The position numbers and the translations under genes are program-made. The notes under the pieces are model-generated. The model made no database searches, was not told where the DNA came from, and saw only the letters and a list, made by a program, of their open reading frames with translations. From positions 17,211-81,210 of IMG/VR virus record IMGVR_UViG_3300034062_006954: 64,000 nt of DNA; one strand, written 5' to 3'. Source of the DNA: a virus. Of the stretch, positions 1 to 64,000 are shown piece by piece. Within the stretch, counting starts at the first letter, position 1; each line of letters opens with the position of its first letter.

Positions 1-237
1 ACCTTTACCATCAGTTGTTGCACCACCTACACCCAAATATTGTTCAATAGCTCCCAATGTTTTAACTCCGAATTGATTATCGGCAGTGCCAGGATTTTTA
101 CCTGCTTTAATCAAAGCATTTTGTAAATCTTGGATTGTGTAGTTCGTTTGGGGTTGAGTTATTTCTGATAAAATTTTTGAGTTGTGTTTTCTCAAAATTT
201 CATATTTTTCACTTTCTGATATATATAATCTTTTCAT
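1..237 (-). CDS. Partial protein with N-terminal tag and peptidoglycan-binding-like domain
   Basis: The reading frame starts at 237 and stays open to the window edge, so only the first 79 residues are seen. The N-terminus (MKRLYISESEKYEILRKHNS) closely resembles that of the next gene (263-1342), then an ILSE site follows near residue 25. Residues 33-70 look like a PG_binding_1 repeat (IQDLQNALIKAG, FGVKTLGAIEQYLG). It reads as a paralogue of its neighbour and a virion or internal head protein that may contact cell wall. The function is inferred from the domain type only. Confidence 0.7.
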   Translation of the reverse strand, partial: MKRLYISESEKYEILRKHNSKILSEITQPQTNYTIQDLQNALIKAGKNPGTADNQFGVKTLGAIEQYLGVGGATTDGKG

Positions 238-262
238 ATTAATTTTAATAATTAGTTACTAT

Positions 263-1342
263 TTATTGCACTCCTTTAGCTTGTGGTGATGTTGCTGTGT
301 TTGTTGTTGTATTAGTTCCACCTTGAATTTTGGCCATTAAAGCATTAATTGTTGCCTGATCCATTTTACCTGATTGTGTTAATCCTAATTTTTGTTGTAC
401 TGCTGAGACTCTTGCACTTAAGTCACCTCCACCAGTATTAGTTCCTCCACCACTTGCCTTTTCTTTTTTACTATCTAAGGCTGAGTAATCTTGGGCATCA
501 ACAATACCATCACCATCACATTTATAATATCTTCTCTCTACCATTCCTTCCCACCAATATGTACCATCTGGTTGGTAAGTAATATTTTTTCCTTTCTTTT
601 CACTATATCTCTTATAACTTATAATAGTTTTTCCTTCAATATCCTTAACAGGTGTAATACCTTGAGATTTAGGTACACAAGGATAACTTTTCCAATTTTC
701 TGGTACATTAGCATTACTCGTTGAAGTTCCTGCATTTTTTGATACTTCCTCAGTCTTTTTAATTGCTTTACGTAATGGAATCTTAACACTATTTATCCAA
801 GCTTCACTTTTATAAAACTCATCAGACAATACTGACATTAAATCTTTATTATATATTTCTTTATAGTTTTGTATAACTCCACATAAATCAGGAATACTGG
901 CAATGGAACCTAATTGTTCTGCTATTTTTTTTGCACTATCATCTGTTGCATAACCACCACCTAAATAGTTTGTTGTATTAATTAAATTATTTAAATTTTT
1001 AGCAATATCATCTAATTTGTCACTATTTATTGCTGGTCCAACTTTGTTTGCTGTACAAAGTTCTCTAATATTTCCATTAAATGTAGGTCTATCATTACTA
1101 CTATATAATGCACCAATCAGTCCCCCAACAGTTCCACCGATAATCATACCTGGAACACCAGCAAACATACCCATTTGAGCACCAGCACCAGCACCTCTAA
1201 GAGTTGAACCAAGAGTACCTTGACTTAGTGCATCGTAGTAAGTAGCTTGTTCTTGCATCAAATATTGTTTTTTTGTATGACTTTCGTGTAACTTTAAAAT
1301 CCTTTCTTTTTCGGATTCATCTAAAAAATATAATTTTTTCAT
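263..1342 (-). CDS. Putative internal/virion protein with C-terminal peptidoglycan-binding-like domain
   Basis: 359 residues. Residues 1-25 are a charged tag (MKKLYFLDESEKERILKLHE) ending in an L-x-E site. Residues 45-85 are Gly/Ala-rich (AGAGAQMGMFAGVPGMIIGG), which resembles a glycine-zipper membrane segment. Near residues 307-335 there is a PG_binding_1-like repeat (VQQKLGLTQSGKMDQATINA). The tag, hydrophobic segment and wall-binding repeat together suggest an injected protein acting at the cell envelope, but this is inference. An ATATTTATAA motif lies at 1360-1368 upstream of the start. Confidence 0.65.
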   Translation of the reverse strand: MKKLYFLDESEKERILKLHESHTKKQYLMQEQATYYDALSQGTLGSTLRGAGAGAQMGMFAGVPGMIIGGTVGGLIGALYSSNDRPTFNGNIRELCTANKVGPAINSDKLDDIAKNLNNLINTTNYLGGGYATDDSAKKIAEQLGSIASIPDLCGVIQNYKEIYNKDLMSVLSDEFYKSEAWINSVKIPLRKAIKKTEEVSKNAGTSTSNANVPENWKSYPCVPKSQGITPVKDIEGKTIISYKRYSEKKGKNITYQPDGTYWWEGMVERRYYKCDGDGIVDAQDYSALDSKKEKASGGGTNTGGGDLSARVSAVQQKLGLTQSGKMDQATINALMAKIQGGTNTTTNTATSPQAKGVQ

Positions 1343-1407
1343 AATAATAATTTTTTTATTATAAATATCTTAAGATAATAAAAAATTTATAAATACAATA
1401 AATAAAG

Positions 1408-1431
1408 AACCCCATCTTTTAAAATGGGGTT
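1408..1431 (-). terminator. Intrinsic terminator-like hairpin after 1439-2530 gene
   Basis: Perfect inverted repeat of AACCCCAT around a short A/T loop, just after the stop codon of the gene at 1439-2530. The U-tract on the minus strand is weak. Confidence 0.6.
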
Positions 1432-1438
1432 ATATGAA

Positions 1439-2530
1439 TTAACCTAATTTATCTGGACCATTACCCTTTAAAAACTTATCCAATTCTGTTAAGTAAGGAT
1501 TTACACCTTTGGTAAGTTGAGTTGATGGTTCGTTTTTGATAAACCACATCACATCATTTGGATTATCAACTTTTGGTACAAAACCAGCAATAACTTGCCA
1601 ATCTCCAGCTTGTTTAAGTCCAGGGGCTCCCTTACCCGTTGATTTATATACAATCATATTATCACCCGTTGGTAATTTAATTTCCAAAACTTCCCTACCT
1701 GAAATATTGGTTCTATTAACAACTTTAACATCCTTCGGATTGAACTTCATTGTCTCAAGTTTCTTAGCTTTCCCAAATAATTTATCCAACTCAACTTCAT
1801 GTTTAGTTGTAATAAACCAATTTGATTTAACCCAACTTGGTACAGCATTAGGGATGTTTTTTACTAAATTCTGAGGTGAAAACTTATCAAGTACAACTTG
1901 TCTGAAATTAGTTCCATCAGCTAATTGTCTTGGTAATGTATTAATAACATCATCAATTTTTAATGTCTTATTTTGAAGTCCATCTAATACACTTAAAACT
2001 TGCGTCATAGGTATTTTATTACCACTAGCAGATTCTAAGTATTCTAAACCATTAAAAATTGTTTTATTCGTATTCATACTATTCAAAAAATTGGTATCAA
2101 AAGAACCACTCAATTTACTTAACATTTGATTAGATGGTGTACCAATATTTTTTACTAAATTTTTGTTAGAGAACTTATCAAGTACAACTTGTCTGAAATT
2201 AGTTCCATCAGCCAATTGTCTTGGTAACATATTAATAACCTCATCTACTTTTAAGGTTTTGTTATTTAAACCATCTAAAATAGTTGATATTTGAGTCATA
2301 GGTATTTTTTTACCACTTGCAGATTCTAAATACTCAATCCCATTAAAAATAGTTTTATTCTTATTCATACTACTGAAAAAATTACTATCAAAAATACTAG
2401 TCAATTTACTTAGCATTTTATTTGGTTGTACATTCATATTCTTCAGAAAGTTGAAGTTAATTTCTGAAACAACGTTTTTAACAAGTTTCGTTAAATCCTT
2501 CTCAGTTAATCTTATTATTTTTTTTCTCAT
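1439..2530 (-). CDS. Two-repeat putative internal head protein with N-terminal cleavage tag
   Basis: 363 residues, no known family recognised. The N-terminus (MRKKIIRLTEKDLTKLVKNV) belongs to the tag family also seen at 20998, 24883 and 25462, with a predicted cut after residue 23 (VSE). Two tandem repeats of about 105 residues follow (roughly 30-130 and 135-230), each with an FNGxEYLESASGxKIPMTQ core and a PRQLADGTNFRQVVLDKF core; the C-terminal 130 residues are unrelated. An ATATTTATAA motif lies at 2547-2555. The best guess is a capsid-internal protein; its biochemical function is unknown. Confidence 0.65.
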   Translation of the reverse strand: MRKKIIRLTEKDLTKLVKNVVSEINFNFLKNMNVQPNKMLSKLTSIFDSNFFSSMNKNKTIFNGIEYLESASGKKIPMTQISTILDGLNNKTLKVDEVINMLPRQLADGTNFRQVVLDKFSNKNLVKNIGTPSNQMLSKLSGSFDTNFLNSMNTNKTIFNGLEYLESASGNKIPMTQVLSVLDGLQNKTLKIDDVINTLPRQLADGTNFRQVVLDKFSPQNLVKNIPNAVPSWVKSNWFITTKHEVELDKLFGKAKKLETMKFNPKDVKVVNRTNISGREVLEIKLPTGDNMIVYKSTGKGAPGLKQAGDWQVIAGFVPKVDNPNDVMWFIKNEPSTQLTKGVNPYLTELDKFLKGNGPDKLG

Positions 2531-2565
2531 TATAATATTTTTTTATTATAAATATCAATGAGTAA

Positions 2566-3243
2566 TTAATATTTATTCCCCTTCTTTATATTTTCTAAAC
2601 CCCACATTGGTTGTAAATTATCCAATGACCAACACTTCTTAAACTCTTCATCCTCACTACCCTCAAATATAAATGATGAAATTGGTTTGATATGGTCAAT
2701 ATGCCATTCACCATAGTTATCCCAATTCATACCATCATTAAATTGTTTTTCTAAATGAACAATAAGTTGTTCAGGAGTATATCCCAATATATCAAAGTAA
2801 TGACCATACTTTTGTAAATTGTTTTCTTTTAATACAATGTATATCGCTGACCTAAAGTTGGAGATGAGTTTATAGAGGGGATCTGTATGTCTTTTGTGTT
2901 TTTGATATACTCTCTTTCTTTCTCTGTGTTTATCTATATTTTTTTCTCTCCATTCTTTATGATAGATGTTTAGTTTGTTTCTATTATTTTTTTGCCATTC
3001 AGAAAAATAATCTAATCTTTTCTGTCTATTTTTTTCATACCATTTTTTATCACTTACAGATTTACCACCCCTGAATTTCATACCTGGTGTACCAACATTT
3101 ACATTGTTTTCTTTTAATACTCGTAAGACTATGTGTTTTTTCAAACCTAACTTTTCAGAAATAGATGGACTACCCAACATCTCTTCGTTGTATAATCTAA
3201 TTATTTCTTTTACAATTGTGATATCTAATTCTATTTTTTTCAT
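2566..3243 (-). CDS. HNH endonuclease with DNA-binding N-terminus
   Basis: 225 residues. The C-terminus carries an HNH core (WHIDHIKPISSF, then WSLDNLQPMW and ENIKKGNKY). Residues 1-50 look like a helix-turn-helix of the type that reads a recognition site. The middle is very basic and aromatic. It sits between the major capsid gene and a structural gene, a typical place for a free-standing homing endonuclease in T4-like phages. Its target is not known. Confidence 0.85.
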   Translation of the reverse strand: MKKIELDITIVKEIIRLYNEEMLGSPSISEKLGLKKHIVLRVLKENNVNVGTPGMKFRGGKSVSDKKWYEKNRQKRLDYFSEWQKNNRNKLNIYHKEWREKNIDKHRERKRVYQKHKRHTDPLYKLISNFRSAIYIVLKENNLQKYGHYFDILGYTPEQLIVHLEKQFNDGMNWDNYGEWHIDHIKPISSFIFEGSEDEEFKKCWSLDNLQPMWGLENIKKGNKY

Positions 3244-3285
3244 ATAATATAAATATAAACATTATAGCGATTGTGTCAACTATAA

Positions 3286-3318
3286 ATAAAAAAAAGAGGG
3301 ACAAAAACTTGTCCCTCT
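3286..3318 (-). terminator. Terminator after major capsid gene
   Basis: Hairpin GAGGGACAAG / CTTGTCCCTC followed on the minus strand by a run of T, 20 bases after the capsid stop codon. A strong intrinsic terminator fits the high expression expected for this gene. Confidence 0.85.
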
Positions 3319-3340
3319 CGTCAATATTAACTAAGATTGA

Positions 3341-5221
3341 TTATCTCAATTCTTGTAAGTCGAATGTTCTAACACCATCAACTGTAATACGCCCATAAAA
3401 TCTATTATTCACCATTTTTTTAGCGTATCTAGTCATGATACCTTTGATTGGTGTAAAGTTGAATGGATTGTACATTGTTGGAGTTAATTGAAGTGGAACA
3501 TACGGAGCGTAGATGTAACCAGTATCAAGAAGTGATGTACCTTTATGTCCGATTAACACTTGGTTAGATGGGAAGTAAGGATCACGATATACTTGGTATC
3601 TACCAGCTAATGTACCCACTCTTTCAATACCCATATTGTATTGGTCTTGCTCAGGAGAAGCATTTGATACGTGGAAGTATTCCAAGTCATCAAAGATTGC
3701 AGAAACCTCAGAAGAAACAACAATCCAGTTAGCACCACCTCTAAGAGTTGATTTGTGGATTTGAGCAGAAAGTTGGTTGATAGCTGTAATCAACGTTTGA
3801 TTCCAGTCTTTTTGAGTGTAAACAGTGTTACCTGCAATTCTTCTCCATCCGTTGTAATCCCAACGTAAATTCCAAGCAGCACCTTTTCTAAGGTCACGAA
3901 GGATTTCTCTATCGATTTCAGCAGCAACTTGCTCAGAAAGAAGAGCAGTTAATTCAGCTTCAGCATCGATATTGTGGAATGCAGCAACGTCTTGAGCAAG
4001 TTCAGGAGACCATTGAGCTCTAAGTTTTCTTTCAGACACAGAAACAGTTACTGATTCAAGGTCAAAAGAAACCTCACCGATTTTATCTTCGAATTCAAGT
4101 TCTTCATATCTTCTCCATACAGCTGTGAAAGAAGTAGCAGAAGATGCTGAGAAAATAGTTGTACCAGTGTAACCATCTAAAGATGAATCACCACAATTTG
4201 CACAAGCAGGACAAGAAAGGTCAACTTCTAAGTAGATACAACCATCTTGACCACAAATGTTATCAAATGTTCCACCATTACCACGATCTGCTGATGTTTT
4301 AGAACCTGAAGTACCACTTGGGAAAACAGTTTGTTCTCTTGTTGATGTTGGATTTACAATACCTTTACCATATTGTTGAGTAACAACTCTGAACAATAAA
4401 TTAGGATAAGTATCAGTAGAAATACCCATAGTATCACAAGTATTTGTATCAGCAGAAATTGTGTTTCTGATAATTCTTAAGTCAGCAAGGAAAGTTTCAG
4501 AATCAACTTCATTTCCATCAGGACCGATTAACTTACCATAACCAGGGAAAGAAGTCCATCCACAAAGTTTCATAACTAACTTTCTAACGTTTGGTGTTGT
4601 TTCAGTGATTTGATAGTTTTCTAAAGAACCATTTACCCACTTCAACAAACCAGTATCTTGAGTGATAGCTGACCAACGACCTTTTGAATAGTCGAATAAA
4701 CCTGCAGGTTCTAAACCTGGTTCAGTTCCTTCATAGAATAAATCATAAAGATTTTTTGCATAAGCACCAGCACCTGTGTAACCAGCATTTGGATTTCCAG
4801 GGTAGTTACCAGGACTACCTACAGGAGAGTAGTGTTCACCTGAATAATCAGGGAAACCTTTTGCATCAAAAGTACCACCACTATAACCTTGGATTTTAGG
4901 TACGAAGTAGAACAATTTACCGATAGGTAAGTTCATAGCTTGTACAGATACGATGTCATTTGCTAACAATTTAGAGAATACTCTTCTTACGATTGGGAAT
5001 ACAACCGTTTCGAATGATCCTGAACTTCCATCAGAAGTTGCTTCGTTGATTAAGAAAGAAGCTTGGTTTTCATATAACTGAGCTACGTTTTCTTTTAGGT
5101 GGCCTCTAAGACCTTCAAGGAATCCTAATCTATCCCATTTGTTAATAGTATCTTCTTTGATAACTTTAAGGTGTTTCAAACCAATGTTACCAACAAGACC
5201 CGATTCTAATAATGCTCCCAT
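3341..5221 (-). CDS. Major capsid protein, T4 gp23-like
   Basis: 626 residues, slightly longer than T4 gp23. Assigned by the order terminase-portal-protease-scaffold-capsid and by gp23-like stretches: TVVFPIVRRVFSKLLANDIV near residues 70-90, WSPELAQDVAAFHNIDAE, and a C-terminal FTPIKGIMTRYAKKMVNNRFYG. The first 60 residues form a propeptide ending FLINE/ATSDG, an I-x-E site matching the position where T4 gp21 trims gp23. A cysteine-rich insertion (CPACANC near residue 340) is not typical and could be a surface loop. It is followed by a strong terminator and preceded by the scaffold gene. Confidence 0.93.
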   Translation of the reverse strand: MGALLESGLVGNIGLKHLKVIKEDTINKWDRLGFLEGLRGHLKENVAQLYENQASFLINEATSDGSSGSFETVVFPIVRRVFSKLLANDIVSVQAMNLPIGKLFYFVPKIQGYSGGTFDAKGFPDYSGEHYSPVGSPGNYPGNPNAGYTGAGAYAKNLYDLFYEGTEPGLEPAGLFDYSKGRWSAITQDTGLLKWVNGSLENYQITETTPNVRKLVMKLCGWTSFPGYGKLIGPDGNEVDSETFLADLRIIRNTISADTNTCDTMGISTDTYPNLLFRVVTQQYGKGIVNPTSTREQTVFPSGTSGSKTSADRGNGGTFDNICGQDGCIYLEVDLSCPACANCGDSSLDGYTGTTIFSASSATSFTAVWRRYEELEFEDKIGEVSFDLESVTVSVSERKLRAQWSPELAQDVAAFHNIDAEAELTALLSEQVAAEIDREILRDLRKGAAWNLRWDYNGWRRIAGNTVYTQKDWNQTLITAINQLSAQIHKSTLRGGANWIVVSSEVSAIFDDLEYFHVSNASPEQDQYNMGIERVGTLAGRYQVYRDPYFPSNQVLIGHKGTSLLDTGYIYAPYVPLQLTPTMYNPFNFTPIKGIMTRYAKKMVNNRFYGRITVDGVRTFDLQELR

Positions 5222-5261
5222 TTTGTATTTGTTTTTGTTTTTTAGCGAGTTTATTGATTTA

Positions 5262-6869
5262 TTATTTTAATTTTGACATTAAATCCTTCATTCTTAAGAA
5301 TTGTGGATTTTCGTAAGTTTTTGACTCAATCAAGTTAACAGCTGAACCAGTTGAAGGTGCTTTTGCAATTGTTCTTTCAATTGATTCACTTACTTGTTGT
5401 GGTTTAGAACTTGTTAATTCGTCTTTGATTGTTTTGTATAAGTTTTTAGATTCTTTGATTGTTTCTACAGAATCAAATCTTTTTAGAATATTAATTTTCT
5501 CTTGTTTTGAAGTAGAATGTTCAGTAAACAATCTTGTAGCGTATGCCAAGTTTGAGTTGAAAGTTGCAACTTCATTAAGTTTATTTCTAAAAATATTTAA
5601 TGCCTTTCTGTATTCTTCGTTTTTCTCTCTAAGGATTTCTAATTCATGCTGATTGAATGATTCTTCAATGTTTGTGTTAAATTTTGAATACGTTCTAGGT
5701 TTTGGTAAACCACCTTTTCTGAATTTTGAACCAGCTCCTAATGTACGTGAAGCTTCTTTAGTTTCCATTTTCTTAGGTGTTGTAACCATTCCCTCTTTAC
5801 GTTCTTTTCTGTGAGTTGGTTTGCCTTTGAATTCACCATCAAAACTTGGAGAATCTTTTTTATAGATATTTGCTTTTTTAGCACTACCAGTTCCCATCAT
5901 TTTGTTAGCGTTTTTACCAACTACCTTGAAACCACCATCCATATTTGGAGTTTTAGACATCTTATATGATTGTGCATTTCCGAAACCGATTCCTTTTGGT
6001 TTAGTTGATTTTTTAGATTTTTTAGATTCAAATAAACCTTCAAATTCTTCATCATCTTCTTCATCCATACCCATCATATTTTCATCTTCTACTTCAAGTT
6101 CATATATTGTTTCTTCGTCCATAGATGACATCATAGATTCAACATCATCATCTTCATACATAGACATCATATCATCATCTTCGTCCATATTCATCATACC
6201 TTCATCTTCCATTTCAAGTTCATATATTGTTTCTTCGTCCATTGACATTACATCAGACTCCATAGTCTCATAACCACCTTCTGGATAGTAATCCTCCTCA
6301 TCTTCTAATCCATCAAATTCTTCATCCATAAATTGATCAGCAAACATACCTTCTATATCTTCTTTTTCCATACCTTCAGAAACTACTAAGTATTCTTTGT
6401 CTGTTTCATTATCTTTGAAGATTGTGTTACCTTTTTTGTCTTTTGTAATAACAATTTCGTCATTTGGGTCTAATAAAGAATAAACTTTCATTACTTGTGA
6501 TGTTGGTGCATTTGTTAAGTCGATAACTTCTTCATCATCTTCCATGTCTTCGTCATCCATGTCATCATCGTCCATGTCCTCTTCATCGTCCATGTCATCA
6601 TCATCCATATCATCGTCATCCATTTCTTCATCATCATCATCAAACTCTACATCAGCCACATCAGTGTCCTCAAAGTCCATTTCTTCATCATCGTCTTCCT
6701 CAACCCCTTTTTTCTTTTTCTTACTTTCAAAAAGAGATTCCTTTACTAAATCTTTGATTTCTTGTTTCATAGTTGAAGCAAGTATTCCTTTTGCATTCTG
6801 AGCAACTGTTTCTTCCAAATTTTTCATTTGGATTATTGCCTCTTCAACAATTGATTTTTCGTTTGCCAT
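5262..6869 (-). CDS. Prohead core scaffolding protein, T4 gp22-like
   Basis: The start at MANEKS (6869) is preferred over an upstream ATG at 6899, which lies inside the leader; 535 residues. The N-terminal third is a long acidic run of DDD/MDD units. Residues 210-290 carry two copies of an MDEETIYELE unit. The C-terminal 110 residues are helical and charged, like gp22 cores. It lies between the protease and capsid genes as in T4. It should fill the prohead and then be degraded by the protease. The acidic part is much longer than in T4 gp22. Confidence 0.85.
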   Translation of the reverse strand: MANEKSIVEEAIIQMKNLEETVAQNAKGILASTMKQEIKDLVKESLFESKKKKKGVEEDDDEEMDFEDTDVADVEFDDDDEEMDDDDMDDDDMDDEEDMDDDDMDDEDMEDDEEVIDLTNAPTSQVMKVYSLLDPNDEIVITKDKKGNTIFKDNETDKEYLVVSEGMEKEDIEGMFADQFMDEEFDGLEDEEDYYPEGGYETMESDVMSMDEETIYELEMEDEGMMNMDEDDDMMSMYEDDDVESMMSSMDEETIYELEVEDENMMGMDEEDDEEFEGLFESKKSKKSTKPKGIGFGNAQSYKMSKTPNMDGGFKVVGKNANKMMGTGSAKKANIYKKDSPSFDGEFKGKPTHRKERKEGMVTTPKKMETKEASRTLGAGSKFRKGGLPKPRTYSKFNTNIEESFNQHELEILREKNEEYRKALNIFRNKLNEVATFNSNLAYATRLFTEHSTSKQEKINILKRFDSVETIKESKNLYKTIKDELTSSKPQQVSESIERTIAKAPSTGSAVNLIESKTYENPQFLRMKDLMSKLK

Positions 6870-6884
6870 TTTTTTTATTTTTTT

Positions 6885-6893
6885 TATAAATAT
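6885..6893 (-). promoter_or_regulatory. Late-promoter-like motif upstream of scaffold gene
   Basis: ATATTTATA on the minus strand 16 bases before the start codon, in the same position as copies before most virion genes. See the finding on the window-wide motif. Confidence 0.5.
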
Positions 6894-6976
6894 GTTCATT
6901 TATGAAAAATATTACTTTTGAGTAATATCAAAAGAATTTTTTTTATATACATAAATATTGAGGTTTTCACAAAAAT

Positions 6977-7006
6977 CAAAAGGGGACTCTTCCGAATCCC
7001 CCTTTT
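6977..7006. terminator. Bidirectional terminator-like hairpin
   Basis: AAAAGGGGGATTCGG / AGTCCCCTTTT-type stem between the scaffold gene and the small gene at 7028-7243, with T-rich flanks on both sides. Confidence 0.65.
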
Positions 7007-7027
7007 ATTTTTAAATAACTATAAAAA

Positions 7028-7243
7028 TTATTCAATTACTTCATCAATTTTACTTTCAACTATGGCGGTTATTCTCCAATCCATAGTATAATGTTCATAA
7101 ATTTTTGTGACTTTTGCTTCAACATCAGTTGGATTATAACCTAATACTAATTTTTCCAACTTAATTTTTTTAACTTTTCCACTTTCTTCATCAACTAAAT
7201 CTTCAGTAATTTTTGCAACGAAATATTTTTGTCCACTTTCCAT
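7028..7243 (-). CDS. Small DUF4494-like protein in head cassette
   Basis: 71 residues. The pattern of a YF-x-x-K start, a central basic stretch, then a T-(D/E)-x-E-A-K-V segment and a C-terminal I-x-A-x-x-E resembles DUF4494, a small family common in Bacteroidota phages and bacteria. The match is by eye and tentative. It sits between protease and scaffold genes, where T4 has gp67/gp68, so a core or assembly role is possible. Confidence 0.6.
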   Translation of the reverse strand: MESGQKYFVAKITEDLVDEESGKVKKIKLEKLVLGYNPTDVEAKVTKIYEHYTMDWRITAIVESKIDEVIE

Positions 7244-7267
7244 ATTTGAATTTTTTTTTTAATTTGT

Positions 7268-7993
7268 TTAATAACCCAAATAATCGTTAAGTCTTTTCAT
7301 TAAGTCAAGAGATTTGTTACCATTTTCACCAACATTTCTTTCCATTGCCATATTTTTATCATCGTCTAAATTTTCATCCAAACTTGCCCTATCTTCCTTA
7401 TTCAAAAATAGATATGCACCAGGCGTTGATGGTGATGATACCAAATCAAAACAAATTAATTCAAAATCATCTTGAACCTCATTTTGTTCCCCAACTTTTT
7501 TTAATGAACCAACACCACGAGAAGAAATACCTAAAGTTACACCCTGACGTAAATAATTTGCTGCCATATCTCCTTTAGTAGAAACAATTCCTCTTTCGTG
7601 GAAACCTGGACTTGTCAACAATTTTAGTTTTCCCATTAAAACAGGACCTTCCCACCATATTTCTGTTATAATATGAGAAACTCTATCTAAGTCTATTAGA
7701 GAAGATTCAGGGTGATTTAATTCAGATAAGGAAGTACCCTTTTGAATCATTTTTTTATAGTTTTCAGCTTCTCTCTTTAAAATACGTTCAGGATAAATTC
7801 TACCATTACGATTTGGTGTATTGAATTTTTGTAATACAGCGTAAAACTCAAATGGTTTAGAATGGTCTAAAAAGTTTTTAGACTCTTTAATTATTTTTGC
7901 ATTTTCTTCGTGAGATGGTGAAACGAATCCAGCATCCTCTTCAATTAAAATCCCCTTTCCGCTTTGACCAGGTTTTAATATTTTAAGTTCCAT
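7268..7993 (-). CDS. Prohead core protease, T4 gp21-like
   Basis: 241 residues of a U35/U9-type serine protease fold. The family pattern is visible: PNRNGRIYP near residue 60, the catalytic His in SELNHPES near 93, and the catalytic Ser in GISSRGVGS near 150, followed by ICFDLVSSPSTPGA. It should trim capsid, scaffold and internal proteins after L/I-x-E sites during head maturation. Many proteins in this window carry such sites at their N-termini. An ATATTTATTTATAA motif lies just upstream. Confidence 0.9.
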   Translation of the reverse strand: MELKILKPGQSGKGILIEEDAGFVSPSHEENAKIIKESKNFLDHSKPFEFYAVLQKFNTPNRNGRIYPERILKREAENYKKMIQKGTSLSELNHPESSLIDLDRVSHIITEIWWEGPVLMGKLKLLTSPGFHERGIVSTKGDMAANYLRQGVTLGISSRGVGSLKKVGEQNEVQDDFELICFDLVSSPSTPGAYLFLNKEDRASLDENLDDDKNMAMERNVGENGNKSLDLMKRLNDYLGY

Positions 7994-8028
7994 AATCTTT
8001 TATAAATAAATATCATTATTTTTGATAT

Positions 8029-8478
8029 TTATATTTCTGTGGATTTGTTCTTTTTTGTTAATGAAAAATTGAAGTATTCGTTTTTCAAAAAATTTTGATT
8101 GATTACATTTTTAGTAAGAGATTTAAGATTCTCTTTTAAGTTGGTATCTTTGAAATCTAAATTTTCTTCTTTCAAGAAAAGATTAATTTCTAAATTAAGA
8201 AAAGACTTTTTAGTTAAACTAATACCACTTGATCTCAAATCTAAATCAACAATAAAATTTTCTTTGAATAAATGATTATTTAGATTGTTATGAACTGAGT
8301 GTTTTATGGCACGTGATAAATTTAGAACAACACGATTCCAATTATCTGAATCTTTTTTTGGTTCTACCCAAGTCTGAATATTTAAATATATTGATTTTAG
8401 TTCGAAAGAGTCGACAGTACCATACGTAATTTTTGCTATTTTAAACCCTAAAATTTTAGAGGTTTTTCCTTTTTTCAT
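8029..8478 (-). CDS. Conserved-position head-cassette protein of unknown function
   Basis: 149 residues, no family recognised. It has a basic N-terminus and alternating beta-like stretches (FKIAKITYGTVDSFELKSIY, FIVDLDLRSSG). It lies directly upstream of the protease and in the same orientation, so it is probably co-expressed with head genes. Confidence 0.6.
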   Translation of the reverse strand: MKKGKTSKILGFKIAKITYGTVDSFELKSIYLNIQTWVEPKKDSDNWNRVVLNLSRAIKHSVHNNLNNHLFKENFIVDLDLRSSGISLTKKSFLNLEINLFLKEENLDFKDTNLKENLKSLTKNVINQNFLKNEYFNFSLTKKNKSTEI

Positions 8479-8572
8479 TAAATAAAATTTTACAATTGTT
8501 TATTTTAGAAAAAAGTAATTAAATTTGTTTTAAAAGTCAAAAAACAATAAATCATTATAAAAAACCATAAAA

Positions 8573-8764
8573 ATGTTAATAGTACAAGTAGATAACAAAA
8601 CCCCAATTGAAAAAGCTTTGAAACTATTCAAAAGTAAAGTTATTAAAACTAAATTGATGTCTGAATTGAGAAATCGAAAAGAATTTACTAAACCATCAAT
8701 AACCAAGCGTAAAACTAAGAATAGTGCAATTTACAGAGAACAAATGAAAAAAACTGAAAACTAA
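8573..8764 (+). CDS. rpsU: Ribosomal protein bS21
   Basis: 63 residues, the normal length of bS21. The family signature is clear: MLIVQV start, IEKALKLFKSKV, LRNRKEFTKPS and a basic tail ending in a helix (YREQMKKTE). It would join the host 30S subunit near the 3' end of 16S rRNA. It is the only plus-strand gene inside the head cassette, so it has its own promoter (leader 8479-8572), and its stop overlaps the end of the convergent 8761-9474 gene by four bases. Phage bS21 genes are known, and in Bacteroidota bS21 helps hide the anti-Shine-Dalgarno sequence. Confidence 0.9.
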   Translation: MLIVQVDNKTPIEKALKLFKSKVIKTKLMSELRNRKEFTKPSITKRKTKNSAIYREQMKKTEN

Positions 8765-9474
8765 ATTGACTCCTTTAAACTTTTAAGTTTATAGTAATTT
8801 AACTTAGTGTAATTTTCACTTTTCATTTTTTCAATACTTTCATTTATTTTTACTACAACATCAGATTCTGCTGATTTCTTTAAATCAGTAAGTTTTTCTA
8901 TTACATTCTCTTTCAACTTACCATATTCACTCTTTAGAATATTGTCATCTTCATTCAACATATTTTCAAGTTCTCGTTTTTCAGATTCACTTAAGTTATC
9001 TATGTAACCCTTAATGGTTTTATTTGCAATATTCACAATAGTTTTTATTGGTAACTCAATTGAATCAGATGAGTTTAATGGTTTCTTTCTAAGAGTTTCT
9101 GATAGTATTTTTTTACTACTAATTTTTTCATTGATAGATGTTACATCATTAGAAAAAAGTTTGTCAATTGTTTCATATTTGTTTTCTGTTTGGATATTAC
9201 CTATCCATTTTTTTATCTCAAGAATTTTATTATTAGTAACTTTGTTAATCAAGTTTTCATATATTTTAACACTCTCATTAAGGTAATCATTAATAAGAGT
9301 GTTATCCATTCCTTGGTTTGTATTTAATTCATCGTATAAGTAAAAAAGACTACTTATAGTTTTGTCCTCCAGAACTAATTTTTTAAAGTTTTTTATTTCA
9401 TTTTTAAAACTTTTTTTGATATATGATTCTAATAATTTCTCTTCAATTTTTGATTTAAGTGTCCCGAATTTCAT
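8761..9474 (-). CDS. Helical charged head-cassette protein
   Basis: 237 residues from the ATG at 9474, chosen over 9498 because the longer start overlaps the portal stop codon and the ATATTTATAAA motif at 9487-9495. It is Lys/Glu-rich and predicted almost fully helical, with many possible L/I-x-E sites (KLLES near residue 15). Its position between portal and protease corresponds to T4 gp67/gp68, so a core component processed by the protease is likely. No sequence family was recognised. Confidence 0.6.
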   Translation of the reverse strand: MKFGTLKSKIEEKLLESYIKKSFKNEIKNFKKLVLEDKTISSLFYLYDELNTNQGMDNTLINDYLNESVKIYENLINKVTNNKILEIKKWIGNIQTENKYETIDKLFSNDVTSINEKISSKKILSETLRKKPLNSSDSIELPIKTIVNIANKTIKGYIDNLSESEKRELENMLNEDDNILKSEYGKLKENVIEKLTDLKKSAESDVVVKINESIEKMKSENYTKLNYYKLKSLKESI

Positions 9475-9494
9475 AGTGTTTTTATTTATAAATA

Positions 9495-11294
9495 TCAATC
9501 GTTTAAAAGTTTACTTAATTGGTTTTCCATTTCACCTAAAAAATTTTTACCTTTAGATAAATCAATAAAAGAATCATCATCTAAAAGATTTTCACTCTCT
9601 AATAATATTTTTAAATTATCTCGATTGAAAGATTCAGGTGTCAAACCTCCCCCTTCTCCTCCAACTGGTGGTGGAGGTGGAGCTCCTCCAGGAGATGGTG
9701 GTGCACCTGCTCCTCCTCCTGTAGTCGTTGTTGTACCACTTTTTGTTGAGTATAACTTATCTAAGTTATCAAAAACACCAGTATGAGTTATAATTGTTGC
9801 AGTATTTTTCAATTCAGCACCAACTGCTTGTTCTATTCTTTGTTGTTGTAAGTCAATCTTAATTTCTTCATCAGAGAATCCAAGAATGTGTTTTTTAGCC
9901 CACGTGATTGAAACTGGCATAATACCTTCAGCACCTGCTGTTGTTGCCTCTTTATAAGCCGCAAATTTTTCTTTCCAAACATCAACTTTCAATAAATCAG
10001 CTTGAGTTGATGGATTTGTTAAACTTAATGTAAAGTTATTTAACTCGTCTTCAAATCCCAATAAGAATAAATGAATGATTGCTATTTTATTCATTTCAGC
10101 AACCATTGATTTTTGAATTCTATTAATTGTTCTTGCAAAACGAATATCAATTAACGATAAGTTTTTTCCATCCCCAACAGGTTCTTCAAATCCTAAAAAT
10201 GCTTTAGGTACACGTAATGCGGTAAGAAGTTTTTTCTGAATGTATTCAATATCGGCAATCTCACCTAAGTTTGTTCCACCCGCTAATGTTTCGATAGGGT
10301 TAGTTGCTGCAGGATCCCTCACAGGTATAAAATAATCTTGGTCAACAGCCATTTGATTAAATCTCATATCAACATTACCTGTTTGAGAATCAACTACCTG
10401 ACTACGTTTAAATTTGTTTGCAACACGTTGTACATATGGTTCAACATCCTTATCATCCATATTACCAACGAATACTTTAAATACCCTTCTTTCAGGAGCA
10501 CGAGAAGTTCTATATATCAACATCGCATCTTCAGATAACAATAATTGTTTCCAAATACGTCTTGCTTTTTCTAACATTGATGTACCATAAGGAAGTTTTC
10601 TATCATCACCTAATAAACGGAAGTGAGCAATTTCCCAAGAATTGAACTCCATATCCTTAGCCTTCCATTTAAATCTAAGACCCTTGTTTTCTGCAGGTTC
10701 TTCAACATTTTGTCTACTTGCTTGTGCTGGCATACCTCTTTCCAAACGTTCAATTTCAATGTTTGGTAATTGCATACAACCAACAACTCCTTTTTCTGAA
10801 TCCAATTTCAAATACACAAAGTTATCACCATACTTACAAGTATTCCTCGTCCACATAGGTAAATTTGTATTGATATCAAGTACATTGATAAACAAGTCTA
10901 TCAATATTGATTTAATTCTTTTTGATTCAGAATATATTTGCAACATATAACCATTATGGTCAACAGTTGTTGCTTCTTCACCATAAATGTCCAATGCTGC
11001 AGATATTTCTGGTGTATATTCCATACTTTCATAATCATAAAATGATGCCAACCTCGTTGGTTCATAATAAACTGCTTGAGTATATAAGTTACTTTCAATC
11101 TTTGTCCATTGATTGGCCAAATAATAAGTTTGTTGTGCTTGTAAAAGTTCCTTTTCGTATTCTTGTTTAGAAGGTGTACGTAGTAGTTCTTTTTTATCAA
11201 ACTTATAAGTTGGATAATCCTGATTTAATAAAGCATTAGGTCCGAAAGCGTGGGACAACCTTTGCCAAACTGTTAAATTATTTTTTTGTTCCAT
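9495..11294 (-). CDS. Portal vertex protein, T4 gp20-like
   Basis: 599 residues. gp20-like features include YTPEISAALDIYGEEATT near residues 85-100, PYGTSMLEKARRIWKQLLLSEDAMLIYR near 230-260, RAPERRVFKVFVG, and the P-K-A-F-L-GFEEPVG segment near 365. A Gly/Pro-rich linker (about 515-550) and a short acidic tail form an extended C-terminus. It forms the dodecameric ring through which DNA enters and leaves the head. Confidence 0.93.
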   Translation of the reverse strand: MEQKNNLTVWQRLSHAFGPNALLNQDYPTYKFDKKELLRTPSKQEYEKELLQAQQTYYLANQWTKIESNLYTQAVYYEPTRLASFYDYESMEYTPEISAALDIYGEEATTVDHNGYMLQIYSESKRIKSILIDLFINVLDINTNLPMWTRNTCKYGDNFVYLKLDSEKGVVGCMQLPNIEIERLERGMPAQASRQNVEEPAENKGLRFKWKAKDMEFNSWEIAHFRLLGDDRKLPYGTSMLEKARRIWKQLLLSEDAMLIYRTSRAPERRVFKVFVGNMDDKDVEPYVQRVANKFKRSQVVDSQTGNVDMRFNQMAVDQDYFIPVRDPAATNPIETLAGGTNLGEIADIEYIQKKLLTALRVPKAFLGFEEPVGDGKNLSLIDIRFARTINRIQKSMVAEMNKIAIIHLFLLGFEDELNNFTLSLTNPSTQADLLKVDVWKEKFAAYKEATTAGAEGIMPVSITWAKKHILGFSDEEIKIDLQQQRIEQAVGAELKNTATIITHTGVFDNLDKLYSTKSGTTTTTGGGAGAPPSPGGAPPPPPVGGEGGGLTPESFNRDNLKILLESENLLDDDSFIDLSKGKNFLGEMENQLSKLLND

Positions 11295-11332
11295 AAATTT
11301 AATTTAATGAAAAATATCAATAATTAAATAAT

Positions 11333-11482
11333 TTAATTATTTTGATTTTTTTGGAGTTGGTCATTATTTTGTACAGACTTGTCTGTTGGTATAATTTTCT
11401 TTGTTGCAATTCCTTGTCCTGGTACATTTAATTTTGAACCATCAAATTTTTTACCCGATTTTTTTCTTCTTGTAACTCCCAT
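11333..11482 (-). CDS. Small basic protein between portal and terminase
   Basis: 49 residues from the ATG at 11482 (MGVTRRKKSGKKFDG). The upstream ATG at 11515 lies inside the terminase 3' end. An ATATTTATAA motif at 11494-11502 precedes it. It is basic and Gln/Asn-rich at the C-terminus, and no family was recognised. Its conserved-looking position suggests a small head protein. Confidence 0.55.
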   Translation of the reverse strand: MGVTRRKKSGKKFDGSKLNVPGQGIATKKIIPTDKSVQNNDQLQKNQNN

Positions 11483-11501
11483 AATCTTTATTTTATAAAT
11501 A

Positions 11502-13265
11502 TTATCTACCACCAAATAACCAAGAATATTTCATATAATCCTCCTTGGAGATATTTTGATTTCTTTGATTTATTCTTTCGTGACCATAAGGTATTACAGG
11601 ATTAAAATCAATTTGTTTAGTAACCTCTTCATTATTACTTACAGACCATGAATCTAACATAGCTTTTGTTTGTTCAGTAACTTTTTCCAAATTACTAAAA
11701 GAAGACTCAGCAACATAAGTAGCCATTGCAATTGACATAATTAAATCATCATGTTGTCCCTTTTGATGGTCAGGTCTTCCATTTACATATACAAAAGTAT
11801 TCATTTCATCAAATAATCTTGAACTATGAATTTTAAATTCATGTCTCATTACCTCCTCAAATGATGCTATAATCTGAACACGTTTATTATTAAAATTAAT
11901 ACCTGGTATCTTATCTAAAGCCTTTGGATCATACTTCCATTTATTTGCCAAATCAACACCATCTATGTATAAATTTTTATAACCCATTTCTTGTAACTTT
12001 CTTGATGTCGCAACACCCATACCACCAGTTATATCTATTACGATAAAACAATTATACATATTACCCCACTTGTAACATATCTCAGCCATTGTATCAGGTG
12101 GAAGTTTTCCAACATATTCGGCAACTTGTTCACGTTCATCAAAATCGATAATTTGGAATGAACTAAAGTCCTCACTATCACCTCTACTAACATCCACACC
12201 CATAACGTACTTATGTCCCATTATTGGTTCTTTCCATATCCAAAGAGAATTACCAATCATTTTATTTTGGGGTTCTTTAATCATATTTTCTTTAACTCTT
12301 TGCATCATTAAAGAATCAAATACATTATCACCTGAACCAAGAAAATTACACTCTAACTCTTGTGAAACCTTACGTTTGTCATACTTAAGTTTCTTTACCA
12401 TACCCTCAAACCAAGATGAACAAGGTTTATACCCCGAATTCATCATTAACTTTAGTTCTTCAAAATTTCTTTCTTCAAAAGGAATTTGAGCCCAAGAAAT
12501 AATATCTTCTTTTGGATATTCTTCTTTGTTCAGTAAATAATGAATTGTATCTTGAGTTTTTACTAAAAATAAGTCTTTTGTATATCTTGGGTCTCTATAC
12601 CAAAACATTTCAGATATTTTGAAATCATTCATCCCTCTATTTGCTTGATTATAGATTTCATAATATATTGGGTCATAACCATTTGGTGTGGAAACCACAA
12701 TTACTTTACCACCAGTTGAAAGTGATGCCATACAAGCCGCCCAAAAGTCAGAATCAGCATCAATGAACGCAGCTTCGTCAAATACAAGAATTGTTGGAGT
12801 AAAACCACGAAGAGCATCCTTTGACGTTGCAACCGCTTTAACCTCACATCCATTGTTTGTCTTAAAATGTTTTTGAGAATCCTTATCTTTTGAAAAATCA
12901 ATTGCAACCCAAGATGGCCATTGAGTAATAAACATTCTAATTTTATTGGCCATCTCTTGAGATGTATCAAGTTTATTGGCGATTATTAGAATCTTTTCAG
13001 GTTTATTTTTTTTGGCAAATGCTATTTTCTTTGAAATCCAAGCAGCTGTTACTGTGGATACCCCAGCCTGACGATACTTTAAAGCAATGTTTTCATTGTA
13101 ATCTTCATAATCTTGTAATAGTGAAATTTGGTCAGGGAATAACTCCAATGGCACATATTTTGATACCGTATTATCGTAAGTTTCTAAATATGTTTTTAGT
13201 GCATATGTAGTATCCCTCATACACTTAACATACTCAATCATTACTTGTTCTTTTGTTAAACTCAT
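11502..13265 (-). CDS. Terminase large subunit, T4 gp17-like
   Basis: 587 residues with both enzyme domains. ATPase: Walker A-like KYRQAGVSTV near residue 82, Walker B ILVFDEAAFID near 165, and the coupling motif STPNG near 195. Nuclease (RNase H fold): VMGVDVSRGDSEDFS near 365, a second acidic site VIDITGGMG near 415, and HDDLIMSIAMA near 520. It packages DNA into the prohead through the portal and makes the end cuts. No T4-like gp16 small subunit gene is seen next to it. Confidence 0.95.
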   Translation of the reverse strand: MSLTKEQVMIEYVKCMRDTTYALKTYLETYDNTVSKYVPLELFPDQISLLQDYEDYNENIALKYRQAGVSTVTAAWISKKIAFAKKNKPEKILIIANKLDTSQEMANKIRMFITQWPSWVAIDFSKDKDSQKHFKTNNGCEVKAVATSKDALRGFTPTILVFDEAAFIDADSDFWAACMASLSTGGKVIVVSTPNGYDPIYYEIYNQANRGMNDFKISEMFWYRDPRYTKDLFLVKTQDTIHYLLNKEEYPKEDIISWAQIPFEERNFEELKLMMNSGYKPCSSWFEGMVKKLKYDKRKVSQELECNFLGSGDNVFDSLMMQRVKENMIKEPQNKMIGNSLWIWKEPIMGHKYVMGVDVSRGDSEDFSSFQIIDFDEREQVAEYVGKLPPDTMAEICYKWGNMYNCFIVIDITGGMGVATSRKLQEMGYKNLYIDGVDLANKWKYDPKALDKIPGINFNNKRVQIIASFEEVMRHEFKIHSSRLFDEMNTFVYVNGRPDHQKGQHDDLIMSIAMATYVAESSFSNLEKVTEQTKAMLDSWSVSNNEEVTKQIDFNPVIPYGHERINQRNQNISKEDYMKYSWLFGGR

Positions 13266-13287
13266 AAATGTTTTTTTATAAATATAA

Positions 13288-13317
13288 AAACCCCCACTTA
13301 TTTATAAATGGGGGTTT
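13288..13317 (-). terminator. Terminator after 13329-14486 gene
   Basis: AAACCCCCATT / AATGGGGGTTT stem with a U-rich tail on the minus strand, just after the stop codon and just before the terminase start region. Confidence 0.75.
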
Positions 13318-13328
13318 TAAAGTTATTT

Positions 13329-14486
13329 TTAATCTTCATCATCTACATCATATACATCCCAATCATCGGGATTAAAATCATCGTCATCGTACTCATCTTC
13401 CTCAGGTTCAATTGGTTCTACCTTTTTTTCTGTTTTCATAATTTTTTCGTAATCTGGTTTTTCAATTTTCGGTGAATTTTTTTTGATTGTGTTTACAATT
13501 AATTGAGAAAATTCTTCAAACTTTTTCATTCCAGCTGGTTTTCCACCTAACACACCATCGTACATAATTTCGTTAAATAACTTTGGTTTATCATTTGCTA
13601 ATTTGTTGAATTGAGTTTGAATTGCCCCATCCATCCAAGTTTCATAACCATCAATTAATTCACCCCATAAAAATCTTAATTTAGAACTAATTTCTCTACC
13701 AGTAATCATATTCTTAATTTCGTGTTTATGAGTATCGGTAATTTTCGTGAGAGTATTATTAATAGTTTTGTCTTTTGGTAAGTATAACAACGAATTGAAG
13801 TATCTTCCCGCTTTATATAATTCGTGTACCAATAATGGAAAATGTGGAGCTCTAACTTGTATCACCCAACCACCAGGATTAGAATTATCGGGTATAACAT
13901 CAGCAAATGCAACCCTACCAACCGCTTGTTCAGCCATTCTTTCCAACATTGCAACATTATCATTATAGAAAATCGTTGCAGAATTTTCGAATTGTTTGTA
14001 TTTGTTAATTAAATCGGGATCCATTTGATTTAATTGACTTTCTATTTCTTTGTAGGCATTAAATCCTTCAGACCAAGCAGTACCTTGAGTTGTCGCATTA
14101 ATAAAATTTCTTGCCTTAACACGTTCATCAAATTCAGGGTCAACTTCTTTTGCCTTTTCTATTTGTTGTGGTGTAACTTTTTGTGGTGTTGTACGAACTG
14201 TGGCATTTGTTGAAAATTCAACATCCATTCTAATAGTCCCATTATCAACTCTTTCTTTTATCTTTGGAAATTTACTAAAAAATATTGCCAAAGCTAACTT
14301 TAAAAGTTTATCACGATGTTGAGATTCCAAAGATGGTAAATAGCTCATTAACTGACCCATATTATTATTACTACCACCTTCTTCTTTCGCCCTTTGATAT
14401 TTTCTATTTTGAGCACCAAGAATCTTTTCCTTAGCATCTTGACTTAGAAAATCATCAACTGGTGCCTCATATAAAAGTATTTTCAT
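13329..14486 (-). CDS. Putative structural protein upstream of terminase
   Basis: 385 residues, no family recognised. The C-terminal 30 residues are strongly acidic (EEDEYDDDDF). The body is helical with a hydrophobic patch (LLKLALAIFFSKFPKI). It follows the 14488-15696 gene with a one-base gap, so the two are co-translated. A structural or assembly role is inferred from position only. Confidence 0.55.
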   Translation of the reverse strand: MKILLYEAPVDDFLSQDAKEKILGAQNRKYQRAKEEGGSNNNMGQLMSYLPSLESQHRDKLLKLALAIFFSKFPKIKERVDNGTIRMDVEFSTNATVRTTPQKVTPQQIEKAKEVDPEFDERVKARNFINATTQGTAWSEGFNAYKEIESQLNQMDPDLINKYKQFENSATIFYNDNVAMLERMAEQAVGRVAFADVIPDNSNPGGWVIQVRAPHFPLLVHELYKAGRYFNSLLYLPKDKTINNTLTKITDTHKHEIKNMITGREISSKLRFLWGELIDGYETWMDGAIQTQFNKLANDKPKLFNEIMYDGVLGGKPAGMKKFEEFSQLIVNTIKKNSPKIEKPDYEKIMKTEKKVEPIEPEEDEYDDDDFNPDDWDVYDVDDED

Positions 14487-14487
14487 A

Positions 14488-15696
14488 TTATTTTAAATAT
14501 TTTAATGGTTTGTGATATGCTTCATCCATCCTTCTCATAGCTTTATAAAACTCATCTTTAAATTTACTCATATGTCTTCTATCATGGGCTTGAGGTTCAG
14601 GCTCAACTTCAGGATTAGGAACCATTGGTTCATCTTCTTCTGGTGACCATTCAGGTTCTTTTTCTCTGTCAGGTTTAATTCTTGGTTTGATACCTGGTTC
14701 GATAGTTGGAGCAAATGGGTCATTCATACTAAATTTACTTCTTCTCTTTGCTTGAGGTTCAGGCTCAACTTCAGGATTAGGAACCATTGGTTCATCTTCT
14801 TCTGGTGACCATTCAGGTTCTTTCTCCCTATCAGGTTTAATTCTAGGTTTGATACCAGGTTCAATTGTTGGTGCGAATGGGTCATTCATCGTAAAATCTT
14901 CATCAATTTCCGTTTCCTCATAATAGAAATCTTCTTTTAATGATTTTCTTTTTCTAAGTTCACCCTCAATTAACTTCATTAAATCTTTCTTTTTCATAGC
15001 TGGTTGTAAATCTTTAATAATTATATTTTCAATATGTTCTTTAAGTGCTGCATCAAATTTTAAACTAGGTGAAACCTTGCCTAAATTTTCTCTGTAACCA
15101 CCCAATGCTCCACTTTTGACCATATCTAAATAACTTTCTTTAGTTTCTTTCTTTTTGTATTTTACAGTCTTTTCAGGATGTTTTTTTTCAGGCATAGTTT
15201 TGTATTGTTTCTTAGATGTACTCTTAGAAAATTCTTTAGCCATCTTACACCATTTACAATCCTCAGTTTTACATTTGTTACAACGAGCCCAAAATAATTT
15301 TTGTTGTGCCTTTGATTCAAATTTTTCACTTATCTGACCAGTACCATCATCATAATCATCCATTCCATCGTCTGTATCAGGACCTACTTGTTTAGGTTCT
15401 TGTGTTCTACCTTTTAAAGCCCAATTGATATTAGTTTCCTCTTCACTATCATCCTCAGTTAATTTTACATTTTTACATTTAGGGTCTGATTGATTTTGCA
15501 AACAAAAATTAGCTAATTTTAAATCTTCAGGTTTTGTTTTGTCTAATAACGTGGTAACAATTTGTGTAGCCTCTTTATTTTCCTTTTTGGACATTTTTTC
15601 GAACAACAAATTGATTTTACTTTCATTCAAAGTTGAAATGAATTTTGAAGTAAATCCGTTATTTAATAATAAACTAATTTTTTTATTTAAATTCAT
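14488..15696 (-). CDS. Putative internal head protein with exact internal duplication and zinc-ribbon-like patch
   Basis: 402 residues. The N-terminus ends in a STLNE site (residue 25), compatible with prohead-protease trimming. Residues 130-150 hold two CxxC pairs (CNKCKTEDCKWC) that could bind zinc. Residues 270-385 contain two almost identical 50-residue units starting FTMNDPFAP and ending EPEPQA, rich in Pro and Glu, encoded by a recent tandem duplication of roughly 150 bases. No family was recognised. It overlaps the 15683-16093 gene by 14 bases. Confidence 0.55.
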   Translation of the reverse strand: MNLNKKISLLLNNGFTSKFISTLNESKINLLFEKMSKKENKEATQIVTTLLDKTKPEDLKLANFCLQNQSDPKCKNVKLTEDDSEEETNINWALKGRTQEPKQVGPDTDDGMDDYDDGTGQISEKFESKAQQKLFWARCNKCKTEDCKWCKMAKEFSKSTSKKQYKTMPEKKHPEKTVKYKKKETKESYLDMVKSGALGGYRENLGKVSPSLKFDAALKEHIENIIIKDLQPAMKKKDLMKLIEGELRKRKSLKEDFYYEETEIDEDFTMNDPFAPTIEPGIKPRIKPDREKEPEWSPEEDEPMVPNPEVEPEPQAKRRSKFSMNDPFAPTIEPGIKPRIKPDREKEPEWSPEEDEPMVPNPEVEPEPQAHDRRHMSKFKDEFYKAMRRMDEAYHKPLKYLK

Positions 15697-16093
15697 AATT
15701 TAATTTTTTTTCAAATTCAAGAACAATATCCCTCTCGTATAATTTATTTTTAACAACCTCCTCACTATCTCCAAATCTGAAAACTAACCTTTTTACTATA
15801 TCAAAATTTATAGATTCATTTTCATTTTCCCAAGCTAATGCAATTACATCATCAGTTGCATCTATCATTGAAAAATAATCGGACTTTTGAATTACTGACA
15901 ATGTTATTTTATCATTTTTCAAAACTCCGACTTTCTTAATATGTTCTATGTCTGGTGGACTTGGATAACCATTAGATGGTTTTGATTCCCACATTTCTCC
16001 CCACACATCTTCTACTCTGTCTGAAAAAATAAACTCGTATATATTATCACCTCGATAATTAGGTCCCAGTTCATTTACGTAAATTAAAAACAT
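15683..16093 (-). CDS. Conserved-looking protein of unknown function
   Basis: 136 residues with an FLIYVNELGPNYRGDNIYEF start and an acidic C-terminal half. The start codon overlaps the stop of the 16093-17316 gene by one base, which indicates translational coupling. It lacks the N-terminal L/I-x-E tag of its neighbours. The function is unknown. Confidence 0.55.
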   Translation of the reverse strand: MFLIYVNELGPNYRGDNIYEFIFSDRVEDVWGEMWESKPSNGYPSPPDIEHIKKVGVLKNDKITLSVIQKSDYFSMIDATDDVIALAWENENESINFDIVKRLVFRFGDSEEVVKNKLYERDIVLEFEKKLNYEFK

Positions 16094-17316
16094 TATAGGA
16101 TATTACCTTTTGGAGTTATTTTAAATTTAGCTTCACTTAAATTGAATACCAAGTTATTTTTTTCTGTTTTACCTAAAAAAACTGCTTGAGGATATTCTTT
16201 CATAAATCTCTTAGTTGTTTTTTCTTGTGCATAAGACTCATAAAGTCCATTAGAAACTTTAGTAGTTTTTTTAGTCTCACCAAAATATTTACCCAATACT
16301 TTATCAACGTGAGATTCATTAAACATTCCCTCAATCATTTCTTCCATTTTGTTAACATAATGGTCTCTCTTTTCTCTTCTTCCATGTCTTGGGTACATTT
16401 CAGCCATTTCCCCACCTGCAGGAGGCGTTGGCGGTGTTGTCATTTCTTCTTCACCACCCTCTGGTGCTGGGGGTGTTGTCATTTCTTCTTCTCCACCTTC
16501 CATTTCTGGTTCACCCATTCCTTCTTCCCCACCTTCCATATCTTCACCACCCTCAAATCTTGACATTATTTCATCTAAATCATCTTCTTCCAAATTATCT
16601 AAATTTAAAGCTGATAAAACAGAATTGATAACGTATTTAATATCTTTGGAACTCATCTCATTTTCTTCGTCAGATAAAAATGTTCTGATTTTTTGTGCCA
16701 ATTTACCTGTTGCTTTTTGAATAGATTTGAATGATACTTCTTCCTCTTCGTCTCCCTCAGGTTCTTCTGTTCCCATTTCAGGTTCAGGCATTTCTTCTCC
16801 CCCTTCAGATGGTGGTGGAGTTGTCATTTCTTCTCCTCCTGCTGGTGGTGGAGGTGTCGTCATTTCTTCTCCTCCTCCAGCAGGTGCTGGTGCTGGTACT
16901 TGTGGATTTGCTTCAGGTGCCGCATCTTGTTCAGTTGTTAAATAATATTCCACTTCTCTATCATCTTCTAAAAATAAAGAAACATTCTTATTATAACCTT
17001 CATATTTGTTAACTTCGTTAGCAACTATATTTAATCTCTTAAGAGCTTGAGAATAAGATGAATAATATTTTCTATTTTTCATAGGCTCAATATAAACAGA
17101 ATTGGACTCATTCAAACCTCTCTTAATTACATAACCATTTTTTTCTTTAACAATGTGATATGTATTACCATCAGCCAAAAGTTTTTTAAACTCATTTGAT
17201 TTTGTTTCGTTAATTGATTGAGGTACGTGCAAATTATAGTTTGCTATTTGAATCATTCTATTTATTTTATCGATTCCTTCTAATTTTTCACTTCCAATTG
17301 GTTTTAAATTTCCCAT
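16093..17316 (-). CDS. Pro/Gly/Glu-rich putative structural protein
   Basis: 407 residues. An SINE site lies at residue 37. The middle (about 130-200 and 265-305) consists of repeated EEMTTPPPP-AGGE units joined by acidic linkers, and the C-terminus is a compact basic domain (SNGLYESYAQEKTTKRFMKE). It resembles low-complexity T4-like prohead or internal proteins. An ATATTTATA motif lies at 17335-17343. Confidence 0.55.
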   Translation of the reverse strand: MGNLKPIGSEKLEGIDKINRMIQIANYNLHVPQSINETKSNEFKKLLADGNTYHIVKEKNGYVIKRGLNESNSVYIEPMKNRKYYSSYSQALKRLNIVANEVNKYEGYNKNVSLFLEDDREVEYYLTTEQDAAPEANPQVPAPAPAGGGEEMTTPPPPAGGEEMTTPPPSEGGEEMPEPEMGTEEPEGDEEEEVSFKSIQKATGKLAQKIRTFLSDEENEMSSKDIKYVINSVLSALNLDNLEEDDLDEIMSRFEGGEDMEGGEEGMGEPEMEGGEEEMTTPPAPEGGEEEMTTPPTPPAGGEMAEMYPRHGRREKRDHYVNKMEEMIEGMFNESHVDKVLGKYFGETKKTTKVSNGLYESYAQEKTTKRFMKEYPQAVFLGKTEKNNLVFNLSEAKFKITPKGNIL

Positions 17317-17353
17317 ATTTTTTTTGTTTTTTAATATAAATATATTGAAATAA

Positions 17354-18097
17354 CTAATTCTTTATTCTTTCTTTTAAAGAAAGTTTTTTATCTATTAAAT
17401 TAATTGGTATATTGTATAGTTTCTCAATGTATCCATTTCTACGAAGAACTTTAAATACTAAATTTTGTAGTCCCATTTCACCTCCAGATTGTAGTCCTGA
17501 TAGTCTATATTTTTTGAGTTTGTCTTTTATTGATTTAACAGATTTTCTGATAGATTCAATATCTTCATCATCAAGGTTTTTGATTAATGTATCAATCAAA
17601 CTCATCCACTTTTTTGCATTCCTAATTATTTCTTCTTTCTTTACACCTAAATTTTCTTTAGTTGGTTTTTTAATCCATTGGTCATTTAAAACTGAATAAA
17701 CACCCCCACTAACTCCCTTCAAAGCACTATCTTCAACAAAAACTTCAACATCATATCCAAACATTTTTATATCTCTCTTTTGATTAAAAACTATTTTTTT
17801 CAAATCAAAAAACTCAACATATAAATCTTTATATTCTTTTATGAATTGTTTATAGTCAACTAATATGTGTAAATCAACGTCAGAATATTCCGACCAATTA
17901 TAGTTTGCAATTGACCCTGTTACAATAATATCATCAATAACAACATCAAGTCCAAATGAATCGATGAATTGATAGGCAATTTCCAATAAGTTTTTTCTAA
18001 CTTGTGGATTAATCTTATTACCATCTTTTTCCCATATTTTGGGTTGTAATGTTTTTTGTGGTGTAAAACTTGAAATTACTTTGTTTAAAGGCTCCAT
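17354..18097 (-). CDS. Pol-beta-type nucleotidyltransferase
   Basis: 247 residues. The catalytic signature VTGSIANYNWSEYSDVDLHI (near residues 60-80) has the GS and D-x-D metal ligands of the MNT/Pol-beta superfamily, and a third acidic residue near VEVFVED is well placed. The C-terminal half is helical, as in minimal nucleotidyltransferases. The substrate cannot be told; nucleotide addition to RNA, protein or a small molecule is possible. It lies among virion genes and could be packaged. Confidence 0.75.
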   Translation of the reverse strand: MEPLNKVISSFTPQKTLQPKIWEKDGNKINPQVRKNLLEIAYQFIDSFGLDVVIDDIIVTGSIANYNWSEYSDVDLHILVDYKQFIKEYKDLYVEFFDLKKIVFNQKRDIKMFGYDVEVFVEDSALKGVSGGVYSVLNDQWIKKPTKENLGVKKEEIIRNAKKWMSLIDTLIKNLDDEDIESIRKSVKSIKDKLKKYRLSGLQSGGEMGLQNLVFKVLRRNGYIEKLYNIPINLIDKKLSLKERIKN

Positions 18098-18130
18098 CTA
18101 TAATAAATATTTGATTTACCTTTATAATTA

Positions 18131-18373
18131 TCACAACCTCTTGTATTTAAAAGTTTTTGCAATTTTTGAATTAAAAAACTTACCTTGAGATTCTGACATC
18201 CTAAATTGAGTGTAGATTTGATGTGGGACATTTTCATATGAATATTTCATACCATTATTGAATTCTACAATCAATTCTTTTGACTCAGTATCAAATTCAG
18301 TTCTTTTAATATTACTTGATTGAATTTCGTTAATAATTTTTGTACCTCTAATTTCTTCTCTTATAATTCCCAT
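18131..18373 (-). CDS. KTSC-domain protein
   Basis: 80 residues. The KTSC pattern is visible from residue 18 onward: SSNIKRTEFDTESKELIVEF, KYSYENVPHQIYTQF, and the terminal SQGKFFNSKIAKTFKY. KTSC domains are small and common in phages and bacteria, and have been linked to RNA-metabolism proteins; the role here is unknown. Confidence 0.8.
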   Translation of the reverse strand: MGIIREEIRGTKIINEIQSSNIKRTEFDTESKELIVEFNNGMKYSYENVPHQIYTQFRMSESQGKFFNSKIAKTFKYKRL

Positions 18374-18386
18374 ACAATAAAATTTA

Positions 18387-18405
18387 AAACCCCCATTCGG
18401 GGGTT
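18387..18405 (-). terminator. Terminator after double-UVR gene
   Basis: AACCCCC / GGGGGTT stem with a four-base loop next to the stop codon of 18410-18823, followed by T on the minus strand. Confidence 0.75.
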
Positions 18406-18409
18406 ATTA

Positions 18410-18823
18410 TTAATTTATATTTTTAAGTTCATCTCTAATTTCGATAGCCCTTTCAAAGTTTTGTTCTTGAATAGCCAAATCCAATTCTTTTTTCAACTTA
18501 TCGATTTTTGTATCATTTTTTTCCAAATCTTTTATTTGATCCCTCAACTTTGCAGCCTCTTCAAAATTTTGAGTTTCAATACATTCATTTAACTTTCTTT
18601 GTAATTCTTCTTTTGGACCTCTTCCAGCTTCCCACTTTGTTTTCGTTTTTTTATTTGAAAAAAGATAATTTGTAAAAACTATGAAATTCAAATCAGGTCT
18701 AAGTTTATACCCCTTTTTAAAATCATCATTAGTTGGAGCTTCAAAATCAAAAGTACCATTTAATCCATTACTTAAAAAATCTTTAAGAATTTCTTCAAAA
18801 CTTTTATAATTTCTTCTGTTCAT
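18410..18823 (-). CDS. Protein with two UVR motifs
   Basis: 137 residues. Two UVR motifs are clear near residues 75-95 (NECIETQNFEEAAKLRDQI) and 115-135 (DLAIQEQNFERAIEIRDEL). UVR motifs pair with partners in UvrB/UvrC and in ClpC/McsA. The N-terminal 60 residues are unlike UvrB. The divergent neighbour at 18963 is a ClpC-like unfoldase that has its own UVR motif, so an adaptor role resembling McsA is a reasonable guess. Confidence 0.75.
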   Translation of the reverse strand: MNRRNYKSFEEILKDFLSNGLNGTFDFEAPTNDDFKKGYKLRPDLNFIVFTNYLFSNKKTKTKWEAGRGPKEELQRKLNECIETQNFEEAAKLRDQIKDLEKNDTKIDKLKKELDLAIQEQNFERAIEIRDELKNIN

Positions 18824-18962
18824 ATATTATTTTATTTATTTTATTTTTATTATAATGAGAAATATACACAAAAAATACAATAAAATCAACTAGTTCATAA
18901 AACGTTATTTATAGATAGTTGAAATTGAAAAATAAAACATTATTATTAGGATAAAAAAATTT

Positions 18963-20987
18963 ATGATAGATTCTAAAGATGGAGATTACTCAACAAAAGG
19001 AAAAGGTGATACACCAGTACTTAATAATTTCGCAAAAGATTTAATTAAACTTGCAGAAGAAGGTAAATTAGATCCTGTAGTTGGAAGAGATAGAGAGATA
19101 ACCAGAATTGCTCAAATTTTATCAAGACGTAAAAAAAACAACCCAATAATAATTGGTGAACCTGGTTGTGGTAAAACGGCAATTGTTGAAGGTTTGGCGT
19201 TAAAAATATTGAATGGTGAATGCCCAAGAAATCTTATGGACAAAAAAATTATGTCATTAGACATGACTTCAATTGTCGCTGGTACAAAATATCGTGGTCA
19301 ATTTGAAGAGAGAATGAAGGTTATTATTGAGGAACTTCAATCAGCACCAAATATAATATTATTCATTGATGAAATTCACCAAATAGTAGGAGCTGGTAAT
19401 TCTTCAGGTTCACTTGACGCATCAAACATTTTCAAACCAGCATTAGCAAGGGGAGAAATCCAATGTATTGGTGCAACCACGTTGGATGAGTATAGAAAGA
19501 ACTTTGAAAAAGATGGAGCATTAGAAAGAAGATTTCAAAAAGTAATTGTTGACCCATCAAGTAAAGAAGAGACTTTGGAAATTCTTACAAATGTTAAAGA
19601 AAAATATGAAAATTATCACAAAGTAAGTTATAGTGATGATGTACTAAAACTTTGTGTTGATTTAGCTGAACGTTATATTACTGACAGAGAATTTCCTGAC
19701 AAAGCATTTGATATTATTGATGAGGTTGGGGCGAGAAGTCAAGTTGAAATTAAAATGCCTCAAATTATTGAGGACTTAAAAATACAAGCTCAAGAAATTA
19801 AAAAACAAAAAATTGAGGTTGTAAAAAGTCAAAACTATGAATTGGCCGCAGATCTTAGAGATAAAGAAACCAAAATCTTAGATAGATTAGATGATGAAAA
19901 GAAAAAGTTCGAGTTCGATTTATTGAATAAGAAAAAACAAGTTTCAATAGAATTAGTTTATGATGTTGTATCAAATATGACTAAAATACCTGTGTCAAAA
20001 ATAAATTCAGATGAATCGTCAAAACTTACAAGTTTGGATGATAATTTATCCTCAAAAGTTATTGGTCAAAAGGATGCGGTATCAAAAATTGCAAAGGCTA
20101 TCAGAAGAAATAGATTAGGTATCAAAGACCCAAGTAAACCAATCGGTTCATTCATTTTCTTAGGTTCAACAGGTGTTGGTAAAACATATTTGGCCAAACA
20201 ACTTGCTAAAGAAATTTTTGGAAGTGAAGAAAGTCTTATACGTGTAGATATGTCAGAATTCCAAGAAAAACATACAATATCAAGACTAATTGGTTCACCT
20301 CCAGGTTATGTTGGGTATGACGAGGGTGGACAATTAACTGAACAAGTTAAGAATAAACCTTATTCAGTAATATTATTTGATGAAATTGAAAAAGCTAACA
20401 AAGATGTTTTCTCAACACTACTTCAGGTACTTGATGATGGTCATTTAACTGATGGATTGGGTAGAAAAATCAACTTCAAAAATTGTGTGATAATTATGAC
20501 ATCAAATTTAGGTGTAAAAAAACTACAAGACTTTGGTACAGGTGTTGGTTTTAAATCAGCAAATAATTCATACATTGAAGAAGAACATAAAAGAGATATG
20601 TTGAAAAAAGAATTGCAAAAATTCTTTGCTCCTGAATTCTTAAATAGAATTGATGAAATAATTGTATTCAATTCTTTAAAAGAAGAAGAAGTAAAACAAA
20701 TTGTAAAATTGGAAGTTGATAAATTGATTAGTCGATTGAAAGGACTAAATTATAATATATCCTACGAAGAATCTTTGATTGAAATGATTTCCAAAGTTGG
20801 TTTTGATGAAACTTATGGAGCAAGACCAATCAAAAGAGCAATCCAAGATAAAATTGAAGATTTTATTTCCGAAGAAGTGTTAAATGGAAATGTTGTTGAA
20901 AATGGTGATTACACCCTTGTGGTAGAAGATGAAAAAGTAAAATTTAAAACTGATAAGAAGAGTAAAAATAAAAAAGGGACTAAATAG
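18963..20987 (+). CDS. ClpC-like AAA+ protein unfoldase
   Basis: 674 residues, shorter than host ClpC because the N-terminal substrate/adaptor domain is missing; the protein starts almost at the first AAA+ module. Walker A sites lie near residue 65 (GEPGCGKTAIVEG) and 401 (GSTGVGKTYLA), with Walker B FIDEIH and FDEIEKA. A short middle domain carries a UVR motif near 290 (SQNYELAADLRDKE), as in ClpC. A VGF tripeptide near 527 is placed like the ClpP-docking loop of ClpC. It therefore probably works with host ClpP. A terminator follows at 20968-20999. Confidence 0.92.
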   Translation: MIDSKDGDYSTKGKGDTPVLNNFAKDLIKLAEEGKLDPVVGRDREITRIAQILSRRKKNNPIIIGEPGCGKTAIVEGLALKILNGECPRNLMDKKIMSLDMTSIVAGTKYRGQFEERMKVIIEELQSAPNIILFIDEIHQIVGAGNSSGSLDASNIFKPALARGEIQCIGATTLDEYRKNFEKDGALERRFQKVIVDPSSKEETLEILTNVKEKYENYHKVSYSDDVLKLCVDLAERYITDREFPDKAFDIIDEVGARSQVEIKMPQIIEDLKIQAQEIKKQKIEVVKSQNYELAADLRDKETKILDRLDDEKKKFEFDLLNKKKQVSIELVYDVVSNMTKIPVSKINSDESSKLTSLDDNLSSKVIGQKDAVSKIAKAIRRNRLGIKDPSKPIGSFIFLGSTGVGKTYLAKQLAKEIFGSEESLIRVDMSEFQEKHTISRLIGSPPGYVGYDEGGQLTEQVKNKPYSVILFDEIEKANKDVFSTLLQVLDDGHLTDGLGRKINFKNCVIIMTSNLGVKKLQDFGTGVGFKSANNSYIEEEHKRDMLKKELQKFFAPEFLNRIDEIIVFNSLKEEEVKQIVKLEVDKLISRLKGLNYNISYEESLIEMISKVGFDETYGARPIKRAIQDKIEDFISEEVLNGNVVENGDYTLVVEDEKVKFKTDKKSKNKKGTK

Positions 20988-20999
20988 TCCCTTTTTTTT
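20968..20999 (+). terminator. Terminator of clpC-like gene
   Basis: AAAAAAGGGACTA / TAGTCCCTTTTTTT stem spanning the stop codon, with a T run. It is also usable by the convergent gene at 20998-21528. Confidence 0.85.
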
Positions 21000-21528
21000 A
21001 TGGCATAGGTTTTATTTGTTTCTCAGTACTAGGTGGTTGTGGTATTTTTATATCTTTAATACTATTTTGAGTTAATTTATTATCTTGAGTTGTAGGTTCT
21101 TCCAAACCAAATTCAGGTTTTTCAGAGTAAGTTCTAATTCCCTGAAGTCTCTGATTTGCAACATCCTCAAGTTTTTCAATATGTTTCGAGTATTCCTCAA
21201 AATTTTTAAGTGCTTTATCAATTTCAAAAACCAACTGACCTTTCTTTTCTTGAGGCATTGTTGATGATGTAATCTTATTTTTTAAATCAGTCAACTTAGT
21301 CATTATCTTCACATTTGGTTGGTCAAGTTTCCTTAAGTCTTTTGCCATATTTTTGAGTGAATTAAGATACTTAAAAAAGTCATAACCCTCTCCTCTCCAA
21401 AATCCTTTAATACCTTGATATACATTAGATATTGAATCAAAAATACCTTCTTCTAATTCATTTTCTTTAATAATTCTATTAACAACTAAGTTAAGTTGTG
21501 TCTCAGTTAAATAAATCTTTCTTTTCAT
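20998..21528 (-). CDS. Tagged putative internal head protein
   Basis: 176 residues. The tag MKRKIYLTETQLNLVVNRII followed by KE-N matches the IKE-type tags of 24883 and 25462, with a predicted cut after residue 22. The mature part is helical and ends in a Pro-rich tail. No family was recognised. The stop lies in the T tract of the clpC-like terminator. Confidence 0.6.
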   Translation of the reverse strand: MKRKIYLTETQLNLVVNRIIKENELEEGIFDSISNVYQGIKGFWRGEGYDFFKYLNSLKNMAKDLRKLDQPNVKIMTKLTDLKNKITSSTMPQEKKGQLVFEIDKALKNFEEYSKHIEKLEDVANQRLQGIRTYSEKPEFGLEEPTTQDNKLTQNSIKDIKIPQPPSTEKQIKPMP

Positions 21529-21553
21529 TGTAATATTTTAAAAATAAATATCA

Positions 21554-22369
21554 CTACAAAATGAATTTACCCTTACCAACCTCTTTTTGATATTTTTTTA
21601 CACCCAAGTTTTCAATAATTTTTGTCGCAATATCATATGTGTTAAAGACATCTTCAACTACAACATATTCGTGCTCAGTATGATAATTGTAATATCCAAC
21701 AGCAAAGTTTATACAAGAAAAATCAAAAAGACTTTTAAGGGCATAAACATCTGTATATGGGTGAGATTGATATTTGTTTCTGTTGTTAAAACCTTCAGTC
21801 AGAACCTCATCACATTTCTCAAAAAATTCAGAATTTTTGTCGAATAATTGTACTCCCATACAATACTCACTTACCATCCAATTACCTGGTGCATCAAATT
21901 GTAATACATACCCAACATTAGAAAAGAATTCCTTATCAGCTTTTTTTGATCCGTGACAACCCGTTTCTTCAGATACGAAGAAGGCCGCCTTAACATTTGG
22001 TAAATGTTTTAATAGTTGTAAACAAACATATACACCACACTTGTCATCACCACCAATACCAGTAGGTGAACCTTGGTCATTATAGGCCTTGAATGCCATT
22101 TTTAACTCATCCTGAGCGTTGGGTAATATCATTTCACGAATGTTGATTGTATCCAACTCGTGAACAGTATCTGTGTGGGCAACAACACAAGGAAAATATT
22201 CTACATCATCTGTTTGTTTCGTGGCATAAACATTTCCCATTTTATCCACTTTATAAGGGATATTATTTTCAACCATCCATTCGGTTAAAAATTGAATCAT
22301 TAAATCTTCCTTATATGTTTTGGTAGGTACAGATAAAACCTTTTTGAGTAAATTGATATCGTGTTTCAT
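21554..22369 (-). CDS. M20/M42-family zinc aminopeptidase-like protein
   Basis: 271 residues. Metal-ligand and catalytic motifs of the peptidase T / M42 type are in order: VVAHTDTVHE near residue 63, GIGGDDKCGVY near 103, FFVSEETGCHGS near 131, and a C-terminal YNYHTEHEYV near 230. It is shorter than peptidase T (about 400) because the lid/dimerisation domain is reduced. It probably trims peptides in the cytoplasm, possibly downstream of the ClpC-like unfoldase; the substrate is unknown. Confidence 0.8.
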   Translation of the reverse strand: MKHDINLLKKVLSVPTKTYKEDLMIQFLTEWMVENNIPYKVDKMGNVYATKQTDDVEYFPCVVAHTDTVHELDTINIREMILPNAQDELKMAFKAYNDQGSPTGIGGDDKCGVYVCLQLLKHLPNVKAAFFVSEETGCHGSKKADKEFFSNVGYVLQFDAPGNWMVSEYCMGVQLFDKNSEFFEKCDEVLTEGFNNRNKYQSHPYTDVYALKSLFDFSCINFAVGYYNYHTEHEYVVVEDVFNTYDIATKIIENLGVKKYQKEVGKGKFIL

Positions 22370-22378
22370 AACACAATA

Positions 22379-23770
22379 TTACAACATTTTTTTGAATTTT
22401 CTAACAATTGACTCAAAAAGTTCAGGTGTATTTAAAAAATTAACAAAATCTTCAAATGATAAACTTCTTTTTTCTATACCTGATTTAAAATTAGAATTCC
22501 AAGTTGATAGAATTATTTTTATATTAGATTTATCAATTGATTCAATTCTAAACAATTTTTTATTATCATATCCCAATTCATAAGTTCTACCAATTTCATA
22601 ACCTAACTTATTTAAGTTATTTAAAAGCTCACCATATTTTTTAGCACCTTCATATTTTTCAGGTTCGTCTTCAATTTTATCTAAAATGTCTTGTAAATTA
22701 CTTTCAACAACTTGATTGAATTTGTTTGCATCATAATCCCAAGCATCATATCCAACTTCATTATAATTTCCAACATTAAGATTTAAATCATGACCAATTT
22801 CTGTAAAGAGTTCTCTTATTGTTTTTGTTTTATCCTCAGTCATTCCATATAAACTTAACAAGGTATTAATTGTGGTGTAATAACTTGTAAAACTATATTT
22901 TTTCAAAATACCATAATTCATAAAAACATCTGGAAGTTCAGATAAAGCCATTTCTTTTATTCTATTTTCAGCGGCCTCATTTCTTAAATCAAAGTATTCA
23001 CCTTCAATATTATCGGCTTGTCTACTGAAATGTTCAGTCAATAATTTTGATGCGGTACTTAAATATTCTTCACTATTATTCTTTTTTAAATCAATTAAAC
23101 TAGGATTAATAAAAAATATAATATTGTCTAACAATTTTCGATTTACATCATTAATACTTGCTAAAATGTAACCTTCCTTCCAATCTTCATAAGCGGAATC
23201 AGAACTATATATTTCTAAACCATATCCCCCATATCTACTAAAAACGTTTTCTAAGATTGTTCGGTCCCAATCACCTTCACTAAATTCAAAAAATTCAAAA
23301 TATTCTCTTTCAGTAAAAGTTAAATGAATCATACTTTTACCAGGATTTTTTTGATTGAAAACATACTCATCAAAACTTTCATCAACTTTATTCAAATCGT
23401 ATTTGTCAACTTTTTTTCCTGATTTTATTAGTTTCAATAAACCATAAGCGGTATCTCCACCAATTAATTCAATAACTTCCATTTCTATCTGAGGGTAATC
23501 TTTAATAATATCACCAAAGTCGAAAAGTTTCCCCTCATCATCTAAAACTGAAGGATTACCATATTGAGGAACAAAAATCATATAACCTTTCTTTTCACCT
23601 TTACTAACAATTAGATAAATGGTGTTTCTTCTATATGAATAGTAATTTTTTTTAAGATAGTTAGAACCATAATAATCTATTGCCTCAAAATTTTTAGCTC
23701 TGAGAAACAAAACATCATTGTCCTCAAATAATATTTCAGATTCGTTATCTGCAGATTCTTTAGGTGTCAT
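22379..23770 (-). CDS. Large acidic protein of unknown function
   Basis: 463 residues, no family recognised. The first 110 residues look beta-rich and resemble small phage proteins that begin with an FLRAKNFEAIDYYGSNYL-type stretch. The rest is helical and acidic with many aromatic residues. A short gap separates it from the peptidase gene, so co-transcription is likely. Confidence 0.55.
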   Translation of the reverse strand: MTPKESADNESEILFEDNDVLFLRAKNFEAIDYYGSNYLKKNYYSYRRNTIYLIVSKGEKKGYMIFVPQYGNPSVLDDEGKLFDFGDIIKDYPQIEMEVIELIGGDTAYGLLKLIKSGKKVDKYDLNKVDESFDEYVFNQKNPGKSMIHLTFTEREYFEFFEFSEGDWDRTILENVFSRYGGYGLEIYSSDSAYEDWKEGYILASINDVNRKLLDNIIFFINPSLIDLKKNNSEEYLSTASKLLTEHFSRQADNIEGEYFDLRNEAAENRIKEMALSELPDVFMNYGILKKYSFTSYYTTINTLLSLYGMTEDKTKTIRELFTEIGHDLNLNVGNYNEVGYDAWDYDANKFNQVVESNLQDILDKIEDEPEKYEGAKKYGELLNNLNKLGYEIGRTYELGYDNKKLFRIESIDKSNIKIILSTWNSNFKSGIEKRSLSFEDFVNFLNTPELFESIVRKFKKML

Positions 23771-23859
23771 TAAAAAATTTTTATTAATAAATAGTTTAAA
23801 ATGTTGGTTTCATCAATAATTATATCTATAATTACATTATCAAAGTTAATTGAAAATAT

Positions 23860-24238
23860 GGGGGTAATCTGGAATCGACTGACATTGTTGGTTATTCGGG
23901 GCATGTCAGACCTGAACTAAGTCTGTTAAACTGGTTTGAAACGATACACGGCAACGTTATCAACAAACTTTCTGCAGTAGGTTTAATCCGTGCTGAAGAA
24001 GCAGTAGTAGCCTAGTCAATAGGATATTACTTTCGAGTCGGGGTGCATTCACTCAGGAACAGGAGCACTATAGGGTTGTCTAACCGATTCTCATCCCTAA
24101 AAATGAATTGGCCAATTTTGTTGGTTTTGGGAGTATAAAAATCAAATAGCTCGGAACACTGCGAATAATGTTGTCCTAAACATGTAGTCCTTAATAATTA
24201 AGATGGATAGGACGAGAGTTCAAATCTCTCTACCTCCA
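23860..24238 (+). ncRNA. ssrA: tmRNA (SsrA RNA)
   Basis: The ends pair as a 7-bp acceptor stem (GGGGGTA with TACCTCC) plus discriminator A; a full CCA is not encoded. The 3' part holds the conserved CTAAACATGTAG segment and a normal T-arm (GAGAGTTCAAATCTCTC). In between is a short reading frame ending at TAG 24013-24015 that encodes ...AEEAVVA; read from a GGC at 23950 the tag would be GNVINKLSAVGLIRAEEAVVA, but the resume codon is not certain. tmRNA rescues stalled ribosomes and tags the product for proteolysis; the hydrophobic VVA end suits ClpP-type degradation. Confidence 0.9.
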
Positions 24239-24242
24239 CACA

Positions 24243-24791
24243 TTAATCCTTACCTCCACAGGTAAGGATTTTTCTATTTTCATATATTAGATTACATAAT
24301 AAAGTCATTTCATCGTGACTCAAATTACTTTTCGCGTGATTTGCTGCTATTGATATAAATTGAACATTTCCTTTGAAATAACCGATATTAGAATCAATTC
24401 TATCTAATGATGCGGTATATAAATGATTGTTGATTCCTTTATTTTTAGGTAATTCTAATTTAACCCCAGTGTAAATACAAGTGTTTTGGTTATCCCATAA
24501 TCCCTTCAAATAAATTAAATCAATATCACTATCAAAAGTTCTTTTTTTAACCCTCCTAATAAAGTCCCTTAATCCTGTAAATTCATCCCTTTTGACGTGT
24601 TTACTAATATCATAATTACTTCTTACATTTAATAATCTTTCAGTATTAAAATGTCCCGTACAACTTCTTGAACAAAAATTCTTCCTCCCCAACTTTTCAT
24701 TACGATTTAATTCACTTAAAGGTTTTTCAAACTCAATTCCACAATTACTACAAGTACAAGTTCCCATTCTTCTTTTGTCTCTTTTTTTCAT
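24243..24791 (-). CDS. HNH-type endonuclease abutting tmRNA
   Basis: 182 residues. The N-terminus has a zinc-ribbon (CTCSNCG ... CSRSC). The C-terminal half has the pattern of a diverged HNH/EndoVII-type nuclease (CIYTGVKLEL, LYTASLDRIDSNIGYFKGNVQFISIAANHAKSN). Its stop lies four bases beyond the tmRNA 3' end on the opposite strand, and its last codons form a hairpin that can end tmRNA transcription. The layout is that of a homing nuclease sitting next to its presumed target. Confidence 0.8.
   Translation of the reverse strand: MKKRDKRRMGTCTCSNCGIEFEKPLSELNRNEKLGRKNFCSRSCTGHFNTERLLNVRSNYDISKHVKRDEFTGLRDFIRRVKKRTFDSDIDLIYLKGLWDNQNTCIYTGVKLELPKNKGINNHLYTASLDRIDSNIGYFKGNVQFISIAANHAKSNLSHDEMTLLCNLIYENRKILTCGGKD
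24245..24278 (+). terminator. Terminator-like hairpin after tmRNA
   Basis: AATCCTTACC / GGTAAGGATT perfect stem followed by TTTTTCTATTTT, seven bases past the tmRNA. It lies inside the 3' coding end of the HNH gene. Confidence 0.7.
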
Positions 24792-24847
24792 AATGTTTCT
24801 TTTATTATAAATATCGTGGAGGTTGTAAAAAATCGTGGAGGTAATAA

Positions 24848-24876
24848 AAAAAACCCCTCTTTATCGGAGGGGTTAT
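24848..24876. terminator. Terminator-like hairpin after 24883-25395 gene
   Basis: AACCCCTC / GAGGGGTT stem with T-rich sides on both strands. Confidence 0.7.
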
Positions 24877-24882
24877 TTAATA

Positions 24883-25395
24883 TTATCTATACCAACCATA
24901 TTCATAACAAGCAAATTCACCATTTTTTGTTTTGAAACAAGCAAATTTGATACCTCGATTACTTGCGTCAAAACCAATCCATTTGTCATTTGTATTTGCA
25001 ACAATATCTTTAGCTTCAATATCACCATTCGCCCCAAATTTTGCGTAAACTATTGTCCCACTAGTTGTTTTACTTGGTTTAAGTAAAACACTATTATAGT
25101 CAGCCTCAATCAGGCCCTTAGTAGACATTCCTGCAAGTCCGTGTTTTGAATTACGTAATCTATATGTGTTATTGTTCTCATCCATAATTTCAAGAAATTG
25201 TCCCTTTTCATCATAACTTCCCCTATGATTATCATAATAACCAACAACTGGTGGATTATCCACCAAAATTTGTGGTACTTGAGATGAATCTGTAATCTCA
25301 ATTATTTTTTTTTCTTTTTGGTCGTTTTGTTCTTTTATTACCTTTTTAACCAATCTAATCAAGTCAGTTTCATTTAATCTTATAATTTTTTTCAT
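24883..25395 (-). CDS. Tagged putative internal head protein
   Basis: 170 residues. The N-terminus MKKIIRLNETDLIRLVKKVI followed by KE matches the tag family, with a predicted cut after residue 22. The mature part is beta-rich with repeated short strands (NNTYRLRNSKHGLAGMST, GIKFACFKTKNGEFACYEYG). No family was recognised. An ATATTTATTA-type motif lies upstream. Confidence 0.6.
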   Translation of the reverse strand: MKKIIRLNETDLIRLVKKVIKEQNDQKEKKIIEITDSSQVPQILVDNPPVVGYYDNHRGSYDEKGQFLEIMDENNNTYRLRNSKHGLAGMSTKGLIEADYNSVLLKPSKTTSGTIVYAKFGANGDIEAKDIVANTNDKWIGFDASNRGIKFACFKTKNGEFACYEYGWYR

Positions 25396-25432
25396 AATTT
25401 TAATTTTTAATAATAAATATTATGAAAAATTA

Positions 25433-25457
25433 AAACCCCTCTTTTTAGGAGGGGTTA
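25433..25457. terminator. Terminator-like hairpin after 25462-26052 gene
   Basis: AAACCCCTC / GAGGGGTT stem, almost identical to the one at 24848. Confidence 0.7.
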
Positions 25458-25461
25458 TTTA

Positions 25462-26052
25462 TTATCTTCTATAATGTTTTTTATATCGTCTTGATTCCAT
25501 AATTTCGTCTTTATCTAAACCAAATTCAAGATTACTAAAATCAGAATGTTCTTTGTCAAATAATTCTGATTCGTCATTTTCCATACATTTTTTTATGATT
25601 TTATTACCATCTTCATAACTACTAGGTATTAAATTAATTTTTGGATGGTCAATAAAGATTTCTAAACTTTCCAATGAATCACTTAAACCTCTTGACAAAA
25701 ATGATTGTGCATATTCTTCATCACTTAATCTAATTGTAATTTTTTGAGGTTTTCCTATATTTCTTATTTTATCATCATTTAACAAATCAGCTAAATGAAT
25801 ACAATTGAAAAACCAAGTTAATAATGGTGTACCATCAAAAGTTTTTTTCTGGTGAACTCGTTCAATAGCAAATACCATTTTTTTATCACCTAATTCATCA
25901 TGTTTGTATTTCATTACAATCATATTATCATCATTTTCAATATCATCCATTGAATATTCACGTGAACCAAATTCTATTTTTTGATTTTCTTTAATTACTC
26001 TTCTAACTAATTTCATTAAATCATTTTCTGTTAGTCTTATAATTTTTTTCAT
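25462..26052 (-). CDS. Tagged putative internal head protein
   Basis: 196 residues. The tag MKKIIRLTENDLMKLVRRVI followed by KE-N is the closest match to the one at 24883, with a predicted cut after residue 22. The mature part has an acidic patch and a basic C-terminus (ESRRYKKHYRR). No family was recognised. Tag similarity without body similarity suggests a shared targeting signal rather than simple gene duplication. Confidence 0.6.
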   Translation of the reverse strand: MKKIIRLTENDLMKLVRRVIKENQKIEFGSREYSMDDIENDDNMIVMKYKHDELGDKKMVFAIERVHQKKTFDGTPLLTWFFNCIHLADLLNDDKIRNIGKPQKITIRLSDEEYAQSFLSRGLSDSLESLEIFIDHPKINLIPSSYEDGNKIIKKCMENDESELFDKEHSDFSNLEFGLDKDEIMESRRYKKHYRR

Positions 26053-26103
26053 TGTTTTTTTTTTTGATTATTATTATACATAATAAATATTATACAAAAT
26101 AAA

Positions 26104-26134
26104 AAAACCCTTCTTTTTCGGAAGGGTTTTTTAA
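26104..26134 (-). terminator. Terminator between 25462 and 26145 genes
   Basis: AAAAACCCTTC / GAAGGGTTTTTT stem with flanking A/T runs usable on both strands. Confidence 0.7.
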
Positions 26135-26144
26135 TTTATAAAAT

Positions 26145-26510
26145 TTATTTTAAAGTTGTTGTTTGGACTGTATAAGTGTTGTTTAATGACTTATCAATTC
26201 TTTTGTCTGTGTACCTAATGGATTCATCAAATTTTTCCATCATCATTCTAACAATTTCATCTGTGTTTCTTCTTGAATTACTTTCAATAGTGTCAAACCT
26301 TCTGAATACATTTTCAAGCTCACGCCTATATTCATTTCTAATGTCATCAAAACTTCGATAAACACCATCAAATTTATCCCTATCTAGTTCTTCAATGTGA
26401 CGAATTTTTCGTTCAACTTTACCAACCCTAAACATACCCCAAATGATAATTCCAACAAATATCAGACCCAACATAGAGAGCATACCTAGAGCAAAATACA
26501 AAATACCCAT
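26145..26510 (-). CDS. Membrane-anchored coiled-coil protein
   Basis: 121 residues. Residues 5-28 form one transmembrane helix (FALGMLSMLGLIFVGIIIWG). The rest is a charged coiled coil (DKFDGVYRSFDDIRNEYRRELENVFRRF). It is probably an inner-membrane protein with the coil outside or inside. Its neighbours are spanin-like proteins, so a lysis or envelope role is possible. Confidence 0.55.
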   Translation of the reverse strand: MGILYFALGMLSMLGLIFVGIIIWGMFRVGKVERKIRHIEELDRDKFDGVYRSFDDIRNEYRRELENVFRRFDTIESNSRRNTDEIVRMMMEKFDESIRYTDKRIDKSLNNTYTVQTTTLK

Positions 26511-26562
26511 AATTAAATTATTTTAAAATTTTATGTCCTAAGACATTTAAAATTTAAAACAA

Positions 26563-27057
26563 TTACTTTAAAAGTAAAAGGATAATTGATGTAAACCCAA
26601 CAGAAACACCACCAATGGTTAATCCAACTAACCATTTGTTTCTATTCTTTGCTTTCTTAAACTCAGTATTTAATTCACCAATAATCTTTTGTTGGGCATC
26701 ATCAATATTTTCATATCCTTTGATGATTCTATCTTTCTTTTCACCCTCTTTTCGAAACATTTCACTTACTTGTTCAGATTTATCTAAAGCTACCTTGTAT
26801 TGGTCTTTAAGCTCTAAACTTGAATTAAGAACATCTTTACATTCTTTTAATTTATCAACGACAATAACCAATGAGTCGTGTTCGATAGCAATTTGTTCAG
26901 CAAACTTTCTATTCATAGTGAATAATGTATCACCATTAATCACCATAAGGTCTATTTTAGGGGTAATGGAGTCTTTATTATTTTTTATTAAATCTTGCCC
27001 GTAAACCATCAAGTAATTGGTCATTAGTACTACTAGTGATAGCATCAATCTTAACAT
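26563..27057 (-). CDS. Secreted coiled-coil protein with C-terminal membrane helix
   Basis: 164 residues. The N-terminus looks like a signal peptide (LMLSLVVLMTNYLMVYGQ, no lipobox). Residues 40-140 form a long coiled coil, and residues 142-162 form a transmembrane helix (WLVGLTIGGVSVGFTSIILLLL). Signal, coil and tail anchor recall a unimolecular spanin. The 5' 80 bases overlap the upstream gene 26978-27334 in another frame, an arrangement typical of lysis genes. Spanin function is inference. Confidence 0.55.
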   Translation of the reverse strand: MLRLMLSLVVLMTNYLMVYGQDLIKNNKDSITPKIDLMVINGDTLFTMNRKFAEQIAIEHDSLVIVVDKLKECKDVLNSSLELKDQYKVALDKSEQVSEMFRKEGEKKDRIIKGYENIDDAQQKIIGELNTEFKKAKNRNKWLVGLTIGGVSVGFTSIILLLLK

Positions 27058-27334
27058 TGTTTTGAATTTTAAGTTGGTTTATTTTTGTTGATAAGTTTGA
27101 CTCACTAAGTCTTATTCCAATAGTAAGTTGTTCCAATTGGGATTCCATTTTTTCCCTTTCAGTTTTCATTGTTACCAATTCTTTATGTAAAGAATCGATT
27201 GCTTTTCTTTCAGCATCTATAATTTGTTGATGGAGAGTTCTAGTTTCTTTTGCGTTATAACTTATCAAATAACCCAAAAACATCCCAATTAACAAAATAG
27301 ACACCACAATAATTGATGTGTGTTTCCAGTTCAT
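26978..27334 (-). CDS. Membrane-anchored coiled-coil protein (spanin-like)
   Basis: 118 residues. A short cytoplasmic start, one transmembrane helix (IIVVSILLIGMFLGYLISY, residues 8-27), then a coiled coil to the C-terminus. This is the topology of an inner-membrane spanin (Rz). It overlaps the next gene by 80 bases. Confidence 0.55.
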   Translation of the reverse strand: MNWKHTSIIVVSILLIGMFLGYLISYNAKETRTLHQQIIDAERKAIDSLHKELVTMKTEREKMESQLEQLTIGIRLSESNLSTKINQLKIQNNVKIDAITSSTNDQLLDGLRARFNKK

Positions 27335-27464
27335 ATTATGTTTTTTCTATAATTATAATTTTTTTAAAAAAAAATTAAACACATTTGACTTATCCATTTA
27401 TATTGCGTATTTATTGATTGTTAAATAACTAAATCAAATTAAAAAATTAAAAATCTTAAAAAAA

Positions 27465-27629
27465 ATGAAAAAAGTACTTTTTGGAACTATCGTTGTTCTT
27501 AGCACAATCCTTGCTTCTTGCGGTTCTACAGCTAAAACTGAAGAAAAAACTACAACTGAAGATTCAACAAAAGTTGAAACTACAACTGTAACAACTCCTT
27601 CTGTTGATACTGCAAAAGTTGAGAAATAG
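27465..27629 (+). CDS. Small lipoprotein
   Basis: 54 residues. MKKVLFGTIVVLSTILASCG is a lipoprotein signal with a lipobox LASC and mature Cys at about residue 19. The mature part is only Thr/Lys/Glu-rich (KTEEKTTTEDSTKVETTT), typical of flexible surface lipoproteins. It is on the plus strand among minus-strand genes, with an AT-rich leader and its own terminator at 27648. It could be a superinfection-exclusion or lysis protein; unproven. Confidence 0.75.
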   Translation: MKKVLFGTIVVLSTILASCGSTAKTEEKTTTEDSTKVETTTVTTPSVDTAKVEK

Positions 27630-27647
27630 TTTTAAATTTCTTGAAAG

Positions 27648-27678
27648 AAAAATCCCCACCTTTTAGATGGGGATTTTT
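27648..27678. terminator. Terminator between convergent genes
   Basis: AAATCCCCA / TGGGGATTTTTTT stem with a T run on the plus strand, between the lipoprotein and the minus-strand gene at 27679. Confidence 0.85.
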
Positions 27679-28290
27679 TTATTTTATTAGATTTTTAATT
27701 CTTTCTATTTCTTCATTTAATTTTTTATTTTTTGAACTTAACGCAGCACTAGTAAACTGAAAAGGTAATAATAAAGCATCTAAGAATGGATTTGGTATTT
27801 TTTTACTCGGATCATACTCACGTCTTTTTTTATCATAATCTAAACCATCATCAGTTTTTTCCTTTTCCTTTTCTTTCTTTTTTTCCTTTTCAGGTTCTCC
27901 CAATCCCTTTTGTTCCTCCTTATCTTTTTCCTTTTTATTATCGTCTAAACCTAAGGCCAACAAAGAATATGGGGGTAATGAAGAACTAAATGAATCCTCA
28001 AATGTAAGTTCTACAATATTACCTTGTATTTTTCCAATTTTTTCACCTTGTCTAACTGAGTTCCCAACACTTGTCTCTATACTACCACATTTACAAATTT
28101 TACTATAAATTTTTTTACTACCTGAACTGTGTTCAATTTTAATCATTCCATCACATTCATCGGTCTTTGTTTCATATATTACACCATCTTCAGGACTGAT
28201 TACTTTATCATAATACTGACCTTCAATTACCAAAGTATCTTTTTTGGTTTTTATAATTTTTCCGTTTTTTAATGGTAATATAAAACTCAT
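27679..28290 (-). CDS. Degenerate M23/LytM-like domain protein
   Basis: 203 residues. Residues 28-115 follow the M23 beta-fold layout: ISPEDGVIYETKTDECDGMIKI, the tyrosine-bearing strand, then VGNSVRQGEKIGKIQGNIVELTFE. The usual metal-binding His residues (H-x-H and the first His) are absent, so it is probably not a peptidase. The C-terminal half is Lys/Glu-rich. It overlaps the next gene by four bases. A cell-wall or carbohydrate contact role is possible. Confidence 0.55.
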   Translation of the reverse strand: MSFILPLKNGKIIKTKKDTLVIEGQYYDKVISPEDGVIYETKTDECDGMIKIEHSSGSKKIYSKICKCGSIETSVGNSVRQGEKIGKIQGNIVELTFEDSFSSSLPPYSLLALGLDDNKKEKDKEEQKGLGEPEKEKKKEKEKEKTDDGLDYDKKRREYDPSKKIPNPFLDALLLPFQFTSAALSSKNKKLNEEIERIKNLIK

Positions 28291-28787
28291 AATGTCATTA
28301 GATTTTTCATTCGTTTAACTTCTTCAGCTAATGCTTTTTCACTTGCTTTTTGAATATCTTGTGCTATTCCACCACCATAAGCCGCACTAACAAATGCCTC
28401 TCTACCTTGCCAACCTGACGAAGATGATGAATTTGATGTACTAGGTGCCGCTGTTGTTGTCTTTGTTGTGTCAGCAGGCGTTGTGGTTTGTGTTTGTGTT
28501 AGAGAAAGTAAATTTTTCTCCATATCATAAGTCAAATTTTTATTAGTATTTACTTGGTCAACACACCACTTGTAATTCGATTTCCATTCATTTGGCATTT
28601 CCACAATAACTGATAATCCTTTTGTATCACTTGAATTAGGTTTATAATTAAAACTAAAAATACTTTTTTCATAATTTTCTTTTATCTTTTGGTTAATTGA
28701 ATCAACCAATGTTGCAAAAGAATCCTCTAATTGTATTTTTTCATCAATCGTAATTCCAGTTATAGGTGGAGCTGAAAGTTTTTTCAT
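28287..28787 (-). CDS. Protein of unknown function in coupled three-gene group
   Basis: 166 residues. The N-terminus is Pro-containing with an ITIDE site near residue 15, then a helical region, a Thr/Ser-rich linker (about 105-125) and a Gly/Ala-rich patch. Four-base overlaps with both neighbours (28290 and 28784) show translational coupling. No family was recognised. Confidence 0.5.
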   Translation of the reverse strand: MKKLSAPPITGITIDEKIQLEDSFATLVDSINQKIKENYEKSIFSFNYKPNSSDTKGLSVIVEMPNEWKSNYKWCVDQVNTNKNLTYDMEKNLLSLTQTQTTTPADTTKTTTAAPSTSNSSSSSGWQGREAFVSAAYGGGIAQDIQKASEKALAEEVKRMKNLMTL

Positions 28788-29389
28788 TGTTTTAAATGGT
28801 TCATTAATACTCCACCTAGTGTTGCGGCATGCACTGATAAGTGATTTATGGTTTCTATATCAAGTTTTGTTTTTTTCTTTGTAAAATCAATCCCCAAAGT
28901 ACCTATGAATTTATTATCCAATGTTTTGATTGCAAAAATGTATTGAGATCTACAATTAGTTTCTTCTGCAATGTACTTCAATCCGTATGTTGCAATTGTT
29001 TCATCTTTGAAATCAGCAATTTCGATTACATCATTTTCAAACAATTGGTTTATTGACTTTGTGAACAAGTTTACTGGAAGATTTTTAAAATTATTTTGTT
29101 TTGAGTTTGTATTTGGTCCAACAACTTCATAAATCATACTGAATTTTGCCATTGATTTACCAGTTGGATAAAAATTACCCCCATTATGAAATTGAGTAAC
29201 CCAAACTCTATCACAATTTATTTCATCTCTAATATGTTCAATTTTTGACATTACCAATTCTCCAACTTTAAGAGCATCGTGTAACATATCAGGTTTCTTT
29301 TTTCTTTTATCAAGTAAACTTTTCACATATAGTAACGTTACTGGGCTTATTACACCTGTTATAAAAGCTACAATTATATCTGATGACAT
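28784..29389 (-). CDS. Membrane-anchored GAF-like domain protein
   Basis: 201 residues. Residues 4-25 form one transmembrane helix (IIVAFITGVISPVTLLYV). The rest resembles a GAF sensor fold (CDRVWVTQFHNGGNFYPTG, CRSQYIFAIKTLDNKFIGTLGIDF). GAF domains bind small molecules. The single N-terminal anchor places the GAF part next to the membrane. An ATATTTATAG motif lies upstream. Confidence 0.6.
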   Translation of the reverse strand: MSSDIIVAFITGVISPVTLLYVKSLLDKRKKKPDMLHDALKVGELVMSKIEHIRDEINCDRVWVTQFHNGGNFYPTGKSMAKFSMIYEVVGPNTNSKQNNFKNLPVNLFTKSINQLFENDVIEIADFKDETIATYGLKYIAEETNCRSQYIFAIKTLDNKFIGTLGIDFTKKKTKLDIETINHLSVHAATLGGVLMNHLKQ

Positions 29390-29436
29390 TTAAATTATTT
29401 TTTTTTGGTTAATTAAACTATAAATATTGACACAAA

Positions 29437-29466
29437 TAAAAAAAGTGTGGATTTCTCCACACTTAT
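29437..29466. terminator. Terminator-like hairpin
   Basis: AAGTGTGGA / TCCACACTT stem next to an A run, after the gene at 29493-29798 on the minus strand. Confidence 0.7.
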
Positions 29467-29492
29467 CTGAATGTAAGATAAAATACTTACAA

Positions 29493-29798
29493 TTAAACAT
29501 TTTCTTCTTTTGGAACATATGGGTCACTAAATTTCAACCCCCAATTTAAACCAATCATTGCCATTTCTCTTTGGGCATAAACATCGGTAAATTTCATCCT
29601 CTTCTTTATTTCTTTCACACCCCATTTTTGCCACTCATCGTATTGAGCTTGTGTCATAGTCCATTCAGTGTACCAAGGATCTTGTCTGCCTTTAATATCT
29701 TCAAATGTGACATTATGACCAGCTATTTCAAACATCTTATTTAAGATATCTATTAATAGTTTTTCTTTCTTTTGTTCATATGATAATCTCTTTCCCAT
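29493..29798 (-). CDS. Small protein of unknown function
   Basis: 101 residues, Trp-rich (DPWYTEWTMTQAQYDEWQKWG), with a basic N-terminus. It resembles small phage proteins that often occur near early genes, but no family can be named. It is 20 bases from the next gene upstream. Confidence 0.5.
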   Translation of the reverse strand: MGKRLSYEQKKEKLLIDILNKMFEIAGHNVTFEDIKGRQDPWYTEWTMTQAQYDEWQKWGVKEIKKRMKFTDVYAQREMAMIGLNWGLKFSDPYVPKEENV

Positions 29799-29818
29799 AG
29801 TGATAATTATTTTAATTG

Positions 29819-30298
29819 TTAAGAAAAATCTGTATAAGGTGCAACTCTTAAACCATCAATATATTGTTCTTTTTTTTCAAAATCATGGTGATATTGACGA
29901 GGGTGTTCTCTACGATATTTTTCAGCATCAAGACCATCAGGTTGATTCCATTCAAGTGATATAGTCATAAACTCCTCAACATCTATTTCAGTTCCATATT
30001 CATCAACAATTCTACCAGATTTTATGAAATTAAATAACTCTTCTTTGTTTGAGTAATATTTGTTATCGTGAAAATTCCATAAGAATTTCCATCCCATGCT
30101 TTTTTTACCTAAGTGGATTGAAGTACCCTCAGTGAATATGTCCCAAACGGAGTATCTGTCAAAACCTTTCTCAACATCGGCAAATCTAGATTCAACCATA
30201 GTTGGTGTAAGTTCAAGGTTGGTGACATCCTCAATTAACTTAGTCTTTCTTTGTTCCATTTCTTGGACACTTGGTATCCTGTAATAATTTGTTCCCAT
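29819..30298 (-). CDS. Phage/bacterial conserved protein starting MGTNYY
   Basis: 159 residues. The MGTNYY start and a later IHLGKKSMGWKFLWNFH stretch match a conserved hypothetical family seen in phages and bacteria, where the pattern IHIGKxSxGW is typical. The function of that family is not known to me. The His/Trp-rich centre could form a metal site. Confidence 0.6.
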   Translation of the reverse strand: MGTNYYRIPSVQEMEQRKTKLIEDVTNLELTPTMVESRFADVEKGFDRYSVWDIFTEGTSIHLGKKSMGWKFLWNFHDNKYYSNKEELFNFIKSGRIVDEYGTEIDVEEFMTISLEWNQPDGLDAEKYRREHPRQYHHDFEKKEQYIDGLRVAPYTDFS

Positions 30299-30329
30299 TT
30301 TTATTTATGTTTTATTGTCTCACAAAAAT

Positions 30330-30375
30330 AATAAACCCCATTCTAATATCCAAATTAAAATGGGGATTTTTCAAT
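30330..30375 (-). terminator. Terminator-like hairpin
   Basis: AACCCCATT / AATGGGGATT stem downstream of the 30389-30658 gene on the minus strand. Confidence 0.55.
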
Positions 30376-30388
30376 AAATTATCTATAA

Positions 30389-30658
30389 TTAAAAAATCAT
30401 AAAAATATTCTCAGGTTCATAATAAAACTCAATTGATTTACTTCCATCACGATAATTACATTCAACTAAGTATTCATCTTTTGGGAATATAGTTACTTTA
30501 ACATTTGAAATGTAATCATCAAATTCAATTACAAAATCACCATCAAATGTAATTTGTGAATTATAGTTCAATCCAATCAATTCAATAATCTCATAAATTG
30601 ATTTCTGCCAAGTTGTTAATTGATGTTTCATGCTTTCCTTTTTTTTCTTACTCTCCAT
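30389..30658 (-). CDS. Small protein of unknown function
   Basis: 89 residues with a Lys/Glu-rich start and a beta-rich body (GDFVIEFDDYISNVKVTIF). It has no recognised family. Its start overlaps the end of the small membrane gene at 30628-30729. Confidence 0.5.
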   Translation of the reverse strand: MESKKKKESMKHQLTTWQKSIYEIIELIGLNYNSQITFDGDFVIEFDDYISNVKVTIFPKDEYLVECNYRDGSKSIEFYYEPENIFMIF

Positions 30659-30729
30659 AGTACTATGAAGAATAAAGTCATTAAAATTGCAGTCATTATT
30701 TTGTTATACAAATCCATTATCTTTCTCAT
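30628..30729 (-). CDS. Very small single-helix membrane protein
   Basis: 33 residues (MRKIMDLYNKIMTAILMTLF, then FIVLWRVRKKRKA). One transmembrane helix ends in a basic tail. ATGA overlap with the stop of 30726-30986 indicates translational coupling. Such short membrane proteins are common in phage early regions; function unknown. Confidence 0.45.
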   Translation of the reverse strand: MRKIMDLYNKIMTAILMTLFFIVLWRVRKKRKA

Positions 30730-30986
30730 TTTTTTGAAAACTCTTCGTTTAGTAAATATAATCTTTCCTTCAAATCCATTCTAGTTTTTTCCAAAATTGA
30801 TTTAATAATTTCGTCATCTGATAAATTGATGTATCTAGAAACTTTGAATTTGCAATCAGAAACCCCTTCTATTTTCATATTTAGATTTTTGGATCTGATG
30901 AGATGATTTATAGTTGATAAATTAGACTCAACTTTTCCAATCTGTTCTTTTAGTTTTAGTATTTCTTCAAATTTTTCTTCAGTCAT
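30726..30986 (-). CDS. Small coiled-coil protein
   Basis: 86 residues, mostly helical with heptad-like Leu/Ile/Lys/Glu pattern. It is five bases from the upstream gene, in a tight run of small genes. No family was recognised. Confidence 0.5.
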   Translation of the reverse strand: MTEEKFEEILKLKEQIGKVESNLSTINHLIRSKNLNMKIEGVSDCKFKVSRYINLSDDEIIKSILEKTRMDLKERLYLLNEEFSKK

Positions 30987-30991
30987 AATTT

Positions 30992-31483
30992 TTATATTAA
31001 TTGTAAATTATTTTTTTCACAAAACCAAGAGGGAATTTCACGATTTCTCCAAGATGCAAAACTTTTTTTTGCCCCAAGATAATAATTTCTATAACTCTCG
31101 ATTACTGATTTTACTTTGAATTCATCAGGCATTGCTTTTGGTGGTTCAGTAAAACCTTTGTCACAAATATTGATATTATTTATGACACACCACTCTATGA
31201 CATCCTGAGATTTGTGTCTTTTACCATATCTGTAAGTATATTCTTTACACAATTCCAACCCCAACTCACACAGGTAATAATAATTAGATAAGGATTCTCT
31301 AACCCATATTGAACAAGGGTGGTTTTTGTGGGATAATTTATAAGGAATATCCAAGTTGGAATTAGTTACGTGATGAGAGGAACACAATAGTTGTGCGGTC
31401 TCCAATATCATTTTAACTACATGTTTGTCACAATGGTATTTTGCACATTTAACAACATCATAATCCAAAAAGAAGATATTCAT
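30992..31483 (-). CDS. Conserved phage protein rich in Cys and His
   Basis: 163 residues. It begins NIFFLDYDVVKCAKYHCDKH, continues VVKMILETAQLLCSSHH and later has HKNHPCSIWVRESLSNYYYL, MPDEFK and YRNYYLGAKK. This whole pattern is familiar from a conserved hypothetical phage family of about this length. Conserved Cys/His residues suggest a metal or catalytic site. The start overlaps the cREC gene stop by one base. I cannot assign a reaction. Confidence 0.65.
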   Translation of the reverse strand: MNIFFLDYDVVKCAKYHCDKHVVKMILETAQLLCSSHHVTNSNLDIPYKLSHKNHPCSIWVRESLSNYYYLCELGLELCKEYTYRYGKRHKSQDVIEWCVINNINICDKGFTEPPKAMPDEFKVKSVIESYRNYYLGAKKSFASWRNREIPSWFCEKNNLQLI

Positions 31484-31908
31484 TATTTTTTATCTTGAAC
31501 GGTGAACGGATGAACTTTTAATTTTGCGGTTTGTTCCTTATCCATATGTTTTAGGAAACCATTAATATAACCAATAATATTAGAAGCTCCAATAGGGTTT
31601 GCGGAATGGACATATACTTGAGGGAAAGGACTTGTAAAGTTGTCCATATAGTGTCCAACCAACCATTTAGCGGCATCATAACCAGTTTTTTCTTGAATGT
31701 TATCATAATCTAATAGTCCTCTATTCATTACATTATTATAGAATTCTTCAATTGCAGTATCACCCAAATCGTGGTCAAATGATATTACATCAATATTATC
31801 TAAACCAAGTTCAGATATTTTTTTGATGAATTGACCATAATTTCTTACAACAATCCAATTTTTGTCGTCAGGAATTCTTTCATCATCCAAATATATTTTG
31901 TAACCCAT
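31483..31908 (-). CDS. Cyclic-phosphate processing receiver (cREC) domain protein
   Basis: 141 residues from MGYKIYLDDER at 31908; the upstream start at 31980 would overlap a neighbouring gene more deeply. The cREC pattern is clear: LDDERIPDDKNWIVVRNYGQ, ISFDHDLG, GYDAAKWLV, and YVHSANPIGASNI. In the literature this receiver-like family has been predicted to handle 2',3'-cyclic phosphates in RNA repair. Here it lies at the edge of a tRNA cluster. Confidence 0.75.
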   Translation of the reverse strand: MGYKIYLDDERIPDDKNWIVVRNYGQFIKKISELGLDNIDVISFDHDLGDTAIEEFYNNVMNRGLLDYDNIQEKTGYDAAKWLVGHYMDNFTSPFPQVYVHSANPIGASNIIGYINGFLKHMDKEQTAKLKVHPFTVQDKK

Positions 31909-32071
31909 AGTTATTTTTTTTATCTTTTCTAGAATATTGTTTATCACTTTTATGTACTTTATGTACTGAAGAAAATCCATTAGGATTTTTCTCTAAATAT
32001 TCTAATCTATAACCATTACCAATTGCATTGATAGTTAATTTCATTTTATTCTTCGTTTTCATAGTCTTCAT
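31883..32071 (-). CDS. Small basic protein of unknown function
   Basis: 62 residues, strongly basic, with Met residues at positions 1, 4 and 10 that could all start translation. It overlaps the cREC start by 26 bases, so one of the two starts may be misplaced. No family was recognised. Confidence 0.4.
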   Translation of the reverse strand: MKTMKTKNKMKLTINAIGNGYRLEYLEKNPNGFSSVHKVHKSDKQYSRKDKKNNYGLQNIFG

Positions 32072-32108
32072 TTTTTTAAAGGTGTGTCACAAAGATAAAA
32101 AAACTTTT

Positions 32109-32441
32109 TTATTCGTACAATTTTTTTCTAATAAATTCTCCTAAATCTGAATCATTTGGGTAATTTAATATTTCAGTCTTATCAAGACAATATATTTCTT
32201 TAGATGGTAAATCATTTGCATCCAAATTATAAAATTCAATCAAATCAATAACTTTCATCAATTTGTGTGTTGTTTCACCAGAGTCACCCCATTCACTTAT
32301 TACATGGTATCTAAATTGCCATCCTGATGGAAGTATTTTAACCACAAATGGTTCTGATTCACCATGAGGAAATAAAGTGGTAATATTAGGTTGTTTTTTT
32401 ACTATTTGCATTTTATTTGTTTTTACAATCTTTAATCCCAT
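32109..32441 (-). CDS. Small protein of unknown function
   Basis: 110 residues. A compact beta-rich centre (FVVKILPSGWQFRYHVISEW) is followed by a helical C-terminus. It overlaps the upstream membrane gene by 29 bases. No family was recognised. Confidence 0.5.
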   Translation of the reverse strand: MGLKIVKTNKMQIVKKQPNITTLFPHGESEPFVVKILPSGWQFRYHVISEWGDSGETTHKLMKVIDLIEFYNLDANDLPSKEIYCLDKTEILNYPNDSDLGEFIRKKLYE

Positions 32442-32652
32442 CTTTATACCCTTTTAAATAAATAGAATTATTTTTATTCTTTAATTCAATTGGTATTAGT
32501 GGATTTTTGGGGTATATAGCAATACCAATTATCCCAATAACAAAACCTGCGATAAACATATATAAACCTCTTTTATTTAAAATAAAGAAGGAACTTATAA
32601 TTAAACTAATTCCTAACGCAACAATAGTAGAACCAATAATTGTCATTACCAT
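32413..32652 (-). CDS. Small two-helix membrane protein
   Basis: 79 residues from MVMTIIGS at 32652; an upstream ATG at 32700 lies inside the tRNA-Leu gene. Two transmembrane helices (TIIGSTIVALGISLIISSFF and GLYMFIAGFVIGIIGIAIY) are followed by a Lys/Asn-rich tail. Confidence 0.5.
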   Translation of the reverse strand: MVMTIIGSTIVALGISLIISSFFILNKRGLYMFIAGFVIGIIGIAIYPKNPLIPIELKNKNNSIYLKGYKDGIKDCKNK

Positions 32653-32672
32653 TTTTTTGTTTTTTAAAGTTA

Positions 32673-32757
32673 GTACCCCCTGAGAGACTCGAACTCTCAC
32701 GCCATTACGGCCAATGATTCTAAGTCATTGATGTCTACCAATTCCAACAAAGGGGTA
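32673..32757 (-). tRNA. tRNA-Leu(UAG)
   Basis: Class II tRNA with a long variable arm, anticodon loop CTTAGAA, T-arm with normal TTCGAGT. Acceptor TACCCCT with GGGGGTA. Confidence 0.9.
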
Positions 32758-32760
32758 TAA

Positions 32761-32890
32761 ATATGTTCAGCTTATCTGGGAACTTATCGGAAACCCTAAA
32801 CACCGACCTAAGCGGGCGTGGGGGTTCAAAAGACGAAGAGACCGAACCTTAAATCATATATACCAGTTTTCTCTATATATGATAGTTAAA
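32761..32890 (-). other. Structured non-coding stretch next to tRNA-Leu
   Basis: No reading frame of note. It holds a GGTTC / GAACC hairpin (with a TCTTCG-type loop), a G/C-rich centre and a long ATCATATATA / TATATATGAT hairpin (32857-32883). It is much richer in G/C than its surroundings, which is typical of stable RNA. It lacks a tRNA T-arm. Confidence 0.4.
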
Positions 32891-32896
32891 TGGGGT

Positions 32897-33019
32897 TTAA
32901 AAACCCAACCCATATTTGATTAAAAATACCAATCCAAGTACAACTAAGGCTAATATAGATACACCAAACATTTGTATTGAAAATTCTCTTTGATTTTTTG
33001 TTTTTCCTTGATTGTCCAT
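32897..33019 (-). CDS. Very small membrane protein
   Basis: 40 residues (MDNQGKTKNQREFSIQMFGV start) with one transmembrane helix (SILALVVLGLVFLIKYG). Stop and start codons share a base (TAATG) with the upstream gene 33019-33261, indicating coupling. Confidence 0.5.
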   Translation of the reverse strand: MDNQGKTKNQREFSIQMFGVSILALVVLGLVFLIKYGLGF

Positions 33020-33261
33020 TATAAAAATTTTTGAAAGTCCATAAAATGTTTATCTACCCACATTTTTCCTGTTACTTGTGTTGAGTGCTGTGTTTTACTT
33101 TCATCAAATATATTAGACATTGTTTTTCTTTCGGATTCTAATTCATCCCAAAGATAAGAAATTACCAAATTTAATTTTCTTCTTTCTTCTGATTCAACTT
33201 TAGATTCTCTCACAAGTTGCTCAACCTTTGTAATAACATTTTGAATGGGTGTGTTTTTCAT
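33019..33261 (-). CDS. Small helical protein
   Basis: 80 residues from MKNTPIQ at 33261, chosen because an earlier ATG at 33339 overlaps the 33278-33454 gene. Helical and Glu/Lys-rich; the C-terminus has TGKMWVDKHFMDFQKFL. No family was recognised. Confidence 0.5.
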   Translation of the reverse strand: MKNTPIQNVITKVEQLVRESKVESEERRKLNLVISYLWDELESERKTMSNIFDESKTQHSTQVTGKMWVDKHFMDFQKFL

Positions 33262-33277
33262 TTTTAAGTTAATATTT

Positions 33278-33454
33278 TTATTCATTAATGTCAAGTTCCA
33301 ACTGACTCTCACTAAATATATGTAACATTCCGTTGTCAATTAATTCGGCAACTACTCTAATATCTCCTGAAGTCGTTTGAAATACTGCAACAACAATGCC
33401 AGGGAATTTGTAACCTTTCGGTTTATAAACTTTGTCTCCTATTTTAAATTTCAT
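33278..33454 (-). CDS. Small SH3/KOW-like beta-barrel protein
   Basis: 58 residues (MKFKIGDKVYKPKGYKFPGI start, later RVVAELIDNGMLHIFSESQL). The GDKVYKPKGYxFPGIVVAVF pattern is common in small phage proteins and fits an SH3-like barrel. Function unknown. Confidence 0.6.
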   Translation of the reverse strand: MKFKIGDKVYKPKGYKFPGIVVAVFQTTSGDIRVVAELIDNGMLHIFSESQLELDINE

Positions 33455-33472
33455 ATTCTATTTTAGTTTTTA

Positions 33473-33736
33473 TTAATTTAATTTATCAATTTCCATACAA
33501 TACAAATTGTACTCCTGTATTTCCCCCTCAAATCTATATTTGTAAATTCCCTCAAATATGTCACCACCATATTTAGAATAATAAGGTTCATAACCCAAGT
33601 ATTCTACATCTTTATCCTGATAATATGGGGGCATCCCCATATATTCATCCAAGAGATCCTTAGCTTTTTCCATGCTGGTTGCTGTTATTACTGGGATTCT
33701 ATCTCCCCTGTCTACTAAAAGATATATTAGTACCAT
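33473..33736 (-). CDS. Small protein of unknown function
   Basis: 87 residues, rich in Tyr and Asp/Glu, with a central YYSKYGGDIFEGIYKYRF. The pattern of alternating strands and a helix suggests a compact fold. No family was recognised. Confidence 0.5.
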   Translation of the reverse strand: MVLIYLLVDRGDRIPVITATSMEKAKDLLDEYMGMPPYYQDKDVEYLGYEPYYSKYGGDIFEGIYKYRFEGEIQEYNLYCMEIDKLN

Positions 33737-33841
33737 AGTTGTAAGTTTTTATAAGTTTCTGGTTTTACTATTCCAAACCTTAAAGTCAGGCAACATTCGA
33801 AGTGTCAGCCACTACTTGTGAATTATCAGGTGTCACAACCA

Positions 33842-34072
33842 TTAGAAATATTTTCTTGAAACATACCCCTCAGTTCCCAAACTTGGTGGGGTATTATTTT
33901 CACCAAGAGAAAGATACATATACCCTTTGTAAGCTTTCGCCTCTAATAAAACTCTTTCTAACATTGTGATAATACCATTTTTTTCTTCTATGGTATAACT
34001 TGGATTTGCAAGTTGTTCGTTAGCGAAGTTTTTAATGTATTGAACATTGATTGTTTTTTTCTCTTTAGCCAT
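33842..34072 (-). CDS. Small helical protein
   Basis: 76 residues starting MAKEKKTINVQYIKNFANEQ, with two helices and a short C-terminal tail. It lies alone between short gaps. No family was recognised. Confidence 0.5.
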   Translation of the reverse strand: MAKEKKTINVQYIKNFANEQLANPSYTIEEKNGIITMLERVLLEAKAYKGYMYLSLGENNTPPSLGTEGYVSRKYF

Positions 34073-34126
34073 TGTGTTATTGTTTAAGTGTTCACAAATA
34101 TAAGAAGAGTTTTTTAATTACACAAT

Positions 34127-34432
34127 CTATTTGGATATTTTTTTATAAACAAAAGTTAGTGTGTCTCCAATCTTATACACATCATTTCTTCTTGTAACAA
34201 AAGTTTGACCACAATTAGTTCGATAATGATATCTATTCCCAGGTTCAATAGTGGAGGGAGAATCTGTTACAAACATACTATCAATTACACAATGTTTAAC
34301 AATATCACCTTCCTCAATTTTAAAATCGTTCTTTCGATTTAAAATAGCTATCAATAATGACATTGATAAAAAAAATAGAAATAAAAAAGGAATTAGATAT
34401 TTTAAGAAGTTCATAAGTTTTGAATTACCCAT
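34127..34432 (-). CDS. Small membrane-anchored protein
   Basis: 101 residues. A single transmembrane helix (LKYLIPFLFLFFLSMSLLIAIL, residues 9-30) is followed by an exported or cytoplasmic beta domain with three Cys/His-like residues. It overlaps the SGNH hydrolase gene by 22 bases. Confidence 0.5.
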   Translation of the reverse strand: MGNSKLMNFLKYLIPFLFLFFLSMSLLIAILNRKNDFKIEEGDIVKHCVIDSMFVTDSPSTIEPGNRYHYRTNCGQTFVTRRNDVYKIGDTLTFVYKKISK

Positions 34433-35004
34433 TGAGAAAATTTTCTATGACCAGATGCACCAAAATGAATACCATCACCAGTATCTGAATATACCATTGT
34501 TGTATCCATTGGAATTATTTTGCAGTTTTTAAGACCAGTTTCAGGATGAACCATTAATTTTTGAAATTCAATGTATCTACCAACACATCTTTTAGTTGTC
34601 GCTTCATCATAAACTGTTCTAGTTGTTACTTGTGCAGGATTAAATCCAACAATGACGACAGGTATAATTTTTCTTCTATTACAAGAATCAACCATCCCTT
34701 GAATGTTATTTACGGCACCTTGTAAATTTACATAAGAAAAAGCATCATTACAACCCCCATAGATGAAAACATAAGAAAATGATGAATCTTTTTTGAGATG
34801 GTTGTTTAATGCGTTTTTCATATAGTCAGTTCTTACACCACCAACTGAAATGTTTACACTTTGATAACCAAAATGTTTACAAACTTGGTCTTGCCAACCA
34901 CCCCTTGCACAAGTTAAACTATCACCAACAAATAATACTCTGAGGGGTGGTGTTGAAAATGATGTTAATAACACCAAAGATAAAAATAAAAGTAGTTTTT
35001 TCAT
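34411..35004 (-). CDS. Secreted SGNH/GDSL hydrolase
   Basis: 197 residues. Signal peptide MKKLLLFLSLVLLTSFS. All four SGNH blocks are present: VLFVGDSLTCARGG (catalytic Ser), ISVGGVRTDY (Gly), IYGGCNDAF (Asn) and DGIHFGASGH (Asp and His). It should hydrolyse an ester, for example an acetyl or acyl group on a cell-envelope sugar or lipid, in the periplasm. A role in lysis or in altering the surface against other phages is possible. Confidence 0.85.
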   Translation of the reverse strand: MKKLLLFLSLVLLTSFSTPPLRVLFVGDSLTCARGGWQDQVCKHFGYQSVNISVGGVRTDYMKNALNNHLKKDSSFSYVFIYGGCNDAFSYVNLQGAVNNIQGMVDSCNRRKIIPVVIVGFNPAQVTTRTVYDEATTKRCVGRYIEFQKLMVHPETGLKNCKIIPMDTTMVYSDTGDGIHFGASGHRKFSQWVIQNL

Positions 35005-35038
35005 AAAATAATTTTTTATTAATATATATCCTAATTTG

Positions 35039-35109
35039 AGCGGATAGTTGGTACTGCCCCAACTTATCTAGTTTGGAAGACTAGAACATTACTTTTATGC
35101 TATACCCAC
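35039..35109 (-). tRNA. tRNA-Gly(UCC)
   Basis: Anticodon loop CTTCCAA in stem CTAGT/ACTAG, acceptor GTGGGTA with TATCCGC. The T-stem GTTGG/CCAAC is intact, but the T-loop reads GGCAGTA instead of TTCRANN. Confidence 0.8.
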
Positions 35110-35122
35110 TGATTATAATATG

Positions 35123-35196
35123 TGGAGGATATCGGCTTTGCTCCGATCACCTCTTGCTTGCAAAACAAGTGCTCTTGCTGAATGAGCTAATCCCCC
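35123..35196 (-). tRNA. tRNA-Ala(UGC)
   Basis: Anticodon loop TTTGCAA, acceptor GGGGGAT with ATCCTCC and discriminator A. The T-stem ATCGG/CCGAT is intact, but the T-loop reads AGCAAAG instead of TTCRANN. Confidence 0.8.
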
Positions 35197-35202
35197 TTTT
35201 AG

Positions 35203-35274
35203 TACACCCACCTAGAATCGAACTAGGAATTTATCTTTAGAAGAGATGAGTTATATCCGTTTAACTATGGGTGC
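35203..35274 (-). tRNA. tRNA-Arg(UCU)
   Basis: Anticodon loop CTTCTAA, normal T-arm CCTAG TTCGATT CTAGG, discriminator A. Confidence 0.88.
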
Positions 35275-35493
35275 ATAATTTCCCCACCTTGAGATTACTG
35301 GTGAGTAGTTATTTCGGTTTTCTTGCTTTCAATAAACCTGCGAGGCATCCCTCTTAAAATTAGTCACACATACGAAGGAGGGGGTGTGCATCCACCTTTA
35401 ACCCTAAGATTCGGCATTCCGTTGTCCGAATTGAACGGGTTCATTGTTAAATGAGTCTTGAACCAAAGACTGCTGAGTATCCCTTACTCATTG
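35275..35493 (-). other. Structured non-coding stretch between tRNA-Arg and tRNA-Thr
   Basis: No open frame of note. G/C-richer than its flanks, with several short hairpins on the minus strand (ATTCGG / CCGAAT, GAGTAAGGGATACTC, and GGTTCAAGACTC). No full tRNA cloverleaf can be drawn. It is probably part of the tRNA transcript or an unknown stable RNA. Confidence 0.4.
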
Positions 35494-35567
35494 AGCCGAC
35501 AGAGGGATTCGAACCCACGACCCCGAGATTACAAATCACGTGCTCTGGCCATCTGAGCTATGTCGGC
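35494..35567 (-). tRNA. tRNA-Thr(UGU)
   Basis: Anticodon loop TTTGTAA, acceptor GCCGACA with TGTCGGC and discriminator U, normal T-arm. Confidence 0.9.
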
Positions 35568-35568
35568 A

Positions 35569-35799
35569 TTATTTAAAATTCCAAATACCACCTGCTAAAC
35601 ATTTGAAGTCATCGTAACTTGTAACCCTAATTGGGTTGTCTTCATATTTCCATCTTTTACAAGTGATATAGATTTCTCCAAACCATTTATTCTTTTTAAG
35701 GAAAGTATATATACCATTACGAGATTTAATGTGTATTTTATCCCCATTCTTGAGTTTTTTTAACTCAAATAATCTTTTCTGTTCCTCAAATGTTTGCAT
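35569..35799 (-). CDS. Small protein encoded between tRNAs
   Basis: 76 residues from MQTFEEQ at 35799; longer frames run into the neighbouring tRNA-Met gene. The body is basic with aromatic strands (KIHIKSRNGIYTFLKKNKWF). Its stop lies one base from the tRNA-Thr 5' end. No family was recognised. Confidence 0.5.
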   Translation of the reverse strand: MQTFEEQKRLFELKKLKNGDKIHIKSRNGIYTFLKKNKWFGEIYITCKRWKYEDNPIRVTSYDDFKCLAGGIWNFK

Positions 35800-35814
35800 A
35801 TGATAATTTGTTAG

Positions 35815-35889
35815 ATGCAAGAGCGGGAGTCGAACCCGCATGGTACGGCTTATGAGACCGAGCTGGAACCACTTCCAGTCCATCTTGCA
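35815..35889 (-). tRNA. tRNA-Met(CAU), elongator-like
   Basis: Anticodon loop CTCATAA, acceptor TGCAAGA with TCTTGCA (fully paired), normal T-arm GCGGG TTCGACT CCCGC. Could also be read as tRNA-Ile2 if C34 is modified to lysidine. Confidence 0.85.
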
Positions 35890-35899
35890 ATGCGTTTGA

Positions 35900-35969
35900 C
35901 GCAAAGGAAGGAATCGAACCTACTACCTTTGGGTTATGAGCCCAATGTGCAACCACTACACTTCTTTGC
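35900..35969 (-). tRNA. tRNA-Met(CAU), with GGG/CCC anticodon stem
   Basis: Anticodon loop CTCATAA in stem TTGGG/CCCAA. Three G-C pairs next to the loop resemble an initiator tRNA, but the first base pair is G-C rather than the mismatch typical of bacterial initiators. Confidence 0.8.
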
Positions 35970-35974
35970 ATAAT

Positions 35975-36100
35975 GTTTAGTTGATTAATAAGGAATCGAA
36001 CCTTAATCCCCAGTCCCTTATTCCTATCGTCACCCGCTATTGTCTCCTATTAGGGATATCGTTGCAGGTTATTGTCAGCCAGGGGGACTATGTGCCCACT
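35975..36100 (-). other. tRNA-like gene with enlarged anticodon region
   Basis: On the minus strand there is a 5' acceptor-like GATTA, a D-arm-like GTGTAGTGGGCAC, then AGTCCC, about 66 bases, GGGACT, a short variable region and a normal T-arm (TAAGG TTCGATT CCTTA) closed by TAATC. AGTCCC/GGGACT would be the anticodon stem, with a loop far too large for a tRNA. Three GACAATA/GACGATA units lie in the loop. See the matching finding. Confidence 0.45.
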
Positions 36101-36104
36101 ACAC

Positions 36105-36160
36105 CATAATCATTCGAGAGTTTCGAACCTCTCAGCCACAGATTAATTACTTCTGTGATT
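36105..36160 (-). other. Partial tRNA-like 3' half
   Basis: Minus strand: hairpin CACAGA / TCTGTG with a nine-base loop, followed at once by a T-arm (GAGAG, GTTCGAAA, CTCTC). No 5' half is visible. It may be a tRNA remnant left by recombination. Confidence 0.4.
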
Positions 36161-36162
36161 TG

Positions 36163-36234
36163 TATTCCGTATGGGATTCGAACCCATGACTGGTCATAGA
36201 AAGTGACCCGTGATAACCCCTTCACTAACGGAAC
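36163..36234 (-). tRNA. tRNA-Glu(UUC)
   Basis: Anticodon loop CTTTCTA in stem GGTCA/TGACC, acceptor GTTCCGT with ACGGAAT, normal T-arm. Confidence 0.88.
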
Positions 36235-36243
36235 ATATTATAA

Positions 36244-36399
36244 TTAAATTCTTGGTAAAACTTTAGCCAACTTTCTTTTTTTCTCAATTTTTAGTTTAGC
36301 TTGGGTTTCAGCTTCTTCTTGAGAAACTTTAACAACATTGAGATAAAATTCGTAGGTAGCTTTGTAAAGGACTTTTTCCGCACCAATTAAGTTTTCCAT
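36244..36399 (-). CDS. Small basic helical protein
   Basis: 51 residues (MENLIGAEKVLYKATYEFYL start, ending KLAKVLPRI), helical with a strongly basic C-terminus. Its leader (36400-36485) is very similar to that of the next small gene, including the repeat at 36437-36485. Confidence 0.55.
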   Translation of the reverse strand: MENLIGAEKVLYKATYEFYLNVVKVSQEEAETQAKLKIEKKRKLAKVLPRI

Positions 36400-36429
36400 T
36401 TTGATTTGTTTTTGTGTGTTAATAAATCT

Positions 36430-36485
36430 TACATTACTATAAACCTTTCATCTCATCATTTAGTTCCAAGGTTTAAAACTTTTTA
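36430..36485 (-). repeat. Hairpin-leader repeat, copy 1
   Basis: Minus strand AGTTTTAAACCTTGGAACTAAATG followed by a TTTATAGTAAT stretch, one of four related copies (others at 36660-36712, 36903-36952, 37267-37315). A six-base stem AGTTTT/GGAACT encloses a seven-base loop. Confidence 0.65.
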
Positions 36486-36623
36486 ATTATTAAGTTCATT
36501 AACACATATCTTCTTGGCCTCCTGTCTCGCAGCTTTCTTAGCCGCTTTAGCACCTTTAATCCAAGTAGAAAAAAGCTGTCTCAAATCACCAACTCTCTCA
36601 GTTTTATTAGAATACGCTTTCAT
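36483..36623 (-). CDS. Small basic protein
   Basis: 46 residues from MKAYSNK at 36623; a longer frame from 36683 begins within the repeat. Lys/Ala-rich C-terminus (KGAKAAKKAARQEAKKICVN) suggests nucleic-acid binding. Its leader shares its sequence with that of 36244-36399. Confidence 0.5.
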   Translation of the reverse strand: MKAYSNKTERVGDLRQLFSTWIKGAKAAKKAARQEAKKICVNELNN

Positions 36624-36659
36624 AGTTTTTAAATTTTGTGTTTTTAATAATCTTATATT

Positions 36660-36712
36660 ACTATAAACCATTTTACCTTTCATTTAGTTCCAAGAACTAA
36701 AACTTTTTTTTG
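36660..36712 (-). repeat. Hairpin-leader repeat, copy 2
   Basis: Minus strand TTTTAGTTCTTGGAACTAAATG plus AAAGGTAAAATGGTTTATAG. TTTAGTTC/GAACTAAA is an eight-base perfect inverted repeat. Confidence 0.65.
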
Positions 36713-36714
36713 TT

Positions 36715-36822
36715 GTCAGGACAGGATTCGAACCTATATCCCTAAGGTTGTTTAAAGAATACTATTCTCCCTTAGACGTTACTCTATTGTGGTATTCATT
36801 CCCACTTACGCCACCTGACTAA
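36715..36822 (-). other. tRNA-like gene with enlarged anticodon loop
   Basis: Minus strand: acceptor GTCAGG with CCTGAC, a normal T-arm (ATAGG TTCGAAT CCTGT) and a stem CTAAGG/CCTTAG in the anticodon position, but the loop is about 22 bases and the D-region is longer than normal; the whole is about 108 bases. No anticodon can be read with confidence. Either an intron-bearing tRNA, a tRNA mimic or a decaying gene. Confidence 0.5.
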
Positions 36823-36825
36823 AGT

Positions 36826-36895
36826 TGTATAGTAGTTTTCAAATTAGGCATTCATATCTTTTACATAAAAGCTTGGATACGGCTTACTGATACAA
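36826..36895 (-). other. tRNA-sized RNA closed by an 8-bp stem
   Basis: Minus strand AGTTGTAT ... ATACAACT enclose about 60 bases with a CTTTT/AAAAG hairpin. The size and closing stem are tRNA-like, but there is no T-arm and no readable anticodon arm. Confidence 0.35.
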
Positions 36896-36902
36896 CTATT
36901 AT

Positions 36903-36952
36903 TTAAACCATTTTACCTTTCATTTAGTTCTAAGGTTTAGAACTTTTTTTTT
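36903..36952 (-). repeat. Hairpin-leader repeat, copy 3
   Basis: Minus strand AGTTCTAAACCTTAGAACTAAATG plus AAAGGTAAAATGGTTTAAAT, directly after the tRNA-Tyr 3' end. The stem AGTTCT/AGAACT is fully paired, a compensatory version of copy 1. Confidence 0.65.
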
Positions 36953-36953
36953 G

Positions 36954-37039
36954 TGGGTGCCGAGGGATTCGAACCCCCAAGTTTAGCACATAGCAACTGA
37001 TTTACAGTCAGCCTCCTTCACCAATTTGGATAGACACCC
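36954..37039 (-). tRNA. tRNA-Tyr(GUA)
   Basis: Class II with a long variable arm, anticodon loop CTGTAAA, normal T-arm GGGGG TTCGAAT CCCTC. Confidence 0.92.
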
Positions 37040-37048
37040 TTGTTATTG

Positions 37049-37132
37049 TACCCAGGGCGGGACTCGAACCCGCACGGACATTCTGTCCACAAGATTTTAA
37101 GTCTTGCGTGGCTACCATTACACCACCTAGGC
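37049..37132 (-). tRNA. tRNA-Leu(UAA)
   Basis: Class II with a GGACAGAATGTCC variable arm, anticodon loop CTTAAAA in stem CAAGA/TCTTG, normal T-arm, discriminator A. Confidence 0.92.
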
Positions 37133-37266
37133 TGATATCTTACATTTGTTATTATGAATATCAAGTCACAATAATATAGCTTATGTTATTTTCGTCCATT
37201 CTCATTGACAATAAGCAAACTCCTAAGAATGTAAGTCACATCTTAATCTTGTGACATAGATATAAT
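37133..37266 (-). other. Non-coding stretch with GTCACAAGATTAAG hairpin
   Basis: No gene seen. It contains an imperfect hairpin GTCACAAGATTAAGATGTGAC (37231-37251) just below repeat copy 4, and otherwise AT-rich sequence. Confidence 0.35.
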
Positions 37267-37315
37267 TTAAACCTTTTTTCTTTTCATTTAGTTCCAAGAA
37301 CTAAAACTTTTTTTT
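37267..37315 (-). repeat. Hairpin-leader repeat, copy 4
   Basis: Minus strand TTTTAGTTCTTGGAACTAAATG plus AAAAGAAAAAAGG, directly after the tRNA-Asp 3' end. Confidence 0.65.
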
Positions 37316-37316
37316 G

Positions 37317-37390
37317 CGAGCTATAGGGGATTTGAACCCCTGATCTCCACCGTGACAGGGTGGCATGTTCGACCTCTACACCAATAGCTC
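37317..37390 (-). tRNA. tRNA-Asp(GUC)
   Basis: Anticodon loop CTGTCAC in stem CCACC/GGTGG, acceptor GAGCTAT with ATAGCTC, discriminator G, normal T-arm. Confidence 0.92.
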
Positions 37391-37443
37391 TTTTGTTTTA
37401 ATTTCCCCCTCTATGTCAATGAACTCCACAAAGTTAAACAATC

Positions 37444-37923
37444 TCACCCAATTTTCCAAGCACCAAAGATAACTTTTTTTCTTTGCGTTGCATCTTCAGG
37501 ATTTCCGATTACAACTCCATCTTTAATTGTAAAGGCGTGTCCTTTTACTGTTACCATATAAGTTCCTTTTGAATATTTTTCAAGAAACTTAGCCGTAGTC
37601 ATATTTCTTAAGGTTCTTTTACCTTTTACCTCAACCCAATACATCATCATTACATCATTTGTAATTGGTTTTACACCTTTACGATTGAACTTTATCTGTT
37701 TTGACGCAAGTGCATTCATTGTCAAACTGAAATGTAATGTACCTTGTCCATTCTTTCTTCCAAAAACCTCACCCACTTTTTTATGGGCATAGTCGTAAGT
37801 AACTCCAAACGCAGATGCAAAAGATCTAACAACGCAATCATTTCTTTCACTTTCCGCAAGTTTTGATTCAGCAATACCTTTGATGGCAACTGAAGACGAT
37901 ATGTATGGTGTTTTTGTTCTCAT
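37444..37923 (-). CDS. Papain-like cysteine-protease-fold protein
   Basis: 159 residues. The order of a Cys in SERNDCVVRSFASAFG (near 29), a His in YMVTVKGHAFTIKDG (near 128) and an Asn/Asp after it (GVVIGNPED) matches small papain/C39-like phage proteins. It could cleave a host or phage protein. The final acidic or Asn residue of the triad is not certain. Confidence 0.6.
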   Translation of the reverse strand: MRTKTPYISSSVAIKGIAESKLAESERNDCVVRSFASAFGVTYDYAHKKVGEVFGRKNGQGTLHFSLTMNALASKQIKFNRKGVKPITNDVMMMYWVEVKGKRTLRNMTTAKFLEKYSKGTYMVTVKGHAFTIKDGVVIGNPEDATQRKKVIFGAWKIG

Positions 37924-37972
37924 ACTACAAAGTTACAAAACCATTTCTAATTTCCAAACTTTGAGACAAAAA

Positions 37973-38006
37973 AAAATCCATCTTTTTTTTAGGAAGATGG
38001 ATTTGA
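37973..38006. terminator. Terminator-like hairpin
   Basis: AAATCCATCTT / AAGATGGATTT stem with a T-rich loop, downstream on the plus strand of 37880s and upstream of the minus gene at 37444. Confidence 0.55.
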
Positions 38007-38160
38007 CATTATTAACACTCAAAACTAAGTTTACACCATCTCCATCCGAGGATTTCTACCCTCAGCTCCAGTTGTTAAGTCCATATAGAGATTGTGTTTC
38101 ATTGAAATTCTTACTATTTTTAATTAAATATAATGATATAACGAAAAGATGTCAAGTTTG

Positions 38161-38472
38161 TTACAAAAAATGTGAAATAATTTGAGCAACTTTATAACCT
38201 GTAAATGCCCCCAATGCCGCAGAACCTGGCAATACAACAAATTTCCCCAAATTACTTTCATATTTAGCACGATTTACAATTATCGAGATTAATATGTAAT
38301 ATAAGAAAAAGTTAATAAGAACGGCCAAATCAATTTCTTTTGACATAAAGACAACTATTGAATTACCAAAAAATCCCCAACAAAAATTTATTAGAGTTTC
38401 TCTTAATAACTCAGATACTGAAGTTTTGGCATCAGCAACCTTTATTTCTTTTGTGAATAAATTCTTTTTCAT
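38161..38472 (-). CDS. Small membrane protein
   Basis: 103 residues with about three hydrophobic helices (INFCWGFFGNSIVVFM, AVLINFFLYYILISIIV, FVVLPGSAALGAFTGYKVA). A basic/polar N-terminus precedes. Four-base overlap with the upstream gene. A holin-like role is possible but unsupported. Confidence 0.5.
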   Translation of the reverse strand: MKKNLFTKEIKVADAKTSVSELLRETLINFCWGFFGNSIVVFMSKEIDLAVLINFFLYYILISIIVNRAKYESNLGKFVVLPGSAALGAFTGYKVAQIISHFL

Positions 38473-38978
38473 TCTAATAAATCATTAAATCCATTATTAT
38501 TTAAGAAATCGTTGTCCTCATCAATTTCCCTCAATTCATATTCAAAACTACTTACATTACAAATTACACCATCAACAAATGTTTCATAGATATAATCAAA
38601 ATTTTCAGGTGTTAGTTGTACTTTTTCTTTATTAAATAAAGAAAATAATTCTTTTGAATTTTTATATAGATTTGGATATGTGTATTTTTTTAAAATACCA
38701 TCCATTTCAAGGTATTCATTCTTTTTATAAAATTCTCCATTTAAAACCAATATGTCAATAAATTCCCATTCATTCAAAACCATCATAATAAAGGTTTTCA
38801 TTCCTTGCATACAAGCATTTCTATAATCTTCATAATAGTCTCCAATACCAAGACCATCAACACCAACCTCATCAGCTTGATTCTCCATTTTGGCGATAAC
38901 ATCTAAAGCCATCAATTGTAATTCTTCCCAACTTGTATCGTATTTTTTATAAAAATTTATAATAATCATTTGACTCAT
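38469..38978 (-). CDS. Acidic helical protein of unknown function
   Basis: 169 residues, acidic, aromatic-rich and helical. No family was recognised. It is translationally coupled to the membrane gene downstream by a four-base overlap. Confidence 0.5.
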   Translation of the reverse strand: MSQMIIINFYKKYDTSWEELQLMALDVIAKMENQADEVGVDGLGIGDYYEDYRNACMQGMKTFIMMVLNEWEFIDILVLNGEFYKKNEYLEMDGILKKYTYPNLYKNSKELFSLFNKEKVQLTPENFDYIYETFVDGVICNVSSFEYELREIDEDNDFLNNNGFNDLLE

Positions 38979-38984
38979 TTTTAT

Positions 38985-39617
38985 TTATTGATTTGCATAA
39001 TACATTTTATCATTATCCTCCGTTGCCCACTTTTCAGTTGTTTCACAATTCCAAAGTTTATCATTAACTAAATAATCAGGTTTTTCTGGGAATGGTTTTG
39101 TCACAAAACTCGCTTCAACCCATCTTATCCTATTATTAGGTTGAAGTGCAATTTGACCATTATTCAACAAAATTATGTGGTGTGATTTATGTTCCGTAGG
39201 ATCTTCGGCCAAACTCAAATTTGTGTTTAAATCATTTGAACCCCAATTAATCGTAGCAAAATAATTCCCATCAACCCATTTTTTATTTTTCATAAAAACA
39301 CTCACAGGAGCATTTGGTAAATAATTAAGTTGAATTAAAGAAAAATTATAAGAGAATGAATTCCATATTTGTAAATAATGAAATGGGAAATCAGGGTCAG
39401 GTAATTTAGGTTCTGTCAATAATGCGTGTGATGGTAATTTATCCCTCATAACACCATTGTTTAAAAGAACTTGAAATAATGTTGCTTGCCCTGGTAAACA
39501 TCTTATCGAAACAATTACACCCTCAGTGAATTCACCAAGTCCCTTTTGGTGCTGATACATATATTCATTTCGAACATAAACTTTAAGTGGGAAAAAATTA
39601 CTTTCAATATATGCCAT
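38985..39617 (-). CDS. Protein of unknown function
   Basis: 210 residues, beta-rich at first (VYVRNEYMYQHQKGLGEFTE, GVIVSIRCLPGQATLFQVLL), then a Trp/Asn-rich half. The pattern of an N-terminal barrel-like domain suggests an SH3-like fold. It is three bases from the 39620-39943 gene. Confidence 0.5.
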   Translation of the reverse strand: MAYIESNFFPLKVYVRNEYMYQHQKGLGEFTEGVIVSIRCLPGQATLFQVLLNNGVMRDKLPSHALLTEPKLPDPDFPFHYLQIWNSFSYNFSLIQLNYLPNAPVSVFMKNKKWVDGNYFATINWGSNDLNTNLSLAEDPTEHKSHHIILLNNGQIALQPNNRIRWVEASFVTKPFPEKPDYLVNDKLWNCETTEKWATEDNDKMYYANQ

Positions 39618-39619
39618 AA

Positions 39620-39943
39620 TTAATTTGTTGGTATGTCATTTGAGCCATACTCTCTTATTAAATAGTCGGTAAAATTTTCTACACTTTCAACATCAAACTC
39701 AACTTCCTCATGCCATATTTTTTTATCAACATCATCATATAACCACCAACCAACTAAGTCCTGAATCCATCCGAATTGTTCGTCTTGTTTTTTTCTGAGG
39801 AGTGTCGGAATACTTTTTTCAAGTTGTGAACTGGTGTTGTCAAACTCAAGTAAATCAATTCCCAAGCTATAGAGAGAATGTATCTTTTCATCGTACTCCT
39901 TTATTTTTAATAATGTCTCGATTATGTAATCCCTTACCATCAT
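39620..39943 (-). CDS. Small protein of unknown function
   Basis: 107 residues, mostly helical with an acidic C-terminus. First gene of a run reading down to 38161. No family was recognised. Confidence 0.5.
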   Translation of the reverse strand: MMVRDYIIETLLKIKEYDEKIHSLYSLGIDLLEFDNTSSQLEKSIPTLLRKKQDEQFGWIQDLVGWWLYDDVDKKIWHEEVEFDVESVENFTDYLIREYGSNDIPTN

Positions 39944-39971
39944 AAGTAGTTTAAATGTGAATTAAAATTTG

Positions 39972-40046
39972 CGGGAGCAATAGGACTCGAACCTATAACC
40001 TGTGGTTTTGGAGACCACCACTCTATTCCAATTGAGCTATACTCCC
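39972..40046 (-). tRNA. tRNA-Trp(CCA)
   Basis: Anticodon loop CTCCAAA in stem GTGGT/ACCAC, acceptor GGGAGTA with TGCTCCC, discriminator G, normal T-arm. Confidence 0.92.
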
Positions 40047-40054
40047 ATTGTTGG

Positions 40055-40126
40055 AGGTCGGGGTGTGAATCGAACACACATAAAAGGGTTTGCAATCCTC
40101 CACATAAACCACTCTGTCACCCGACC
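40055..40126 (-). tRNA. tRNA-Cys(GCA)
   Basis: Anticodon loop TTGCAAA, acceptor GGTCGGG with CCCGACC, discriminator U, T-arm GTGTG TTCGATT CACAC. Confidence 0.9.
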
Positions 40127-40142
40127 TTGATATTTCTTTTTA

Positions 40143-40178
40143 ATCCCCCAACTTCACCCCACTCGTCAGTGGGGGATT
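40143..40178. terminator. Large hairpin after tRNA-Cys
   Basis: AATCCCCC / GGGGGATT outer stem with an inner CCCCACT/AGTGGGG-like pairing. It could be a terminator or part of a structured leader. Confidence 0.5.
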
Positions 40179-40179
40179 G

Positions 40180-40290
40180 GTCAGGTTAAGTCCTACAACT
40201 TATACCTTGGGCTATTCGTTCATGGACAAAAAGACCACTGAAGTGTGCTGTTCTATTGAGAAGCATCGTGGTACTATTATATTTATAAAA
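40180..40290 (+). other. Structured leader region before 40302 gene
   Basis: Contains ACCAC / GTGGT enclosing a TGTGCT / AGCA inner stem (40229-40275), then an ATATTTATAA motif about 20 bases before the start of the plus-strand gene. It could be a 5' untranslated element of that gene. Confidence 0.4.
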
Positions 40291-40301
40291 ACAAAATTTG
40301 T

Positions 40302-40544
40302 ATGACAATAATAATACCAATTGAAGAATTAGAAAATGATTATCAAAAAAATTGGAAACTTGAAAAAATTAAAGGTGTATCAATTGATTACGCAACAAAT
40401 TCTATTAATGGTTTTTTTGAAGATACTGAATTAATCTTATTTAAGTTCAAAGATTATGGTTTTATTCATGATAATAGATTTAATACGTATCAAATATCCA
40501 TAGGACCCGCAGGTATTTTAATCCAAGTTAAAAAAACAAGGTGA
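40302..40544 (+). CDS. Small plus-strand protein
   Basis: 80 residues starting MTIIIPIEELENDYQKNWKL, beta-rich, ending in a basic tail. The stop overlaps the tRNA-Lys 3' end by three bases on the opposite strand. The late-type ATATTTATAA motif upstream supports a real gene. Confidence 0.55.
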   Translation: MTIIIPIEELENDYQKNWKLEKIKGVSIDYATNSINGFFEDTELILFKFKDYGFIHDNRFNTYQISIGPAGILIQVKKTR

Positions 40545-40616
40545 CCCTGGTGAGATTCGAACTCACGCTCCCTATATTAAAAGTATAGTGCTTTAAACCA
40601 ACTAAGCCACAGGGTC
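40542..40616 (-). tRNA. tRNA-Lys(UUU)
   Basis: Anticodon loop CTTTTAA in stem CTATA/TATAG, acceptor GACCCTG with CAGGGTC, discriminator A, normal T-arm. Confidence 0.92.
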
Positions 40617-40621
40617 AATAA

Positions 40622-40924
40622 TTAAAATTTTCTATTTGGATTCATTCCTCGTTTGAAATTCACACATAATCTATCTTTATCATCAAAGAAAGTATTGACC
40701 ATTGGTGTACCCAACTTAATACCACATCCATCAGGTGAAAAACTACATAAACTTCTTGCTTTACCATCTAAATTAACAGCCTCCAATAATCTCCACTCAA
40801 TACCTGTTTCAACATCGTAAACATAATCACCATCTCTTAATACATAATGTTGATTAAATTTGTTTCGTAATGATTCGTAAAACTTTGCCGACATCATATT
40901 TGACATTAAAAGTATTTTTAACAT
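40622..40924 (-). CDS. Small protein of unknown function
   Basis: 100 residues, beta-rich with a central GDYVYDVETGIEWRLLEAVN. Met residues at 1, 7, 10 and 11 leave the start uncertain. No family was recognised. Confidence 0.5.
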   Translation of the reverse strand: MLKILLMSNMMSAKFYESLRNKFNQHYVLRDGDYVYDVETGIEWRLLEAVNLDGKARSLCSFSPDGCGIKLGTPMVNTFFDDKDRLCVNFKRGMNPNRKF

Positions 40925-40942
40925 AATTTAAGTTTTTGATAA

Positions 40943-41155
40943 TTAATTGATTCTTGTAATGTTCCCAAATTTACATAAAAGATTCATATATTTTATTTTT
41001 TCCATCAAATAATTTTGATTTTTATCTAATAAAATAACTACTTCCATATCAACAATTGCTCTTACCTGAACCTCCTTATTGTTCGGATTATTATCACCAA
41101 AATCAATAATTAATTCATCACCTACTTTGTATTCACCAATTTTTACTATTTCCAT
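40943..41155 (-). CDS. Small SH3-like protein
   Basis: 70 residues with GEYKVGDELIIDFGDNNP and later EVQVRAIVDMEVVILLDK, a pattern of a small beta-barrel. It lies between tRNA-Ile and the 40622 gene. Confidence 0.5.
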   Translation of the reverse strand: MEIVKIGEYKVGDELIIDFGDNNPNNKEVQVRAIVDMEVVILLDKNQNYLMEKIKYMNLLCKFGNITRIN

Positions 41156-41172
41156 ATTATTAATATTTTTGT

Positions 41173-41245
41173 TGTTCCGGTGGGGCTCGAACCCACGACT
41201 TTTCGCGTATCAGACGAATACTCTAAACCAACTGAGTTACGGAAC
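41173..41245 (-). tRNA. tRNA-Ile(GAU)
   Basis: Anticodon loop CTGATAC in stem TTCGT/GCGAA, acceptor GTTCCGT with CCGGAAC, normal T-arm, discriminator A. Confidence 0.9.
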
Positions 41246-41253
41246 AATGTTTG

Positions 41254-41327
41254 TGGTTCTACCAAGACTCGAACTTGGAACCCCTCCGTTATGAGCGGAA
41301 AGCTCTAACCACTTGAGCTATAGAACC
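41254..41327 (-). tRNA. tRNA with CAU anticodon (Met or Ile2)
   Basis: Anticodon loop CTCATAA in stem TTCCG/CGGAG, acceptor GGTTCTA with TAGAACC, discriminator A. Third CAU tRNA of the window; one of them is likely tRNA-Ile2. Confidence 0.88.
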
Positions 41328-41335
41328 TATTGTGT

Positions 41336-41406
41336 ATGGGTGACAGGACTTGAACCTGCGACCACTAGTTCCCAAAACTAGCACTCTACCAACTGAGCTA
41401 CACCCA
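41336..41406 (-). tRNA. tRNA-Pro(UGG)
   Basis: Anticodon loop TTTGGGA in stem CTAGT/ACTAG, acceptor TGGGTGT with TCACCCA, normal T-arm. Confidence 0.9.
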
Positions 41407-41410
41407 TATA

Positions 41411-41560
41411 TTAAACAATCAAACCATAAATAAATCCAATCAAAACAACAATCAGAAGAATTAAACCAATCAAGAAAAAATCAGAATTCTTTTCAAAAAA
41501 AGATAGAATTATAAGAATTAACCCAATTATAAAAAATAAAGTTCCAATAAATAATAACAT
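41411..41560 (-). CDS. Very small two-helix membrane protein
   Basis: 49 residues starting MLLFIGTLFFIIGLILIILS, with a second helix (FFLIGLILLIVVLIGFIYGL) after a short EKNSD turn. No charged tail. Confidence 0.5.
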   Translation of the reverse strand: MLLFIGTLFFIIGLILIILSFFEKNSDFFLIGLILLIVVLIGFIYGLIV

Positions 41561-41576
41561 AATTTAAGTTTTTTTG

Positions 41577-41661
41577 CGGAGAACAGAGGACACGATCCCC
41601 ACACCATAATTAGTGCCACATGCTTAGCAGGCAGTGATGACTCCTCGTCATTTTATTCTCC
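41577..41661 (-). tRNA. tRNA-Ser(GCU)
   Basis: Class II. Anticodon loop CTGCTAA, acceptor GGAGAAT with GTTCTCC, discriminator G. The T-loop reads ATCGTGT rather than TTCRANN, and the D-arm (TGAC/GTCA) is unusually short-looped. Confidence 0.75.
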
Positions 41662-41671
41662 AAAGTTAATG

Positions 41672-41744
41672 TTGTCCCACTCTGACTCGAACAGAGATTT
41701 TATCGTCCGTAGCGATAGGTTCTAATCCATTGAACTATAGGACA
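41672..41744 (-). tRNA. tRNA-Arg(ACG)
   Basis: Anticodon loop CTACGGA in stem TATCG/CGATA, acceptor TGTCCTA with TGGGACA, discriminator A, normal T-arm. Needs host TadA to make inosine. Confidence 0.9.
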
Positions 41745-41749
41745 AGTTG

Positions 41750-41821
41750 CGTCCCCACCTGGACTCGAACCAGGAATACTTGATTAACAGTCAAGTGTGA
41801 TTGCCTTTTCACCATAGAGAC
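41750..41821 (-). tRNA. tRNA-Asn(GUU)
   Basis: Anticodon loop CTGTTAA in stem CTTGA/TCAAG, acceptor GTCTCTA with TGGGGAC, discriminator G, normal T-arm. Confidence 0.9.
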
Positions 41822-41832
41822 ATTGTATTGGG

Positions 41833-41915
41833 CGGAAGAGAAGGGAATCGAACCCCCAAAGCCATTACGCTCAGCTGTTTTCAAGACAGTGTCCTCGTCC
41901 ATTCGGACCTCTTCC
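41833..41915 (-). tRNA. tRNA-Ser(UGA)
   Basis: Class II with a long variable arm, anticodon loop CTTGAAA, acceptor GGAAGAG with CTCTTCC, discriminator G. Confidence 0.9.
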
Positions 41916-41924
41916 GTATAGTTT

Positions 41925-49947: not shown

Positions 49948-51270
49948 TTATAGGTCAAGTCCGCCAGTTTTATTTCTATCAGGTGAACCAGTACCACCAC
50001 CTTGACAATCTTTCATTATCGAATCATATTCAGTTCTTGTTAAATATCCTTTACCTAAAGCATTTTTAGTTTGTGAACCAAATTTAGTATCAGCTGTAAT
50101 ACCTAAACATTTTTGTACATCACCAATTTCTTTTGATTGTTGACACATTCTGAAAGGGAATGTTGTTGATTGTGTATAATTTCCGTTACATTCATCAGTC
50201 TTTATGGGTACTGGAGGTGGAGGAGTTGTTGTTGTTTGTATTATATTATCAGAACAATCAATAATATAAACATTTCCACCAGTTTTTATTTGTACATTAC
50301 TACCACGATCTACCCAAGTTCCTTTTCCTATTGGAGATTCAATTGTACCATCTTTAGAAAACACAACATTTGATAAAATTGTTTGATTTCCTTTATCATC
50401 AGTAACAGCAGCACTACTCATAGGAAAACTATCAAAATTTCCTTGGTTAGCAACTTGTGCTAAATCATTCGCTGTAAATCCACCACTCTTATAAACATTT
50501 TTTAAACAAAATGGCACCCATTTCACTTCTTCATCATCTTTACCACTTGTCATCCACCAATACAATAATGCCGCGGCACCAGCCCCAGCGGCTACTTTCA
50601 TAGCATCCTTAAATGTTTTATTTCTCCAAAGTTTTACCCACCAAGGTTCAGGTTTTGGTATTGGAATTGGTACAGGAACTGGTACAGGTGGAATAGGAAC
50701 TGGATTAATATCAATTTTAATATCTCCACCAGGTTTAAAGTTTCCACCTGCTGACTTATATGTTTTTACAACATTTTCAGCATCGGCTCTTGAATAACCT
50801 TTACCGATTAAAGTTTCAACAGCTTCGGCTTCAGTTTTTACTCTATATTTGTCTGTAAATGATTTAGTCTGAATAAAATCATCAATCACGGCTTGTTTAA
50901 TTTTTTTAGCTTCAGCACTTGTATCTTTAGATAGTGTAGTCATCAAATGTGCGTTTACTAATCCTCTATCACCCGCACTTAAACTACCTTTAGCTAAAGC
51001 CGCAACAATATCTCTTGCATCATGACCTGCTATTTTTTTTCCCTCAATTTCTATGGCATGTCTAAAATTACCTAAAGCGTCTTCAACAGCATTTCTGAAT
51101 TGTTTACCTTCTCCTGCAGCATATTTAAGTTCTTTAGCTAAAGTATTTGAAAATCCTCCCATAGGAGAATACTCCATTATTTCTTCATTTTCTGTAAGAG
51201 TTTGACGTGTGTTATATGTTGTTAATAACTTTAGTCTACTTATTTCTTCTAATAATTGTTTATTTTCCAT
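49948..51270 (-). CDS. Tagged putative virion protein with membrane helix and peptidoglycan-binding-like end
   Basis: 440 residues. The tag ISRLKLLTTYNTRQTLTE ends at residue 27 in an L-x-E site and is shared with 51304-52659. A Pro-rich hinge (PVPIPPVPVPVPIPIPKP) precedes one Ala-rich transmembrane helix near residue 225, followed by an exported beta domain. The C-terminus carries a PG_binding_1-like repeat (IGDVQKCLGITADTKFG). The layout suggests a protein inserted in the envelope with a wall-binding end. Confidence 0.6.
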   Translation of the reverse strand: MENKQLLEEISRLKLLTTYNTRQTLTENEEIMEYSPMGGFSNTLAKELKYAAGEGKQFRNAVEDALGNFRHAIEIEGKKIAGHDARDIVAALAKGSLSAGDRGLVNAHLMTTLSKDTSAEAKKIKQAVIDDFIQTKSFTDKYRVKTEAEAVETLIGKGYSRADAENVVKTYKSAGGNFKPGGDIKIDINPVPIPPVPVPVPIPIPKPEPWWVKLWRNKTFKDAMKVAAGAGAAALLYWWMTSGKDDEEVKWVPFCLKNVYKSGGFTANDLAQVANQGNFDSFPMSSAAVTDDKGNQTILSNVVFSKDGTIESPIGKGTWVDRGSNVQIKTGGNVYIIDCSDNIIQTTTTPPPPVPIKTDECNGNYTQSTTFPFRMCQQSKEIGDVQKCLGITADTKFGSQTKNALGKGYLTRTEYDSIMKDCQGGGTGSPDRNKTGGLDL

Positions 51271-51303
51271 TTTTTATTTATTTATTTATTTATATTTAAT
51301 TTA

Positions 51304-52659
51304 TTAAAACAAATTTGCATCAGTATAATCTGCAGGTCCACTTGACCTTATTCCTGAACTTATTTTTTCGGCATCAGCAACAAATGCTTGTTGTGGTGCT
51401 AATTGTTGTGCGGATTTTGCTATATCAGCTCCAGCTCTTTCACCAGCACCTGACATTTTTTGATACATCTCAATTCCAGCTTCCGTAGCTTTTTCCATAC
51501 CATAATTGATGGCTAATTCTTTTCCTGCAGTTTTAGCTCCTTTTGTTGAAAATATTTTACCCAAACTTTCTGTAAATTTAGAGATGAATGAAGTAATATT
51601 TCCTAATAATCCTTTAATCCATTCTGCAGCTTTTGGAAATGGTTTCATAAGAAACTCTACGGCTTTTTCTAAAAATCCTGGTACTTTTTCTACCCCTTTC
51701 ATCATACTATTTAAAGTTTTTTCTAATGCAGGATTTTTTGCAATAGCTTGTGCCACTGCTTCAGGACCTTGAGCTATTACACCTTTTAAACTTTCAACTT
51801 CAAGTTTGGCAGCTTTAGCCGCCGCACCAGCCATAACTAATCCTAATACATCTGACCCAATTGAAAGTGCTTTAGCCCATAAAGGTTCATTTTGATTTTC
51901 AGCCTCTTTTGGATTTAACAATTCATAAACATCTAATGCAACAACAATTGCCCAAGGTATCCATTGAACACTTTTACCAATTCCTGTGACAACTAACACA
52001 GTGTCCAAAACCATTCCGATTGGGTTATATAATGTTCTTCTAAGCCATTGTGCAAAGTAAATTACACCTTTTTTTAATAATTCTAAAACCTTAAGGGCAT
52101 CCCCACTCATAACAGCTTTTCCTAATTGTACTGCACCAGTACCCGCATCTTTTACCATCTGAGTTGTACCTGTAACAAAATTAGTTGCACTTCTACCTAA
52201 CCAAGATTTAAAATCAGACGCATTTTCTGATGCCCATTCACCCCAAGTTCTTTCATTTAATGGTAATCTTTTTACCATTTCCCTTGCGTGTTCCTTGATA
52301 AGATATAAATCTGAGTTTAAGGATTCATTAAGTGATATTTTTTTTAAATCACTTAAACAACTTTCTCTAATATTTTGTGGGATATTTGTAGCTTGCTTAA
52401 ACGAGTGTCTAAGAAAAAGTGTTATATTGTCTATACTATCCCAAAAATTTCCTAATTTCCTTTGTTCTTTCAAATCATACATTTCATCCAAAAAAACAAA
52501 ATATCTATTATCAGGAGACATCATATCAGTAATAACAAAATTATTATCATTATTTGAAGATAATAACGTGGAGAATTTGTTTTCATTTAATGTTTGTTTG
52601 GAATTGTAGTTCATCATTAATTTCATCCTACTCAATTCCGATATTCCACTTTGTCTCAT
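51304..52659 (-). CDS. Tagged putative virion protein with hydrophobic helices
   Basis: 451 residues. The tag ELSRMKLMMNYNSKQTLNE ends at residue 26 and matches the tag of the next gene. The central part has hydrophobic helices (GMVLDTVLVVTGIGKSVQWI, ALSIGSDVLGLVMAGAAAKA) like a pore or ejection protein. An ATATTTATAA motif lies upstream. The function is inferred from layout only. Confidence 0.6.
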   Translation of the reverse strand: MRQSGISELSRMKLMMNYNSKQTLNENKFSTLLSSNNDNNFVITDMMSPDNRYFVFLDEMYDLKEQRKLGNFWDSIDNITLFLRHSFKQATNIPQNIRESCLSDLKKISLNESLNSDLYLIKEHAREMVKRLPLNERTWGEWASENASDFKSWLGRSATNFVTGTTQMVKDAGTGAVQLGKAVMSGDALKVLELLKKGVIYFAQWLRRTLYNPIGMVLDTVLVVTGIGKSVQWIPWAIVVALDVYELLNPKEAENQNEPLWAKALSIGSDVLGLVMAGAAAKAAKLEVESLKGVIAQGPEAVAQAIAKNPALEKTLNSMMKGVEKVPGFLEKAVEFLMKPFPKAAEWIKGLLGNITSFISKFTESLGKIFSTKGAKTAGKELAINYGMEKATEAGIEMYQKMSGAGERAGADIAKSAQQLAPQQAFVADAEKISSGIRSSGPADYTDANLF

Positions 52660-52684
52660 TTTTTTTATTTATAAATATATTATC

Positions 52685-52927
52685 TTACAATAAAGTATTA
52701 GCTTTACCTCTTGTAATTTTTACAATGTCTCTCCATTTAGTTAAACCAATTTGATTTGCAGGTCCTCTTGTTACCCCTGACTCCCATTTTGTAACGGTTG
52801 GATATGCTGCTTTACCAGAACCTCCACCACCAGAAGCTGCGGCATCTTGTTCACCAAGTTCACCATCTTTTGTCGTGGTGTATTTTCTCATTAAAGAAAT
52901 TATTTCATCTATTTCACTATATCCCAT
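52685..52927 (-). CDS. Small protein of unknown function
   Basis: 80 residues with a Gly/Ser linker (EQDAAASGGGGSGKAAYPTV) in the middle. The start shares one base with the stop of the 52927-53232 gene. No family was recognised. Confidence 0.5.
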   Translation of the reverse strand: MGYSEIDEIISLMRKYTTTKDGELGEQDAAASGGGGSGKAAYPTVTKWESGVTRGPANQIGLTKWRDIVKITRGKANTLL

Positions 52928-53232
52928 CAGAATGAATCTGTTTTTGGTAATTTATCGATGAATAAAACATAGTATTCATTTAAGAATGACAAAATATCGT
53001 TTTCATCAACAAACAAATCATCATCTTCAAAATCATCGTAATAATCATCTTCTTCGTTTATAAATTCGTCATCGATTTCATTATGAAACTTATACCCGAA
53101 ATCAGAAATATCTGAATAAGGAATTTCAGCTTCTCTTATTACATCCTCACTATCTGAGTTAGTTCTAAAAGAAACTTCCAAAACCTCTTCATATTTGTTT
53201 AAATGAAACGTAACAATCTCAACAATTTCCAT
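52927..53232 (-). CDS. Small acidic protein
   Basis: 101 residues, strongly acidic (DDYYDDFEDDDLFVDENDIL), with a first half that looks like a small beta domain. It may be a DNA-mimic-type or assembly protein; unsupported beyond composition. Confidence 0.5.
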   Translation of the reverse strand: MEIVEIVTFHLNKYEEVLEVSFRTNSDSEDVIREAEIPYSDISDFGYKFHNEIDDEFINEEDDYYDDFEDDDLFVDENDILSFLNEYYVLFIDKLPKTDSF

Positions 53233-53236
53233 AAAA

Positions 53237-53770
53237 TCAATATTTTTTGAATTTTCTGAACATTTCCAAAGTTTTATTTACTTGTTCTTGTAGAGGTTCA
53301 ATATCATCTTCCTCAACTTCACTTTCTAACTCATAAAGATTAATGTCTTTGAACTTAGGATTTACTTGTCTAAATTCTTCAACGTCATAATTGTAATCAC
53401 CCCCATCTTCATCAAATGTTCCGTGTTCCATATCACTTTCACTATCACCAATCATATCCTGACCACCAAATCCAACGTATTCACTATCAAATTCATCATC
53501 AGGACCACCAAAATCAAAACTTACATCAGGTAAGTACTTTGCACCTGTAAAAGCATCTGATTCATTGATATTAATATTTGAATATGGTTTTACAACACCT
53601 TTATTATTAACGACCAAACCACCTTTATCATTGGCAAAATCCTGAATGTATAATGGTTGTTGATTAACTTGTTGACCAAAATCCGTAACAAATCCATCAT
53701 AAACCTTTTTGTGTTGGTCTAAAATGTTATTACGTTCAGCTTGGGACATTTTGAAAAAATAAGCGTTCAT
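53237..53770 (-). CDS. Acidic putative virion protein
   Basis: 177 residues. MNAYFFKMSQAERNNILDQH is a helical start like other tag-bearing proteins here. The middle is acidic and Gly-rich. An ATATTTATAA motif lies upstream. No family was recognised. Confidence 0.55.
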   Translation of the reverse strand: MNAYFFKMSQAERNNILDQHKKVYDGFVTDFGQQVNQQPLYIQDFANDKGGLVVNNKGVVKPYSNININESDAFTGAKYLPDVSFDFGGPDDEFDSEYVGFGGQDMIGDSESDMEHGTFDEDGGDYNYDVEEFRQVNPKFKDINLYELESEVEEDDIEPLQEQVNKTLEMFRKFKKY

Positions 53771-53802
53771 AGTTTTTAATTTATAAATATTAATCTTTAT
53801 TG

Positions 53803-54084
53803 TTATCTGAAATGGGACATCAATTGTTTTTTTGTCACAACATAACTTTCTTTTATTTTTCTTTTTTTAATACGTTTTTCAAATTCATCTTCTGACATCC
53901 ATTTATCAGCATCTTCCAATAAATCTAAAACTCTACCATTTTCCCATTTCACTTTATATTGTTTGTTTCCAAAAACTTTAGTAATACCAATAACCTCACC
54001 CTTCAATCCTAAGGTCATATCCAACTCACCATCCATATTTATAAGAACAACAATATCATTAATATTTAACTCAGGATTCATCAT
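53803..54084 (-). CDS. Small SH3/KOW-like protein
   Basis: 93 residues. NDIVVLINMDGELDMTLGLK, GEVIGITKVFGNKQYKVKWE looks like a KOW/SH3 barrel, followed by a basic helical tail. An ATATTTATAA motif lies between this gene and the divergent 54130 gene. Confidence 0.55.
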   Translation of the reverse strand: MMNPELNINDIVVLINMDGELDMTLGLKGEVIGITKVFGNKQYKVKWENGRVLDLLEDADKWMSEDEFEKRIKKRKIKESYVVTKKQLMSHFR

Positions 54085-54129
54085 AACTTTTTAATTTTTA
54101 TTATAAATATTTATATTATATTTATTGTT

Positions 54130-54753
54130 ATGAAAATTATAATTACAGAAAGTCAAAAAAAAATATTACTTATTGAAAGTTCGGGGGAACAAATGGGTAA
54201 TATCATAAAACAGAATGCTGAAAAGGTAAAAAAAATAATTCAAGAAGCACAAGGGCAAATTGGGATGAATCTCCAATTTCTATTAACTTGGGGTGCTGGT
54301 ATTGGTGGATTTATGGGACCTGTCGAAGATTTTGTTAGGGGTAATTACCCTGATATCGATGAATCTGAACTTGTTCTAATTTCTATTGGCGTTATTGCCA
54401 CATATTTTATTGAAAATAAAAAAATAGTCACAAAAATTTATAATAAGATACAAGAAGAAGGATTAAGTAGAGTTTTTGATAGGATTCTAAAAAAAACAGA
54501 TACTTTATATCAAACTTTTATTGATTTTATTGATAGTTTGGGTGTTACTTTCCATAGAATTACTAATATGTTAAGTTATACATTCATTATTCCTCTTATA
54601 CCAATGATATATCAAATGGCTACAGATAATTTATCTGATGAATTTGATTTGAAACAATTAGCGATTAGAATAATAAGTTTTGCAGGTCTAACTTTATCAG
54701 GTATTATATTCAGAGAACTATTATCAAAAATGGTAAGAAGATTTAAAAGTTAA
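54130..54753 (+). CDS. Putative membrane/internal protein
   Basis: 207 residues. It starts MKIIITESQKKILLIESSGE, with I-x-E sites at residues 7 and 15. Hydrophobic segments (LIPMIYQMA, ISFAGLTLSGIIF) suggest membrane association. It resembles the tagged minus-strand proteins and may be their plus-strand relative. Confidence 0.5.
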   Translation: MKIIITESQKKILLIESSGEQMGNIIKQNAEKVKKIIQEAQGQIGMNLQFLLTWGAGIGGFMGPVEDFVRGNYPDIDESELVLISIGVIATYFIENKKIVTKIYNKIQEEGLSRVFDRILKKTDTLYQTFIDFIDSLGVTFHRITNMLSYTFIIPLIPMIYQMATDNLSDEFDLKQLAIRIISFAGLTLSGIIFRELLSKMVRRFKS

Positions 54754-54804
54754 TATTTGAGTTTTAATTTTTTTTATTCTATCCTTAAATAAAAAAGGAT
54801 AACT

Positions 54805-55836
54805 ATGAAAAAATTTGATTTTAAAGACATTACTTTAGTACCTGAAACTCTTAGTACAATTTCATCAAGGAGTGAAATCAATATAAAGAATAAGGATAAC
54901 AAACTACCAATTATTGTAAGTCCTATGGACACGATAGTTGATTCTGAAAATTATGATAAGTTTGTTAAAAGAGGTTTAGAAGTTTGTCTCCCAAGAGAAG
55001 TACAAAATTATGATCAAAGTGTATTCACTTCAATATCATTAAGTGATTTTGAATCAATTGTAAATTTCCATAAAAAAACTGGTGTCGTTCATAAAAGAAA
55101 TGACAAAGTTCTAATTGATATTGCAAATGGTCATATGTCAAAATTGTATGAATTATGTAAATATTACATAGATGAAATCAAACTAGATGAAGATAAACTT
55201 ATGATTGGTAATATTGCCAATCCCACAACATATGAATTATTTTCCAATATTGGTGTTGATTATATTCGTGTTGGTATTGGTGGTGGTTCTGGTTGTTTAA
55301 CATCAGCAAATACTGGTGTTCATTACCCAATGGCATCCTTGATTTCAGAATGTTATAAAATCAAGAAAAATAGAGGATTCAAAACAAAAATTGTAGCGGA
55401 TGGTGGTTTTAGAAACTACGATGATATTATCAAAGCTTTGGCATTAGGTGCTGACTATGTTATGTTAGGTGGAGTTTTAAATAAAACATTAGAATCTTGT
55501 TCCCCTAGTTATTTATTTAAATTAATTCCATTAAATTCTAAAAGTTCAAACTATGTTTGGAATAAAATACCATTTTTAAGAAAATATATGTACAAAAAAT
55601 TCAGAGGTATGAGTACCAAAGAAGTTCAAAAAAAATGGGGGAAAGATAAATTAATTACATCAGAAGGTATTTCAAAATATAACAAGGTTGAATATACTTT
55701 AGATAAATGGATTGAAAATCTTGAAGATTATATGAAATCCGCTATGTCATATACCAATTCAAAAAATTTAACAGAATTTAAAGAAACTGAATATGTATTT
55801 ATTACAGAGAATGCTCTGAATAGATATAATAAATAA
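54805..55836 (+). CDS. IMP dehydrogenase / GMP reductase family enzyme
   Basis: 343 residues. FDFKDITLVPE and the (beta/alpha)8 barrel signatures are present: LPIIVSPMDTI, VLIDIANGHM, YIRVGIGGGSGCLTSANTGV with the catalytic Cys, IVADGGFRNYDDIIKALALG and ADYVMLGG. The CBS domains of IMPDH are missing, as in GMP reductase, and the mobile-loop region FRGMST is kept. It should interconvert guanine nucleotides and so tune purine pools during infection. Confidence 0.85.
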   Translation: MKKFDFKDITLVPETLSTISSRSEINIKNKDNKLPIIVSPMDTIVDSENYDKFVKRGLEVCLPREVQNYDQSVFTSISLSDFESIVNFHKKTGVVHKRNDKVLIDIANGHMSKLYELCKYYIDEIKLDEDKLMIGNIANPTTYELFSNIGVDYIRVGIGGGSGCLTSANTGVHYPMASLISECYKIKKNRGFKTKIVADGGFRNYDDIIKALALGADYVMLGGVLNKTLESCSPSYLFKLIPLNSKSSNYVWNKIPFLRKYMYKKFRGMSTKEVQKKWGKDKLITSEGISKYNKVEYTLDKWIENLEDYMKSAMSYTNSKNLTEFKETEYVFITENALNRYNK

Positions 55837-55849
55837 TTTAAGTTTTAAT

Positions 55850-56548
55850 ATGGAAAAACAACAACTCATTTCCTTTGTAAAAAAATCACATAAAAAATAT
55901 CCTAATAATTCAAAACCAAGGGACATTTATCGTGAGATACAATCAGACCAACTTATAAGACCAGCCTTTGGTAAAATCATTACAGGTAATGATATTCTTA
56001 TGTATTGTTATATGATTCCGAAATATAAAGAAGGGGTTGATTTGGATAAATTATATGACCTTTTGAAATATTATCTCACAGCATTCAAAGTTATTTATTT
56101 TGAAAAAAAACATCCTCGTAAGGAATGTCCTAATTGTTATGGAAATGGTATAGAAGATTGTAATGTTTGTGGTGGTGATGGTAAAAATGATGATACAACA
56201 AATTGTGATGATTGTGAGGGTGAGGGAACTTTTGAATGTCATAATTGTGGTGGTTCAGGTGAATATGATGCTTACGATGAAGTTAAAATAGAAGAACTAA
56301 AATATGTTACTTATAATCCAAAAATTGTTGATAGACTTGAAAATATGGAGGAAGGTGAAATTATAGATTATGATGATTTTCATAACATCATAAAAAATGA
56401 TGGTACAATTTTGATTTATAGTGAAGAGGACTATGGGGATTTTAGTGACTACAAAAATATTGAGGAAGATAATTACATATTTGATAGTGAAATTAGAAAC
56501 CCTAAATTCCAAATAGGTTCTTTAGGTCGTGTTTCTATACGAATCTAA
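55850..56548 (+). CDS. DnaJ-type zinc-finger protein
   Basis: 232 residues. Residues 85-140 have four CxxCxGxG-like units (CPNCYGNG, CNVCGGDG, CDDCEGEG, CHNCGGSG) as in the DnaJ Cys-rich domain. There is no J-domain. The N-terminal 80 residues are helical and the C-terminal 85 are acidic. It could assist the phage DnaK or bind an RNA/protein client; the order of the two functions is unknown. Confidence 0.75.
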   Translation: MEKQQLISFVKKSHKKYPNNSKPRDIYREIQSDQLIRPAFGKIITGNDILMYCYMIPKYKEGVDLDKLYDLLKYYLTAFKVIYFEKKHPRKECPNCYGNGIEDCNVCGGDGKNDDTTNCDDCEGEGTFECHNCGGSGEYDAYDEVKIEELKYVTYNPKIVDRLENMEEGEIIDYDDFHNIIKNDGTILIYSEEDYGDFSDYKNIEEDNYIFDSEIRNPKFQIGSLGRVSIRI

Positions 56549-56804
56549 CAAGAACTCTAAGATTATTTTTACCTTTTATAACCCGGTGATAAACCCCCTC
56601 TGGTATATAATATTTCTCACCAACAACTAATTTAGTTGGTAGTTCATTATCCATTTGTAAAAACCAATCATCACCTTCTAATATTTCAACTAGTCTATTT
56701 TCTCTATCACGATGCCATTTTAGTTCCTCTGAATCTACGTTAGGGGAAAATGTTCTTAATCTTTTATCACCAATAATTTCTTGTTCAAATGGTAGTTTAT
56801 CCAT
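56535..56804 (-). CDS. Cupin-fold small protein
   Basis: 89 residues (starting MDKLPF at 56804 or two codons earlier). ELKWHRDRENRLVEILEGDD, YYIPEGVYHRVIKG are the two cupin boxes with metal-type His residues. The start overlaps the stop of the 56804-57430 gene. The ligand is unknown. Confidence 0.65.
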   Translation of the reverse strand: MDKLPFEQEIIGDKRLRTFSPNVDSEELKWHRDRENRLVEILEGDDWFLQMDNELPTKLVVGEKYYIPEGVYHRVIKGKNNLRVLVRFV

Positions 56805-57430
56805 TACCAACTTCTACTTGATTTAAGACCCAATTTTTTAGCATATCTGGCAACATTACAACTCCAATATCCTGCTTTTGTTCTGTCATTCTTTTGGTCA
56901 CATTTGTGACGAGCTCTAAACGATTTTGCTCTAGATTTACTGGCATTTCTTACTCTTAGATTCGGATCTCCAAACGTTACCTTCTTAACAGTACCTTTCG
57001 GAGTTTTAACATATACAGCAAATTTCTTAGGTCCACCAGGTGTTCTGAATGGTGAATTTAGTCTAACATTTTTACCACCTTTTTTTGCCTCAAATAGTAG
57101 TTCCTCAACTTCTTCTTCATACATTGGGGCGTCTAACCAAACTTCATCACCATTTTCCAATAATACTTTTTTACCTAAATCAGATTCAACAATCCAAGTA
57201 TCATCTTCATTCAATTCAATTAAACCTCTATTATATAAATTTCTTACTTCATTTATCAATTTGAAATATTTGTCCGAGTATATTCTGAATACACATTCAT
57301 TTAATGAAAGTTTATTTTCAAGATGATATCTTAAATCTTCAGAAATTAGACAGGTGTTTGTTAATCTCATAGGTGGATTAGTACTTTCCTTGAGAACTTT
57401 TTTAATTATAGAATCAATATTCCTTACCAT
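56804..57430 (-). CDS. Putative structural protein with basic T4-phage C-terminal motif
   Basis: 208 residues. MVRNIDSIIKKVLKE is a tag with an L-K-E site at residue 15. Residues 125-205 carry a basic, conserved-looking region (KVTFGDPNLRVRN, KSFRARHKCDQKND, RTKAGYWSCNVARY) that I have seen in many cyano- and T4-like phage proteins. A role in the head or in DNA handling is likely; the name of the domain is not certain to me. Confidence 0.6.
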   Translation of the reverse strand: MVRNIDSIIKKVLKESTNPPMRLTNTCLISEDLRYHLENKLSLNECVFRIYSDKYFKLINEVRNLYNRGLIELNEDDTWIVESDLGKKVLLENGDEVWLDAPMYEEEVEELLFEAKKGGKNVRLNSPFRTPGGPKKFAVYVKTPKGTVKKVTFGDPNLRVRNASKSRAKSFRARHKCDQKNDRTKAGYWSCNVARYAKKLGLKSSRSW

Positions 57431-57500
57431 AAATTTTGTTTTATAAATAAATATTACTATTTTTGTAATGATATTTCATAATCAAACTTAATTAATCACT

Positions 57501-57725
57501 ATGTTAGCAATTTATAGTCTTTTTTATATTTTTGTAAGAATATATGTCTTCGCAAAAGTATTTTATCTTATGTGGATGACTTATTATTATCCTGAATCAT
57601 ATCCTATTAGTTTACTTACTTGGTGGATGTACTTTTTAATCTTTGATATTTGGTTATCTGTTATTTTACCTAATGGTGAATTGAGAAAACCAAAAAATAA
57701 TGATAAGGATGAAATCCTACAATAA
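57501..57725 (+). CDS. Small membrane protein
   Basis: 74 residues with two hydrophobic helices (LYIFVRIYVFAKVFYLMWM and SLLTWWMYFLIFDIWLSVIL) and a polar tail. Confidence 0.55.
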   Translation: MLAIYSLFYIFVRIYVFAKVFYLMWMTYYYPESYPISLLTWWMYFLIFDIWLSVILPNGELRKPKNNDKDEILQ

Positions 57726-57775
57726 ATTATCAAATAAAAATTGGTATAATCGATATATTTATAAAGAAAAAAAAT

Positions 57776-58300
57776 ATGAAAGGTTATATTATAAATGAAT
57801 CAAAAATACGAAAAGCCATCAGAAAAAGTTTGAGGGAAGAAATGGATACTACTGAAGATAAAGAACAAAAACCAAGATGTGTCCCTGAAAATATTGTACC
57901 ATTAGATGAAATAGTGGGTAAATCAAATGAATATATGACTTACGCACCTGGTGTAACAAAAAGAAAATTAGGGGTTAGTTCTATGGTTGATACTTTAGGT
58001 ATCTTAAACAATTTAAGACTTTTTAAAGATATCAAAGATGGTGGTTCACACTTAGCTTATGATATGATGCACCATTTGAACAAATTTAGAAATAAAAATT
58101 TCCACGATGAAACTACTGGTGGTTGTAACAAAGCTATGGATAAAATTATTGAATTGTATAAAGAAAATGAACACGGAACAGAACTTGTAAAAGATATTGA
58201 ACGTGTTTTAAATCTTCAAACAAAAGATGACGAATACACACCTTCACCAAGAGCAAAAGAATATCTTAAAAGATGTTTGGATCTTGTAAAAGGTAATTAA
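57776..58300 (+). CDS. Putative internal protein
   Basis: 174 residues. The N-terminus MKGYIINESKIRKAIRKSLR has an I-N-E site at residue 8 and a basic helix, as in other tagged proteins. An ATATTTATAA motif lies about 13 bases upstream. No family was recognised. Confidence 0.55.
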   Translation: MKGYIINESKIRKAIRKSLREEMDTTEDKEQKPRCVPENIVPLDEIVGKSNEYMTYAPGVTKRKLGVSSMVDTLGILNNLRLFKDIKDGGSHLAYDMMHHLNKFRNKNFHDETTGGCNKAMDKIIELYKENEHGTELVKDIERVLNLQTKDDEYTPSPRAKEYLKRCLDLVKGN

Positions 58301-58344
58301 TCTAACCTCTTAGGAGGACTATTAGGACCGCTTGCTGTTACGGC

Positions 58345-58385
58345 AACACAAAAAGAGGACATCGCTACGTCCTCTTTTTTTTTGT
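58345..58385 (+). terminator. Terminator of the 57776 gene
   Basis: AAAGAGGAC / GTCCTCTTTTTTTTTT stem with a long T run, about 50 bases after the stop. Confidence 0.85.
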
Positions 58386-58409
58386 TTAATATTTATAAAT
58401 AAAAAAATT

Positions 58410-58706
58410 ATGAAAAAAACATATTTCTTTGGTTGGGAGAATATTAAATGGTTAATAAGAGAAATTACTAATATGTATTCCTCTAAAGAATCATTTTTTT
58501 CAAAAAAAAGAATTGAGTCAGGTATAGCATTTATTGTTGCTCAGTGGGGAATGATATTTTTCCTACTTGAAAAACATAAAGTACTAACTATGACTGACTT
58601 AATAATGTGGGCAGGTGTGGAATTTGCAATATCAGGTTATATTATTCATCAAATTCAACAAGAAAAGAAAAATGATGATAAAAAAGAAGAAACCCCCAAC
58701 GAATAG
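58410..58706 (+). CDS. Small membrane protein (holin-like size)
   Basis: 98 residues from MKKTYFFGW at 58410; a longer frame from 58332 would cross the terminator. Two transmembrane helices (GIAFIVAQWGMIFFLL and MTDLIMWAGVEFAISGYII) and a charged C-terminal tail match small phage holins. An ATATTTATAA motif lies upstream. Holin function is a guess. Confidence 0.6.
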   Translation: MKKTYFFGWENIKWLIREITNMYSSKESFFSKKRIESGIAFIVAQWGMIFFLLEKHKVLTMTDLIMWAGVEFAISGYIIHQIQQEKKNDDKKEETPNE

Positions 58707-58722
58707 TTGAGGGTTTTTTGTT
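58688..58722 (+). terminator. Terminator of the 58410 gene
   Basis: AACCCCCAAC / GTTGAGGGTTTTTTG stem overlapping the stop codon. Confidence 0.8.
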
Positions 58723-58754
58723 TTATCGTTTCGGTGACATCAACAAAACGATAT

Positions 58755-64000: not shown

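What the first reader, a model, noticed from the sequence alone, without database searches (positions are those of the whole stretch)
8573..8764. Phage-encoded ribosomal protein bS21 embedded antisense in the head cassette
A full-length bS21 gene is the only plus-strand gene between portal and protease. In Bacteroidota, bS21 with bS18 and bS6 covers the anti-Shine-Dalgarno of 16S rRNA, so replacing it could change which mRNAs ribosomes select. Together with tmRNA, 24 tRNAs and a synthetase-like enzyme it suggests remodelling of host ribosomes. Phage bS21 has been described before; the arrangement and the Bacteroidota setting make it notable.
Basis: partly seen in the sequence, partly recalled or inferred. 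Interest (0 to 1): 0.75.

Follow-up and report, generated by a model that had tools for sequence, protein, structure and literature searches.

The report
Phage copy of ribosomal protein bS21
This large virus of Bacteroidota bacteria carries its own copy of a small ribosomal protein, placed backwards among its capsid genes; both the gene and its placement were described in 2022, but the virus copy lacks the strong ribosome-binding signal that controls the usual bacterial copy in the Flavobacteriaceae genomes sampled here.

Summary
Window 8573-8764 (+) is a full-length 63-aa bS21 gene, over the curated cut-offs of PF01165 and TIGR00030. It is the only plus-strand gene in the first 18 kb, inside a T4-like head cassette. 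It is not new as a kind: Chen et al. 2022 (PMC9723584) described bS21 on the opposite strand within the TerL/portal/protease/capsid region of Bacteroidetes phages. This phage fits those clades: 72 of 74 IMG/VR relatives share the arrangement, with TerL 74-93% identical. The bS21s of that arrangement form one clade among Bacteroidota proteins, are under purifying selection (median dN/dS 0.14), keep the ASD-stacking Tyr54 and carry a phage-specific block (S21/V23/I24/K27). My best reading is replacement of host bS21 on ribosomes that keep the anti-SD covered, supporting initiation on SD-less phage mRNAs; incorporation is inferred. What I did not find in the papers read: all 27 distinct phage leaders lack a Shine-Dalgarno, whereas 55 of 57 primary rpsU genes of one Flavobacteriaceae sample have an extreme one. 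Phage bS21 would therefore escape the host's SD-dependent autoregulation. The host is known only as Bacteroidota, and SD is rarer in other groups sampled, so loss of a donor SD is not shown.

The parts
8573..8764 (+). bS21 (rpsU-like) gene, 63 aa, Tyr54 retained, phage block S21-K-V-I-K-T-K-L-M29
   Evidence: PF01165 50.2 bits, TIGR00030 39.1 bits; alignment; residue counts
8479..8572 (.). 94-bp AT-rich divergent intergenic region between bS21 and the gene at 8029-8478; no Shine-Dalgarno before bS21; GTCAAAA at 8536-8542 found in 27 of 29 distinct relatives' bS21 leaders, AAATAAAC (minus strand, 8498-8505) in 24 of 25 leaders of the 8029-8478 gene
8029..8478 (-). 149-aa protein of unknown function, divergent neighbour; by position the counterpart of the bS21_CN gene of Chen et al. 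2022 (not compared by sequence)
   Evidence: found next to bS21 in 72 of 74 relatives, opposite strand; no Pfam/PHROG/NCBIfam match; no match in 196 genomes of the order of G001 (no positive control)
8761..9498 (-). 245-aa protein of unknown function, convergent with bS21 (stop codons overlap)
   Evidence: found in 68 of 74 relatives, opposite strand; no significant family match
7268..7993 (-). prohead protease (Peptidase_S77)
   Evidence: PF03420 E 7e-23; phrog_207
9495..11294 (-). T4-like portal protein (Gp20)
   Evidence: PF07230 E 2.1e-75
3341..5221 (-). major capsid protein (Gp23)
   Evidence: PF07068 E 8.2e-74
11502..13265 (-). terminase large subunit
   Evidence: PF03237 E 1.8e-13; phrog_2 E 2.6e-40

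Best explanation
A phage-owned bS21 that is probably made with the head proteins and takes the place of host bS21 on the 30S platform. It should keep the anti-Shine-Dalgarno covered, because Tyr54 and the rRNA-binding half are retained, while presenting a phage-specific surface (residues 21-29) at the mRNA channel. That would keep initiation on SD-less late phage mRNAs running. Because the gene has no SD of its own, its translation should not depend on bS21-less ribosomes, unlike the SD-controlled primary host rpsU of many Flavobacteriaceae. Where the host has such an SD, filling ribosomes with phage bS21 should also keep host rpsU off. Shown: the gene, its conserved place, clade, selection, Tyr54, signature and missing SD. 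Inferred: expression timing in this phage, incorporation, preference for phage mRNA, and the effect on host rpsU.
For: Full-length bS21 over curated cut-offs. Conserved antisense position in 72 of 74 viral relatives. Phage bS21 of this arrangement forms one clade (98/98 for 30 rows) among Bacteroidota proteins; the best 80 cellular matches are all Bacteroidota at 43-53%. Purifying selection, median dN/dS 0.14, strongest at codons 20-40. Tyr at 54 in 32 of the 33 distinct phage proteins long enough to score. S21, V23, I24, K27 nearly fixed in phages, R/K21, F23, E/D24, G27 in hosts. Phage genes SD-poor. SD at or below -9 kcal/mol in 0 of 27 distinct phage leaders against 55 of 57 primary rpsU of Flavobacteriaceae genomes. 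Chen et al.: bS21 and structural genes transcribed together in lake phages. McNutt et al.: bS21-less F. johnsoniae ribosomes initiate poorly on SD-less mRNAs and well on SD-bearing rpsU.
Against: No evidence that this protein enters ribosomes. Pelagibacter phage bS21 entered E. coli ribosomes but cut their activity to about 5% (PMC6375957), so inhibition of translation is possible. Absence of SD is the ordinary state of Bacteroidota genes, so by itself it is weak evidence of a dedicated escape. The donor lineage is unresolved: Cytophagales and Saprospirales/Chitinophagales samples had strong SDs in only 7-10% of rpsU genes.
Confidence: 0.6

Rival explanations
1. Supply, not selection: the phage simply makes extra bS21 so that 30S assembly and maintenance keep pace late in infection, with no change in mRNA choice.
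For: Tyr54 and the overall sequence pattern retained; purifying selection; expression alongside structural genes in relatives (PMC9723584).
Against: A clade-specific block at 21-29 is nearly fixed and lies in the most constrained part, which plain supply does not call for.
Confidence: 0.25
2. Host shut-off: phage bS21 enters host ribosomes and slows host translation, as Pelagibacter phage bS21 did in E. coli.
For: About 5% activity of E. coli ribosomes carrying phage bS21 (PMC6375957).
Against: That was a mismatched host, as its authors note; capsid production late in infection needs active ribosomes; the gene sits with the head genes.
Confidence: 0.08
3. An extra-ribosomal or virion role for the protein (carried in the head, or bound to phage RNA), with the conserved neighbour at 8029-8478 as partner.
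For: Tight linkage to head genes and to the 8029-8478 gene in 72 of 74 relatives; Chen et al. raise packaging in the virion.
Against: Conserved ribosome-contacting residue Tyr54; no direct evidence.
Confidence: 0.07

Closest known systems
bS21-encoding Bacteroidetes phages, clades a-e (Chen et al. 2022, PMC9723584)
   Same: bS21 on the strand opposite to TerL, portal, prohead protease and capsid genes, between two conserved hypothetical genes; low GC, many tRNAs; aromatic residue at position 54; divergence from hosts at residues 21-28
   Different: Clade assignment not tested (their genomes are not in the collections searched); this record is an 81-kb fragment; missing SD of the phage gene was not discussed in their text
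Primary host rpsU of Flavobacteriaceae (F. johnsoniae bS21, McNutt et al. 2023, PMC9976891)
   Same: Same protein family, Tyr54, length
   Different: 38% identical to this phage protein; host genes carry an extended SD and are autoregulated, the phage gene has none
Second bS21 copies on Flavobacteriaceae chromosomes
   Same: No SD; K at position 27; Tyr54 mostly kept
   Different: Separate clade from the phage proteins; two copies examined lie on long contigs close to DUF2797 genes
Pelagibacter phage HTVC008M bS21 (Mizuno et al. 2019, PMC6375957)
   Same: Phage-encoded bS21, shown to enter E. coli ribosomes
   Different: Alphaproteobacterial origin, other phage group

Membership tests
Ribosomal protein bS21 (PF01165 / TIGR00030) | Score above the curated cut-off over the full profile | tested here: met
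   50.2 bits vs 27, profile 2-54/55; 39.1 vs 28.95, profile 2-56/58
Ribosomal protein bS21 (PF01165 / TIGR00030) | Present in the small ribosomal subunit | not testable with these tools
   needs ribosome proteomics
Bacteroidota-type bS21 (anti-SD covering) | Aromatic residue at position 54 stacking on A1534 | tested here: met
   Tyr54 in the window protein; 32 of 33 distinct phage proteins scored
Bacteroidota-type bS21 (anti-SD covering) | Groups with Bacteroidota bS21 in a tree | tested here: met
   80 of 80 best cellular matches Bacteroidota; one phage clade among Bacteroidota rows; deep placement weak; no bS21 of other phyla was put in the tree
Chen et al. bS21 phages | bS21 on the opposite strand within the TerL/portal/protease/capsid region | tested here: met
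   definition from PMC9723584
Chen et al. bS21 phages | TerL similarity above about 70% to the described phages | tested here: inconclusive
   TerL 74-93% identical to 44 IMG/VR relatives with the same arrangement; their own genomes could not be compared
SD-autoregulated rpsU of Flavobacteriaceae | Extended SD upstream of the start codon | tested here: not met
   Duplex energy +1.6 kcal/mol for the window; none of 27 distinct phage leaders at or below -9

The most novel reading that the evidence does not exclude
The phage gene is an uncoupled bS21: lacking the SD, it is translated by ordinary bS21-replete ribosomes, fills the platform, keeps the anti-SD covered and so holds the SD-controlled host rpsU off, locking the cell into phage bS21 ribosomes. 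Host chromosomal second copies without SD may use the same rule.
Probability: 0.3. Interest if true: 0.65.

Novelty: new member of a known kind. Interest (0 to 1): 0.4.

Why it matters
Phage bS21 is the commonest ribosomal protein in phages, yet its role is untested in its natural hosts. In Bacteroidota the anti-SD cover and rpsU autoregulation are already worked out in F. johnsoniae, so the SD difference found here gives a sharp, cheap test of whether phage bS21 takes over ribosomes and silences host bS21 synthesis.

Tried and rejected
(1) Phage bS21 derived from the host's second bS21 copies (shared K27, no SD): not supported by the tree, where the two are separate groups (SH-aLRT 90 for the phage clade, 96 for the fork holding the second copies). 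(2) GTCAAAA as a late promoter shared by bS21 and capsid genes: rejected, because upstream of the capsid gene it is coding sequence at the end of the preceding gene (..MSKLK-stop). (3) Strong SD as a general host property, hence SD loss in the phage: not supported as stated; an order-level Flavobacteriales sample showed about 17-21%, Cytophagales about 7-10% and Saprospirales/Chitinophagales 10-17% by the two thresholds, and only the Flavobacteriaceae sample showed 96%. (4) Family assignment of the two hypothetical neighbours: nothing significant. (5) The neighbour 8029-8478 as a host gene: no match in 196 genomes, but without a positive control. (6) Three searches with a locus as centre failed on syntax.

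Full report
What is there. The window lies in an 81,210-base virus record (G000). At 8573-8764 (+) there is a 63-aa ORF, MLIVQVDNKTPIEKALKLFKSKVIKTKLMSELRNRKEFTKPSITKRKTKNSAIYREQMKKTEN. It scores above the curated cut-offs of Pfam Ribosomal_S21 and NCBIfam TIGR00030, matches a PHROG named ribosomal protein S21, and matches solved bS21 chains, the best being 9i5v_9 and then F. johnsoniae 7jil_z. It is no chance ORF: 74 viral loci encode relatives, and coding changes among them show a median dN/dS of 0.14 over 118 pairs.

Surroundings. All neighbours are on the minus strand: Gp23-type capsid, S77 protease, T4-type portal and TerL. With genes called at 55 aa or more, bS21 is the only plus-strand gene in 1-18000. 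It is divergent from a 149-aa gene (8029-8478, 94 bp away) and convergent with a 245-aa gene (8761-9498), both without family matches. In 72 of 74 relatives the 8029-8478 gene is present next to bS21, in 70 the protease and in 62 the portal, always on the opposite strand; contigs that end early explain at least part of the missing cases. Two relatives (L073, L074) lack the arrangement.

Already described. Chen et al. 2022 (PMC9723584) report Bacteroidetes phages of 293-331 kb whose bS21 gene lies on the reverse strand within the TerL, capsid, protease and portal region between two hypothetical genes, with bS21 and structural genes transcribed together. They report an aromatic residue at position 54 and divergence at residues 21-28. 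The window matches each sequence feature that I could test. TerL of relatives with the arrangement is 74-93% identical to the window's; they saw bS21 vanish below about 70% TerL similarity. I could not compare with their genomes, so clade membership is unproven, and I file this as a new member of their kind.

Protein. All 80 cellular matches kept were Bacteroidota, 43-53% identical over the matched part. In a tree of 188 bS21 proteins, 30 phage rows form a clade with 98/98 support; adding L074 gives 86/91; L073 falls elsewhere on a very long branch. Only Bacteroidota and phage rows were in the tree. A second tree with 177 rows again groups 31 phage rows (SH-aLRT 90). Placement within Bacteroidota is weak, as 64 columns cannot resolve it. 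Phage proteins have S21, V23, I24 and K27, where hosts mostly have R/K21, F23, E/D24 and G27; Tyr54 is kept in 32 of 33 scored. Codons 20-40 are the most constrained among phages (mean pN 0.063 against 0.271 for 41-59).

Shine-Dalgarno test. McNutt et al. 2023 (PMC9976891) showed that F. johnsoniae rpsU has an extended SD and is translated preferentially by ribosomes lacking bS21. I scored pairing of a 13-nt 16S tail (UCACCUCCUUUCU, entered from my knowledge of the Flavobacteria 16S end) with the 24 bases before each start. None of 27 distinct phage leaders reached -9 kcal/mol (minimum -5.9, from L073; window +1.6), and none holds GGAG within those 24 bases. In genomes of the family of G054 (bS21 85% identical to F. 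johnsoniae's), 55 of 57 primary rpsU genes reached -9, with a median of -17.6, and 0 of 30 second copies did. Other tail lengths gave the same picture. The primary and second copies were told apart by identity to F. johnsoniae bS21, before their leaders were read. Limits: phage leaders come mostly from one clade and are not independent; SD absence is normal for Bacteroidota genes; and order-level samples showed strong SDs in only about 7-21%. So absence is shown, loss is not. Start codons were chosen by alignment to the profile, not by experiment.

Phage mRNAs. Over the genes called in the window, SD pairing is weak (median -0.1 kcal/mol, 1.2% at or below -7), weaker than in a mock window further upstream (median -2.9), and leaders are A-rich. 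The mock window often lies in coding DNA of other composition, so I draw only the conclusion that these genes do not rely on SDs.

Mechanism. Since Tyr54 is kept and phage genes are SD-less, uncovering the anti-SD would gain the phage little. More likely the phage protein substitutes for host bS21 and supports initiation on SD-less mRNAs. The phage block at 21-29 lies in the part that Chen et al. place at the mRNA channel, so an mRNA preference is possible but untested. Lacking an SD, the gene should be translated by ordinary ribosomes and not be throttled by the host circuit; where the host rpsU has an SD, phage bS21 should keep it off. The only direct incorporation data are for a Pelagibacter phage protein in E. 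coli, where ribosome activity fell to about 5% (PMC6375957), so inhibition stays a rival.

Novelty. In the papers searched and read I found no analysis of the SD status of phage rpsU, and McNutt et al. list bS21 paralogs in other phyla without naming Flavobacteriaceae. The library holds only open-licence papers, so this is not proof of novelty.

Noticed in passing
L281-L310 (genomes of the family of G054): Roughly half of 60 Flavobacteriaceae genomes carry a second, some a third, bS21 gene; 0 of 30 of these have a strong SD while 55 of 57 primary copies do, and 27 of 30 have K27 like the phage proteins. Two copies examined sit close to DUF2797 genes on long contigs, not in an obvious prophage.
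   Followed up: partly
window 23860-24241 (+): tmRNA at 102.7 bits by Rfam, not reported by ARAGORN.
   Followed up: no
window 32673-42631 (-): About 22 tRNA genes covering most amino acids (21 by ARAGORN plus one by Rfam), fewer than the 24 stated.
   Followed up: no
window 60930-61763 (+): 277-aa class II synthetase-like protein (PF00152; best NCBIfam matches asparagine--tRNA ligase, far below cut-off), much shorter than a full AsnRS.
   Followed up: no
window 8479-8572: Conserved elements in the divergent region: GTCAAAA before bS21 (27 of 29 distinct relatives) and AAATAAAC before the 8029-8478 gene (24 of 25); read on the minus strand, TTTTGAC followed about 20 bases on by TA-T-rich sequence resembles a Bacteroidota promoter, judged by eye only.
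   Followed up: partly
L069, L070, L075: A diverged phage bS21 subgroup (GKVIRTKQN block, TerL about 74% where held) in the same arrangement.
   Followed up: no
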